Shown here: piece by piece, positions 1-64,000 of the stretch
Layout: the number at the start of each line of letters is the position of its first letter
Position numbering within the stretch: position 1 is the first letter of the stretch
Assembly (NCBI GenBank): GCA_019426215.1
Contig: CM033397.1
Span: 29,142,480 to 29,206,479, forward strand
Length of the DNA stretch: 64,000 nt
DNA from: Buddleja alternifolia
Taxonomy: Eukaryota; Streptophyta; Magnoliopsida; Lamiales; Scrophulariaceae
Direction: 5' to 3'
Notes under the pieces: model-generated
The model's database searches: none
What the model was told of the DNA's origin: nothing
What the model saw: the letters and a program-made list of their open reading frames with translations, nothing else
Translations under genes and position numbers: made by a program

Positions 1-667
1 GATTACATATAACTTGACGTATTATTATGTATAGAATGATGTATATTTACAAAGTAAATGACGTATTATTATGTGTAAAATGACGTATATTTACAAAGCA
101 TGTGACATATTGTTATTTATACAAACAAAGTATTACATATAAAATGATGTATGTGTACAAAGAAAATGGCGTATGGTTACATATAAAATGATGTATGTTT
201 ACAAAGAAAATGACGTACGGTTACATATAACATGACATATTATTACATGTAAAAGGACGTATGTTTACAAAAAAAATTGACATATGGTTTCATATAAAAT
301 GACGTATTATTACATATAAAATGACATATATTTACAACAAAAATGACGTATGGTTACATATAAAATGACGTATTATTACATATAAAATGATGTATATTTA
401 CAAAGAAAATGGCGTATGTTTACAAAGAAATTGACATATGGTTACATATAAAATACAATATGCTTATATATAAAATGACATGTGTTTAAAAGAAATAGCG
501 TATCGTTACATATAAAATAACGCATTATTACATCTAAATGATGTATGTTTACAAAGAAAATGACGTACGAATACATATAAAATGACCTATTATTACATTT
601 AAAATGACATATGTCTACAAAGAAAATGACGTATGGTTACATTTAAAAAAAATGTATGGTTACATAT
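1..667. repeat. 22-bp AT-rich satellite, left block
   Basis: Tandem units of about 21-22 bp alternate between variants such as aaaatgacgtatggttacat and aaaatgatgtatgtttacaa, forming a higher-order unit of three or four monomers. Monomers differ by point changes, so the array is old. It begins before the window and is broken at 668 by an LTR element. The same monomers resume at 4313. No coding content is seen. Confidence 0.9.
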
Positions 668-1601
668 TGTAGACACTAAAAATTTACTGTCTTTTATGTA
701 TTTATTTATATTTTGAAAATCCAAATTAAATTTCCAGATTAAATAAAATACTTATTTGATGGAAAATCAAATATTACCATATTTTGTGTTGAAATATCTA
801 AGGCAATCAATTATGTCTCAATCCCCAATATATGGCATTTTAAATCATATTTTTCAAGTGAAGGAAATAACTTGCCAACCAAGTAATTGAGGACCAATCA
901 GATTTGCCACCTCATCAAATAATTATGGAAAAATTCTCATCCCTACAACTATAAATAGGGGTTCAAATTCAAGAATTCTACACACCCAAATTTGAGCAAG
1001 AGATAGATATCAAGAAATGTATTGAAAATTCTCTCAACTCAAATCCAAGAAGACTTAAGGCAGCAATCAAGGCGCTTTGGTATCGATCAAGGCGGTAATC
1101 AAGGCGTTTTGGTGTCAATCAAGGTGTTTTGGTGTCATTCAAGACTCCATTCAATGCGTTCTTGGCGACCATCAAGAAGAATCAAGACGACGTTCAATGC
1201 GTTATTGGCAAACCTCATCAAATAATAGTGTTTGATTTGTGCTTACGGTGCTAAACCCACAAATTAATGTTGTTGAAGTTCAAGTCAAATTTGGAGGAGA
1301 TCAAAGTGCCAAAATCCACTATCCAAATCCCACAAATAATAACATTTAATTCGAGATTACGGGGTGAAGCCCTCGAATTAACATTATTAAAGGATCAAAT
1401 CAAGCTTGAAGAAGATCAAAGTGCCAAACTCCACCTTCAAGAGTACAACTCTCAAAATCACATTATCGAAGTGAAGAATCAGAGGAATTAATTAGACATT
1501 GTAACCACTTCTTTAATTTTAATTTAATAAAATTTATTTATGCAACTATTTTTTTTTCTTGTTTAATTACTTTACAGACATTCGAAAATTTGTTGTTGAC
1601 A
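668..1601 (+). repeat. 5' LTR of the gag-only gypsy element
   Basis: It starts TGTAGACAC and ends at about ttgaca just before the leader motif. It matches 3405-4312 over nearly its full length. The 3' copy lacks about 30 bp close to its end, so the end assigned here is approximate. The middle contains short reiterations of an atcaaggcg-type motif (about 1060-1200). Confidence 0.8.
950..958 (+). promoter_or_regulatory. TATA box in the 5' LTR
   Basis: tataaatag lies in the context ctacaactataaataggg, about 280 bp into the LTR. The same motif is kept at 3677-3685 in the 3' LTR, where the retrotransposon promoter is expected. Confidence 0.6.
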
Positions 1602-1624
1602 AATTTTGTCGTGCCCAATGGGAC
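1602..1624 (+). other. Leader / primer-binding-site region of the gypsy element
   Basis: The motif gtcgtgcccaatgggacc follows the LTR directly. It resembles the conserved leader found just after the 5' LTR of many plant gypsy elements. Its primer tRNA was not identified with confidence. Confidence 0.45.
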
Positions 1625-1665
1625 CATCTCTACCTCTCGTCTCTTTCCTTCATCGAAGTTGAAGT

Positions 1666-2632
1666 ATCATATGACGCATACAATGATGAATCCTACCACT
1701 CTAGAAGAGCAAATAGCCAGCTTGATGAGGGCCATTGAAGGGCTCGCCAAGCATGTCCAAGAGCAAAACTCTAAAATTTCAAAGTTGATGAACAAGGTAG
1801 ATGGTTCCGACACTAGCCACATAAAAAGGAAAATAACTTGAAGCTCGTGATGAGGCCGAGACATCCACAAAGCAACAATCAAGTGAAAGGAGAAATCTTC
1901 CACAATGGAGTTTCAAGTGAATCTGATGGGTAGATCCCTACATAGCAATTAAAGGAGTTTATCCCGGGGGCAATTAAAAATGAATTCAGTGGAGGCCCTA
2001 AGACATTTTCAACGTATACTAAACCATATCCTCAAAGAATTGACAGTCTAAACATGCCATCATGCTACCAACCTCTGAAATTCAAACAATTTGAAGGTCA
2101 AGGCAACCCAAAGCAACATGTGGCCCATTTTATTGAGACATGCAATAATGCGGGGACTTATGGAGTTCATCTAGTCAAGCAATTTGTCAGATCACTGAAG
2201 GGTCATGCATTTGATTAGTACACTGACTTCGAGGCTAAATCAATTGATAGTTGGGAACAAATGGAGAATGAATTCTTGAATCGCTTTTACTTCACATGAT
2301 GGACTGTCAGCATAACTGAACTATCAAATTCCCATCAGCACATGGACGAGCTCGTCATTGATTACATCGAGAGGTGGAGAAATTTAAGTCTCAACTGGAA
2401 AGAGCAACTATGTGAAACTTTAGCAATAAAGATGTGCATCCAAGGCATGGAGTGGAGACTCTATTACATCCTTCAAGCAATTAAGCCACAAAACTTCGAG
2501 CAACTGGCCATTCGAGTACATAACAAGAGACTTAGCATCTTAGCTAGTGAAGATGATGATACTCCTGTCTATGACAATAATGAAGAAAAAGGGGCAATTT
2601 TTCTTCATCTTCGGATCCGTAATGCTCCTTGA
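1666..2632 (+). pseudogene. Ty3/gypsy gag (capsid) pseudogene
   Basis: Broken reading frames encode a plant gypsy gag. An N-terminal coiled-coil stretch (LEEQIASLMRAIEGLAKHV) is followed by the retrotransposon gag signature around FEGQGNPKQHVAHFIETCNN. A C-terminal capsid part (DYIERWRNLSLNWKEQLCE) reads openly from 2342 to 2632. Stops interrupt the frame near 2215 and 2300. Gag would form the virus-like particle that packages element RNA. No zinc knuckle follows: the frame runs into a minisatellite. The family call is firm and function is lost. Confidence 0.8.
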
Positions 2633-3300
2633 TACGAGCCTAAACTATCTCGAATTCATAAATTAAAGTATTTTAAGTGCTCTCTGATAAGAGGCTGCTA
2701 TCAAAATGCTCCCTGATACAAGCTTAATCTGTCAACTAGACTCCTTAATATGAGTATAAAATATCTACAAGTCTCAAAGAAATCCAAGTAAAATACTCTT
2801 TGATAAGAGTATAAACTATCTGTAAATTCAACAACAAATGAATATTCCTTGATACGAGTATAAATTATCTGCAAATTCAAGAACAAATGAATACTCCTTG
2901 ATACGAGTGTAAACTATCTGCAAATTCAAGTACAATACACCTTGATACGAGTATAAGATGTCCACCAAGTCGAAACACACTCCTTGATACGAGTATAAAA
3001 TGTCTACCAAGTTGAAACACTCATTTAACATGAGTATAAATTGTCTACCAAGTTGAAACACTCATTTAACACGAGTATAAATTGTTAACATATTTGATTA
3101 ACTCCAAGAACTCCTTGATATGAGTATAAATTATCTAACAAATTGATGAACTCTTTGATACGAGTATAAACTATCTAACAAACTCAAATTCAAACGAGAA
3201 CTCTTTGATATGAGTATAAACTATCTAACAAATTGAGAAACTCCTTGATATGAGTATAAACTATCTGCAAATTCAAAAAATCTCAAGTCAAGAAATCTTT
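2625..3300 (+). repeat. Minisatellite upstream of the 3' LTR
   Basis: About a dozen imperfect units of 40-50 bp share the core ctccttgatacgagtataaa, followed by actatctgcaaattcaag or a variant. The array lies between the gag relic and the polypurine-like stretch before the 3' LTR, a position where several plant gypsy elements carry tandem repeats. Short ORFs across it are by-products of the repeat. Confidence 0.85.
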
Positions 3301-3404
3301 GTCATAAAAAAAAAGTTCTCTTGATGAAGGAAGGAATTTTGAGACCTGTTCACTTTTTACATTTATCACACTAATGCAAGTGAATAAGTCTCGAGGAAGG
3401 CATT

Positions 3405-4312
3405 TGTAGACACTAAAACTTTATTGTCTTTTCTGTATTATTTATATTTTGAAAATCCAAATTAAATTCCAAGATTAATAAAATAATCTTTTGATGGAAA
3501 ATCAAATAATTTCATATTTCGTTTTGAAATATCTAAAGCAATCGATTATGTCTCAATCCCCAATGTTTGGAAAATCAAATCATATTTTCAAGTGAAGAAA
3601 ATTAATTGTCAACCAAGTAACTGAGGACCAATCAAATTGCGCCACCTAATTATGGTAGAATTCTCATCCCTACAACTATAAATAGGGTTTCAAATTCAAG
3701 AATTCTACACACCAAAATTTGAGCAAGAGAGAGATATCAAGAAATGTATTGAAATTTCTTTCAACTTAAATCCAAGAAGACTCAAGGCGGCAATCAAGGC
3801 GGCAATCAAGGCGTCTTGGTGTCAATCAAGGAGTTGTGGTGACATTTAAGACGGCATTCTAGGTGTTTTTGGCGATCATCAAGAAGTTCAACACGACATT
3901 CAAGGTGTTCTTGACGACCATCAAGAAGACTCAAGGCGATGTTCAAGGTGTTCTTGGAAAAATTCATCAAATAATAGCTTTTGATTCGTGATTACGGTGC
4001 CAAACCCACGAATTAACGTTATTAAAGTTCAAGTCAAATTTAGAGGATATCGAAGCGCCAAATCCACTATCAAAATCCCCCAAATAATAACACTTAATTC
4101 GAGATTACATCGCGAAGCCCTTGAATTAACGTTATTAAATGATCAAATCAAGTTTGAAGGAGATCAAAGCACCAAGCTCCACTTTCAAGAATTCAACTCT
4201 CAAAATCACATTGTCAAAGTGAAGAATCAAAAAAATGAATTAGAGATTGTAACTACCTTTTTTAATATTAATTCAATAAAACTTATTTATGCAACTATTT
4301 TTTTTCTTGACA
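3405..4312 (+). repeat. 3' LTR of the gag-only gypsy element
   Basis: It opens TGTAGACACTAAAA right after the purine-rich tcgaggaagg and ends ttgaca, after which the satellite resumes. It carries a TATA box at 3677-3685. Many substitutions and small indels separate it from the 5' LTR, so the insertion is not recent. Confidence 0.8.
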
Positions 4313-4525
4313 TACGGTTACATAAAAAATGACGTATGGTTACAAGTAAAATGACATATGGTTACATAGAAAATGATATATGGTTAGATATAAAAATGAC
4401 GTATGGCTACATATTAAATGACACGTATGGTGACATAGAAATTGATGTATGATGATATAGAAAAGGCGTATTATTACAAATAAAATGACGTGTGGTTACA
4501 ATAAAAATGATGTAATGTTTATTTT
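4313..4525. repeat. 22-bp AT-rich satellite, right block
   Basis: The monomers are the same as at 1-667 (for example aaaatgacgtatggttacat) and resume immediately after the 3' LTR. The two blocks were one array before insertion. Confidence 0.85.
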
Positions 4526-4579
4526 TGTAGTCTTTCCTCACTCAAATCGCATTAGACAATGATATTATGAAGTCTCATG

Positions 4580-4925
4580 CTTTATGCATTAGACGCGGTA
4601 TTTTATATTAAACAATGCATCTAGACGTAGTATTTTCTATTAAACAATGCAATATTTGACGCATGTAATTGTAGTATTATTGAATCAATAATGCACTATG
4701 TGATACACATGATTATGGTAATATTAATGTAGTAATTGACACATGTAGATGTAGTATTTATATTAAACGAAGCAGTATTTAACACATGTAATTGTGATAT
4801 TATTGATTCAACAACAACAAAAAAAGTACTGCGGTATGTAATACACATGATTATGGTATTATTAATACAGTAATTGACATATATAAATGTAGTGTTGTAT
4901 ACTAAATAATGCAGTATTATAGATT
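4580..4925. repeat. AT-rich tandem repeat, unit about 125-140 bp
   Basis: Two and a half diverged units each contain acacatgtaattgtagtatt, then gatacacatgattatggta and gtagtaattgacacatgtag. They are recognisable from about 4647 and again from 4771. No coding potential is seen. Confidence 0.65.
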
Positions 4926-4984
4926 GAAATATGTAGTATGGATGCCAAAATAAGGTTACACAATCGTGCATATTTAACTACTAT

Positions 4985-5150
4985 TTCCAGGGGGCGCTTA
5001 TTGAGTCTGTTGCCTATGGATAACCTAGGGCGGATTACCCTCATACGTGGTTTGCGGGCTATTGCGTATGAGCAGGTTTGCTCTACTGGGTGATTGACAG
5101 AGATTTAGGATTTCCAAAAAAAAAAAAACAAAAAAAAAAAACAAAACAAA
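4985..5150 (+). mobile_element. Poly(A)-tailed SINE-like fragment
   Basis: A GC-richer segment containing gtggtttgcgggctattgcg and gggtgattgacagag ends in an A-rich tail from about 5117. This arrangement and wording resemble the 3' part of plant SINEs as I remember them. No intact A and B boxes and no clear target duplication are visible, so it is probably truncated at its 5' end. Confidence 0.45.
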
Positions 5151-5279
5151 GCAGGCTCATCCTTGAATTGATACAAAAGGGCCAAAAATTAAGAAAACAA
5201 CCAAAAACATCGCCCCAAGCAATGACACCACCTCACACGCTGCTGGCCGAGAGAATTCATCTACAAATTAAAAAAATCT

Positions 5280-5690
5280 GAGCCTAAACACTGTTTGGCG
5301 ACAAATGGAACATGTTTTTATATCGCAAAAAAGTATGGTAACTTCTGCCACTCATCAACCCATTATATAACTCTCTTCTCCCAGAAAATCAAATCCTCTT
5401 GGTGAATTCATCGACCACATAATTTGCATTTCACTTTCTCCTTTCACCAAATCATCCTTCTAAGAAATCAACTCCATACCAAAAATCACATCTCCATTTG
5501 GATACCGAAAACCCATAACGCAAATCTGAAAATACTCCGAAAATTCCATCAACAATGTCAATAAATAATAATGAGGCAAGCCCAAATCATAGTTTAACAT
5601 ATCAAGCAAATATAAAGGAAGCTTTCCATCTCGTGGAAACATCGAGAAGGCATGAATTACATTCTTGAGCAAAATCTACTTGCATATAAA
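5280..5690 (-). pseudogene. PORR-domain (organelle RNA-binding) pseudogene fragment
   Basis: An open stretch at 5460-5672 reads LPLYLLDMLNYDLGLPHYYL and then FSEYFQICVMGF. This matches the PORR pattern of a basic helix, xLGLPxxF and YPxxF, followed by a block ending near ELIS. After an in-frame stop the lower part still encodes SPRGFDFLGEES and, in a shifted frame, EWQKLPYFFAI, which is the conserved PRGF...EWxxLPY segment of the family. PORR proteins act in group II intron splicing in chloroplasts and mitochondria. Only part of the domain is left, and no N-terminal transit region is seen. The family call rests on motif order, not a search. Confidence 0.6.
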
Positions 5691-6042
5691 ATCATATTTC
5701 AAGGGGAAAACTCAATTTAAGTTTTCCATTTTCTTGTACCAATTCAGACTTCAGAACCGATATTCTCTAAAATAAGAAAAATTACAGGATATCAGAATGT
5801 GAATATACATGAAGATTCACAAAACAAATTTCATGGTACTAATTATGAAACGCGAAGATGCACTACCGTGGTGGAGTAAAGTTTCGATCTGCCATCGAAA
5901 AAAATGAGTGGAAGAGAGAAAAAATATAATGTGAGGAAGAGAGCAAAGAGATGAGAGAGAAAAAGAGTGGTGAGAAGAGTGATTTGTGATTTTTTGTTAA
6001 GTTGGGGGTACTTGTGTCTTATTACAGGGGGTAGGGAGTTAG
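5691..6042. other. Intergenic stretch upstream of the PORR relic
   Basis: No gene or repeat is recognised. About 5895-5980 is purine-rich on the plus strand. The segment is contiguous in origin with the DNA at 18673-18705 on the far side of the LINE. Confidence 0.5.
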
Positions 6043-6056
6043 GACAAAGTTTTACT
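6043..6056. repeat. LINE target-site duplication, copy 1
   Basis: gacaaagttttact is paired with gacaaagttctatt at 18659-18672. Two mismatches in 14 suit the age suggested by the decayed ORFs. It sits beside the T-rich (poly-A) end. Confidence 0.7.
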
Positions 6057-6199
6057 TTTTTTTATTTTTCATTTAAGGAGGGAGGGATACCCAAATAGTT
6101 CTAGCTCAACAAAATCGAGCTTGTAGTCATTTGCCTAAGCCATGTAAGGCCAACTCTATTGAGTTCAACACAATTACAATACTCCGAATTTGGGGAGAT

Positions 6200-6690
6200 T
6201 ACATCATTAATATTATGATCAAAGCTAGATTTGGCTAACAAATCAGCTACCCGATTGGCTTCCCGCCAGTGTGAGAGATTTCAATGTTCTATTGTGCACG
6301 ATGGTGTCAAAGTGTTGATGAGTGGAAGTGCGTTCCCAAATGGTAACGATGGCCTCACGACTATCAATTTTGAGGAAAGCGTTGTTCAATCTAAGCATTC
6401 TAGCCAGCTTTAATCCAGATCTAATTGCCTCCAACTCCGCTCTAATCACTGAAGTTGGGAATAACGCCACTGAACCCTCGAATCCAGTCGCCATTGTGGT
6501 CACGAAGAACGCCACCAATACTCGTACTTGGTGATAATGGATCCCCGCCCATTCGAACAATAGCATCCACGTTTATCTTCCAACTTCCCGTGGAGGAGGG
6601 GCCAGCCCACCTCGATGTTGTGTTAATATTCATAAATTGTGCCCCTATGTAAGCTGGCCGCTTCCTCAGCTTCCTCAATACGAATACGTA
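6200..6690 (-). other. LINE RNase H domain remnant
   Basis: SWKINVDAIVR, IGGVLRDHNGDWIRGFSG, AELEAIRSGLKLA and KIDSREA give the usual order of the plant LINE RNase H. After a frameshift the terminal HWREANRVADLLA motif appears near 6230. One frameshift separates the N-terminal block from the middle block. Confidence 0.85.
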
Positions 6691-7069
6691 CCTGCTCTAA
6701 GCTTACATATGGTCCCATCTCGTTATTATTTTGTATGAAGTCATTCCGGACCTGCCACAATAATTTAACTACATCAGTGAAAATTAAATCCCACGAAGTA
6801 CCCCAAATATACCTGAGATTAGAGGATCAGAGATTGTTGTCAATCGACTCTGGGTTAACAAGCGAGAAAAACTCATGTTGGTGAGCTTCCAGAACGAGTT
6901 GTTGCCAAACATCCTTAGCATATGCATAGTCACGTAAAGCATGAATCACCATTTCGCTTCCCAGCCACAAATCTGGCAAATATCTGTGGCACTAAAATGA
7001 TGTCGTGAAAGAGTCGAGGTGTCAAAAGTTGTCCATGTCATGCCTACCAAAGGAGGGTTCACCGACAGC

Positions 7070-7219
7070 CGGAACGGATCTTCTATCCCACAATGGTGTT
7101 ACATCATTGTGGGATTTATTTTGAATTGTTATTGGCAGTTTTTTTAATGGACACTTGTCAATCCCACAATGATGTGATACTATTGTGGTACGTCATTGTG
7201 GGGTAGAAGATCCTCTCCG
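7070..7219. mobile_element. 150-bp Mutator-like MITE inside LINE ORF2
   Basis: The terminal inverted repeats cggaacggatcttctatccc and cggagaggatcttctacccc agree at 17 of 20 positions and continue with cacaatg. The flanks accgacagc (7061-7069) and accgacggc (7220-7228) form a 9-bp target duplication with one mismatch, which fits Mutator-like elements. Internal copies of cccacaatg...cattgtggg fold into smaller hairpins. It splits the zf-RVT region and therefore postdates the LINE. Confidence 0.85.
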
Positions 7220-8199
7220 ACCGACGGCGAGCAACTTTTGTCTTCCAAATTGTCGTCCAGGCTCGACTTTCCACGTTAGTTGTAGTCATCAAATCCTTGG
7301 AGATAAGATCATATGCACTTTGACATGAATATTTTCCATTTGAAGTACCCTTCCAACACAAAATACCATCCATATGTGCAATATTCTCAAGATTTCGCCT
7401 TCCCAATTCTTCCTTAATATTTTTGGTAAATCTGACAATTCCTCCCAGTTCCATCCATAGCCATCAATCCAGTAACTATCAATCAACCTATCAAGGTCAT
7501 CATTATCTGGCTTCCAGGGAGAGCGTTGTTCAAGAGAGCCATTACCGAGCCATAAGTTCTTCCTAAATCTAACACTCAACCCACTACCAATTTTCCAAGT
7601 AAACCCAGTTCAATCATCGAGAAAGCTGATTTGATGCTGCGCCAAGTATGAGAAGTAACTTTATGAGCTTGAGCACGATGACGTAACATATATTGTGTCG
7701 AATGACTTGAACCCAAAGACGGGATTCATTCTTAAGAAAGTTCCAACATAATACCCAATAGAGAAATATTCGTGACACGAAGACGTCGAATAGCTAATCC
7801 ACCGTGTTCTTTCCTTCAACATATAATATCCCATGCAACTAGGTGTGCTTTGCGACCGTCCTCAGACCTGCCCTCACAAGAATCACCAATTTGCTCTTTC
7901 GATCGCATCACACACACCCTGCGGCACTAGCGACGTTTGCATTGTGTAACTCGAAAAGTCACAGCCCGAATTAAAATGGAACAGCCAACCAGGGATAAAT
8001 CTTGCCTCTTCCAACCTTTGAACTTCTTAGTAACTTTGTCTAGTAAACATTGATAGTCCCTTATGCGCACTTGACCATGATGCATTGGTGCTCCCAAATT
8101 TTTCCATGGTCCTGAGTAATACGAAAATTGGCTCGCCGGATGATACTACAAGTTAAGTGTCCGGGTACATTATTCGAGAAAAATATTTGAGATTTATCC

Positions 8200-9198
8200 A
8201 AATTAACAGACTAGCCAGACATAGAGCAATATGTAGCAAGAATGTGTGAGATCACATCAACTTGATTATCTGACGCTTCTCTAAACAAAATAAGGTCCTG
8301 ATCGGGATGTTGGAACAATATGCCAGTAGCCCCGGGACACCTCCTCACAGATCAATGAACCTAACTTTTTAACACAAAATACAAATAGTAAGGCGATAAC
8401 AGGTCCCCTTGCCTCAATCTGCGTTTTGAGCTGAACCAATCCGTAGCCAAGCCATTCCAAAGAAGAGCTAACTTAGCAGAACCAGTACAGCTTAAAATCA
8501 ACTGAATCCAAGTTTTAGGCCGGAACCACATCTCAAGTAGCACGTTTTCCAAAAATGACCAATATATCTTATCGTATGACTTTTCAAATTCAATTTTGGC
8601 TATGAAGAATCCTTTCTTACCCTTCATGACTCGGAGATTATGAATAACCTCCTGAGTAATGATGATATTATCAATTTTGTGGCGTCCCTTAATAAAATTA
8701 CTTTGATTTTGAGGAATCAAACTATCCATAATACCACGAAGATGATTAGCCATTGTCTTAGTAATGATTTTGGAATGACATTACAAAGACTGATAGGTGT
8801 GAAGTTGGTTAACGTGTCGGATTGTTCTCTTTAGGAATTAAAGAAATGAAAGATTCATTAATACGACTATCAATCATACTTGAAGATAAAGCATTTTTTA
8901 CTGTATCAGTGTCAGCGTCACCAACGACATCGCAACATTTTTGAAAAAAGATCGGTTGGATGCCATCCTGTCCTGGAGACTTTGTAGGGTGCATATCCCA
9001 CACTGCTGCCTTAACTTCTTCCTTTGTAACCGGGCTATATAAAGCAGCAGTCTGATCGGCATCAAGCTTAGGAAAATCAACTGAAGTCCAATATGGTGTA
9101 ACTGGAGTCCCATCACTATAGAGATTCTTGTAAAATTCAACACCCGTTTGTCTTAACCGAGTTACATCAGTCTCCCATTCCCCATCTTCTCGTATCAA
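8200..9198 (-). other. LINE reverse transcriptase domain remnant
   Basis: The block SPGQDGIQPIFFQK starts the RT region and is followed by INESFISLIPKE. After a break come FIKGRHKIDN, motif A as KIEFEKSYDKIYW, and motif B as RRLRQGDLLSPY. Motif A normally reads IDxxKAYD, so the first catalytic Asp is Glu here. The motif C region (about 8310) reads HPDQDLILFREAS where FADDLILF is expected, so the catalytic pair is disrupted as well. The enzyme could not work. Confidence 0.85.
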
Positions 9199-9719
9199 GG
9201 CTCAAATAGAAGCTTTATTCTGTTTCATTGTCGCGGCTAGATGGAAAAACCTGGTATGAAGATCCCCTGATTTTAGCTATTTCATCTTCGACTTCTACTT
9301 CCAAAATGCTTCTTCTTGATAAAGAATATCCTCGTATTGGTTGAGGAGTTTCAGTTCCAGTTTTCGAAGTGAGATTTTAAAACATTGTCCCTGAGCCCTT
9401 TGTATCCCACCTATTCTAGCCATAAGTTCTCTTTTATGTTAAAAAATATTGCCAAAAGAAGTTAGGTTCCAATTATCCGCTCGATCTCTGATGCGATGAA
9501 TTCTTTCGAAAATACCATCCGACTTACAATTCTGTCAATGGTCTTGGACCAAATCTTGAAACCGTCTATCAGTAAACCATGCAGCCAACATACGAAAAAT
9601 CTTAGAGTGGCGCGGTGCCTGTCTATCATCGCCCAAAATGATCAATATTGGTGCATGATATGAGGCCACCAGAGGGAGGTGAACCACAGAGGCTGTAAGA
9701 AAGGCCAGTCTCCAATTGA

Positions 9720-10330
9720 CATTTTACAAAGCACGGTCAAGTTTTTCCTGTAAATCTGATGTGACCCCTTTCGCCCAAGTAAATGGAGAATCTGAGAACT
9801 TTAAGTCAATGAGCCCAACTTCATCCACACATTCAAGGAACCGACAACATTTATAGTATTTGATAGGTGCACCGCCAAATTTCTCGGATGTGTTTGTTAC
9901 CACGTTCATATCCCCTGCCAACAACCACGGACCCCGAATCCTATTAGTCATGTTACAGATGTGATCCCATAAACAGTCCCGGAGCTCAAGTTTAGGACTA
10001 GCATAAATAGCTAAAAAAACCCAGTCACTACAGCCAACCTAATGAACGGTAGTTGTAATACACTGATCATTCGTTTCCTTAAAATCTAGAGAGACTTCCA
10101 TAGAGTTCCAAAATATCCATATACCACCTGAAAAACCACGTGCCTCAACCTTTTTTACCCTATCAAAATGACTCCGGCGAATAATGACCTTCGCTTTGTC
10201 ACCTTTAACCCTAGTTTCTGTCAAAACAAGAATATATGGATTATGTGTACTTAAAAGTTCAAGAAAAACATTTACAAATTCGGGACTACCTGTCCCTCAA
10301 CAGTTCCAACATATAACCTTCACAGAAGAA
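9720..10330 (-). other. LINE endonuclease domain remnant
   Basis: The start reads KVICWNC-stop-GTGSPEF. The expected family motif is CWNCRG, so an Arg codon has become TGA, consistent with CpG decay. LVLTETRVKG and ARGFSGGIWIFWN follow. The C-terminal part (9951-9724) keeps WLLAGDMNVV, which carries the GDxN motif, and DSPFTW. These are the hallmarks of the exonuclease-endonuclease-phosphatase fold that nicks the target strand. Confidence 0.85.
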
Positions 10331-10376
10331 TTAATAAAGAAAGAACTAAAAATACATAATAACGTATTGGAATGAG

Positions 10377-12228
10377 TCAACGTTGGGGGGACACATGATC
10401 CCCCAAAGCTGTGATAGCCGTGCCATCAGACATTTCCATATCGGCTTCCTGGTGATCACTTTGGAATATAGAAAAGTCCTTTGCGATATTGCTTTGTTCT
10501 ATGTCATTATCTGAGTGTGTTTGCTCAGTTGAGTCCGGTGGCCGAGTATGGTGGCCAACCATGCCACCCGCTACCCCATTATCCGTCTCTATGTCTCTAA
10601 CTTGTGACAACTCAGAACTCGGGGGGAGGGGGTGTTTCATTACATAAACTAAACTATTAGACTGGTTGTGTTCGTTTGTTCCCTGTGAGGAGTGTGTGAT
10701 AGAACGTCCTGGTCCAATAGTTTTATTCGAAGTATCATATGTAACACTCTTTGCAATATTGGGTACCTTAGAGAGATCCACTATAAGATTAGGACTTCAA
10801 TTTTCTTTGCCTTGGTGCTTGTTATTTTCCGCCTAATTCTTTGGCTTTGCCTTGGTGTTTTTGTTTGTCACGGTTCCACTAGTTGAACCCCCAGCCATAT
10901 TGTTAACCTTCTCGATGGAAGTCTCCCCATCCAGAGCAGCCACATCTTGTAATATAGAAAAACGAGAACCACCCGTGTTCGATCCCATAGTTTTCCCCTG
11001 TACACGTTTATCTTTTGTTGCTTTTTCAGTATCTTTAGATGTAGTTCCTTGTACCCCAGCTTGAAAAACCATAGAAGGTGGGATAAACCCCTTATTCTTA
11101 GAAACTCATTCTCCATTCACCTTACTAGTCCCATTATGTATCTTTTTTGGTAGCCTACGTGGGCCATTGTGAGCGATCATCCACGACCCATAGGCGCTGC
11201 CATTCTAGTCCTCTACTGGTGTTTTGATATTCTGCTCCATCGCAGCTGGGTTTCCCTCACCAGTGTCATGAAATTCTGAATTCATGTCTTCGGTCTTATC
11301 AGCCATTAAGTCTGTCTTGCTGCAAGTTTCCTGTCGCTGACCATAGGACCCACATGAGAAGCAAATCATGTGAAATCCCTCATATTCAATACGCCGTTCA
11401 TCTCCATCCACTACAATCTCTGCTACCAACAACTTAGTCAAATATATCTCGACACATATACGAGCAAAACGGCCTCTGAGAGTTTCACAAGTGTGTTTAT
11501 CTATCTTAAGTATTGTTCCAATCTATGCTACCAAGCAGTATAGTGCTTCGTCAGTAAAATATTCCATGGGGAATGTCGGAATACGAACCCAAATTAGTGT
11601 ATGAGTGATCAGTGCATTAAAAGGATCAAAAGCTGGTTTCCACTTTTACACTGTCAAGCAGTGACCAGGTATCACCCACGGGCCTTTTGTTAACACACGG
11701 TCATATTGCTTCTTAGTGGCAAATCGAACCATATAGTAACCATTGCCGAGATTGGCTGGTTCAAACTCATCTTGAATCTGCTACAAAATCTTCATCTTGT
11801 TTTTCAGCGCAACGTACCCAATGGATCGCCCTAACACCTTAACAATTAGAGCTCTATGAAACAGAGCAAACATCTCAGTCAAGTCTTCTGTTGTGAATTG
11901 CAAAATATATTTTTCGCCGAGGATTGCAGCAGCTTTGTCCGCAAATCGACGTCGCTCCTCCGCCATGACAAGAACTTCTTCCTTCGTGTTGGCTTCATTA
12001 GCCTCATTGTAGAAGGATTTGCCTAATTTTTTAGCGTGCCAATTCTGACGAAGACGTCTAGAGTGCCAAACATTCTAATTTGGTGTTTGCACCGGATTCT
12101 CTTCAGTATCAAGAGACATCGCTGCATCCGATCCCATGTCCCTTGTCGAATCAGTTGATTTTTTGTCACCCGAGATCAATCGTTTGAATTTCTTGAAATT
12201 GCGTTCCTCCATAGCCCCCCCTGGCCGC
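10377..12228 (-). pseudogene. LINE ORF1 pseudogene, 3' part (DUF4283, zinc knuckle)
   Basis: After a short N-terminal stretch starting at the LTR insertion point come the DUF4283 blocks AEERRRFADKAAAILGEKY, NLGNGYYMVRFATKKQYDRV and TLIWVRIPTFPMEYFTDEAL. Then follow RGRFARICVEI and a zinc knuckle, CFSCGSYGQRQETC. The usual CX2CX4HX4C has Gln in place of His. A low-complexity tail rich in Ser, Thr and Asn ends at 10377. Stops follow MKIL, CLTV, CLVA and TPVED. ORF1 proteins bind element RNA. The first codons lie at 18507-18549 beyond the LTR element. Confidence 0.85.
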
Positions 12229-13200
12229 TGACACGAAAAATCCTTACGTGTATTAAACAGCAAGTGGACTGGTCGTGTGTAGTAATAAAGTGGACAATAA
12301 AGTCCGGGTTGTCGAACCTCAAGGACTTGTATTTTAGTTTATGATTTTAAAGCAATTGAAGAACTTAAACTAAAACAAGAATTAACTAAAATATTATGTA
12401 AGTAAGATATAAGAAACAAGATGTCGAAATCAAGATAGCTATGGAAAAGAGCAACTAAGACACATGTGTTGGCATAAATTAATCAATTTTCATTATAAAC
12501 ATGTTCTCATATTATTAGACTAATGTTGCTTTGGTGGAAAAAACCTTAAATAATTACTACCCGATTTCTCGGCTGTAATAATCCTATGATTAATTGATGG
12601 TTCTCTAGATATGTCTATCCGAGAATCTAACCAACAATCATGCATTCAAGTTCTAGAATTTCCCCGGATTAATCCGGCTAACTGCACCCGGGAATCTCTA
12701 CCTATCTCTAGGGGCAATTCCCTATTTTTTACGGATTATGTGATGATCCTCTTTGCACCTTAAATTAACTTCTCTCGAACGAATAATTTAAGCAATAAAT
12801 CATGCATATGGTAGCTAAGCATATGATGCATTCAAACAAGATCAAGACACAAAGCAACAATAGAATTAATATGAAAAACACAATTTATAACTCAATTATC
12901 ATAATTTAGCCTGAACATGGCCTTAGTTCGAAGAATCTATTTCATCATAAAAGATAAAAGATAGGAACTTAAATTAAGATTCATATTCATAGACAAAAAC
13001 AAATCTAAATCTAAGAAACTCCCTCGTATTTTTGATGGTTGAACTTCGATCTTCATCTCTTCCATGCTTCTTGATTTCTTCACCTTCAGAGGTTCTTGAT
13101 AATCTTCATAACTAATCTAAGGATGATGATAGGATGTGTTTAGGCTCCCCTAATGGGGAATGTGTTTTCAAGTGTGTTTGTAGGAGGGCATCCAATCCTT

Positions 13201-13208
13201 CTTTTATA
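13201..13208 (-). promoter_or_regulatory. TATA box in the 3' LTR
   Basis: On the minus strand the sequence is ggctataaaagaagg. The same motif occurs at 17750-17757 in the 5' LTR and at 60674-60681 in the related element, so it is a conserved promoter core. Confidence 0.65.
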
Positions 13209-13221
13209 GCCAAAAAAATTC

Positions 13222-13500
13222 ACCAACCAAGAACATGTGCTTCCATTCTCTTTTCTTTTCACCTACCATTCTCTTGCTTTTCATCTACCAAGAATGTGAA
13301 CTACCATTCTCTTGTTTTCCACCTACCATTCTCTTACTTTCCTCCTACCAAGAATGTGAACTACCATTCTCTTCTTTTCCATCTACCAAGAATGTGAACT
13401 ACCATTCTCTTGTTTTCCACCTACCATTCTCTTACTTTCCTCCTACCAAGAATGTGAACTACCATTCTCTTCCTTTCCATCTACCAAGAATGGGAGCTGC
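13222..13500 (-). repeat. Minisatellite within the LTR
   Basis: Units contain ctaccattctcttgttttcc, then acctaccattctcttacttt and ctaccaagaatgtgaa, with a basic period near 23-25 bp and a higher-order period near 60-110 bp. The same array is present at 17770-18050. It sits just downstream of the TATA box in the direction of transcription. ORFs of 87 and 102 aa here merely translate the repeat. Confidence 0.85.
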
Positions 13501-13957
13501 CACTTTCGTGTTTTCCAGCGCAGAGATAGTGTTTTATTCATAAAATTCTCCACAGACCTCCGAATTTGATGCTTCAAGTCCCCATGTGAAGATAAGACAT
13601 ACATCTACAACTTTGTAGAAGGACACTTCATCCAATTCTGTCTCTAAATATATCAAAATGACGTTCCAATGTGGAGGTTGTTTCTGATTTGGCGCCCAGG
13701 TGTGCGGAAATGGTACTAAAATATGATTTTGGCTAACTCCAGCTTGTTTCTTGCTTGTTTGGTCGCAGAGGTGTGAAACATCTTGGCCTAAACTTGTTTT
13801 ATACGTCCTTTTTCCACCCTTTATTCGATTGTATCCACTTAAGGCCTGAAATCACTTAATGCACGAATGAAACGCACAAGTGACAAAATCAAGCGATAAA
13901 TGAACCTAAAACATAAACGCAAAGGGGCTTAATAACACGTAGAAATGACTCCTATCA

Positions 13958-13972
13958 ACTCCCCCAAACTTA
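13958..13972 (-). other. Polypurine tract of the young gypsy element
   Basis: The minus strand reads taagtttgggggagt directly before the 3' LTR, the expected plus-strand primer position. The same wording follows the LTR at 61626 in the related copy. Confidence 0.75.
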
Positions 13973-15680
13973 TCAATTGCTCGACCTCGAGCAATAAAAG
14001 GTCTAGGGCACAAAAAACATCATCAACCAAAAGGAGAAAACAAAAACAACAAACGAACTCACTTTCGTGGAGTAAACGATTGTACTTAGAATGTGCAACA
14101 AGCCTTTAAACCTTTGAGTTACCTCAAAGGATGAGTTATAATCTCGTGAGGGTTTGCAGACGATATACCCACAAAATCTAACAAACTTTCAATCTCAACC
14201 AGATGATTACATCTCAACATAATTAACAAGAATAAATGGCACAAAATCATCCTTTTACAACTCACAAATATATATACATATCAACTACTTTTGCTCATGT
14301 GACACCAATACAGGAAAAGACTCCATAGGGTGTAGTGAAAATAAATCTAAGGTATTATAATCGAGAGGCATCCTTACCAAATTTTGGACATTAATCCCAT
14401 ATCTATCAACTTTATGATCGAACACAAAGCATAAGAATCATAGAAAATCTCATAGCCATTTAAATTTCATTATCTCAAACATTCAAACTTTCAATTCATA
14501 TAAAACTTTCCAATTAACTTCATTAAGACTAGATCATGTGCAATGTTTTATTCCATTAGGCTTTCTATGGCACCCATGTAACAAGCTTTAGATCAATGAC
14601 TCCCAAACTAGATAGTTTTGGGGCATTAAGTGTAAAGACACTCCGAAGGATTTAATCACTCGAGTGTCAAAGGCCACGAAATAAAACTAGATCTTTTAAA
14701 CAATTCGCTTCTTTTTGGCTTGAGCTTAGCTCAAATTAGCATAATAGTACAGTATATAGGCATGAAACTTTTCACCTCCAGTACATATTAGCCTGACCAC
14801 TTGTGGTCATACCAAACTTAAACCTTTTTAATTCATTGTTTAGCATAAAAAAATTACTACTCAACTTATAACCTTATGAAAAATCTAAGTTAATTTTTCC
14901 GGGAAAAACTCCTTAAGTGTCTCAAGATGGTTATCCTCTCAACTCCTCTACCCTCGATTTATTGTGCAATGTGAATCATCTAAGAAATCAATCCTAGTAT
15001 AGGATCTCCATGAGCCATTTCAAAGATATATATGTTCATTTAAATTCAAATTATTTCAAAAAATCATGTCATTTTTACAAGTTAATCAATTTAAATGCAT
15101 CAATTGGAAGGACTAAAAAAAAAAAATCATGCTTGATTTTCTCAACATAAACACATATAAACATGATAGCATACAAATTCCCCCAAACTTGAGCTAAACG
15201 AGGTACACATGACATGACAAAAATAGCAAACACATGGTGATCAATCATATGAATGTATTAAAACCACAAAGTACTACCCACATATTACTCCCCCAAACTT
15301 AAACTCAACATTGTCCCCAATGTTGTCTCACATAAACACATGCAAAAGGTATAAGAGTACTTATAATCAAGGATTGTTGAAAAACAATCCTTCATCACAA
15401 ATATGTTCCAAATCAAACCCATCTCATCAAAATAGGCCTCTCAAAACAACGGGGAATTGCTACTATAACAGGTTCAACATACTTATCAAACAAACCATCA
15501 AACATATGAAAACACATGCCAAAAGTGCATGCTTAGACAAAACAAATAAAACGAAAAGCAAAAACAAACAAATAAAGCAAAAAAAAAAAAAAAGAAAAGA
15601 AAAGAAAACTCACAAAGCTTGGGTTGCCTCCTAAGAAGCGCTCTTTTAAAGTCACTAGCTTGACTTTATGTAAGATATTG
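13973..15680 (-). other. Non-coding interior of the young gypsy element
   Basis: This 1.7-kb AT-rich stretch has no credible ORF. It is conserved in order and wording with 61640-63270 (for example cgacctcgagcaata and ttggcttgagc). Such long non-coding interiors are typical of large retrotransposon derivatives that use enzymes from other elements. Confidence 0.7.
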
Positions 15681-15682
15681 GA

Positions 15683-16642
15683 TCAAGGCGGTTTATGTAT
15701 GAATGCCTTATTCGTTCTCCAATCCACTATTGAGTATCGCTTCAACCTTTTGCCCTTTGTAGTGAAGATTGACCAATTATTTGTGCTACATATCCTAGGG
15801 TTAGACCAAGCAATCATCCACTCACGAGTTTTTTTATGGTCCCTCAATACCTCTATTACCTTTTCTTCCTCATGCTCCGGATGGTGGTGCAGATTTTTCT
15901 CCAAGCTAGAGATAATGTCTCGTTTTTCTTCAACAATCACCTTGACATATTTCAGCTCCATCATGTATGGATGTTGAAGATTATTGACTCGTTTTTCATG
16001 AAAGTGCTCAACACTAAAAGGATCAAAAACATCAATGTGTAAAGACAAATCAAAATCAATTAGATGCTCAAAAACCTCATAGTTATCGAAATTAACCATG
16101 TCATCTCCTACATTCAATAACAACTTACCATCGTCGGCATCAAATACCGATTTACCTGTGGCTAGGGAAGAAAGTAAAGAAATGTCAACACCCTCAGAAG
16201 GGATAGGAGTCGAATGCTCATCGTTGGAGGAATCTGCTTTCGAATTTTCAAACTTCATTTCATTCAACGTCACGGTGTTGAATTTCTCCTTTTGATCTAT
16301 CTTAGTGGTACCAAGCAATGCCCATGGTACTTTCTCAGATATGTCGCTCGTTAGTTGCTTGAGTTGATGATTCATCTCCTTCATTTCCCGCTGTGCGTCC
16401 TTCATCATAAAGTGGAGCTCTCCAATGGTGTTATCAAGTTGTTCCTCCGGAGTAGGAATTCTTTCTTGGTAATGTTGTGGAAAGAACCCTTGTGCATAAC
16501 ACGCTTCAATGACGCTTTGCAGCCATAATTGATTCTCCGGTAGTGTCATATCAGGAAAATTGCTATCCTTTGCGAATTGAATGACGCTTTGCAGCCATAA
16601 TTGATTCTCCGGAAGGGTTATATCTGGAAAATTTCGAGCCAT
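15683..16642 (-). CDS. Retrotransposon ORF with PR-RT linker-like fragments (319 aa)
   Basis: An uninterrupted 319-residue frame begins about 110 bp after the primer-binding site. Residues 1-50 hold a direct duplication of PDxTLPENQLWLQSVI, from a roughly 66-bp DNA repeat. A coiled-coil stretch with AQREMKEMNHQLKQL follows. Around residues 165-210, KSVFDADDGKLLLNVGDD and FDLSLHIDVFDPF resemble the segment just after the protease in plant gypsy polyproteins. VIEVLRDHKKTREWMIAW resembles the start of RT (LRxHKKAIGWTIADI). No catalytic motif of either enzyme remains. The frame is shared with the second family copy at 63.3-64.0 kb. Function is unknown: it could be packaged element protein or a relic. 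Confidence 0.7.
   Translation of the reverse strand: MARNFPDITLPENQLWLQSVIQFAKDSNFPDMTLPENQLWLQSVIEACYAQGFFPQHYQERIPTPEEQLDNTIGELHFMMKDAQREMKEMNHQLKQLTSDISEKVPWALLGTTKIDQKEKFNTVTLNEMKFENSKADSSNDEHSTPIPSEGVDISLLSSLATGKSVFDADDGKLLLNVGDDMVNFDNYEVFEHLIDFDLSLHIDVFDPFSVEHFHEKRVNNLQHPYMMELKYVKVIVEEKRDIISSLEKNLHHHPEHEEEKVIEVLRDHKKTREWMIAWSNPRICSTNNWSIFTTKGKRLKRYSIVDWRTNKAFIHKPP
16508..16635 (-). repeat. 66-bp in-frame tandem duplication in the ORF N-terminus
   Basis: The segment containing gacgctttgcagccataatt and gattctccgg occurs twice with a few differences. It adds 22 codons without a frameshift. Confidence 0.85.
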
Positions 16643-16754
16643 TGCGAGCTAAGAGTGTAAGAAAAAAATAAAAATAATAATAATAATAAAATTTAATAAA
16701 AATAAAATAAATACTTAAAACTTGCAATAAAATCAAAAACTAAAATTAAACAAG

Positions 16755-16772
16755 TCCCCGACAACGGCGCCA
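16755..16772 (-). other. Primer-binding site, tRNA-Asp
   Basis: On the plus strand tccccgacaacggcgcca equals the 3' end of plant tRNA-Asp including CCA, with one mismatch. It is separated from the LTR (TGACACG at 16779) by six bases, aaaact. Confidence 0.85.
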
Positions 16773-16778
16773 AAAACT

Positions 16779-18506
16779 TGACACGAAAAATCCTTACGTG
16801 TATTAAACAGCAAGTGGACTGGTCGTGTGTAGTAATAAAGTGGACAATAAAGTCCGGGTTGTCGAACCTCAAGGACTTGTATTTTAGTTTATGATTTTAA
16901 AGCAATTGAAGAACTTAAACTAAAACAAGAATTAACTAAAATATTATGTAAGTAAGATATAAGAAACAAGATGTCGAAATCAAGATAGCTATGAAAAGAG
17001 CAACTAAGACACATGTGTTGGCATAAATTAATCAATTTTCATTATAAACATGTTCTCATATTATTAGACTAATGTTGCTTTGGTGGAAAAAACCTTAAAT
17101 AATTACTACCCGATTTCTCGGCTGTAATAATCCTATGATTAATTGATGGTTCTCTAGATATGTCTATCCGAGAATCTAACCAACAATCATGCATTCAAGT
17201 TCTAGAATTTCCCCGGATTAATCTGGCTAACTGCACCCGGGAATCTCTACCTATCTCTAGGGGCAATTCCCTATTTTTTACGGATTATGTGATGATCCTC
17301 TTTGCACCTTAAATTAACTTCTCTCGAACGAATAATTTAAGCAATAAATCATGCATATGGTAGCTAAGCATATGATGCATTCAAACAAGATCAAGACACA
17401 AAGCAACAATAGAATTAATATGAAAAACACAATTTATAACTCAATTATCATAATTTAGCCTCAACATGGCCTTAGTTCGAAGAATCTATTTCATCATAAA
17501 AGATAAAAGATAGGAACTTAAATTAAGATTCATATTCATAGACAAAAACAAATCTAAATCTAAGAAACTCCCTCGTATTTTTTATGGTTGAACTTCGATC
17601 TTCATCTCTTCCATGCTTCTTGATTTCTTCACCTTCAAAGGTTCTTGATAATCTTCATAACTAATCTAAGGATGATGATAGGATGTGTTTAGGCTCCCCT
17701 AATGGGGAATGTGTTTTCAAGTGTGTTTGTAGGAGGGCATCCAATCCTTCTTTTATAGCCAAAAAAATTCACCAACCAAGAACATGTGCTTCCATTCTCT
17801 TTTCTTTTCACCTACCATTCTCTTGCTTTCCATCTACCAAGAATGTGAACTACCATTCTCTTGTTTTCCACCTACCATTCTCTTACTTTCCTCCTACCAA
17901 GAATGTGAACTACCATTCTCTTCTTTTCCATCTACCAAGAATGTGAACTACCATTCTCTTGTTTTCCACCTACCATTCTCTTACTTTTCTCCTACCAAGA
18001 ATGTGAACTACCATTCTCTTCCTTTCCATCTACCAAGAATGGGAGCTGCCACTTTCGTGTTTTCCAGCGCAGAGATAGTGTTTTATTCATAAAATTCTCC
18101 ACAGACCTCCGAATTTGATGCTTCAAGTCCCCATGTGAAGATAAGACATACATCTACAACTTTGTAGAAGGACACTTCATCCAATTCTGTCTCTAAATAT
18201 ATCAAAATGACGTTCCAATGTGGAGGTTGTTTCTGATTTGGCGCCCAGGTGTGCGGAAATGGTACTAAAATATGATTTTGGCTAACTCCAGCTTGTTTCT
18301 TGCTTGTTTGGTCGTAGAGGTGTGAAACATCTTGGCCTAAACTTGTTTTATACGTCCTTTTTCCACCCTTTATTCGATTGTATCCACTTAAGGCCTGAAA
18401 TCACTTAATGCACGAATTAAACGCACAAGTGACAAAATCAAGCGATAAATTAACCTAAAACATAAACGCAAAAGGGCTTAATAACACGTAGAAATGACTC
18501 CTATCA
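16779..18506 (-). repeat. 5' LTR of the young gypsy element
   Basis: The same boundaries (TGACACG to CTATCA) and internal features are seen as in 12229-13957, including the TATA box at 17750-17757 and the minisatellite at 17770-18050. The few differences are single-base changes or one-base gaps. Confidence 0.92.
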
Positions 18507-18549
18507 GCCGCCCCACCGGCGGTGGTATGTTCGAGTCGTCCGTGGCCAT
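18507..18549 (-). pseudogene. LINE ORF1, N-terminal piece across the LTR insertion
   Basis: An ATG at 18549 (minus strand) opens a frame that stays in phase with ORF1 at 12228 once the LTR element and one copy of its 5-bp target duplication are removed. The 14 or so residues here are Asp- and Pro-rich. This places the LTR insertion about 40 bp inside ORF1. Confidence 0.8.
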
Positions 18550-18658
18550 GAATTAAAAGTAGCGAAACCCTAGGTTGAGAATCGCCAATTTGGAGAGAAA
18601 CTGAAGCGGTTATTCGCACTTTGAGTTTTTTTCTTTTTTTTTAAAATGGCGCATATTC
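18550..18658 (-). other. LINE 5' UTR
   Basis: This short stretch between the ORF1 start and the target duplication includes a 16-bp T-rich run at about 18627-18642. No recognised internal promoter motif is seen. Confidence 0.55.
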
Positions 18659-18672
18659 GACAAAGTTCTATT
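18659..18672. repeat. LINE target-site duplication, copy 2
   Basis: gacaaagttctatt marks the 5' end of the LINE. Host DNA continues with ttagattagggagtgcag. Confidence 0.7.
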
Positions 18673-18713
18673 TTAGATTAGGGAGTGCAGAGTATAAAAA
18701 TTTGAGTAGAAAC

Positions 18714-19428
18714 CTATGATGCACGGATACTCCTAAAATTCACGAAATGCAGTGTCGGACACTTGGGGGACACGAATACGCTTCGGACACGATTCGGATA
18801 CGTGTCCGACACGCCACATGGCGTGCCCGACAATTAAATTCGAAAAAAATAAAGGGACACGGGTGTCGGACACGGCTATACCAGTGTCCGACACGTTTAG
18901 GACACGGCGGTGTCTTTTTTAACATTTCCAAATCATTGAGGAGCTGAAATTGTAAATTCTTCCTAATTAAAACAAAAGGGGCGGATGATGATGCCATTTA
19001 GAAAGGCAAAAAAAAAAGGTAAAGGTAGAAAGATGATGCTCATAAGAAATTGTAATGATGATGATGTCCCATTTGATTTAAATAAAGTAGGCAATTAGGC
19101 ATGTATTAATTTATTATGTTGTATTTAAAGGACTTGAATTTAGAAACTTGAATTAGGATATTGAGCGTTTAATTATTATGTTGTTTAAATTTTGTTTAAA
19201 AATTGAAGGTGTGTCTGAAGCTTGTATTTGTGAAACTTTTAAAAAAATTTAAGTTATTATTTTGTTTCACTTGGTACATTATTAATGTTTAAATGTTTAT
19301 GTATGTATTATATAATAATATATATTATTAATTATTATACATAGCCGTGTCGTATCCTAAAATTTTTGAAAATTCGTGTCGCCGTGTCCGTATCCCCGTG
19401 TCTCTGTGTCCGTATCCGTGCAACCTAC
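18714..19428. mobile_element. hAT-like non-autonomous transposon (715 bp)
   Basis: A perfect 8-bp target duplication gtagaaac (18706-18713 and 19429-19436) flanks termini ctatgatgcacggatac and its inverted counterpart gtaggttgcacggatac, which agree at 14 of 17 positions. The ends are crowded with short copies of gtgtccg and cggacac, resembling subterminal transposase-binding repeats. The centre is AT-rich without a transposase ORF. Host sequence rejoins as gtagaaactgattc. Confidence 0.8.
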
Positions 19429-19436
19429 GTAGAAAC

Positions 19437-19814
19437 TGATTCAAAAATTGGATCTTTGATTGGGGACTTTTGGCCTAAAACTCGAATAAATAAAATACAT
19501 GACGCACAGCGTTGGCCGCGTGGGACCGTGGAATTTGAGATTTGAATTTCCAGGAATACGCTTCTCCCCTGTCTTTATCACATTTTTGTCCTTTAAAAAA
19601 TTGAGGTGTGGGGAGTGGGGTACATTCTGATAGACTCTTGAGGGATTCTTTCCTTTTTCTTTTTCTCATTACATTCAAAAAGGTCTGAGAGTTGGATTCA
19701 TTTTGTTCGAGGAAAATATGAGGAAATTTGCTTTTTATTTTTATATTTCATGTATTTTTACTTTTTATATTTCATGTATTCATTAATAAAATTCTAGATG
19801 CAAACGGAATATCA
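19437..19814. other. Host spacer including duplicated block, copy 1
   Basis: From about 19645, ctttttctcattacattcaa and neighbouring wording match 23715-23853. The two blocks mark the left ends of two tandem units that each contain an S-protein homolog. Confidence 0.6.
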
Positions 19815-19965
19815 GGCCATGTTTGTTTATATTTATGAGTAAATCTTCAAAAAGAAATTTGAGGAATGTGTAAAATATTATATGTATTTGTGTAAAAATA
19901 ATTTAACGTTGGTTGTGATTGTTTGTTTTTCTAGAAAAAGGATGGAAGTATTATAATGGGGGTTA

Positions 19966-20095
19966 TTAAAGGCACTCCAACTCCTCTTTTATTTCATTAA
20001 ATAGATCAAAATGCCATTCATTGTTGAATACAAAATTATTGAAGACAAATATATTATTTCTATTAAAGATTGTAATGAAGCATTGTGCTTACCTT
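19966..20095 (+). repeat. Long inverted repeat, left arm
   Basis: Left arm of a nested TIR element. Wording such as actccaactcctctttta and atagatcaaaatgcc is mirrored at 21372-21522 with scattered mismatches. The arms are about 130-150 bp and 1.3 kb apart. Confidence 0.65.
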
Positions 20096-20538
20096 TTTTG
20101 TTTTTTTCTTCTTTTTGGTTACAGGTTCTTTTTGGCTTTTTGGTCTTTTCTTTAGTAGATGAAATACGTTTAAAACGCAGTGATAAAAAATATATATTCA
20201 ACTAATAATAGTATTAATATGATTAAATTTTGATGATATTTTAAATTATTATAAAACTAAATAACTCAACAAGCAAAATATTTAATTTTTAATATAAAGA
20301 TTTCATTAACAGACTAAAAGGAAACAACTGCAGAACATGCAGAACTCCACATTCAAAATAGACATAAAACTAACAGCTAATTAAACGAGTATGTTAGTGC
20401 AAACTATACTAACTACATTAACATCAAGCAACACATTGAACAAAGTCTAACTTTTATTTTTAAAAATCAAATGCAAATAGAAAAAAGAGTTAAGAAATAC
20501 AAAAGAAATAAAATTATCATTAATTGCATTATCAATTG

Positions 20539-20852
20539 TAGGAGTACAACTGAAGTCGAGCTGGCTCGAGCTCAAGTTCTTTGTTGAGTTGTGTTCAAGC
20601 TTTCTTATATGTTCGAGATGTCAAGAACCGGCTCGCGATCTTCATAAATTTTAAAATATTGTGGATTTTAATTATATTACGTATTCATATTAATAATTAA
20701 TATATTTTTTTGTAGCACTCGAGCTTGAGCTTGAGCTTGAGCTCGAACGCTGAAAACTAGGCTTGTCGAGCTCGACATTGTATACTTGAGCTCGAGCTCG
20801 AGCTAGTAAATTTTATACAAACTCGACTCGACTTGGATTGTTTACACCCCTA
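20539..20852. mobile_element. hAT MITE with Leu/Ser-like cgagctt repeats (314 bp)
   Basis: It starts taggagtac and ends gtttacacccct(a), the inverse of the taggggtgtaaac terminus common in plant hAT MITEs. The flanks atcaattg (20531-20538) and atcaatgg (20853-20860) are an 8-bp target duplication with one mismatch. Subterminal arrays of gcttgagctcgag occur near both ends. Confidence 0.8.
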
Positions 20853-21371
20853 ATCAATGGGTTGATTAGGTGATTGATAATACTGTGAAGTTTTCTCAAA
20901 ACATTTATTAATTACAAGTTTTGATGTTTTATCAAACTCCACCGAATCATATTAATTGCTTCTTTGGTCATATTTGAAAGTCACCAAGAGCCACAAATGC
21001 AGCAATTGCTGGATGTTTCTTTCTGAAAATTGGAAAAACTGGAGAAAATTTATTTCGCCCTAATTTTCTTCGGAATGAAGTTTGCATTCTTTTTGGTATG
21101 GTGAAATACTCACAATAAATGAGAGTACATGAGGAAGGGATCTTGCACTTTTTTATACATTTTTAGAAATAAGGTTAATTTTTTTGTTTGATGTGTTATT
21201 GATTTTTATAATAGTTTAAATTATCGCTAAAATTTGATCATATTGATACTGTTAGTAATTTTTTTTGCCTTGGAACAATAATGTTGTTAATTGATTCTAT
21301 GTTATTTATCACTACATTTTACGTTTGTCATCTACTAAAAAGCAAAAAACAACAAAAGGACCAAGAAGAAA

Positions 21372-21522
21372 AGGTAAGATGTATACTACATTAATGCTTC
21401 ATTAAAATTCTTAATAGAAAAGATATGTTTGTCTTCTATTATTTTGTATTCCACCATAAAGGGCGTTTTGGTCTATTTTGATTAAATAAATAGAGAATTG
21501 GAGTGTCAATAACAAAAATTGG
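21372..21522 (-). repeat. Long inverted repeat, right arm
   Basis: Mirror of 19966-20095: gggcgttttggtctattt and agagaattggagtgt are the reverse-complement counterparts. Together the arms define a nested TIR element of about 1.55 kb. Confidence 0.65.
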
Positions 21523-21860
21523 AGTGTTTTTAAACAACTCTGTATTGTAATATGTCAAATGAAATATGATTTACGGATGTATGATGTGGAAATGATCGAG
21601 TAATTAGTTATTTTGACAATGATTATGTGATTAAAAAAACAGGTAAGCAAGAAAGAGAAAATAAAGTATTGATATAATTATTGATGAGAAATATACAGTA
21701 TGAAGTGATAGATGTATTTATTGAAACATTATGGGGGAATAAAAAAATGAAACTTAAAAAAAAGGTGTTTTTGATATAGCTTGTAAATGTAATTTGTTGA
21801 AAACTGTGATTCAAAATTCAAAAATGAATAATAATTTCAAATACATAAACAAACATGGCC

Positions 21861-22354
21861 GAAGTATTTAGGCAGAAACGACGAATCCTAAATATTTTCT
21901 CAAACTTAAGTAAATCTCAAATAACTCATTGAATTGGAAAAGTTTAAAAGAAAGGTTTCTAACTTTGACCTATTTAAAAAATGAGTAGATTTCTATTAAA
22001 AAGAATAAATTGCATCTTAGTCTTTTCTTGTGGTTAAACTTGATGGTAACAAAAATGTCAATATACATGAAGGGAAATTGTATAGAATTTTTTTTAATTT
22101 TATATTTATCTTTAGTGTATAGTATATATGGAAAAGTTCATTTTTACTCAATATACATGATGAATGATTTCTGTATATTTAACTGAAAAGATTGGATTGT
22201 TAATTTTGTTTATTAGGAGAAAGTACGAATAAAAAAGCTTACCATGTAACCATTTTGTAATTCTTAATAGACTTTGTTGATTGATTTCTTTATAGAGGAA
22301 AATAGCTTTGGCATTATCAGCCCCCTATACAAATAAAATAAGTTTGCCACGTAA
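21861..22354 (+). other. Diverged upstream region of the S-protein pseudogene
   Basis: The sequence aligns by eye with 35109-35770 in front of the intact gene. Shared blocks include taaatctcaaataactc and acaaaaatgtcaatatacat. Any promoter has decayed. Confidence 0.6.
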
Positions 22355-22632
22355 CCGTTTTGTGCATCAAAGGATAATAATCTTGGTTGTCAGTTGTCAC
22401 ACACTTAACATATAATCAAAATTGTGCATGGACATTTTGTCTAAACATTGAATGAACTACATTATTTTATTGCGATCTTGGGTCAGGTTCAAAGCAGCAA
22501 TCGTTTTACGCGTACGACTCAAAAGTGTTGTATGATTGTGACCATAGATTATGTTTTTGGGTGGCAAAAACTGACTATATTTATTTCAAGAAAAATATAG
22601 GACAAGAGTTCAAAAAATATGATTCGCGTTAA
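22355..22632 (+). pseudogene. S-protein homolog (plant S1 family) pseudogene
   Basis: The C-terminal two thirds of a gene like 35819-36235 remain. FCASKDNNLG matches HCASADDDLG. After a small indel come CAWTFCLNIE and an in-frame TGA that replaces His, then TTLFYCDLGSGSKQQS through VLYDCDHRLCFWVAKTD to a stop at 22632. The signal peptide and the first conserved region are missing. Family members are small secreted cysteine-rich proteins. This copy cannot produce one, and its loss is explained by point decay, not by a transposon inside it. Confidence 0.85.
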
Positions 22633-23008
22633 GCATGATGTAAAGATAGTGTCCACAAGTCTCTTAGCAAATCCTTTTTTGTTGCTAAATATGATTAAGA
22701 GTGTTATTGTCATTTCCTCTTAAATGCATTTGTATTGATTTGTTAGTATAGGTCCATAAAAATTTCAGTTCAAACTTAGTTTGACAAAATTGAAGTGTGG
22801 TTTATTATTTTATGACCAGTTATATTACAAATGTAATTCATCCACCTTATAAATTACACTTAAATTATGCTAAATTAAGTTTGGGCTAGAGATTTTCAAA
22901 GTTCATAAATAAATAAAATGCATGTTAGCGTCCGCACTATGTATAAGTTTTATCTAATTAAAAAAAATATCTCATACTAGGTTTTACCTTGCTAAATACA
23001 TCTTTTAG
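22633..23008 (+). other. 3' flank of the pseudogene
   Basis: It matches 36236-36600 downstream of the intact gene, for example agagattttcaaagttcata and ctcatactaggttttacc. No other feature is seen. Confidence 0.6.
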
Positions 23009-23608
23009 AGGGAAAATTACATCAACACCCACTGTTATAATAGGTAATTACACAAACTTACCCTCTTATAATTGAAATTACAAACACCTAACCCACTATA
23101 ATTGAAAATTATATTTGCCCCCTGGAAACCCTCGGTCAATGTTCAAACAATACTAAATGACATTTTTGCCCTTCACTTAAATTATTAAAAAAAAAACTAG
23201 AATAATATTTTTGTTACGACCGTATCTCCTCTTATAATGTGTAATTACCAAAAAACCTCTCTTATTTTTGAAATTGCCAACACCCCCTACAAGGGGCTAA
23301 ATGTAAGGTTTTTAGGGGTTAAATTGTAAAAAAAATTATTACATAAGGGGTGATTGTAAGAAGTGCATTATAACAGGGGAGGTTTGTGTAATTTCAAAAA
23401 TAAGAAGGGAGATTGTTGTAATTTTTCCTAAATGACATTTGACATGGGCAATTTTGGAAGTTCACGTGATGACGTCATCAAAAAACTGATCTTAAGAGGA
23501 AAATGTAATTTTCAATTATAGTGGGTTAGGTATTTGTAATTTCAATTATAAAAAAATAAGTTTTTGTAATTGTCTATTATAGCAGCAGGTGTTAGTGTAA
23601 CTTTCCCT
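23009..23608. mobile_element. Long-TIR MITE (600 bp) with a nested relative
   Basis: Ends beginning agggaaaattaca and the inverted agggaaagttaca carry inverted repeats of about 110 bp that include ctaacccactataattgaaa. A second, shorter inverted pair lies inside (about 23220-23435, cctcttataatgtgtaatta), suggesting a related copy inserted in the first. The flanks tcttttaga and ttgtttata are at best a worn 9-bp duplication. The paralogous locus at 36600 lacks it. Confidence 0.7.
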
Positions 23609-23712
23609 TGTTTATATCATGTCGGTATCATTCATGGTCCATGAACAAGGTGTTAATTAAGCCAAATTGGTTTTGGCCCCTCACACTTTTTCTTATTATT
23701 GATCTTGATGAA

Positions 23713-23856
23713 TGTGGCTTTCCTTTCCGTTTTTCTCATTACATTCAAAAAGTTTTTAAAGTTGGATTTATTCTGTTCAAGGAAAAAAATTAAGGAAATT
23801 TAAATGCCTTTCAAATCATGTATTTCTCAGTAAAATTCTAGATCAAAACAGAATAA
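23713..23856 (+). other. Duplicated block, copy 2
   Basis: Its sequence parallels 19645-19814 (ctcattacattcaaaaag, taaaattctagatc). It marks the start of the second tandem unit, which ends with the intact S-protein homolog. Confidence 0.6.
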
Positions 23857-24462
23857 AAAGCTATGTTTGGATGTGTTTTTATTTCATTTTCAACCGTCAT
23901 TTCTTAAAATCGATGGGAAAATGAGTTTTTGTTTTTTGTGTGAAAATGTAAGCATATTTGGTTGTGTTTCTGAAAATGGTTGGAATTGATCATTTGATGA
24001 GTTGTGAAATAATTGGCTTAATTAAAAAAATGATTATGTGAATAGTAATAGATAAAATAATAGATAATATTATATATATGAAATCTATTTTTAAGTAAAA
24101 ATGATAAAAATGGATCCTAGAAAAGCACTAAAAGTACTCAAAATGAGTCTTAAACTTTGCACAAGCCTATGAAGGTTAATACTATGCATTTTATTGCATT
24201 ATAAAATCACAATTTTATTGCATTATAAAACCACAATTGTTGCCGAACATACAAATTTTTTAGAAAGAAATGTGAGAAATAAAAATGTGAATGTGATTTG
24301 GTAAAGTGAAATATAGTTATTGGAGAATGTGTATGCAGAAAATGAAAATAAGTGTATTTTCAATTGAAAATGGTATAAATCGTGAATTTTTATTTTCAAA
24401 TGAGAATGAAAATGAACATAGTGGTTTGAAAACACAAAAAAAAAGAAAAAAAAAACAAAGCC
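23857..24462. mobile_element. Tourist-like MITE, copy A
   Basis: The left end gctatgtttggatgtgtttt and a matching inverted A-rich right end (aaaacacaaa...caaagcc) enclose about 600 bp. TAA trinucleotides lie on both sides (23854-23856, 24463-24465). About 200 bp in the middle is absent from copy B. Confidence 0.6.
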
Positions 24463-24465
24463 TAA

Positions 24466-24856
24466 GGCTCTGTTTGGATGTGTTTTCATTTCATTTTCAA
24501 CCATCATTTTCTAAAACGTATTGGAAAATGAGTTTTTTTGTGTGTGTGAAAATGACTAAATGTTTGGTTGTGCTTCTGAAAATTGGTTGGAATTGATGAT
24601 GTGTAAATGATTGAGTTAGTTAAAAGTAATAATTATGTAGATGGTATAGATAAAATAATGAATTTGTAGAAAGAGATGTGAGAGAAATAAAAAAATGAGT
24701 GTGACTTGGTAAAGTAAAAGGTAATTATTGGAGAATGTGAAACTGAAAATGAAAATAAGTGTATTTCCACTTGAGAATTGTGTAAACTGTGTATTTTCAT
24801 TTTCAAATAAGAATAAAAATAAAAATAATGCTATGAAAACACAAACAAACATAGCA
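24466..24856. mobile_element. Tourist-like MITE, copy B
   Basis: The left terminus ggctctgtttggatgtgttt and the right terminus (inverted tgctatgtttgtttgtgttt) are flanked by taa at 24463-24465 and 24857-24859, the PIF/Harbinger target preference. It closely resembles copy A in sequence and lies head-to-tail with it. Confidence 0.75.
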
Positions 24857-24899
24857 TAAGCATTTAAATAGAGATGATGAGATACTCGTATTGGTGAAA

Positions 24900-26534
24900 T
24901 GTTAGGTTTATGTCCTCAAATGTCGTTAGAGGATTAGAGAAAAAAAGGACATTGTCATATTGTAATTGTTATTATTATTTAATAAAAGACATTTTAGTTG
25001 TTTACTCTATTATTGGCATTTATATATTGTAATCATCTATAAGTCCATGAATACAAGAATTAGCTCTCTAAGGTATCAGAGGAGTTCAATACTTGTGTAC
25101 TAAAGTCTGCAAGTCAAGGATTCCCAATGGGGCATTGGAAATCATCAAGATTTGTATGATATGAGTTTTAACGAGAGAAGTGCCCGCCAATCACTAAGAA
25201 GTAGTGAAAAACTCATATCATAGGTACACTGATGAAGGTAGTGGCACTCAGACATGACTCGCATCTATTCTGTCACATGGGTTTTCACTCTTTAACGATC
25301 AATGATAGAATTAATTAAATTGTAGTAGGTGTGTCTGAAATTTAGACCTGAGGAATCGAGTTCAAGATATATTTGTGACATTAGGTTTGTTATTAGAGTA
25401 GTTAGGCCCAATTCACCCTTTTGTGGGGTCGACCACGAACTACATCCTAATGGGCAAGTAGCAGTCTTAACTAATATCCAAGAAGGGATTCGTTCCCTCG
25501 AAAGTGAACGACGAATTATCTTATACATTTATAAGTAAGTTAAGTTTTAAAGTCTTTGGCCAAAGCATTTTCTGATCTGTACTTATTATAAATATAGCAT
25601 AGAGTTGAGTTTACGAGTTTGACCTAAACCATGACTCTTACTTGACCCGGATAAGAAAACGAAGAATTTGAATTCACACGGTATTTACAATAAGAAAGGT
25701 AAACAATGATCTAATCATGTCATCTTATTTGGGATACGATGTGGGCCACTTGACTGGCTAAATATTACCCACATTCAATGGAATCCTCCCATTGTCAAAT
25801 ACAGATGAAACTAAAGAGTCACGCTTAAAAAGAAAAAATCGAACAAAATTATGGTGTATTTCTTGTAGCAATATTTTAAGTATTGGATACTTAAAATTAA
25901 TTAAATGGAATTAATTATTTGGAGAAATAAGCTAATTCATTTATGCTTTAATTAATATGATATTATTTGGAGAAATAAAATTAATTAAATATCCAATCTA
26001 TTATTTAATTAGATTAATTAATTGGATTGAATTAATTAATTAAATAAAGGATTGGACTGAGCTCAAATTGGTGCACCTTGACCGTGTATGTACGGCCTCT
26101 AGGCGTCCAACATGGGCTAAATAAAGACCAAGGTTGTAACTTAATGATATAAATATATCGCTTAATTAAACCTAAGTCATAATATAAGTTACAACACACT
26201 TGAGCTACAAGAAAGAAACTCCCACCCTCTCCAACTCTCTCTAGCCGTTGGCCTCACCAAGCCAAGAAAAGGAGATTTTTCGTTCGAGTTTTTCGGCGAG
26301 ACAGGCAGCACATTTGGACTGCTCGGATTATCAATCAGTCAGCCGGATCAGTTCGCGAAAGACTTGAAGAATTCAAAAGTTGTGATTCTATAACGATTTC
26401 ACTACACTTGATAAAGTATCGATATCTCTATCATATATACGCATGATAAAACCCCGGGGTTGATCCTGAATTGGGAAAATTTGAAAAATTTTATTACACT
26501 GTTTCCATTGCGTTTTCGTTTATTTTTCCCAACA
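24900..26534 (+). repeat. 5' LTR of the copia element
   Basis: It begins TGTTAGGTTTATGTCCTC and ends TTTTCCCAACA just before the PBS. It pairs with 32304-33957. A TATA-like gatataaatatatc lies at about 26145-26160, ahead of acaacacacttgagctacaa. Confidence 0.93.
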
Positions 26535-26535
26535 G

Positions 26536-26548
26536 TGGTATCAGAGCC
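26536..26548 (+). other. Primer-binding site, initiator tRNA-Met
   Basis: tggtatcagagcc lies one base after the LTR. It is the standard PBS of plant copia elements. Confidence 0.9.
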
Positions 26549-28351
26549 AAACCACACGGTTCGAAATATGTAATTTACGTGTATATATGTGATTAGATGC
26601 ATGATTTATAATTTTTCTCGATGCATGATTAGATATGTAGATTTCATGTTTTTGAGAAAATTTTATTTATTTTACTTGTTAAAAATTAATAAAATTGGAT
26701 TTTATGTAATTTTGATGTGATGAAATAATCATGAAAAGATGGGGGATCGTCTGCTCGTGTGCCGGTCTAGTAGCAGTCGGCTTTCACCGCCGGTTGTTCC
26801 CTCCGCCACTGCGGCGGCAAGTTTCGCTGCCGGAGATGCGGATTTTCGATCCCCCAGCAATGGGCTCGCACACACTACAGTTGGGCTATCGTGTGCGAAT
26901 GGGCCACATAGTTGCCAGACCGTTGTGCTGTTGGGTTCTACGGCGAGCCCGCCGTGTGTTTTTTAACACCGGACACATCAATCCTTCCCGGGTTGGCCCG
27001 TGGGTAACCCGGGTATATTTTTAATAAATAAATATATCTATTTTTTGATTAAAATTGGATTTTAATGCAAAAATAATAATATTATTTATTAAAGTAGGAT
27101 TTTAAAATTCCTAGTTATCTAATTTTATTAAAGTTGGACTTTAAATTAAATTGGATATTTTGTATTATAAAATTAATTTTAATAAACTTAGATGTTAATT
27201 TTTATTATAATTGGATTTTAATATAAAATTAATTGAAGTTTATTAATTTGGATTATTTAATAGAATCAAATAAATTTATTTTCCTCTAGAATATGAATTC
27301 AATAATTAAATTTGAAATTTAATTAGAAATTAACATATATGCTTTTCATGTGTTATGTGATATATCATGTTCGACATGTTATGTGATGTTCATAGATTTA
27401 GGCTCGTTTTATCAATGTATTTCTTTTTTTGATGTGTTGTAAAAGCCATTTTGAGCCTATGTTTATTTTCTTTTTATAGAATTTTGTATAGGTTAATTAT
27501 ATTAAATTGTAATAATTAGAAATAGAGTAGGGCCAAAGAAGAAATTCAAGTCGAGTCAAGGAGATACAAGAAGGATCTTTGGAAGCTCTAGTGCAGTTTC
27601 TTTTTAATTAGTGATTGAGGCATTGCTTAGCTCAATCTAGGATTAAGGTTCATGAATCATGTGTTGTTAGCTTTCTAGGATTGCTTTCGATTATTTAATT
27701 GATCCATGTGCAAAATGAGACCTATTAAATAATTAAATTCTTCTACTTTGAAAAATATTAAGTTGATAAAGGGTACTAGGTATCCTCTTCTCCACTGAAC
27801 TTATAAAAAGTTAAAATAATATTTAATATATAATATCATCTCTAAGCAATGGGGGTTATATAGAGAACTATATTCTAGATTTTTCTAAGTGCATGAAATG
27901 CCATTAGTCGAAACAAATTTCACCCGACATACCAGCAAAATGTTGCAAGGTAAAATTCAATTGTTAGACTAATAGAAAATCAGAGGGTTAAACTTAAATT
28001 ATTCATAAATCATTATGACCGTTAACAGGTTGAGATTTGATGAGTAATGAACAAAGGGATTGAATCATTCATTTGATGGGTTGATATTGGACATCACTTT
28101 AATAGATTAATTAGGCCACATACCAACAAAATGTTGCAACCTATTAAACTAATTAAAGAAATCAAGCACCACTACGAAGTCTTCCAACGATGACTTCAGA
28201 CTTCTGCAGTGGGAGTGTGGATTTTCAAAAAATGTAGTGGAAGCCGAGTTTATTTTATAAGTCCTTTATTTAAACTTGGAACAACAATTATGATAAAATC
28301 TAATAAGTTTTTTTACTTTTCTGCAGTTATTTGCTTATTATCTCTCTCATT
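26549..28351 (+). other. Copia leader with a GC-rich island
   Basis: This 1.8-kb untranslated leader is mostly AT-rich. At 26735-27015 it contains a strikingly GC-rich stretch (for example gccggtctagtagcagtcgg and ttgggttctacggcgagcc) with overlapping ORFs of 97 and 75 aa that match nothing I recognise. The island could be part of the RNA packaging leader or captured DNA. Confidence 0.6.
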
Positions 28352-29190
28352 ATGACTATCAACCTGTTATATGTACTACTGAAAAGAATACCTTGACTGG
28401 TCCAAACTATGTGGACTGGCTCCGAAATCTGAGGATAGTCCTCAATATGGAGTCACTGGGATATGTATTTGATGATGATATCCCAGCTGCGCCTGTAAGA
28501 ACGCGTGCTACTGAGGAGGAAGTCGCGGCTCATGAAAAATGGGTCAAAGACAACGTCCAGGTTTGTGAGTATATGCTAGGCTCAATGACTAATGAGTTGC
28601 AAAGATCTCATGACAAAATGGTCTCGGTGAGGGCTATTTTGGCACACCTAGTAGATCTCTATGGTGAGCATAGTCGTACTGCTTGATATGAGATATCGAA
28701 AGAGCTCTTTGGAGCCAAGATGAATGAAGGTGAGAAAGTTGGGGATCATGTACTTAAAATGATTTCGAAAATTGAGAGGTTAGAGGCCCTTGACTTCAAC
28801 ATGGACCCGCAATTACACACAGACCTCATCTTGCAATCACTTTCAGACTCCTTTTCCCCAATATGTAATGAACTTCAACTGCAATGAGATAGAGTGCAAT
28901 CTAGCTAGGTTGATGAACAAACTTGCAACTGCACAATCTGAAGTGAAGCCAAAGGGAAAAGAGGCAGTCTTAGTCATCACTTCTAAGCCTAGAAGAAGAT
29001 GAAGAAAAAGAAGGGTAAGAAGCCCTTTGGCACTTCAGGTCCACATGCTAAGATAAACAAAGGAACGAGTAAAGCTCTAAAAATGATGAAAATCAAAGGT
29101 TCAAAAGAAACAAATAGGTGCCTTCACTGTGGTGAGCTAGGCCACTGGAAGAGGAAGTGTCCTAACTTTGGCAAGGGTGCAGCAAATATG
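28352..29190 (+). pseudogene. Copia gag pseudogene
   Basis: LTGPNYVDWLRNLRIVLNME is the conserved capsid start. EYMLGSMTNELQ and ISKELFGAKMNEGEKVGDHV continue it across a stop at 28684. The frame shifts near 28870, and the zinc knuckle CLHCGELGHWKRKC (about 29119-29160) is intact as CX2CX4HX4C. Gag would coat and package the RNA. At least three disabling changes are visible. Confidence 0.9.
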
Positions 29191-29826
29191 GAACTTTTTG
29201 TTTTAGAAATCAATTGTTCTATAACTGTATTTTCCACTTCGTGGATACTTAATTCTGGAGCTAGTGCTCATGCTTCGATAATAAATCAGGATCTGGAGCA
29301 AAGTAGGAAGCTGGAGCATGGAAAGGTGCTGATTAGTGTTGCCAGTGGGCAGAGTGTCGCGGCTTCTCATATTAGATCAACTTCTTTATATTTATTATCT
29401 GGACATGTTTCAATTTTAGAGGATATTTTAGTTTTGCCCAACAGGCTTAAGAACATTATTTCAACTCCTGTGTTAGTTAGGAATAATTATGTTTTTAATT
29501 TCATTGACAGTACTTGCAACATTTTATTAAATAATAAGATTGTTGACACTGCTACTTTAGTTAATGGCCTCTATTATTTAAATATGCAAAATGAATGTGT
29601 TGTGAATGTTATCTCAAAGAAGCGAGGTACGCAAGGTCCTAACCTAAGCTTGAAGTGGCATCTTAGACTAGGCCATGCTGGCGAGCAGAAGATACATAAG
29701 ATGGAGAAAGACAGGTTAATAAATCCATTGGGATTGGATCCCTATCCAACTTGTGAATCTTGTCTTAAAGGCAAAATGACTAGATCTGCCTTCACTGGGA
29801 CTTTGAAAGGGCCACTGAAGTATTAG
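29191..29826 (+). pseudogene. Copia protease and pre-integrase region
   Basis: WILNSGASAHA is the protease active-site motif, normally LDSGASxH; Asp has changed to Asn, so cleavage activity would be lost. LKWHLRLGHAGEQKIHKM and CESCLKGKMTRSAFTG form the GAG-pre-integrase block with its HHCC-type zinc site. The frame stops after GPLKY at 29826. Confidence 0.88.
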
Positions 29827-30653
29827 GACTTGCGCACAACGATGTTTGCGAACCATTTGGAGAAATGGCTCATGGAGGTTTTCACTATTTCATTACTTTC
29901 ACTAATGATCATTCAAGGTATGGGCTTGTGTACTTAATGAAACACAAGTCTGAATCATTTGAAAAGTTCAAAGAATTTAAGGCTTTAGTTGAAAATCAAA
30001 CTGGACATCATATAAAAGCACTACGATCGGATCGTGGAAGTGAATATATGAGTGATGAGTTCTTAAAGGAACATGGGATAATATTACAACTCACACTACC
30101 ATCAACTCCATAACTAAATGGGGTAGCTGAGCACAGAAATCGAACGCTTTTAGACATGATTCGATCTATGCTCAGCTACGCTGATTTACTCATTTTCTTG
30201 TGGGGACATGCACTCCTTATTTCTATTCATATCTTGAATAGATGTCCTTCCAAATCCGTTCCTAAGACTCCATATGAAATATGGAGAAATAAGAAACTAA
30301 ACCTTAAATATATTAGGGCTTGGGGATGCCTTGCCTATATCAAGAAGGGAAAGGCAGATAAATTGGAAGCAAGGTCCTATAAAGGGCGTTTCGTTGGTTA
30401 TCCTGAGGATTCCATGGGATACCTCTTCTACATGCAAGATGATCAAAGGATCATTGTTGCACTGCAAACGGACTTTCTTGAAGATGAGTTTATTCAAGAA
30501 GGTGGTGTAGGTAGAAAGATTGTTCTTGATGAACAAAATGAAACACCTAGGGAGACAACTTATGAAGAAACACATACTGAACATATTGAAACACAACCAA
30601 CATTGCAAAGATCTAGTAGAGTGCCGCATCAACCTGAAAGGTACTATAGATAA
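29827..30653 (+). pseudogene. Copia integrase
   Basis: YFITFTNDHSRYGLVYLM gives the first Asp and ALRSDRGSEYMSDEF the second. After a TAA at 30111, LNGVAEHRNRTLLDM supplies the Glu of the DD35E triad. The C-terminal part with YEIWRNKKLNLKYIRAWGC and GYPEDSMGYLFY is preserved. All three catalytic residues are readable, but a stop separates the second from the third. Confidence 0.9.
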
Positions 30654-31754
30654 CTGCTACAAGAGAAACTTAGTGTCCACACTATAGCAGTGGGAGTTCA
30701 TGGGGAGGACACTTCTACTTATGATCAAGCAATGATGGACATGGACTCTGCAAAGTAGCAAGAAGCTATGCAAGCGAAGATAGACTCGATCAATTCCAAC
30801 TAGTTCTAAACTCTGGTAGATAGTCCCAAAGGTATAGCACCAATAGGGTGTAAATGGATCTATAAGAGGAAGATAGGCCCAGACGAAAAAGTTGACACAT
30901 ACAAGACAAGGTTTGTAGAAAAATTTTATAGTCAAAAGGAAGGAATTGACTATCAAGAAACCTTTTCACCTATGGCAATGATCAAATCGATTGGAATTCT
31001 GCTTGCAATAACTGCATACATGGATTATGGGATATGGTAGATGGATGTGAAAACGGTTTTTCTGAATGGATACCTTGAAGAAGATATCTATATAGATCAT
31101 CCTAAAGGCTTTACATCTGTGTCTGGTATTCATAAGGTGTGTAAGCTTAAGAGATCTATTTATGGACTTAAGCAAGCTTCTAGGAGTTGGAATCTTCATT
31201 TTGATGAAGCTATCAAAGGATTTGACTTTATCAAGAATGAAGATGAACCATGTGTTTACAAGAAGGTTTGTGGGAGCAAGATCACTTTCCTAGCCCTAAA
31301 TGTGGATGACGTTCTACTCATAGGAAATGATGTAGGAATGCTGACTTCAGTCAAAACGTGGCTTTCAAATACATTCTCCATGAAAGACTTGGGAGAAGCA
31401 ACCTATATTTTAGGAATTCGTATCTATAGAGATAGAACAAATATAATGATAGGAATTTTTCAAGCCCTTTACTTAGAGAAGGTCCTAAAGAGATTTAGGA
31501 TGGAGGACTCGAAGAAAGGCTTCTTGCCCATGAGACATGGGGTGCACCTTTCAAAGTCTATGTCTCCTCAAAGTGAGGAAGATAGAAAGGAAATGGGTAT
31601 GATGACTTATGCATCTGCAGTGGGTAGTCTAATGTATACCATTTTATGCACACGGTGCGACATAACCTACGCAGTTAGCGTGGTAAGTCATTTTCAGGCT
31701 AACTCGGGAAGAGAACATTGGACCGCTGTAAAAAAATATCCTAAAATATTTTAA
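30654..31754 (+). pseudogene. Copia reverse transcriptase
   Basis: GCKWIYKRKIGPDEKVDTYK and GIDYQETFSPMAMIKSI open the domain. Motif A reads W-stop-MDVKTVFLNG, with CAG changed to TAG. IYGLKQASRSWNLHF follows, then the catalytic box LNVDDVLLIGND, where LYVDD is usual. SMKDLGEATYILGI and the ASAVGSLMYTILCTRCDI thumb block complete it. The stop in motif A and scattered stops at 30750-31040 disable it. Confidence 0.9.
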
Positions 31755-32298
31755 TAGAACTGTGGATATGGTCCTAACATATGGACATGGAGATTTGAAA
31801 GTGGATGGATATACTGACTCAGATTTCCAATCTGATGTAGATGATCGAAAATCCACTTTAGGGTTTGTATTCACACTAAATAGTGGAGCACTAACTTGGA
31901 AAAGTTCCAAGCAAAGTACAACCGTTGATTCCACCACTAAGATAGAACACATAGTGGCGTCCGAGGCTGCTAAAGAGAGTGTTTGGATTAGGAATTTTTT
32001 TGGAGAACTTCAAGTGGTCCCTACTATAGAGCTGTCATTGCCACTTTATTGTGACAATAATGGGGCTACTGCAAAAACAAAGGAACCAAGGTCTCACAAC
32101 AAATCCAAACACATAGAGAGGAGATATCATATAATAATGGAAATCGTTACAAGAGGCGAAACTGCTGTACAGAGAAAAAATTCAACTGACAATGTTGCTG
32201 ACCCATTGACCAAGCCTTTGACAAAGGCAGTGCTGGATCGACATCTTGAGAGAAGATGGGTATTAGATACCATAGTGATTGGAATTGAGTACAAGTGA
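31755..32298 (+). pseudogene. Copia RNase H
   Basis: VDGYTDSDFQSDVDDRKSTL, TTVDSTTKIEHIVASEAAKE, LYCDNNGATA and KSKHIERRYHII are the standard copia RNase H blocks, open from 31762 to the stop at 32298. A short frameshift separates them from the RT. The 3' LTR begins six bases after the stop, past gagagat. Confidence 0.9.
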
Positions 32299-32303
32299 GA
32301 GAT

Positions 32304-33957
32304 TGTTAGGTTTATGTCCTCAAATGCCATTAGAGGAGTACAGAAAGAAAGGACATTGTCATATTATAATTATTATTATTCTTTAATAAAAGGCATTTTA
32401 GTTGTTTACTCTATTATTAGCATTTATATATTGTAATCATCTATAAGTCCATGAATACAAGAGTTAGCTCTCTAAGGCACTAGAGGAGTTCAATACTTGT
32501 GTACTAAAATAGTCTGCCAGTTAAGGATTCCCAATTGGGCATTAGAAATCATCAAGACTTTTATGATATAAGTTTTAACGAGAGAAGTGCCCGTCAATCA
32601 CTAAGAAGTAGTGAAGAACTCATATCATAGGTGCACTGATAAAGTTAGTGGCACTCAGACATGACTCGCATTGATTCTGTCACATGGGTTTTCACTCTTT
32701 GACGGTTAATGACAGAATTGATTAAATTGTAACAGGTGTGTCTGAACTTTAACATGAGGAATCGAGTTCAAGATATACTTGTGACATTAGGTTTGTCGTT
32801 AGAGTAGTTAGTCCCAATCCACCCTTTGGTGGGGTCGACCTCGAACTGCATCCTAATGGGCAAGTAGTAGTCTTAATTGATATCCAAGAAGAGATTCGTT
32901 CCCTCGAAAGTGAACGAGGAATTATCTTATGCATTTATAAGTAAGTTAGATCTTAAAGTTTTTGGCCAAAGCATTCTCTGATCTGGACTTATTATAAATA
33001 TAGCATAGAGTTGAGTTTATGAGTTTGACCTAAACCATGACTCCTACTTGACCGGGATAAGGAAACGAAGAGTTCGAATTCACACGGTATTTACAATAGG
33101 AAAGGTAAACAATAATCTAATCATTTCATCTTATTTGGGATATGATGTGGGCCACTCAACTGGCTAGGTGTTACGTACATTTAATGGAATACTCTCATTA
33201 CCAAATATAGATGAACCTAAAGAGTCACGCTTGAAAAGAAAAAATCGAACGAAATTATGGTGTATTTCTTGAAGCAATATTTTAAGTATTGGATACTTAA
33301 AATTATTTGAATGGAATTAATTATTTGGAGAAATAAGCTAATTCATTTGCGCTTTAATTAATATATTATTTCTTGGAGAAAAAAATTAATTAAACATCCC
33401 ATCTATTATTCAATTAGATTAATTAATTAGATTAAATTAATTAATTAAATAAAGAATTGGACTGAGCTCAAATTGGTGCACCAAGAGGTGCACCTTGGCC
33501 GTGTATGAACGGCCTCTAGGCATCCAACATGGGCTAAATAAAACCCAAGGTTGTAACTTAATGATATAAATATATCACTTAATTAAACCTAGTTCATAAT
33601 ATAAGTTACAACACACTTGAGCTACAAGAAAGAAACTCCCACCTTCCCAACTCTCTCTAGCCGTTGGCCTCACCAAGCCAAGAAGAGGAGATTTTTCGTT
33701 CGATTTTTCCGGCTAGACAATTTAGAGGCAACACTTTTGGACTGCTCAGATTATCAATCAGTCAGCCGGATCAGTTCGTGAAAGACTTGAAGAATTTGAA
33801 AGTTGTGATTCTCCAACCACTTCGCTACAACTAGTAAAGTATCGATATCTCTATCATATATACGCGTGATAAAACCCCGGGGTTGATCCTGAATTGAGAA
33901 AATCTGAAAAATTTATTACACCGTTTTCGCTGCGTTTTTCGTTTATTTTTTCCAACA
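32304..33957 (+). repeat. 3' LTR of the copia element
   Basis: It starts TGTTAGGTTTATGTCCTC and ends TTTTTTCCAACA. Differences from the 5' LTR include a 12-bp insertion repeating ggtgcacc near 33470. Confidence 0.93.
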
Positions 33958-33979
33958 TGAAAACATGCAACAAACTGAA

Positions 33980-35108
33980 TGTTAAGTCGAGGCACGGGTT
34001 TAAGATTCGCTTTCATTAACACAATATTGATCCGCTCTTTGTCAGTGATAGAATGTGATAGTTTGTGTTTCAAGATATAACGACTTCAAGACGAGAATAG
34101 TAACAATATAATTCTCGAATCTATCGAACAAAAGACTTGTTTGAACTCCCGTTTTCAAACAACAATGCTAGAATGCTTTTATTTTCACCAAGTAGAACTT
34201 ACAAGCACAAATAGAAAAGAAGAATCATTGATGGGATGAAGTGAAATGAATTCTGGGGGCCTATATTTATAAACAACAAAAAATTGGGTGATCAACTTTT
34301 CGATTTGGCTGAAAAGTTGCATTTACACCCCCAAATTGTGGTGTTCCACTGTGGATAGGTGCATTCTGCACCCACTAAGTTTGAACACCGCCCAAACAGC
34401 ACCCACTGGCGCTTAAGCACACGGACGGTCCAATGGGACGTGTAGGATACGATCGTGGCCATCAATTACATGATCGCATCCATTCATCATTACAGTTGGT
34501 TTAAAAAGAGATCCTGCTGTCAAATTATTTTAGGTAGAATGCAAAAATTAAATTAAAGTAATTAAATAATTTACTTAAATTTTCTCCAAAAGGATAAGCA
34601 TCGGTTGGGCCAAGCCCAGGCGCACAAGACCAAGACTAAGACCATGGCTTGTGCCTTGGCCCCAGCCCAGCCAAGCCCAGGCGCACAAGACCAAGACTAA
34701 GACCATGGCTTGTGCCTTGGCCCCAGCCCACCGGACTGCGGATGTGAGGTAATATAAAGCAACATGGACCTAAGTCCTTCCTTTCCCGAAAAACTTGGGT
34801 GGCCCTAAGGGCCAGCTCATACTACCCAAAATGGATTTATAAATCCGTCTAAGCTTTTAGATTTCCTCTATGTGGGATACTCATTTAATGGGTTCCTGCA
34901 CGAAACTCTTGTCTATAACGCATTTGCAGTGACTAACTTCAATCATTACTTTTTCTCATTTATTCGAATACGGATTTGCGTAATTCAAAATGCTAAATTC
35001 ATCTACACGAAACATAGATTCATTTAAACCCATAAAATTTCATATCTGAGATGCATAATCTACTCAACTTTGTAGTCAAAGTTGAGTGAAAGTCAACTTT
35101 ACCTAACA
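33980..35108 (-). mobile_element. Probable solo LTR, copia-like, minus strand
   Basis: On the minus strand the segment opens TGTTAGGTAAAG and closes CGACTTAACA. It contains a TATA box (tttataaatatagg near 34262) in the right order relative to the ends. No internal region accompanies it. No convincing 5-bp duplication is seen (ctgaa against actcc). It lies 17 bp from the copia element. Confidence 0.55.
34611..34732. repeat. Two perfect 61-bp tandem copies
   Basis: caagcccaggcgcacaagac repeats at 34611 and 34672 with the whole 61-bp unit identical to its last bases. A perfect duplicate inside an otherwise worn LTR points to recent slippage or unequal exchange. Confidence 0.9.
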
Positions 35109-35762
35109 ACTCCTTCAAATTTTGAGTAAATCTCAAATAACTCCGTGGACGAAATAGTCCTTTGAATTTTGAGCAAATCTCAAATAAGTAACTGGATATT
35201 GAAAAAGCTCTGAAAATAGCTTGTAAAGTCTATCCATTTAAAACATAAACACATTTCCATTAAAACTTTGATGGTCACAAAATGTCAATATCCATAAAAG
35301 GGAAACTGTATAAAATTTCGTTAATCTTATTTTATATATATTTATCTTTAATTTTCCATAGTATCAAGATGATGGTGAGATTTTTTTATAATTTAAGTGA
35401 AAACGGATTTGATTGCTCATTGTGTGTTATGAGAAAGTAAAAATAGACTAAATTTCCCAAGGCAATCTTTGTAATATTTCATATAATTTTCATGGAGTTG
35501 CCATTTACCAGGAACTTCTCTTTTTTCGCGCAATCCAGATATAATTATTATAAATTCACATCATACTTTTGTGATTATTGAAATCCAAGTGAACAATTAT
35601 ATTTCATATATATGACTAGTTGTCTTGAATTGTCTTAGCTAAATCATCATAACATCAAATGGATTTTATTTCATAGTTTAGATTATCATAATGGTCTCTT
35701 AATCTCACTTTGATACTATTGTGATTTTTTTCCCCCAAAGATTTTAACCAACTGAAAAACAC
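35109..35762 (+). other. Upstream region of the S-protein homolog
   Basis: AT-rich host DNA shared with 21861-22354 (taaatctcaaataactc, tcacaaaatgtcaatatcca). No other gene is seen. Confidence 0.6.
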
Positions 35763-35770
35763 TATAAAAA
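35763..35770 (+). promoter_or_regulatory. TATA box of the S-protein homolog
   Basis: tataaaaa lies 56 bp before the ATG in an AT-rich context. The distance fits a short plant 5' UTR of about 25-30 nt. Confidence 0.6.
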
Positions 35771-35818
35771 CCAAAATTGCATATTTAAGCCAATACAATT
35801 CATTCTCAAACAAATAAA

Positions 35819-36235
35819 ATGGGTCATACTATGATCAAGATCCTAGTAGTACTCTTCACTCTATTTTCCAATTTCCTCCTACCGATTTCTCAGGCTTGTA
35901 CAAATATTACCCCTAAAATCAGAACCGGTATATTCAATAACCTCCCACCTGGCTCTGCTCCATTGTCGCTTCATTGTGCATCAGCGGATGATGATCTTGG
36001 CAATCATACACTTTACGTAAACCAAAATTTTACATGGAGTTTTTGTGTAAATATTGGTCATACTACATTGTTTTACTGCGATCTTCATTGGGGTCGAAAA
36101 CAACAATCTTTTCATGCCTTTGACGGAAAAGTGTTAAATGATTGTAATAATGGGTTATGTTATTGGTTGGCAAAGGCCGATGGTATTTACTTTCAGAAAG
36201 ATAAAAGATTGGTCAAAAAATATTATTGGCATTAA
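35819..36235 (+). CDS. S-protein homolog (plant self-incompatibility S1 family), secreted
   Basis: This intact, intronless frame of 138 residues is the normal length for the family. Residues 1-26 form a signal peptide (hydrophobic core ILVVLFTLFSNFLLP, cleavage after SQA). The mature part has the family order: an LHCASADDDLG block (Cys53), FTWSFCVNI (Cys76), TLFYCDLHWG (Cys87), then DCNNGLCYWLAKADGIYF (Cys109, Cys114), so two disulfides plus extra cysteines are likely. Asn-X-Thr sites occur at 29, 62 and 70. Family members are small extracellular proteins; the founding Papaver member is a pollen-recognition ligand, while most homologs have no known role. The start is supported by the signal peptide and nearby TATA box. 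Confidence 0.92.
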   Translation: MGHTMIKILVVLFTLFSNFLLPISQACTNITPKIRTGIFNNLPPGSAPLSLHCASADDDLGNHTLYVNQNFTWSFCVNIGHTTLFYCDLHWGRKQQSFHAFDGKVLNDCNNGLCYWLAKADGIYFQKDKRLVKKYYWH

Positions 36236-36383
36236 TCATATATAATGATAGTGATGCGACCTATATAAACATGTAATTCAATTATCTTCTAAATACCAAG
36301 AGTAACAAGTCTTTTAGAACAAATCTTCTTTAGGTGCTAATTATATTATCATGTCATTTTCTCTTATGTGCATTTGATTTATT

Positions 36384-36389
36384 AATAAA
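36384..36389 (+). terminator. Polyadenylation signal of the S-protein homolog
   Basis: aataaa lies about 150 bp after the stop codon, followed by a T-rich stretch. Confidence 0.5.
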
Positions 36390-36699
36390 GTTTTATGAAA
36401 TTTTCTAGTCTGTATTTATTTTGGTTGTGTTTGGTGTAATTCGTCTTGCGGTCAGTCTTTTCACTCATATTATGAAATATCAATTTGACTCTGAACTAGA
36501 AATTTTCAAGGTTTATAAAAAATAAAATACCTGCTTGTGTCCAAACAATGTATAGTTCTAATTTTAAAAAAATCTTGTACTAGGTTTTAACACGTGAATT
36601 TCTTTATGTCTAAATCATGTCGGTGTCATGGATAAGGTGTTAATTAAGCCAAAATAGTTCTGCCCCCACACCTTTTTAAGCTTTTACCTCCATTTTTGT

Positions 36700-37290
36700 C
36701 TGCCATTAGCAACTTAATATCAATAAGATTTAGAAATCAGGTCAAATTCATAGCAAACCTTTATCCTGATCATCATCAGATATTGTTCTCATATTAAAGT
36801 CATCTAATTAAATTCTATGTATGTGTAGGATATATAGCTCCATTAAAATCAGCTTTACCATATACAAAGCTTTTGAACCGGGTAGATTTTGCACCATAAA
36901 TTCTTAGGATCTCCTTCATATTTTTTGTTGTTCTTGGACCTGAAAAATAATATAGCGGAATTAGAAGGCACATCGAGGATTTTTCCGGCGTTTGTCCTCC
37001 GACACTCAAGTCAGAAACGTTCTATATGAAAGAGCATATTAAAAATCTTATAATGCTATATCTGCCTTCTCCTGTTTAATCTTGAGAAGACTAGTATTTA
37101 TAATTATATATAATAGAACACAAAAAACCCTAACAAGGTAGATTTGTTGGGCTTGGGCCACAGTGCAATTCATATATTCAACTTAGCCCAATGAGCATAT
37201 TTTACCTACATCGGGTATATATGCATATATCTATTCAACTTAAAGAAATACAATTACACTCATACGAAGATAGCAAGATTTACTTAGAAT
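36700..37290 (-). mobile_element. Ty3/gypsy LTR fragment
   Basis: On the minus strand tataaatactagtcttctca is followed by gacttgagtgtcggaggaca and later tttttcaggtccaagaacaa. This order (TATA, then ttgagtgtcggagg) is characteristic of plant Tat-like gypsy LTRs as I know them. The ends are not defined, and a 64-aa ORF here is incidental. Confidence 0.45.
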
Positions 37291-37313
37291 GCAAATTAAG
37301 TCCCTTATATTTT

Positions 37314-37574
37314 AGGAAAAAAAAACACAAATCCCCTCATTTATTGTGTAATTACTAAAAACTCCCCTCACATTTTCAAAATTACATAAAGTTCTCTTCA
37401 TATTAAGGCATTTCTTACAATTACGCCCCCTGTGAATTTAATATTTATTACAATTTATCCCTATAAACTTTATAAATAGATCTCTTAAGGAGGTGTGTTG
37501 ATAATTTTAGATAAGTGATGGAGAGTTTGAATAATTATACAATAAAGTAGTGGATCTGTGTGTAATTTTCCCTT
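37314..37574. mobile_element. MITE related to the element at 23009
   Basis: The left aggaaaaaaaaacacaaatc...tttattgtgtaattact and the inverted right agggaaaattacacacagat...tttattgtataattatt form repeats of about 55 bp. Wording and size class match the nested relative at 23.2-23.4 kb. No ORF is present. Confidence 0.6.
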
Positions 37575-38150
37575 TCTTTTAATTTAAACTTTATATCAAT
37601 AATTGGGGAACAGAGAAAGGAGGGGATTGGCTTCTACTTTTTGCAGATTTACAACTTCGCGCCAGCACGTGAACGGTGCATGACCAGTGGGGACTACAAT
37701 TAGAAGTACCCCACGCTCATTTTTATTCAATATATTTTAACAAGGAATGTCACTTATTATAATACCTAAATTATTACGTTTATCTCACTTGCATCTTTAA
37801 ACTAAAGTTTGTTATGCTATCGTTTCTAAAATAATAATATCGTCTCACTTTAGTCCTTTCCAGTGGTTTGTGATCGAAACTATCAATTTCTGGTGGTCCG
37901 CGAAGTGTTAAATTTGTATCACTTTGATCCCTAAACCCAAAAAGATAGGAAAATTTCTAGCATTTTTTACAATCTATTTTATGTTAATTATTATTATTAT
38001 TATTTAACTAATATACATTAGTATATACTTATAGGTTTTGTCGAATAGAAGGATAAAAAATTATACATATTAATAATTAATTCCTAAATAAAATAATAGA
38101 AACAACTACCTTATATGATTATTATTATTTAGCTAATATATACTAATAGT
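37575..38150. other. AT-rich spacer with weak 100-bp repetition
   Basis: No gene is seen. attattattatttagctaat-type motifs and cctaaataaaataatag recur with about 100-bp spacing at 37985-38150. Confidence 0.5.
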
Positions 38151-38183
38151 CAATTTCTAAATAAAATGATACAAAATAATAAT
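38151..38183. repeat. 33-bp direct repeat left of the tRNA-LTR fusion
   Basis: caatttctaaataaaatgat plus acaaaataataat is repeated at 39561-39593 with a single mismatch. It ends exactly where the inserted segment begins. Confidence 0.85.
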
Positions 38184-38184
38184 G

Positions 38185-38244
38185 GTGGTAAGTACTCCTG
38201 CCAGTCACGCGGGTGACCTGGGTTCAATCCCTGCAACGGCGCCA
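38185..38244 (+). other. tRNA-Asp(GUC)-derived segment ending in CCA, fused to an LTR
   Basis: gtggtaagtactcctgcc, the anticodon region cagtcacgcgggtgac, the T-loop gggttcaatcc and caacggcgcca follow the order and wording of plant tRNA-Asp from its D-loop to its 3' end. Roughly six differences from the sequence as I recall it include a base lost in the T-stem. The first 14 tRNA bases are absent, so it is not a working gene. Nuclear tRNA genes do not encode CCA, so its presence points to origin from a mature tRNA used as primer. Confidence 0.8.
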
Positions 38245-38250
38245 AAAATT

Positions 38251-39560
38251 TGACACGAAAAATTCTTACGTGTATTAAATAGCAAATGGACTGGTTATGT
38301 GCAGTAATAAATTGGACTTTAAGTCCGAGTTATCGATTCCACAGAGACAAGATTATTAAAACCAAAGATTTTAAAAGCAATTAGAATTAAATTAATATAT
38401 TGTAATTAAGTAACGATAAAAAGGTGAAAATGAGACTTAGCAAATTGATTGAGATTCTTATGTGAGAAAACAACTAAGACACATGATTCAGCCGAATTAC
38501 TTATTTAAATATAGGAATTATTCTTTGAATTATTAGACTACTTTTGCTTTGGTGGAAAAATCTTAAATAATTACTACCCGATGTTTCGAAAATAATAATC
38601 CTATGATTAATTGACAGTTTCTAGAATATCTTTATCCGAGAATCTAACCAATAATCATACATTCAAGTTTTAGAATTTTTCCGGATTAATTCAGCTAACT
38701 GCATCTGTGAATCTCTACATATGTCTAGGACAACTCCTTATTGTTTACGGATCATGTGGTGATTTCTTTGAACCCTAACATATATTCTTTCGAACTATTA
38801 AGCTAGGCAAAACATATGGTGATCAAACATATGCCAGTAATTAAATCACAAAATCAATACACAAAGTAATTGTAGAATTAACACGAAGAACAATATCATA
38901 GATATAAAATTATAATCCGGCCTTCACATGGCCCTAGTTTGATGAAATTAGTTTATAATCGTAATGCGAAAAATAAATAAAGACATAGAATTATTCATAG
39001 ACAAAACTAAATCTAAAAATCTCACTATTACGGATTGATGAATAATCTCGGTGTAGAATCGTTCTTCTTCTTGCCTTGGCTCGTCTTCTTGCTCGAAAGT
39101 CTATCAAAGTGTTGAATTTTCGAACCCTTTTGCTGTTGGAAGAGGTGGTGTTTATAAGAGAAACTCCCCAAGTCTTCTACCTGAATTAGGTATCAAAACT
39201 TTCCAAATTTTCTCCAGCCGCATGCAGAGTTCGAACTTGATGTTACTCACGTTCGTACTTGGTGACGTGGCATAAGTGGATTGATTGGGCGTTGATTGTG
39301 TTGGCGTTAGAACTTCACAATCTTCAAGTTCGAACTTGGTGATGTGGCACGTTCGTACTTGAATCTCTCCAAGTTTGTACTTGGCATGCAGTTTCTCCTG
39401 AAATTATACTTTTTTCGTCCCTTTTCCTCGATTGTTATGATTTTCAACTTGTACTCATTTAACGGACAAATCAAAGCCAACAAGTGGTAAAAGTCATACA
39501 TATTCGACCCTAAACCATACGAATATCAGCCTCTCAATTACGTAAAACTCACGCTTATCA
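38251..39560 (-). repeat. Solo LTR of the tRNA-Asp-primed gypsy family, joined to tRNA sequence
   Basis: On the plus strand it runs from TGACACGAAAAATTCTTACG to GCTTATCA, with the same opening and layout as the LTR at 12229 (gcagtaataaattggac, gtccgagttatcga). It is 1310 bp. The six-base spacer aaaatt and tRNA-derived sequence precede it, exactly where the primer-binding site of a complete element would lie. No interior or second LTR is present. It ends flush against the 33-bp direct repeat. Confidence 0.85.
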
Positions 39561-39593
39561 CAATTTCTAAATAAAATAATACAAAATAATAAT
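39561..39593. repeat. 33-bp direct repeat right of the tRNA-LTR fusion
   Basis: Partner of 38151-38183 (32 of 33 identical). It is far longer than the 5-bp duplication left by LTR integrase. Confidence 0.85.
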
Positions 39594-40383
39594 TAATTTC
39601 TACTTATTAAATAATTAAACGATTGCTCAATCATTCAATTAATTAAATTTAATTATTAAAAATTAAAAAATCACAAACTACAAGATAATTATATTGATTT
39701 ATTTTAATTTCTATAATAAGATGAATATTTTAACAAGATAGGTAAAATATATTAACTAATAATCAATTAAATATCAATTACAATAAAAAAATAATTATCT
39801 ATTATAGAGTAATAACACTTAAATTATATTTTTAGTGACAAATTAAATGCTATTCGTTAAGAATAGGAAAAAAAAGGGAAAACAAACCATAAAACAAGGA
39901 AAAAGATAAGGAAAATATTCGTTAACCTGCATCTCCACTTATTCAGACATGTACTTTGAATTATGATTTTTGATCACGTCTTAAGCGATCAACCTATTAA
40001 CAAATTAGTTTTTGCACAATGAATGCTAGAAAAATCAATTTTATAAATTATCCATGCTATGTTGCGAAAAGACCGTTATACGTATAATTTTTTATAACTG
40101 CACATAAGGTTCATAGGTCTGATATATATTAGATAAATAATAACACTTAAAATAAGCAGAATCTATATATGATCAGAAAGTAAACCGAAATAAAATTCAT
40201 CAGCTACAAAAGAGCACAAAATTCAAATAAGGGAATCTCCCAAACCATCTAAACCCGAAAATGGATCAATTGGGTGCATAACCTCCAAATGAAACATCAT
40301 TTACTAAATAATGCTCTTATAAAAAGTATTTCTTAATTTATTTTCTTTATTCAGTTTTAGCGTAGTAAGATCAAATTATCCTT
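39594..40383. other. AT-rich spacer
   Basis: No gene, RNA or mobile element is recognised. Confidence 0.5.
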
Positions 40384-40721
40384 ATGAAAAAGAGAAAAAA
40401 CTCAAATCCAAAAAACCCATTCCCCATCGCTCTTGTCTTATTCTCGAAAAGAAAAACCCGCATTACTCACTCTCAAAAAGAAAAGCTCAATGGTTTTCAA
40501 CTTGTTTACAATTGGGTGCTTTTCTTTTTCTCTTGGGCGACTCAATTTCGTTTTTATTTGTTAGGATTCACGCAAGTGTATGTTTCTCTTAATTGGGATT
40601 TAATTTCTCACTCTTGTTTTGAACAAAAGGGTCCTTGTAATTTTATTAAAGCTGGGTTATAGCAGCCTTTGAAAATCCTAGTTTGGTTGGTTGATTTTTT
40701 TTTTTCGGGTTTAATGTAAAA
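40384..40721 (+). other. Low-confidence transcript-leader-like stretch
   Basis: A 92-residue ORF (40384-40662) rich in Phe, Lys and Ser lies in DNA with pyrimidine-rich runs resembling a plant 5' UTR. No domain is recognised and no downstream coding exon follows before the MITE at 40722. It is probably non-coding. Confidence 0.25.
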
Positions 40722-41279
40722 GGAAATTGATAAAAGTACTCTACATTTTGTTAGAGACACTCCACTTTTATTTAAATTTTACCACATAGACAAAAATATC
40801 CTTTAGTCTATTAACATAATTCTTATCATTTTCTTTGACAAACTAGTTTCATACCACGTTTTTAACTAAATGTAGAATAAGTATTCAAAATTTGATAGTT
40901 TATATTTTAAAATTTAAAAGTGACGGTTAACTACCGTAAATAATAAGTAAAAAAGAAGTTTGTAGATATGATAAAACTTTTACTTATTTATTTAGAACCA
41001 AATTAGATCAATGTTATTTTATGTTGGATAAAATTGATAAATATTTTTTATTAAATTTAACTAAAAATAAAATTAGCTATTATTTTAGATAGATATATTG
41101 AGTTTAGCAATACTAACTCAGTGTAATATGATCTTAAGATTATTTTTATTTTTTTGGTAGTTTTTAGGCCTTTGATGTCATATTAATTTCCAATATTCCA
41201 AAAAGAAATTCTGATGTCGTTAGTTTAAAAATGATGTAGAGTGCCTTTAACAAAATGTGGAGTGCCATTATCATCTCCC
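40722..41279. mobile_element. Mutator-like MITE (558 bp)
   Basis: The ends ggaaattgataaaagtactc and the inverted gggagatgataatggcactc begin inverted repeats of at least 50 bp that share acattttgtta. The flanks aatgtaaaa (40713-40721) and aatgcaaaa (41280-41288) form a 9-bp duplication with one mismatch. The interior is AT-rich with no ORF. Confidence 0.85.
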
Positions 41280-41537
41280 AATGCAAAAACCCCATTGTAA
41301 TACCCAGCCCTTTTTATAATAGAAATTTTCATGTGATGAATATTTACGTATGGTATTTATATATTCAATTGATAATTTTTGGTGATTGAAATTCTAATTT
41401 CGAGAGGGGGTTGTAAGTAAATTAAATTTATCTGATGGGTGTGCCATAAAACTAATGGATAGATAAGTGAGTTAATTAGATACACTTAAATTAAAATCCT
41501 AAATTACGGTAGGTGTTTTGTTGTAAATAAATTGGAG

Positions 41538-41546
41538 TATAAATAG
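41538..41546 (+). promoter_or_regulatory. TATA box of the split LTR
   Basis: tataaatag within ggagtataaatagagtatt, followed by a run of candidate transcription starts. Confidence 0.55.
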
Positions 41547-41760
41547 AGTATTGTGTAACCCTAATAGAATAGAATACATATCACTTTCACAGCATGGCAA
41601 AGGAAAACAAAGCAGCGGCTGTACAATCAAGACGACAATTGGTAATATAGGCGGTCTGGCGGTGACAATCAGATTATGAGAATTCCCAAGTTGGTGCTTA
41701 TGTGCATGTAAGTCCCACTTTATCTCTTATAGAATATTATAATTAGGAGAATTGTACATG

Positions 41761-42139
41761 CAGTGGCGGATTCAGGATTTTACGTCAGTGGGGCACTAGG
41801 TATGACTAAGGGGCCGAGATTGTTATGATATAACTATACAATTTGTTTTTTGCCAAATAGATGAAAGATTTAAGGGGTGTGCGGCGGACTTGACCGCCAC
41901 GGTACGGTACGCTATATTTATGAGGAAAAATATAATAAGGAACTAGGTTCAATTACAACTTCTAAGCTGAAAATTCTAGATGAAAATTGGAAATTTGGAA
42001 TTGAGGGGAGGCCTTTGAAATTTTGAGTGGGGGCACTAATGTAAATTTACAAATTAAAATTAAAAATATATATATATATATATTAAAAAAAATTGAGTTG
42101 GGGCACTGCCCCCAAGAAATGTACATAGTGTCGCCCCTG
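41761..42139. mobile_element. hAT MITE (379 bp)
   Basis: Perfect 8-bp target duplications tgtacatg (41753-41760 and 42140-42147) flank cagtggcggattcagg and its imperfect inverse caggggcgacac. Subterminal gtggggcac copies occur near both ends. The interior contains an (at)n run. No transposase is present. Confidence 0.88.
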
Positions 42140-42215
42140 TGTACATGTATGTATATTGGGTAATGACCCCACTTATTTCAATTGTGATGTTAACCAAGAG
42201 ATGGGGTCATTTGGT

Positions 42216-43780
42216 TGGGGGTTGGGTTTAGATGTGATAATTTAGCCCAAGGGTTTGAAACCATAGGGCCACCCAACCCAATTTTTGAAATCTTGTTTGG
42301 TTACTTTTTTCGGTCCACTTCCAAAAAGTTTATTTCCTGTTTGGTTGGTGGGTTTATGTGGGTTGGGTCATGGGCTAAGTACACTTTTGCCCCCAAATAA
42401 TAATGGTAACCCTAATTTGCCCTCATTTAAAATAACCTACCCCACCACTACCCCCTCACCATTTGAGAAGCTTCGAAAAAACGCAGTGGGTCTTCTGCTT
42501 CTCCTGTGTCTTCTTCCGAATCAGGTAACAATTTTTTATCCTTTAAAATTATGTCAGTCCATTTTTGGAAATAACATTTGACGCCATTCGTGTGTCTTTT
42601 TTTCCCCCAGACCGCGACGGCATTTGGTCCCATTCAAAAGGTAAGTACACCGATTTCTTCCGAGTCCCTTATTATTTTTTTGAAATTTGATGCAGTTACA
42701 AAGTATAAACTGTAAAGTAGATAATATTATGGCATATATTACAATTATTGTTAATTATTGTTTGTGTATTTTTCAGTTTCACATCCAAAATTTTTCATTT
42801 TTCAATTTGATGCATTTTCAGTTTTCTTTTCCTCATGTACAACATGTTATGTGTTGGCATACCAAATTTACATGTTATGTTATGTGTTGTTCGGATTTTT
42901 CTGGTTGTATGCTGTTAGTATTTTGGTGGTTATGTGTTGTTTGGATTAATGTGCACCGTTTTGGGTTAGTGATCTATTGACCTTGTCATGCACTTAAATT
43001 TTGAGTACATGGGGATTTATTTGGACTGTGATTACTCATTATATCATTGCTGAAATGCAGTTTACTTTTTCTGTAGTTTACAAGATTGTGATTACTGATT
43101 ATATCATTGCTGAAATTAAGTTGAATTTTTTCGTAGTTTACAATGTCTTCAACTGTGATTATGAGTGCATTGCTTATTCTTTCGTGTTTTATGCAATAAT
43201 AGACCATGTTTTGATGAATTACATTTTATTAGGAAATAATATGCTAAGTGGTGGATCCGGGCAATGATTGGCTTTTCTGATTACTGGTGGATCCGGTGAG
43301 GAAGTACAAATGAATGTCAGAAAATTGAGGGGGGCTTGAGGTGGTGTTTATAACAAAACACTACATGGTTGGTGTTTTTGGACATTATTTTTGAGTGACA
43401 ATGGTTTTTATTAGGAATGGTATTAGTCGTTGATATATGTGTTGGATGGACAATTGAATTCGGTTTCTGTTGTTGATATATGTGATGGATGAATGGTATT
43501 TGTGTGACAATGGCATCCATTACCGTTTATTTTTGTATCGGTTATGTTTGAAAACCGTTGAATGGACATGTATGTAATTTGAATGGCTAGATGTGGATAT
43601 ATTGTATGTTTTAAATGGCATTTGATTAATTTTTGGCACACGGGGGTGAATTATATATATATATGTGTGTGTGTGAATTATATATATATATATATGTTAC
43701 TAAATTATATGCACGTAATAGGAAATAATATACAATGAAACGAGATTACATTGATAATTTATTAATGACTAATTAAGTAA
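42216..43780. other. Left non-coding part of the Harbinger element
   Basis: Near 42460-42640 the plus strand looks like leader exons with splice sites (gaatcag|gtaaca and aaaag|gtaagt). It could be the 5' end of the plus-strand Myb gene at 45.4 kb, but the link is inferred. The rest, including an (at)n/(gt)n run at 43650-43700, is AT-rich without recognisable coding. Confidence 0.4.
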
Positions 43781-43786
43781 ATAGTA

Positions 43787-44441
43787 TCATGCAACGTGAA
43801 ATGAAATAGTAGCCCTACTTAGTACTTTTTGGTAACCTAATACATCCACGTAGCACAAACGACTATGAATATATACAAACTTCAAAATCCAACCTATTGA
43901 TTTGTACTTGTACAATTCATTTTGTAAGACATGAATTTGTACATCATCGCTTTGCTTCTTCGTCAATAATGCATTGTTCGATGTAGTTAATTTCTGTATG
44001 ACTTCATGCATTTTCTTGTTGTTCACCTTCAATGTGTCATTAACGGCTTGAATTGCTTTAAGTTTTTCCTCTCTTTCATCAAGTCTTGTTAGAAGTGTTC
44101 TCCCAATTTGTATCCCTTTGTCACAAACTTCGTCCTCTATCCAATCAAACGCATTACACCCACCGGGTTTCTGTAATCACATGTTCACACAAATGTTAAA
44201 TTACTATTAAATTCAGAAGTTTATGTGTGACATTTGAATAAAATTAACAAAAAACTAATTCACCTACATTCCAATTTACGCAACTGACAAATTTTCTTCC
44301 GGGATTCTTTTTGGTCCATGCCGTTCGGACTTGTGGAACTTGATCACACCCGCATTTAGCTACGCCGTTTGGGTCAGTGCGAATATTTGAACGTTGACTA
44401 GAATAGCTTGATGAACGTGAAGATGAACCGCAGATTGACAT
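43787..44441 (-). CDS. GRF-type zinc-finger, coiled-coil protein (two exons)
   Basis: Exon 1 (44268-44441) encodes a Ser-rich start, then CGCDQVPQVRTAWTKKNPGR and KFVSCVNWN, the GRF zinc-finger pattern CxC...SWTxxNPGRxFxxC. A 97-bp intron (44171-44267, GT-AG) joins it to exon 2 with KPGGCNAFDWIEDEVC, which supplies the final Cys and the W-D end. Heptad-rich sequence including LDEREEKLKAIQAVNDTLK follows, then a hydrophobic C-terminus. GRF fingers bind single-stranded nucleic acid in other proteins; small GRF-plus-coiled-coil genes are common in plant genomes and transposons. The start Met is uncertain. No internal stop is seen, so it may still be expressible. Confidence 0.7.
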
Positions 44442-44825
44442 GTCTTCCGTCGGATGGATGAACGGTGACCACTTTCGGCGGTGAATTCCTTTTCTTTTAG
44501 TAGCCGAGCTGAAATATATATATATATATATAGATTGATATTATTGTATGAAAATAATGATTTGCAAAGTGGACAATTGAAATAAAAAACCATGCATTTT
44601 ATAGACACTTGATGAGGGTGTTTTAGTCCCATTTTTTGAACGGCTATATAACGGTAAAAAATGAAGATTAACATGTATTTTCATATTTTGCTTTTTTTAT
44701 TAGGTCAATTTCATAACACAAGAGATTGGATGGTCAACTTAGCTTAGTAACTTTTCTTATATATATTCATAGATATATATATATATATATATATACATTC
44801 ATCTATAAACATTTGGATATTATTC

Positions 44826-44870
44826 ACTACAACAAAAAGCAATAATGGGCCCAATGTGACGAACGGTTAA
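44826..44870 (+). mobile_element. CACTA-type terminus, fragment
   Basis: cactacaacaaaaagcaata is the terminal motif of plant CACTA (En/Spm-like) elements. No matching inverted end was found nearby, so only a fragment is claimed. Confidence 0.4.
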
Positions 44871-45439
44871 TAACGATTATGTGTTATGATTTAAAACTAT
44901 TTATATATATATATAACTAATATAATTGAAACTAAACAAGAATTGAATTTTGTTGATACATGTAACTTGCAAGTCATGTGATGAAAAGATATAAGGCTTA
45001 CACAAAGCATGCTTGGTTTTGACAACACATACACAAATCTTGTGCTTTGAATGACAACACACACATAGCTTTGCTTGGTATTTGACAACACATTAGACAC
45101 CACCTTTCTTCTCCATAATTGATTGCATGGATGAACAAAAAAATATTCTTCAAAAAAGCTTGCATATATAATTGCATTTAAACATGACATATCTTTTCAT
45201 CTTTTGCATTTGTTCTTTGTTTCAGCCATGTGTTCACGTGAAAGCCTATATATACATAGAATTGATTGATAAAAAATTGATAGGAATTAGATTCTCATAC
45301 AAGCGAATATTTGGGAAAATGTTGGGGGGAAGTGATTTTTTTATAAAGTAACCACTATAAAAGGATGCATAAGAGGGATGCTTGAAAATTTGTACGTCCT
45401 AAACACAAGGCAAAAATTGCTCATCTTATTTGCATGCTA

Positions 45440-46379
45440 AAAAATTTCTTCCGCATTGGATGTGGAATATCTTTCACAAGCCGACATTTTGTACACAAAC
45501 GGGTGGCAATACGAGCATGATAGGTGTTTCATTTCTGCTGTTTTCAAGGGGTGTGGCAGCCAACAATTGAGCATGGACACTAACAGCGATTCAGTTAGAC
45601 GATTTGGTTTGTAGGAGCTTAACAAAAAATTTGGATGTACTTTCACTTTTGTCATGTGGCAAAGAAGGTTCCGTTTCTTATTCGATCGATACACTACGTT
45701 CAAGCAAATAACAGAACATCCTGGAGTTAGATGGGACCAACAAAAAAATCTCATTTTTGCACAACGCGAAGTCTTGAAAAATTTGGCAAAGGTACATAAA
45801 CTCAATTTTTATGTTACGTAATACATTCATTTTTGCATAATTGTTTTCTCCTATTTTTTTGAAACCTACACAAATATGTTTGTAGGAAAACCCACTGGTG
45901 AGGGCGTATGTATGGAATGGTGAGCCGGCCATGGTCCAGTTCAATGCCATCTTTGGTCCTACTATAATAAATGTGTCAAGTGATTCTTGTCGATCATGTG
46001 GTGAGGGTCCAAATGATACTATTATCGTCGAAGATAGCGAGGAGGCCGATCAAATTTCACTATCTTTGGAAAACACACTATCCAAAAAGGGTAAGGGTCG
46101 ACTAGATCACTACTCATCGAGCCAAGGATCATCCCCATTTCCGCCCCCGCGTTATGGATATGCGATCCCGGCTCCGTTCCCCATACCGCAATATAATTTT
46201 AACATCAAAAAACTGGGGATGACGACACTCTAGATGAAACTGCGTCTTCTACCGAAAGAACACTGTTAAAGCTAATGAAGGACCACTTTCTTAGCCCTAG
46301 CAAAGCCCCTTTAGCTGATAGTGAGAAGGGAAAGAAAAAAACATCGAAGAAATTGCATTTCTCGGGACCCGCCGAATGA
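45440..46379 (+). pseudogene. Myb/SANT-like DNA-binding protein gene, plus strand
   Basis: Exon 1 (to 45791) encodes a trihelix-like Myb/SANT domain: TNGWQYEHDRCFISAVFKGC, then ELNKKFGCTFTFVMWQRRFR and TEHPGVRWDQQKNLIFAQRE. A GT-AG intron (45792-45885) leads to exon 2, which begins ENPLVRAYVWNGEPAMVQFN and ends in a Ser/Pro-rich, Lys-rich tail (KGKKKTSKKLHFSGPAE) at 46379. A TAG at 45612-45614 interrupts the domain, and a one-base shift occurs near 46205. It is distinct in sequence from the two minus-strand Myb genes and convergent with the one at 46790. The upstream start exon is not identified. Confidence 0.7.
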
Positions 46380-46789
46380 CCGTTTTGCAAGTACCAATAT
46401 ATATGTTTATGTTTTCTGTATTTCGAATAATGTAATATGTTATGGTTTGCTTTTTTATTCCAATTTGTAATATGCCCAACTCCCGGCTATAACCCCTTTT
46501 CCAATTATAATATATAAGGGGTCTCTTAGGTTGGCGTACGTAATGTGTTCAATCTCATTTGCATGAGTGACATGATAATTTCCCCTTCTATGCATGCATA
46601 CGTGAGGTGTTGTGTATGAACAAAAATACTAGTAATAACTAATAACAATTACATAAATTTAACACAAGCCACAAATTACATGAACTCACAAATTGCATCA
46701 AACATACGGTTCTTGTACTTGACAATAAAAACAAATGGATTCGAAAGCTAAACATACGACAAGTTCATCATATTTAGGCCAACTCATAC

Positions 46790-47441
46790 TTAAAGGTGAA
46801 ATAAATTAGATAGTACAAATAGTCCGGATTGGGAACCAAACTGGTCATTTCCAGATTGAACTTGCCTATTTTCCCCATCGCTCAGGTTGTCCACGCTGCC
46901 TTCTCCCAGATCGTCGTCGAAAACCTCGGACAGTTTATCCCAATACTTTTTCCCACATAGTTGGTACTTTGTCGCATCCGGGTATTGCTATGAAGGCCAA
47001 AAAATGTAAACCATTGTTAATAAATTATATGCTAAAATATCACAATTAAAACACATGCTCCTGAAACAACAATATCTAATACCAAAGAGGGTTGAATGAT
47101 TAAAATAATTGATTTGTAAATATTACGGCAATCAAAGCATGCCATTTCTGATTCGGCGCTGTTATCCAATTCTTCTTCTTGTTCCACTTGAAATCGGAGT
47201 CTGAGAAAATCACATTGAATATTTTGCAACGCCGACGTAACATGTTGAAACGATTTTCCACGGATGTTTCAGTGAATCCTCCAAACTCATCGTTCATCAT
47301 ATTTACCAAGCCAACCAACACGGTGTTCTCTAGCCTTCCACCACTTATCTCATTACGTCCCCGAGCAGCGTGGAGCAATTCAATGAAAAACTTTTCCTTT
47401 TCCAACGACCACCCGTCGGCATCTGGGAATTGTTCATCCAT
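46790..47441 (-). CDS. Myb/SANT-like DNA-binding protein gene (two exons)
   Basis: Exon 1 (47127-47441) starts MDEQFPDADGWSLEKEKFFI and continues NRFNMLRRRCKIFNVIF and FKWNKKKNWITAPNQKWHAL, the Myb_DNA-bind_3 pattern of W, FIELL, R..L...Y and GFxWD. A 139-bp GT-AG intron (46988-47126) joins it to QYPDATKYQLCGKKYWDKLS, the usual PxA..Y...W end, and an acidic tail. The frame is intact at about 170 residues. In PIF/Harbinger elements a protein of this class accompanies the transposase and helps DNA binding. This is an additional, divergent copy. Confidence 0.78.
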
Positions 47442-48232
47442 CGCCCAAAAAAAATTTTTTTTATGAATTTGATTCAATTGAATATGTATATATATATATA
47501 TATATAAATGTGTCAAATACCATACGAAGATGGTGATATATATACTACTTATATAGTGGCCATGGTAGTGATTTGTTTGATGCATTAATATTTTTTTAAA
47601 AAAACATTTATTATATTTGGTCAACACCCACCAATGTAAGTTTGTAACTCCCATCCAATTCATGTCAGCCGAAACCAATGCAAATTTGACCAATCTTTAG
47701 GAAAATTTATTGCATTCATTGCTCGGTCAAAAATGTTGCCAAGTCCTTGCTTCAAAAATACAGCTTTGACAATATTTTGTCATTTTGGTTGGTACAGTAA
47801 CTGTAACTCCCAACTACTTTATTAAATGGCATTTTATAAATGATTTTAAAATGTTTAGTCATACGTCTATATATATGAAGCAAATTTGTTTTCAATTTTG
47901 TACTTTATATTTATTCCAATATTGTACCAATATATATACTTTTTGTTTTGCATGATCCATTTAAGTAAATTTGTAGTATATACGTGTAAAAATAGTAGTT
48001 TCCTACACAACTCATAAGAACAAGGCAAACCATACACATCTTTATATAATAGAGATTCAAAGAAAGACATGGGAAAAAGCAGACCATAATTTTAAGTACC
48101 ATACGAAGTCATGGGCAAAATTTAAATTAATCACATCCAACTGGCAATGTTAGAGCGCCTAGCGGATAACACAAAAAAGCATACACATAACACAATTACC
48201 ATATTGTATCAAACATCCTCAATGTACACCAA

Positions 48233-49347
48233 TCAGTTGAATTTTTTATGTGTAAGCTTGCCAAAAGATTCCATGAACAGACATAAAATTTTCCCAGCCA
48301 ATATCAATCTCACTTGGCCAACTTTAGCCTCCTGGGGGAGACTAAAAAACATGGCTAGCACTTGGGTGTTCTTCACAATCATGTTTGTTGCCACGAGCTT
48401 CTCATCTAAGGTTAAATCTGGTATTTCATTCACAATATGATAAACAGACTTGCATTTACGAGTCAACTCATGTTCGTGCCCCATCTTACCAATAATGTTA
48501 CGTAGTCGTGAATCCGTTTTCTTGGTGAAATTATTTAGGCCATCCATAATTGGACCTACAATGCCTTCGGACAGTTTGCGCTTGCCCTTGCTAGCTGGTT
48601 TGGTTGTAGTGCCACTACCGGGCTCACAAACTGGAGTGGTGGCTACTTCCTCAGCTGACGGAGTTTCCGGTGTATCAATGTCTTCCAAGTTTGTTGCAGG
48701 AGGAGTCTGGGGCTATGTTTCAGTTTCCGTATTTATCACACCAACAAAAGCATCATGAAAGTCTTCAGCTCCGTTGCCATTGGCCCGGTCTTTCCCAAAT
48801 ATTTCACACCAAGAGTCGTAGTAAGGCCACGACTTCCATCTCATCGAACGGGCCATAGGTTCAGTCTACACGATCACAAACGATATATAATTACCATTAC
48901 GTAATAATTGACTAGTATAATGAATACCAAAAATTGACAAGACATATGCATGCAGAGGGAAATAAGTTATATCGTTTGCCATACCTTACAGGCAGCCTCC
49001 CATTGCTCATCACTATCTGTTTTAATCATCTTTGTTGTCGAGTTCCACCCTATTCCGGAAGCCCCGAAAATAACATATAATGTGTTATATTGTTTCTTCC
49101 ATGCGTGCATCTTAGAACTTATGTGGGGCTGAGCACGAAGACCAGTAGTCAGAAACACCTTCATTATCTTATCTTGTAGCACATTTAAATAACCCACAGG
49201 GAACCCATTATCAGCCTTCCAACCACTAGTTAAAATTTCCTTCAGTGCTTGAACCAATGCATCTTCCTCCGGTCTAGTCCACATCCTCCTGCATACAACA
49301 GGTTTCCTGCCCCTACAACTTGTTGTGAAACTCCCAGAAGCATCCAT
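48233..49347 (-). pseudogene. Harbinger ORF1, Myb/SANT-like partner protein
   Basis: Exon 1 (48985-49347): a basic start, then RMWTRPEEDALVQALKEILT, KMHAWKKQYNTLYVIFGASG and GWNSTTKMIKTDSDEQWEAA. A 119-bp intron (48866-48984) leads to exon 2 with RWKSWPYYDSWCEIFGKDRA, an acidic linker, a KGKRKLSEG basic patch and a C-terminal helical domain (LVATNMIVKNTQVLAMFFSL) ending near residue 330. Its place beside the transposase fits the second gene needed for Harbinger movement. One TAG at 48713-48715 breaks exon 2; otherwise it is complete. Confidence 0.82.
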
Positions 49348-49626
49348 ATGTAGAATCTGTCAATCATGGCCAAAAACAATTGTGTCAAAAAAAAATTTAT
49401 TCAATTCAACCTCAACAAAACCATTATAAATTTATAAGCATATGAATAATTCAAACAAGGTGCACATAGTTTAATAAAATCACATAAGAGCAGTATACAC
49501 ATACAACCAATTTCTAACAAAAAAAAATACAATAAAGCATATACATCTCAATTTCGGTTTGCACAACCCACGAAATTATTAAACGAGTACATCATCATTC
49601 ATATGCGAAAATGCATATGCAGATTT

Positions 49627-50924
49627 TTAAACATAAAAAGCATGACTAACGGTCCATTCATTGAACATTTCGCCCGCATGATTATCACGCCACACACCCC
49701 ATTTACTCGATGGGTCGATTGAAGCAACATATTCCACTTCGGCCAGAAGATCATCATTATAAAACTCACGATGATCCTCATGGATTTGGGCCTCCGCCGG
49801 GTCTACCTCCATCTCACGACGAATGAAGTTGTGTAGTAGTGCACAAGCCAAGATCATTCGGTTTTGAGTGCGTAATGGGTAAAAATGTTGTACTCCTAAG
49901 AACTGCCCATCTCCATTTCATGATACCCCATGTACGTTCAATATTGTTGCCAGCTTTGGAATGTCGCTGGTTAAATAGTTCTTTTTGGTCTTGTGGAGCT
50001 TGACAACCTTGAGCCCATTCATCCAAATGGTACCTCACACCCCTGTACGGAGCAAGAAACCCCGGATAATTCATGTAACCATTGTCACACAAGTAGTATT
50101 GCCCTATATAACAAAACATAAACATGAATTTAAGATCAATTGAATACCAACTATATACAATTTCAGGCCATATAGAAAAACGAATATGAGTATATGGGAA
50201 TCTTAAACATTTAACTCACCCGTTGAAACTTTAAGTCCATTATCCCTACTTACGACGTCCCATAGCACCCTACCATCAGCAACAGACCCTTCCCATCCCG
50301 GCAACATGTAAACAAAGTTCATATTGCGATCAACCACTCCCAAAACGTTTACACTAATTTCACCTTTACGGTTGTGATATCGGGGTTTGTGGGCAAGGGG
50401 TGTTTGTACATTAATGTACGTCCCGTCCAACGCACCTAAACATCCCTGGTAGTTGGGTAGCCCAAATATACCAATGTAATGAATATGTAATTTGTTAACA
50501 TTTTAATATGACTGCAGAGGGGAAAAATACATCACGTGCTATATACATTCGCACCTTAAAGTGTTTCCATCTTGCCACGGTGCAACCATCTTCCACTGGT
50601 TTAGGTGTCACAGTTAAAATTGGAACAAGTTTCAACAAAGATATGAGTACCGCGTTGAAATATATGCTTACAGTGTGTCCCGACCGGACATGGTCAAACT
50701 TCACTGTCACATTCTTCTTGTGGTGTGCCGAGACAGACAAAAAGAAACAAACCTTTTCTTCTACCCTAACATACTTTGAATCAGACAATCCACCAACATT
50801 ATATAAAGTAGCATAATCTAGCAAATGAACTCATGTCCATTCTCAAGTTGTCAAGACAATCTTTGTCGTTGTTACACGTTAGTCGGAAAACACGTGAAAC
50901 TTGATCAGGCATTCGATGTGCCAT
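49627..50924 (-). pseudogene. PIF/Harbinger transposase (DDE_Tnp_4), three exons
   Basis: Exon 1 (50555-50924) holds DNLRMDMSSFARLCY and, after a one-base shift near 50815, VRVEEKVCFFLSVSAHHKKN and SGHTVSIYFNAVL. Exon 2 (50220-50445) begins GCLGALDGTYINVQ with the first Asp, then KGEISVNVLGVVDRNMNFVY and LPGWEGSVADGRVL. Exon 3 (49627-50103) has YYLCDNGYMNYPGFLAPYRG with the second Asp and NNIERTWGIMKWRWAVL with the Glu. A second one-base shift near 49880 precedes NRMILACALLHNFIRREMEV. Both introns (50446-50554, 50104-50219) are GT-AG. About 358 codons is near normal length. All DDE residues persist, so decay is recent relative to the other elements. Confidence 0.88.
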
Positions 50925-52035
50925 TACATACCTACTATAAGTTCCCTTCTTCGACGACAACCTAATCTTTCATCACTCAACAGGGCAATTATTATATTTA
51001 AAAAAGCTTTGGCTCGTGAAATTATCTCCTCAACTACCAACATCACTTCTAAGTTAGTCTGACTTACTTGAGACATTATTCAAGCTGCAATTATTGAATA
51101 GGAAACTCGTCAAGATCAACCATAATTGCACATTTTCATTTATTATATCTACACCACTTATAAAAGAAAAATAAAATTAACCCATGCTTAAATGACAAAA
51201 TAAAATTTAATTCTAAATTAGTGAATAATTAGCAGCTACAAAACACAACAAATTGCGTCATAATGTGTGAGGAAATTATAGCATGTAATTCACCCATCCA
51301 TATAAATGACAAAGAACAAATTCGGTCATTTAAAAAAAACATACACCCAAAATGATAACAACCACGAAATCACAGTGGTAACAAAACACAACAAAAATTT
51401 GTAGAAAAATTACTCAAAATGGCAAACCGCAAAATTTTCAAAATATACACACGGATAGTAGATGGGTTGTACAAAATGCAAAAAATCACTACAAATACAA
51501 CAAGTACATGCTCCAAAAATTAATAAAAAGTTACCATTTAAAACTTCTTGGCAAAATACTCCAAACCCTAATTTTTTTTTTTTACAAAAAACGTATGTAA
51601 AACCATGGACAAACAAATAATTCGAGATAAAATTGATGGGTGTAGAACATACTCGACCTATATGGGTTGGATTTGAAGAGAAAAATGAAGATGAGCAAGA
51701 TCCCCAAATTTCCTTCAATGGCAGCCAAGCTCGAGCGGGAGGGTTACAACAGTTGAAATGTTGAGCTGGGGAGAGAGTGTTTCAAAATTTGAAAAAGGAA
51801 AGTGTACTTGGGTATATATCATGGGGGGTATAATGGTCATTAAACATGTTGAATAATTCAACCCAAAATAGATGATAGTTTAACTCACCAAAATAGGTGG
51901 GTTGAAATAGCATGAACACATGGGTTCAAAAACCAGACCTTGGGTTTGTGACCAAATTCTGACCAAGCAACCAAACATGAAATTAGATGTGTCAGAATAT
52001 GACAACCCACCTAAACCACCCAACCAAACGAGGCC
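50925..52035 (-). other. Harbinger 5' region and right terminal repeat
   Basis: AT-rich upstream sequence of the transposase contains no intact gene. A 102-aa frame at 51410-51718 is Phe- and Cys-rich and probably untranslated leader. The terminal repeat ends at 52035 with ccaaccaaacgaggcc. Confidence 0.5.
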
Positions 52036-52539
52036 TAAGGATACATATTAAATAGTTAACAGTTAGCAGAGGAAAAAGTAATTATGTGATTTAAGATTTG
52101 TTGTCATATTTGATTGTTATTGATATATTGTTGAAATCTTTTAGATTTGATTGGAGACGGACCAAGGAACTCTTAATGAGTACATAAGTTAACTTAAGGT
52201 TAAGGTTGGTTTAACTGAGGTAAATGACTCTTGATTCTTCTAGTTTATATAAACTCGTATATGTAGTATTTTTGGGTGTGTGTGATTTTTGTAACTTGGA
52301 TCAAGTATGCTTATATATATATTGTTTTTCTGAAAACGTGAATATGCTTTGAGTTTTTTTGAGTGTGGAATTGAAAGGTGAAAATATATATTCATTTATG
52401 TGATAGCATGATTTTGCAAACGTGATTGTTGTGGATGTGGTTTTGAAAATCCATGGTTGAGACTGATACAACGTTGATTATTCGGAATAGGCGATGGAAA
52501 GCCGTGACCTGTAGGGGTTTGAGCGTTGGTCAGTGACCC

Positions 52540-52670
52540 AGAATAGGGGGGTGATGCCTATCTCAGTAACCTATTGCAGGGAGGTTAAGCCTAAACTAGT
52601 GATCCAGTACAGGGGGTGAAGCCTGTACTAATAACCCGAGACAGGGGGGTTTAACCTGTCCCTGACCAAG
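52540..52670 (+). repeat. Short tandem repeats within the split LTR
   Basis: Three or more units of about 45 bp combine gtgatccagtacagggggtg and aagcctgtac-type wording. They lie in the 3' half of the gypsy-type LTR. Confidence 0.7.
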
Positions 52671-53308
52671 TTGGCTTGTGTGTCGTTTTGCGTGGTGAAG
52701 TTTGAATCGAGATTGGTTGTTTTATCTATATTAAATGTTTTCAAGTATTGTTTTATTTTATCGTGATATTCTTTTAAAATTATCATGTTAAAAACTATGG
52801 TTTCCTCTAGACAAAAGAAATAACTATTATTTTTCTTGCTTGATCCAACTAGTTGAGAGTTAGAGCTATTTACTGGACCGTCGTGCTCATTATATAATTA
52901 ACATTTCTTTCAGATATCAAGACTTAGTGGAAGGAAGAATACTTAACGTCGGTTAGCCAGATCTAGAGGAGCTTAACTCTGTAGTCCAATAGTCCTTGTC
53001 TTATTCAAGACAGACTGTATATTCGAGTAATAGTATTTTTGTTCGTTTGGATTATTGGATTTATAGATTTATTTAAGAGAACAACATTTAATTTGGTTGT
53101 CCGAGATATTCATATTGTTATTGAGGAATCAAGTTTCTTTTCTAGAGATTTTTTATTTTAATATGTTGGGAATTCGTATATTTAAGGTATAAATGCTATA
53201 TACTAATGTTCTTAGTAGGTTAGACTTGCATGCTTCTGGAATATTTTCAGAAGCTTGCGGCGGTTGTCATGGTCTCGGGGCTCTGGGCGTGACACCCGGT
53301 GTTATAAC

Positions 53309-53614
53309 GTTTTTGCTAAAAACAACCTAAGATCACGAAATAGCATAATCACCCCTTGTTCTTAAAAAGTTTGCGAAAATGCCAAATTTCATTAAAAAAA
53401 AATAGAAAGAAATATGTGTTTTTTGGGTGAAATAACACTTTTTATCTTTTATATTGTATGGAGGGTATATAAATTACAAATATACATGTGAATAAAGGTG
53501 AAAAACATGAAAAACACGCTCACTTTCTAAGGAATTTGGCTTTTTCGCAGACTTTTTAAGAAACCAGGGTGATTAGGTTATTTTGTGATCCCAAAATATA
53601 TTTAGAAAAAAAAA
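53309..53614. mobile_element. MITE with about 75-bp inverted repeats (306 bp)
   Basis: The flanking gttataac copies (53301-53308 and 53615-53622) are a perfect 8-bp duplication. The arms share gatcacgaaatagc / gatcacaaaataacc and cttaaaaagtttgcgaaaat / cttaaaaagtctgcgaaaaa in inverted order. No ORF is present. Confidence 0.82.
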
Positions 53615-53622
53615 GTTATAAC

Positions 53623-54368
53623 ACAATTCTTATTTTTATTTTTTTACATTCAACCCTTTTTTTATTTTTATTTTCAGTTTTTCCATTCTTGATTAAGATT
53701 TTCCAAGAATCGACTATAAATCAAGAATCAAGTTCTTGATTAATAGTTGCCTTTCTAAACTCGGGAGTGCCTGAGTCTGTTTTAAGCAGTTGAAAAAAAA
53801 GGCACTTCTAAACTAGATATATAATTCTTAGATTGTATTCGCCAATTCTTGAATCTTGTCTCATTTGATGATGCCATATGAGTAGCAAGAAAAATACTTT
53901 TGATTTCATTAAAATGGAACGTTTTGATTACTCAAAAATTCGTAGTTCTCGAACTCCAAACAATATACTTCGCTTTTTTGCTTCTAGTTGTCAAAAATGA
54001 CTTTGGAGATGTTTTTTATCCTTTCTATTTGGGTGCATGGTTTGGGAATTAATTAGTTGTGCAAATTTTTCTACTATTTGAAAATCATTGTAACTAGTTT
54101 CATGAACGAGTTAAGTGGAATGTTCGTTGTTTCTGGCTCAATAGTTGATTATGATGACGGTGATACCATTAAAAGTCTTAAATTATCGAATAACAACTTC
54201 TTGTGCTATAGTTATTTGTTTAATTTAACTAACGCTATGTTTTTATTATGATAAGATGAACTTTTTAGTGTGAAGATTTGTTATGCTATCAAATGATTCC
54301 AATTTGCTTCCATATTATCATGATAAATTGTTGGAAGATCGTAAGCAACCTTTCCATCTTTTGTTCAA
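53623..54368. other. Spacer of unknown content
   Basis: No gene or family is recognised. Small inverted motifs around 53755-53815 (tctaaact...) may be remnants of a MITE. Confidence 0.4.
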
Positions 54369-54971
54369 GTGCTATATTCAGTAGAAGTTGAGAAACTTGA
54401 TGTACTTGGTTTGAGGAGTCATGAAAAGTGCCTAGCTCAAACGCGTAGCTTGAATAATTGTATCCTTATGAAGAAAGCTATCAAATCTAAGAGGGAGTTG
54501 AAAAGTGTCTTGATGCAGCTCTTGCATCAACCTCTCAATGAGTCATCGAATTTTGGAGGTGACTTGGTCATGTTGGCGATAGGTTGCAAATACCATAACC
54601 TTTTTCTTGTGAAAGAAATAGTTTGCTTGAAAGATATAGCTAGTTTGAGAGTCCTTTTTGCAATCTTAATACGCAGGGTCATTATTCTTGGTGTAATTCA
54701 CTTATTAAGGATTCGAGTCAAAATTGCACTTTTGAAGTCAAATTTGCTAAGTGAGATTCCAAGATTATGGATAGATGACATCATATGCATATTCAGAATT
54801 TCCCTAAGGAATTATATCTTCTCATTTAGGTCGATCTGGACCTACTATAAAATTCCTAAAGAGAAACATTTATGCATTTTTTGGAGGGAGTTACGATTTG
54901 ATGCTTTGAATCTTTTTTATGTTTGTTATGATTGTGATTCTAATCACATATGTATTGGGAACTTTGGATGA
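54369..54971 (+). CDS. Unrecognised 200-aa ORF
   Basis: This is the longest otherwise unexplained frame in the region, rich in Leu, Ile, Lys and Cys (for example EKCLAQTRSLNNC, LFYVCYDCDSNHICIGNFG). No domain, signal peptide or transposon motif is recognised, no splice context is clear, and codon use looks like AT-rich background. It may be a chance ORF or part of a decayed gene. Confidence 0.25.
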   Translation: MLYSVEVEKLDVLGLRSHEKCLAQTRSLNNCILMKKAIKSKRELKSVLMQLLHQPLNESSNFGGDLVMLAIGCKYHNLFLVKEIVCLKDIASLRVLFAILIRRVIILGVIHLLRIRVKIALLKSNLLSEIPRLWIDDIICIFRISLRNYIFSFRSIWTYYKIPKEKHLCIFWRELRFDALNLFYVCYDCDSNHICIGNFG

Positions 54972-55594
54972 GTCCTAATGCATGAATGGTCATGTTGTCC
55001 GAGAATCAAAATTATGAAACTTTTAAGAATGACCTTCCTATATAGTTATGGAATGAAAAAGAAAAAGTGGCAAAAAAGTTGACATTTTGCTATTTTTTGT
55101 GCTATTTGCCGGGCCCTTATTGAAATTAACACTAATATAATTCATTTTACAATATTGAATCGCCATTATTCTTTTTTTTTCTTTTTTTTTACTAAAGCTT
55201 TGATGGCGACAATAGAGTATGTGATATTCCAAGTTGTTGGACAGATGAAAACGTCAATTGTGAAGATACCTAGGAGAATATAACCATTAAGTCTAATCAA
55301 GCGGAACAAAAGCAAGATCGACCAAAGTTGAGTCGAAACAAAAGCAGGAACGACCAAAGAGGGTGCCGAAGAAATCAAGATATCGAAAGACCCCATACAC
55401 CCAGACTGCTCCAACAAAATAGAAATTTGTGGTTCTATAATCTTGTGCTTGTTTTGTTGCTCTTAAACTATTGGAGATGAAAGTTGTAATTTCTTTAATT
55501 TATTTGCGTAAGACTCAAGCACTTTTCTTATTTACATCTTAATTATTGTAGTAGTGATTTTTTACTTCATATACAGTTGATTAATCTAATTGAT

Positions 55595-55948
55595 GAAATT
55601 TGATTGAAGTAGTTTATTGCTTCGTTATTTTATAGTTTAGTGGAAGTTTCTCAATGTTGTGTTGCTTTCAATCTAATAGTGACTTTGGTTAAAAGTTTTG
55701 TGTGTTGCGGATTGAATTTGATTAAAGCAGTTTATTGCTTTGTTATTTTTTAGTTTAGTGAAAATGTCTCAATATTGGCTTTGTTTTCAATTTATTATTA
55801 ACGTTGGTTATGTTTTTGTGTCTTGTGGATGAGATTTGTTTAAAGTAGTTTACTGCTTCGTTATTTTATAGTTTAATGGAAGTTTCTCAATGTTGGTTTT
55901 GCTATTAATCTATTATTGAATTTGGTTATGTTTTTGTGTCTTATAAAT
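55595..55948. repeat. Three tandem units of about 118 bp
   Basis: Each unit contains agtttattgcttcgttattt, agtttagtggaagtttctca and gttatgtttttgtgtctt, starting near 55595, 55711 and 55830. The last unit runs into the left arm of the foldback-like element. Confidence 0.8.
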
Positions 55949-56094
55949 GGGATTTGGAGGAGTTAGCTAACTGGGGAGTTAGGGAGATGGAGAAGGAAAA
56001 AATTTTGAAAGAGTTAATCGAGAAAATCAGGAAGATTTGGTCGGTCAATTTGGAATGATTGGGATAGACTGGTAAACCGATCTAACTAGTCGGC

Positions 56095-56640
56095 CAGTCC
56101 AGAGACCAAAAGCTAGTAAAATAAAATTCCAACCGGGCAGATTGGCAGATGAACCTGACCAGTCATCCGGCCCAGAGACCGAAATATCATACAGAAATAA
56201 TTCCGACCAGGCAGATTGGTAAACAAGTCGGCTGGTTTAGAGACCAAAAGTTCGCGTAGAAAAATATCAACCGGGCAGACTGGCAGACCAATCTGACCAG
56301 TCGATCAGTCTAGAGACCAAACACTCATAAACAAAATTTTGACCAGATAGATTGGCAGACCAATTTGACCAGTCGGACGGTTCAGAGACCAAAATATCAT
56401 ACAAAGAAAATTAGATAGGGCAGACCGGCATCAGTCGGCCGGTCCAGAGACCAAAACCTCATACAATAAAATTCCAACCGGGCAGACTGGTATACTGGTC
56501 TGACTTGTCAGTCAGTCCTGAGATCAAACATGATACACTAAGATTTCGAACGGGCAGATTGATAGATTGGTCAATCTAAATATTGATATTCCCATTGTAT
56601 AAAATTCCAAAAATTTTAGATCGGTAGACCAGTATGATCG
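56095..56640 (+). repeat. 73-bp tandem array, left arm
   Basis: Unit starts (gaccaaa or a variant) occur at 56104, 56177, 56242, 56314, 56387, 56449 and 56522. Each unit has aattccaaccgggcagattg and a gaccagtcggccggtccag-like end. Confidence 0.85.
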
Positions 56641-57859
56641 GTCGTTTGGAAAGATTGTTTTGGTTTATTAGTATTATTATATTAACGACATTTATTATGA
56701 TAAATAACAAATCAAACTTCTTATAAAGTAACGATATGATTAGTGATTTTCCAAGCTGCAATTTTCTTTAGGATTTTGGGTTTAGAGTTTAGAGTAATTT
56801 AAAGTAACAATACACTCGGCTTGAGTCCGGCTGATACATTGAAAGAATCAATTGGGTTGTCAAATGTTAGTAGATCGATTACGTGCTATTCAAGAAAGTC
56901 CTTGTATTCTATATATGTGTATACCTCACTATTTGTATATTATAAGAAACTTATCTTGTTCTTTATCATTACAAACTAGTTGTAACCACGTTCATTGGCA
57001 CCACTAGTAATTACATGAGATTAATAATATATGTATATGTATATATATATCATTACATAACTTAATTATTTATGATTTACAAAATTAACAGATTTTACTC
57101 AATTTTGTTGATCATCATTAAAAAGTCTTTTGTGTGAGTATTATATCGTATTAATTTTATATGATTATGTCCACATATGTGCCTACTTTGATAGCCTCAA
57201 ATATTGTATTTTGTTATATATAACCTAGTTAAATAAATACGGGACCAAACAAATTCGTCATTTAATACGTACGAGTATATTACGAAATTTTTTGAAAGCT
57301 ACGGTGAAAAAATTGACTAAAAATATGAGAACTGAAAATAAATGGAATCGTAGATGTTCGAATATAATGGGGATACAAATGAATTATTCGAGAGTAAAAA
57401 TACGATTTATTTTCATATAAATTTGAATGATATATTGCATCTACTAGCTTTTATTTTATAACTTAATAGTTTATATGAGTATCTAGTTGACAATAATTAA
57501 TATTTGGATAAGTAATCGTCGTTCGTAGGTTTTTAATTGTATAATACTCAGTTAGTACTTATAAATATTTAATTATAATTTTCAAATTTTAAATTAGAAA
57601 ATATTTTTTTTGCCAAAATTAGAGTATCATTCTTCAAGTTTAAGATGAAATACATAAAGTATGTGTACTAAACGGTTTAACTCAAAAGTATGAGTATTAT
57701 TAGTTATGTTCAGAATACATACGGGAAACAGAATTATTTTTCAATTATATGTACGTGTATTATACGAGTATAATACGAGTTTCAATTAATATACATATAT
57801 ATATATATCATTAATGAAATAATACTAATTAGGCAAAACAGTCAAACCGTTTACCAATA

Positions 57860-58235
57860 TGCCCCTTTAGAATTTTAAACATTGGGAAGATTGGAATTTA
57901 GATTGACCAATCAACCAATCTGTCCGCTAGAAATTTTAGTGTATCATCTTTGATAGCTGAACCGACCGACCGGTCAAATAGTTATACCAGTCTGCTTGGT
58001 TGAAATTTTATTGTATGAGCTTTGGTTTCTGGACCGGCCGACTGGTCAAAACGATGTACCAGTCTGCCCGGTCGAAATTTTTTTGTATGATCTTTTTGGT
58101 CTCTACCCCGGCCGATTGGCCAGATTGGTCTACCAATCTTCCCGGTCGAAATTTTATTTTATGAGCTTTTGGTCTCTACCAGTCGACTAGTCAAACCGGT
58201 CTACCATTTTGCCCGTCATTCCAGACTGACTGGCC
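57860..58235 (-). repeat. 73-bp tandem array, right arm
   Basis: The same unit as the left arm is inverted: ggtctct or ggtttct at 58023, 58098 and 58171, with tctgcccggtcgaaatttt between them. Confidence 0.85.
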
Positions 58236-58349
58236 CCGGCCCCAATCTTCCTGATTTTCTCAATGAACTCATTCAATTTCTTTTTCTTCTCCATCTCCAA
58301 CTCCTTAGTTAGCTCGTTACTCCTAATCACACCCACAAGACACAAAAAC

Positions 58350-58836
58350 ATAAAGAGTCATGAATTAAACATATTGAGACCCAAACTGCCCCACATATTT
58401 GAATAATGGGATCAATATGTAGTTAAAAATAATGTAAATAAATTAAACTATTAAAAATAGTAAAACTTCTAATTTTTTGCATTAACAAAGTCATAATAAC
58501 ATTTTTAATTGATGCGCTCCAAGTATAAGCATAATAAATACACAAAAATCATATCAAAATAGGCGACCTAGAAGATTGTTGCTCGTAGCAATTTCGTACT
58601 TTTGCGATTCCGGCGCTCTTCGGCAGAAGAAAATCTTGCATGCTGAATCCTTCCATGTTTTTAGAATGCTTCTTGATCAGCTCAATATGTAGAATACTTC
58701 TATATTTTGATACACTACAACGGTCCAAAAAATAGCACTTGGCATCAACATAATCGATGATATGTTTAGGACTTAAAGCTTTATAAGACAAAAAAATATA
58801 ACTCAATTTTATATCTGTATTTCTCCGATTCACAGG
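58350..58836. other. Spacer between the foldback element and LTR fragments
   Basis: A 94-aa minus-strand ORF (58549-58833) has no recognised domain. The stretch may belong to an unidentified retrotransposon. Confidence 0.35.
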
Positions 58837-58985
58837 TGATAAGAGGTGTTTTTACGTGTTTTTAAGACCGTAATTCTTATGATTTGGATTCACTTATTGC
58901 TTAAATCATGTCACATTTGCATTTAATAGGTGTGTTAAGTGAATACAGGTAATAAATGAGAATACATGAAGAAAAGGGAAGAAAA
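58837..58985 (+). repeat. Inverted LTR-end fragment
   Basis: tgataagaggtgtttttacg through gaatacatgaagaaaaggga is the reverse complement of 61480-61625, the outer end of the LTR below. It is therefore a truncated LTR of the same family in opposite orientation. The match stops near 58985. Confidence 0.75.
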
Positions 58986-59700
58986 ACATGCAAAATTTGG
59001 TACGTGTCAAATGCACCAAAATGTAATTACTGTTCTCACAAGAATTTGTAGTACTCGTAAGTCCAGGTCGAACCCTAGAGATTGGTTGATCAAAATAATA
59101 TTCAATGGGGAGGTTTGTTTGATGAATTAATAATGACAGGAATTAAATAGGAAGTTCAATAAATGTAAAGCATCGATTCAAGGATAGTTCGTTCTTCAAT
59201 TCAAGTTGATCATAGACACCTAAAATACTATCTATTCTTTGATTACTTAGCCAAGAACATAAATAAACAGCTATTTATATCCCTATTAACTTCCGTATAT
59301 CATTAACCAAAGCCCAGCACCCGGTTAAATTCTTATTATCAACTGACTCGGTATTAAGCAATCCTAATCATGTTAATAATAGCATAACGAATTAGAAGCG
59401 ACTAAGGATAAACAATAGTTTAAGCAAGCACCAACTATTTAATTTACTCTAATGTTTCCCTTAGGTTATCAATGAAAATTGGGATCCTAATCATGAAAAC
59501 CTAATTGCTACATGCACAAATCAAACATAACAATTACGGATTATGAAGATTTGTTAGCAATAGATTGTAATAGATAATCAACTAATGTGCACCTTAGATT
59601 ATTATCTAAACAAGCATGAACAAAAACAAGAAGAAAACAAAGAGAAGAGAGTTAGAAAAAATAGTATTTTCAAGTTTTATGCTTACAATTATCAAAAACT
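58986..59700 (-). repeat. LTR-like sequence of a related gypsy family
   Basis: The layout recalls the tRNA-Asp-primed LTRs: tgtcaaatgcacc start, gtaagtccaggtcgaaccc, then taagcaatcctaatcatg. The sequence is too diverged for exact ends, so it is offered as a tentative family member. Confidence 0.4.
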
Positions 59701-61625
59701 TGACACGCTAAAAGCTAACGTGCTATGATAGCAAGTGCACTAGTCGTGTGTAGTAATAAATGGATTGTAAGTCCGGATTGTCGAACCTCAAGGACTTGAA
59801 TTCTAGTTTAAGATTTGTAATGAAGTGAATAAACAAAGTAAGAATAAATTCAAATAAAATTTGTAAAGAACAAGAACAAAGATGAGCAAGTGATTTAAAA
59901 CCAATTATAAAGGGAGACTAAGGCACATGCTAGGTTCAAATTGATCAAATATACTTATAAAGGTTCTTGTTGAAGGATTACACTTATATTGTTATGGTGA
60001 GAGCTCCGAGGGTAGAGAATAACCGATGTCTCGCGTATAAACTCCTATGCTTAGATCGTGATTTCCCAAATATTCCTATCCGGAAATCTAACCACTAAAC
60101 ATGCATTAACGTACTAGAGTTCACTCAATTAGAATCGAACAACTTCACCGGGAATCTTTACCTATGTCTAGGGCAATTCCTCATTAGTTGTGGGTCATGA
60201 TGTGAATTTCTTGCACCCTAAGTCAATTTTCTCCCGAAATATTAACCTAGGCATAAGATTCTAACATATAGTGATCAAGTATATGCAAGATAGGCAAAAA
60301 CACAATTCACATCACATAACAATATAAGAACAACCTCAACAACCATCTATTGTAAGCATATATCACAATTTGGCCTTACATGGCCCTAGTCTTACGAATT
60401 TAGTTCATAATTGAAAGCATAAAAGACATAAGAGGAATATTCATAGACATAAATGAAATGAAAAGCTCTTAAAAACTCCCTAAATGGTGAATGATGATGG
60501 ATCTTGAAGTTGAGCGCCTTCAATCCCCAAGCCCTTTTCCTTCCTCTAGTTTTCCCCTCCAAGAGTGATGAAGAATGGTGATGAATGGTGGAGAAATCAG
60601 ATTAGGGGCTGCCCCCCTCTCCTCCAAGAATCTGAAATTAATAGTGAATGATGAAGAGTATGGGTTCCCCCTCCTTTTATAGCCAAAATTCCACTAAAGT
60701 ATGCATTAAGAATTCCCATTAAAGTTCCCCAATGAGAATTCCACCTAAGGTGATGCTTAAAGTTTGGCTTTTAAGATTCCAACCAGCTAAAAAATGCAAA
60801 ACTTTCGGCCCTTAAGAATTCCACCAAGCATAACCATGAGAAAACTTCAACAAAACACATGCATGCTGCCATTTTCTTGCTTTCCAGCGCAGTCTTAGCA
60901 TTTTACTCATAAACTTCTCCACAGATCTCCAAATTGGATGATTCAAGTCCCCATGTTCAAATAAAACATAGATCGACAACTTGCCAGAAGGACATTTTGT
61001 CCAATTCGGTCTCTAAGTATACCTAAATTACGTTTCAACATGGAGGTTGTTTCTGATTTGGCGCCCATAAAGTAAATCTACCAAGAAACACACTTATGAC
61101 AACCCCTCAACATGTGCTGAATTATGGCCAAAAGTGATTCTTACCCATCATATAATGCTGGAATTTAGGCTTAAAAGGAGTAACATTCGGACTATCCATG
61201 CCTAGGCATGACTAGGAGGGCGTTGGGGCGTATCTTCGCACATGTACTTCTCTGTTCGGCGCATCAATCGTATTTCCTTCACAATTATCTCTATAGACCT
61301 CCGATTTGGATGTTTCAAGTTTCCATTTGAAGCTAAGACATACATCTAAAACTTTGTAGAAGAAAACTTTGTCTAAGTCGGTCTCAAAATGTACGGAATT
61401 ATCGCTCGAATGTGGTAGGAGATGCATAAACCGCCTAGGTGTTGAAAAACATGCTTGAACTTGTTTTGTACATCGTTTTTCTTCCCTTTTCTTCATGTAT
61501 TCTCATTTATTACCTGTATTCACTTAACACACCTATTAAATGCAAATGTGACATGATTTAAGCAATAAGTGAATCCAAATCATAAGAATTACAGTCTTAA
61601 AAACACGTAAAAACACCTCTTATCA
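59701..61625 (-). repeat. 3' LTR of the second element
   Basis: It starts TGACACGCTAAAAGC and ends CACCTCTTATCA on the plus strand. It shares gtgtgtagtaataaa, gtccggattgtcgaacctca and the TATA box (60674-60681, minus strand ataaaag) with the LTR at 12229. It lacks the minisatellite in the same form; 60700-60850 has looser repetition. Confidence 0.85.
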
Positions 61626-61639
61626 ACACCCCCAAACTT

Positions 61640-63276
61640 ATCAATTGCTCGACCTCGAGCAATAAGAGCTATAAGGCAAGACCAACATCATTCAATGGGA
61701 GAAAACAAAACAACTAACTAACTCACTTTCGTGGAGTAAACGATTGCACTTAGCGGGTGCAACAAGCCTTTAAACCTTTGAGTTACCTCAAAGGACGAGT
61801 TATAGTCTCGTGAGGGTTTGCATAAGATATACCCACAAAATCTAGCAAATTTTCAATCCCAACCGAATCAACACATCTCAATATGATCAACAAGAATGAA
61901 TGGCATAAAATCAGCCTTTTAAAGTTCACAAATATATATATACATATCAACTACTTTTGCTCATGTGACACCAATACTTGAAACGACTCCCTAGAGTATA
62001 GTGAAAAATAAATCTAGGGTATTATAGTCGAGAGGCATCCTTACCAAATTTTGGACATTAATCCCATATCTATCAACTTTTGATCAAACACAAGGCACAA
62101 GAATTATAGAAAATCTCATAGCCATTTAAATTTCATTATCTCAAAAATTCAACATTCAATTCATATGGAATTTCCATTAAACTTCATAAGGCTAGATCAT
62201 GTGCAATGTTTTATTCCATTAGACTTTCTATGACACCCATGTAACAAGTTTTAGACCAATGACTCCCAAACTAGATAGTTTTGGGGCATTAAGTGTAGAG
62301 ACACTCCTAAGGATTTAATCACTCGAGTATCAAAGGCCACGAAATAAAACTAGATCTTTTAAACAACTCACTTCTTTTGGCTTGAGCATAGCTCAAATCA
62401 GCATAATAGTACAGTATATAGGCATGAAACTTTTCACCTCCGGTACGTATTAGCCTGACCACTTTTGGTCATACCAAAATTCAACATTTTCAATTCATTG
62501 TTAGCATATAAAATGACTACTCAACTTATAACCTTATGAGAAATCTAAGTTAATATTTCTGGAAATAATTCCTTAAGTTTCTTAAGATGGTTATCCTCTC
62601 AACTGCTCTACCTTCGATTTAAGTGCATTGTGAATCATCTAAAGAATCAATTCTAGTCTAAGGTCTCCACGAGCAATTTCAAAGATATATATATTCCATT
62701 AAATTCAGATTATTTCAAGAATTCATGCCATTTTTCCAAGTCAATCAATTTCAATGCATCAATTGGAAGGACTAAAATTTTTTTCATGCTTGATTTTCTC
62801 AACAAAGAAGCATATAAACATGATATCAAACAAACTTTCCCCAAATTCAAGTTAAAAATTAGGATTGCATTTTCAATATTCAAAATAGATACTCTTCTAC
62901 CCCCAAACTTAAATCCAACATTGTCCCCAATGTTGTTACAACAAGCATACACAACGGTAAAAGAACACTTACAACTAAGGATGTTGAAAAACATCCTTAA
63001 ACTTCCAATACATAATCCTGTATCTTCTCCTCCTCTCGAGTAAAATGAGCATCTCTAAACATGGGGTCCAAATGTGCATCATATCTAACACTTCAACTTT
63101 TCAAACCATCAAGCATAAGAAAACGTACATGCCAAAAGTGCATGTTTGAACACAACATAAAGAAACAAACTAAACAAAACAAAAACAAAATCAAAAAGAA
63201 AAACAAACTTACAAACTTGGGTTGCCTCCCAAGAAGCGCTAGTTTAGAGTCGGTAGCTCGACTTTACCAAGTTATT
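61640..63276 (-). other. Non-coding interior of the second element
   Basis: Colinear with 13973-15680. ORFs of up to 94 aa here are not conserved between the two copies. Confidence 0.7.
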
Positions 63277-64000
63277 TTAAGGCGGTTTCCGAATGAATGC
63301 CTTGTTCATTATCCAATTCACTCTCGGGTATCGCTTCAACTAATGGCCATTGGTAGTGAAGGTTGGCCTATCATTTGTGCTACATACCATAGGTTGGGAC
63401 CAAGCAATCATCCACTCCCGAATTTTTGTATGGTCCCTCAACACCTCAATTACTCTTTCTTCCCCGTGCGTTGGGTGATGGTGTGAACTTTCTTCACCCA
63501 TCACTTTGACATATGCGGAGTCCATGATGTAGGGATGTAGAAGATGATTGGTTCGTTTTTCCTGAAAGTGCTCAACACTAAAAGGATCAAAAGCATCAAT
63601 GTGTAGATACAAATCAAAATCAAGAGGATGCTCAAAAACCTTATAGCTATCACAAATAACCATGTCATCTCCTACATTAAAGGACAACTTACCATTATCG
63701 GCATCAAATACCGATTCACTTGTGGTTAGGGGAGATGGTAAAGGAATGTCAACAACCTTAGAAAGGATAGGAGGCAAATGCTCATCATTGGAGGAATTTG
63801 CTTTCGATTTTTTCAACTTCCTTTCATTCAATGTCACGGTGTTGCATTCCTCCTTTTGATCTATCTCAGTGGTACCAAGCAATGCCCATGGTACTTTCTC
63901 AGATATGTCGCTCGTTAGTTGCTTGAGTTGATGATTCATCTCCTTCATTTCCCGCAATGCGTCCTTCATCATAAGGCGGAGCTCTCCAATGGAGTTATCA
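63277..64000 (-). pseudogene. Retrotransposon ORF, second copy, partial
   Basis: The frame 63340-63972 parallels residues 78 onward of the 319-aa ORF: MMKDALREMKEMNHQLKQLT, SESVFDADNGKLSFNVGDD, DLYLHIDAFDPFSVEHF and ERVIEVLRDHTKIREWMIAW. A single TAG after FTTNGH interrupts it, and the homologous tail (MNKAFIRKPP) continues to about 63280. The N-terminus lies past the window edge. One stop in an otherwise open frame suggests the ORF stayed coding until lately. Confidence 0.75.

Follow-up and report, generated by a model that had tools for sequence, protein, structure and literature searches.

The DNA analysed here, referred to as the window, is a stretch of 64,000 nucleotides from Buddleja alternifolia. 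An open frame at 35789-36235 belongs to S1, a family of plant self-incompatibility proteins (PF05938, E 7e-28), for which the matches listed include 14 homologues, 11 of them with an organism name; ten of these eleven are from Lamiales (Phtheirospermum, Paulownia, Olea, Striga, Erythranthe, Castilleja and Handroanthus), which points to this order for the host. A copia-type element occupies approximately positions 24900-33957, with LTRs about 90% identical; TGGTATCAGAGC at 26536 is its primer-binding site (PBS) motif, and it includes a fragment of RVT_2. The first 693 positions of the window form a diverged tandem array in a 22-bp register, and a minus-strand open reading frame at 48967-49359 specifies a Myb/SANT-like DNA-binding domain (PF12776), possibly from a PIF/Harbinger-type transposon.

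The locus under study is an insert of 1377 bp on the minus strand (38184-39560) that is enclosed by direct repeats of 33 bp. Reading along the minus strand, a complete LTR of 1310 bp is followed by a spacer of 6 nt and then by 61 bases that match tRNA-Asp(GUC) from its CCA end to the D-loop. The order of these parts is directly visible, and so is the fact that the insert starts exactly at the U3 terminus, has the spacer and the CCA, and carries a tRNA copy extending past A58; the insert contains no internal region beyond the PBS. The features are collected in Table 1.

Table 1. Features of the insert at 38184-39560, its flanking repeats and the related element used as a control (positions in the window)
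Feature	Positions	Strand	Remarks
Left 33-bp direct repeat (target duplication)	38151..38183	.	32/33 identical to 39561-39593; adjoins the insert exactly
tRNA-Asp(GUC) copy, D-loop to CCA	38184..38244	- (tRNA sense on +)	Local alignment, 54/62 columns identical
Equivalent of tRNA A58, usual plus-strand stop	38227..38227	-	Alignment
Equivalent of normal PBS, 17 nt, one base fewer than the tRNA	38228..38244	-	Alignment
6-nt spacer between LTR and PBS	38245..38250	-	AAAATT on +
Complete 1310-bp LTR, TGATAA...CGTGTCA	38251..39560	-	Both termini align with LTR termini of two related elements
Right 33-bp direct repeat	39561..39593	.	32/33 identical to left copy
Related element (control)	12229..18506	-	LTRs 12229-13957 and 16779-18506; PBS 16755-16772; duplication GCCGC (12224-12228, 18507-18511)

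A complete LTR and a six-base spacer had both been proposed in the initial annotation, and both descriptions hold. The candidate LTR was aligned with three others, two from one related element and one from a second, and the four rows share the same first bases (TGATA) and last bases (CGTGTCA), indicating that the LTR is complete although its mid-U3 is unlike that of the three related LTRs. Position 39560 aligns with the first LTR base of the two related elements, which places the 5' end of the insert at the first base of U3. The spacer (AAAATT) differs from that of the related element (AAAACT) at one base of six. A stretch of 43 bp within the LTR (38810-38852) matches the internal region of the related element at 15228-15270 (BLAST, E 1e-5), and a BLAST comparison of the tRNA extension with that internal region gave no match. 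Neither end of the insert carries poly-A; at the tRNA end there is an AAT run, which both copies of the repeat contain.

The tRNA match comprises 54 identical columns out of 62 when counted from 38184 (7 substitutions and 1 gap), or 56 of 64 from 38182, because the two bases at 38182-38183 (AT) can be assigned either to the repeat or to the tRNA copy. In the standard tRNA numbering, A58 lies at 38227, and the match runs from there on to nt 15, or to nt 12 if AT is counted. The portion past the normal PBS scores 63 by itself; the highest score was 23 when the 110-bp region was Markov-shuffled 2000 times, and 27 when a 2-kb piece was shuffled 200 times. When the whole window was scanned for tRNA-Asp, the candidate scored 86 and the runner-up, at 31, was the PBS of the related element. 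The assignment to tRNA-Asp from D-loop to CCA made from the letters of the insert is thus upheld, with the addition that the copy has diverged.

The tRNA-Asp reference used for these alignments is a putative plant sequence, supported over nt 19-51 by its fold. ARAGORN identifies it as tRNA-Asp(gtc). The initial 18 nt and the terminal 24 nt, CCA among them, have appeared as the miRNAs miR6300 and miR8175 (PMC7510087), and the 18-mer was used as a tRNA-Asp primer in another study (PMC6521008); the reverse primer of that study, made for bisulfite-treated RNA, agrees with the reference at only 12 of 18 bases. A functional tRNA gene at the candidate was considered and rejected, as ARAGORN found none in the window and Rfam none at gathering score. 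A permissive Rfam search of 221 bases listed three matches with E from 3 to 9.3, to a Streptococcus sRNA, a CRISPR repeat and a tymovirus tRNA-like element, all of them under gathering score, and the tRNA family itself was not among them. Patterns for the tRNA-Asp core and two forms of extended PBS had no matches among the viral contigs of IMG/VR, and a pattern for an extended PBS had none in contigs of prokaryote genomes; plant DNA is not expected in either collection, and the result carries no information on plants.

The two 33-bp repeats are identical at 32 positions and both abut the ends of the insert exactly. Placing an insert of 1377 bp at 62,557 sites in the window gave at least 28 identical positions out of 33 only here and at eight register shifts. 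Between the flanks (37001-38183 and 39561-40700) the next-best pair of 33-mers agrees at 27 positions. The bracketing repeats described in the initial annotation are confirmed. The site lies in AT-rich, weakly self-similar DNA, and the left flank holds weaker relatives of the repeat and of its right-hand neighbour (38078-38110 and 38063-38102). Target duplications of plant LTR elements measure 5 bp (93.4%), 4 bp (6.2%) or 6 bp (0.4%) (PMC6317226), a range that the candidate's 33 bp falls outside.

An element in the window at 12229-18506 is the nearest relative of the candidate (73% alike over 38234-39017 by BLAST) and provides an internal control. Its LTRs of 1729 and 1728 bp are identical at 1718 of 1728 aligned positions, its PBS matches tRNA-Asp at 17 of 18 nt with the match ending there, just before A58, and a 5-bp duplication (GCCGC) flanks it on both sides. 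This relative thus uses tRNA-Asp and integrated normally, and it bears out the expectation, stated before this analysis, that an ordinary element would keep about 18 nt of tRNA and a 5-bp duplication. The candidate departs from it in three ways: it has a single LTR, a tRNA copy that continues past A58 and a long duplication. The control shows that the tRNA extension is not general in the wider family; it does not follow that the extension is unique to the candidate. An open reading frame within the control (15683-16648, minus strand, 321 aa) has no Pfam match, and a protein search with it yielded 975 candidates and no homologue at E <= 0.001. Judging from this one frame and from an internal region of only about 2.8 kb, the control element looks non-autonomous.

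A third related element was found on the minus strand at 59701-61625, its other end falling outside the window. The outer flank of its 3' LTR (59693-59701) reads CAAAAACT, which reproduces the control element's spacer and first two PBS bases (8/8 identical) where a target duplication would be expected; the chance of such a match is about 9e-5 given the local composition. The flank may reflect a deletion or a cDNA end that escaped trimming.

The insert begins at an exact LTR terminus and stops within the primer tRNA, as expected of plus-strand strong-stop DNA, and the CCA together with the family's own spacer ties the tRNA to the LTR as primer and product rather than as a chance neighbouring tRNA gene. 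We therefore infer that the insert originated as a read-through plus-strand strong-stop cDNA and was joined into the chromosome by host break repair, and we hold this reading with a probability of roughly 0.55; this figure, like the wording given to the alternatives, reflects judgement rather than computation. In a tRNA-Asp-primed LTR retrotransposon, plus-strand synthesis would start at the polypurine tract with the first base of U3, run through U3, R and U5 on the minus-strand template and proceed into the still-attached tRNA. Here copying would have passed A58 and reached about nt 12-15 of the tRNA, although trimming during joining could possibly have set this end. Because its 3' end would be unpaired with the minus strand beyond the PBS, the product could not complete second strand transfer. 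Such a dead-end cDNA may then have been joined into a chromosomal break with strand cuts about 33 nt apart, and fill-in of both break ends would generate the 33-bp duplication.

Several of these steps have precedents. Plus-strand synthesis normally halts at m1A58. For HIV, a review (PMC13191261) describes that in vitro copying of a tRNA without modifications reaches the 5' end, that mutation of the m1A58 enzyme lets plus-strand synthesis pass A58 in cells, and that the useful plus-strand products are only those halting at or near A58; on this basis a molecule copied to nt 12-15 would be a dead end with the ends observed here. In Arabidopsis, reads of the nuclear tRNA-AspGTC are almost all full-length (PMC11658184). 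A preprint on yeast (PMC10802722) places the hotspot of Ty1 capture at breaks in the 3' LTR and reports cDNA-only nucleotides in 40 of 56 wild-type 3'-LTR break inserts, and a further study again derives most Ty1 insertions from the 3' LTR (PMC11724301). As for the repeats, natural human and plant insertions have hinted that tandem duplications result from repair of breaks formed by nearby nicks on opposite strands (PMC8355091).

The alternative closest to this reading accepts the same read-through cDNA and differs in how it entered the chromosome: integrase would have joined the intact U3 end, and host repair the tRNA-capped end, giving rise to an abnormal 33-bp duplication. Integrase needs a CA terminus, which the tRNA-capped end lacks, and the insert does have a U3 end exact to the base and another end inside the tRNA. 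The exact U3 start is nevertheless undiscriminating, since plus-strand DNA itself begins there, and a strong-stop molecule would present the integrase complex with no normal pair of ends. HIV integrations under suboptimal raltegravir do carry deletions, duplications, insertions and inversions (PMC5041404). While we regard integrase joining at one end as unlikely, together with host repair at the other it would leave nearly the same scar. What survives of the earlier interpretation is accordingly that the structure fits a read-through strong-stop cDNA and not ordinary two-ended integration; capture at a staggered break is our preferred route for that cDNA on grounds of inference. Whether through host break repair or with an integrase-joined U3 end, the fixation of a read-through cDNA in the chromosome is, taking both routes jointly, probable.

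A different origin of the tRNA-like stretch has also to be weighed, in which it was acquired earlier and inherited in the internal region of the element, so that the insert would be an ordinary truncated cDNA, reaching 67 nt past the LTR into the internal region and taken up at a break. The PBS and the extension have both diverged and the LTR is not CpG-poor, as if the divergence were older than the insertion. However, the stretch is absent from the related element at 12229-18506, and the similarity to tRNA stops exactly at the end of the insert, 11-14 nt short of a full-length tRNA, an endpoint that is natural for a copy of a primer and a coincidence for an inherited region. The one-base deletion in the PBS should moreover hinder priming. 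We consider inheritance rather unlikely. Very unlikely, in our judgement, is either that a local tandem duplication had already produced the 33-bp repeats and a piece of LTR landed at their border by chance, or that a later deletion reduced a full-length element to what is left: the weaker relatives of the repeat in the left flank do suggest a region prone to local duplication, but other pairs in the compared flanks reach at most 27 of 33 against 32 of 33 here, and exact abutment of both repeats on the insert would be rare from random landing or later deletion. Plant genomes commonly carry tRNA-derived sequences, and LINE duplications can exceed 5 bp, which lends some plausibility to a genomic fragment of a tRNA-Asp gene or a tRNA-derived SINE beside a solo LTR, or to a LINE-mediated retrocopy. 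Against these, the insert has a CCA, next to which come the PBS spacer and LTR end that belong to this family, the tRNA copy has the antisense orientation to the element that a primer would have, and neither end of the insert has a poly-A tail, leaving such origins scarcely credible.

We also considered a primer cut beforehand at the site that ends an abundant 18-nt 5' fragment of tRNA-Asp, GTCGTTGTAGTATAGTGG, which is printed in three papers (PMC7510087, PMC8747174 and PMC6521008). This is not supported, because the copy includes GTGG (nt 15-18), upstream of that cut. Plant elements primed by partial tRNAs are mentioned in a review (PMC12786077), and a cut at some other site is still conceivable.

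Some observations weigh against a fresh capture of a read-through cDNA. The tRNA part differs from the putative plant tRNA-Asp reference by 7 substitutions and 1 deletion. Four of the seven substitutions fall at CpG sites, which make up 16 of 64 columns (Fisher p = 0.059), and this placement suggests that deamination may have contributed. The candidate LTR, however, has a CpG observed/expected ratio of 1.08, compared with 0.59 in the control-element LTRs. This high ratio comes partly from CpG-bearing short repeats in U3. In the R-U5 half, CG in a relative corresponds to TG or CA in the candidate at 2, 3 and 2 sites against the three related LTRs, with 1, 1 and 7 sites in the reverse direction; in the U3 half the corresponding counts are 0, 0 and 0, with 3, 3 and 2 in reverse. 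As the LTR shows little CpG loss against its relatives, decay of the tRNA copy after insertion is only partly convincing as an explanation. Substitutions outside CpG occupy 3 of 48 columns in the tRNA copy compared with 1 of 33 between the repeats (p = 0.31), numbers too small to decide. Either the tRNA part had already diverged at insertion, having been inherited or copied from a variant tRNA, or our assumptions about methylation and age do not hold.

Substitutions at modified bases, considered as a signature of bypass, were rejected: in the alignment there is none at A58 or at the modified positions 54, 55, 34, 37, 16 and 20. The endpoint at nt 12-15 is neither the 5' end of the tRNA nor, to our knowledge, a stop. 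The m1A58 signature is called ubiquitous in Arabidopsis nuclear tRNAs in the study cited above (PMC11658184), whose lower size cut of about 35 nt makes it uninformative on stops at A58. Length is a further point. Yeast break inserts are biased to about 45-300 bp (PMC10802722) and filler DNA in maize is described with lengths of at most 131 bp (PMC2686159); 1377 bp is long for break capture. The diverged tRNA part beside an LTR that is not CpG-poor, and the length of the insert, both count against a fresh capture.

If the read-through reading is correct, the locus is a natural, germline-fixed record of an intermediate in reverse transcription, of a kind otherwise known to us from work in vitro, in infected cells and in assays of break repair in yeast. 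Retrotransposon intermediates would then join the DNA captured by plant break repair, and how strictly synthesis stops at A58 in retrotransposons of plants could be tested by counting LTR-tRNA junctions in sequenced genomes. Each step is known separately; within the limited test made here, it is their combination as a natural germline fossil that would be new. Among the matches listed from open-access titles and the beginnings of abstracts there was no report of a genomic LTR joined to an extended copy of its primer tRNA, which is weak evidence for novelty. We suggest, more tentatively, that LTR-tRNA inserts might form a class of their own that can be recognised in genomes, as fossils of plus-strand strong-stop DNA extended past the m1A58 stop, and that tRNA-Asp-primed families might be rich in them because tRNA-Asp offers few hard stops upstream of A58; this generalisation is doubtful at present. 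Were it true, counts of such inserts would measure, from sequence alone, the rate at which reverse transcriptase passes a methylated base in a lineage. The third related LTR, with the spacer and two PBS bases in its outer flank, may be a milder form of the same failure.

The candidate can be set beside several known systems. With a solo LTR formed by LTR-LTR recombination it shares the single LTR; such an LTR is flanked directly by a short integration duplication, without PBS or tRNA, whereas the 33-bp repeats of the candidate enclose the LTR, the spacer and the tRNA copy. A LINE retrocopy or SINE is recognised by a poly-A or simple-repeat tail beside the duplication, and the ends of the candidate have no poly-A. 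In yeast, Ty1 cDNA has reportedly been captured at double-strand breaks (work attributed to Moore and Haber, 1996, and to Teng et al., 1996). In the more recent yeast data (PMC10802722) the 3'-LTR hotspot and the cDNA-only nucleotides in inserts resemble the candidate, while the breaks were induced and the inserts biased to about 45-300 bp; the candidate is 1377 bp long, includes about 61 nt of tRNA and is bounded by a 33-bp duplication. Helenus TRIMs (PMC10886601) likewise link LTR and tRNA sequence, but their tRNA-like part lies inside the LTRs and their duplication is 4-5 bp, whereas in the candidate the tRNA copy is outside the LTR, antisense and continuous with the PBS; these TRIMs are defined by two LTRs with a PBS and a PPT between them, and the candidate has one LTR with the tRNA copy beside the spacer. 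A further counterpart is the HIV-1 plus-strand strong-stop product read through into tRNA-Lys3, named 'P1' (PMC13191261), which like the candidate starts at U3 and ends in the primer tRNA past A58. P1 is a replication product seen in vitro or in cells, whereas the candidate is fixed in a plant chromosome, carries tRNA-Asp and ends near nt 12-15.
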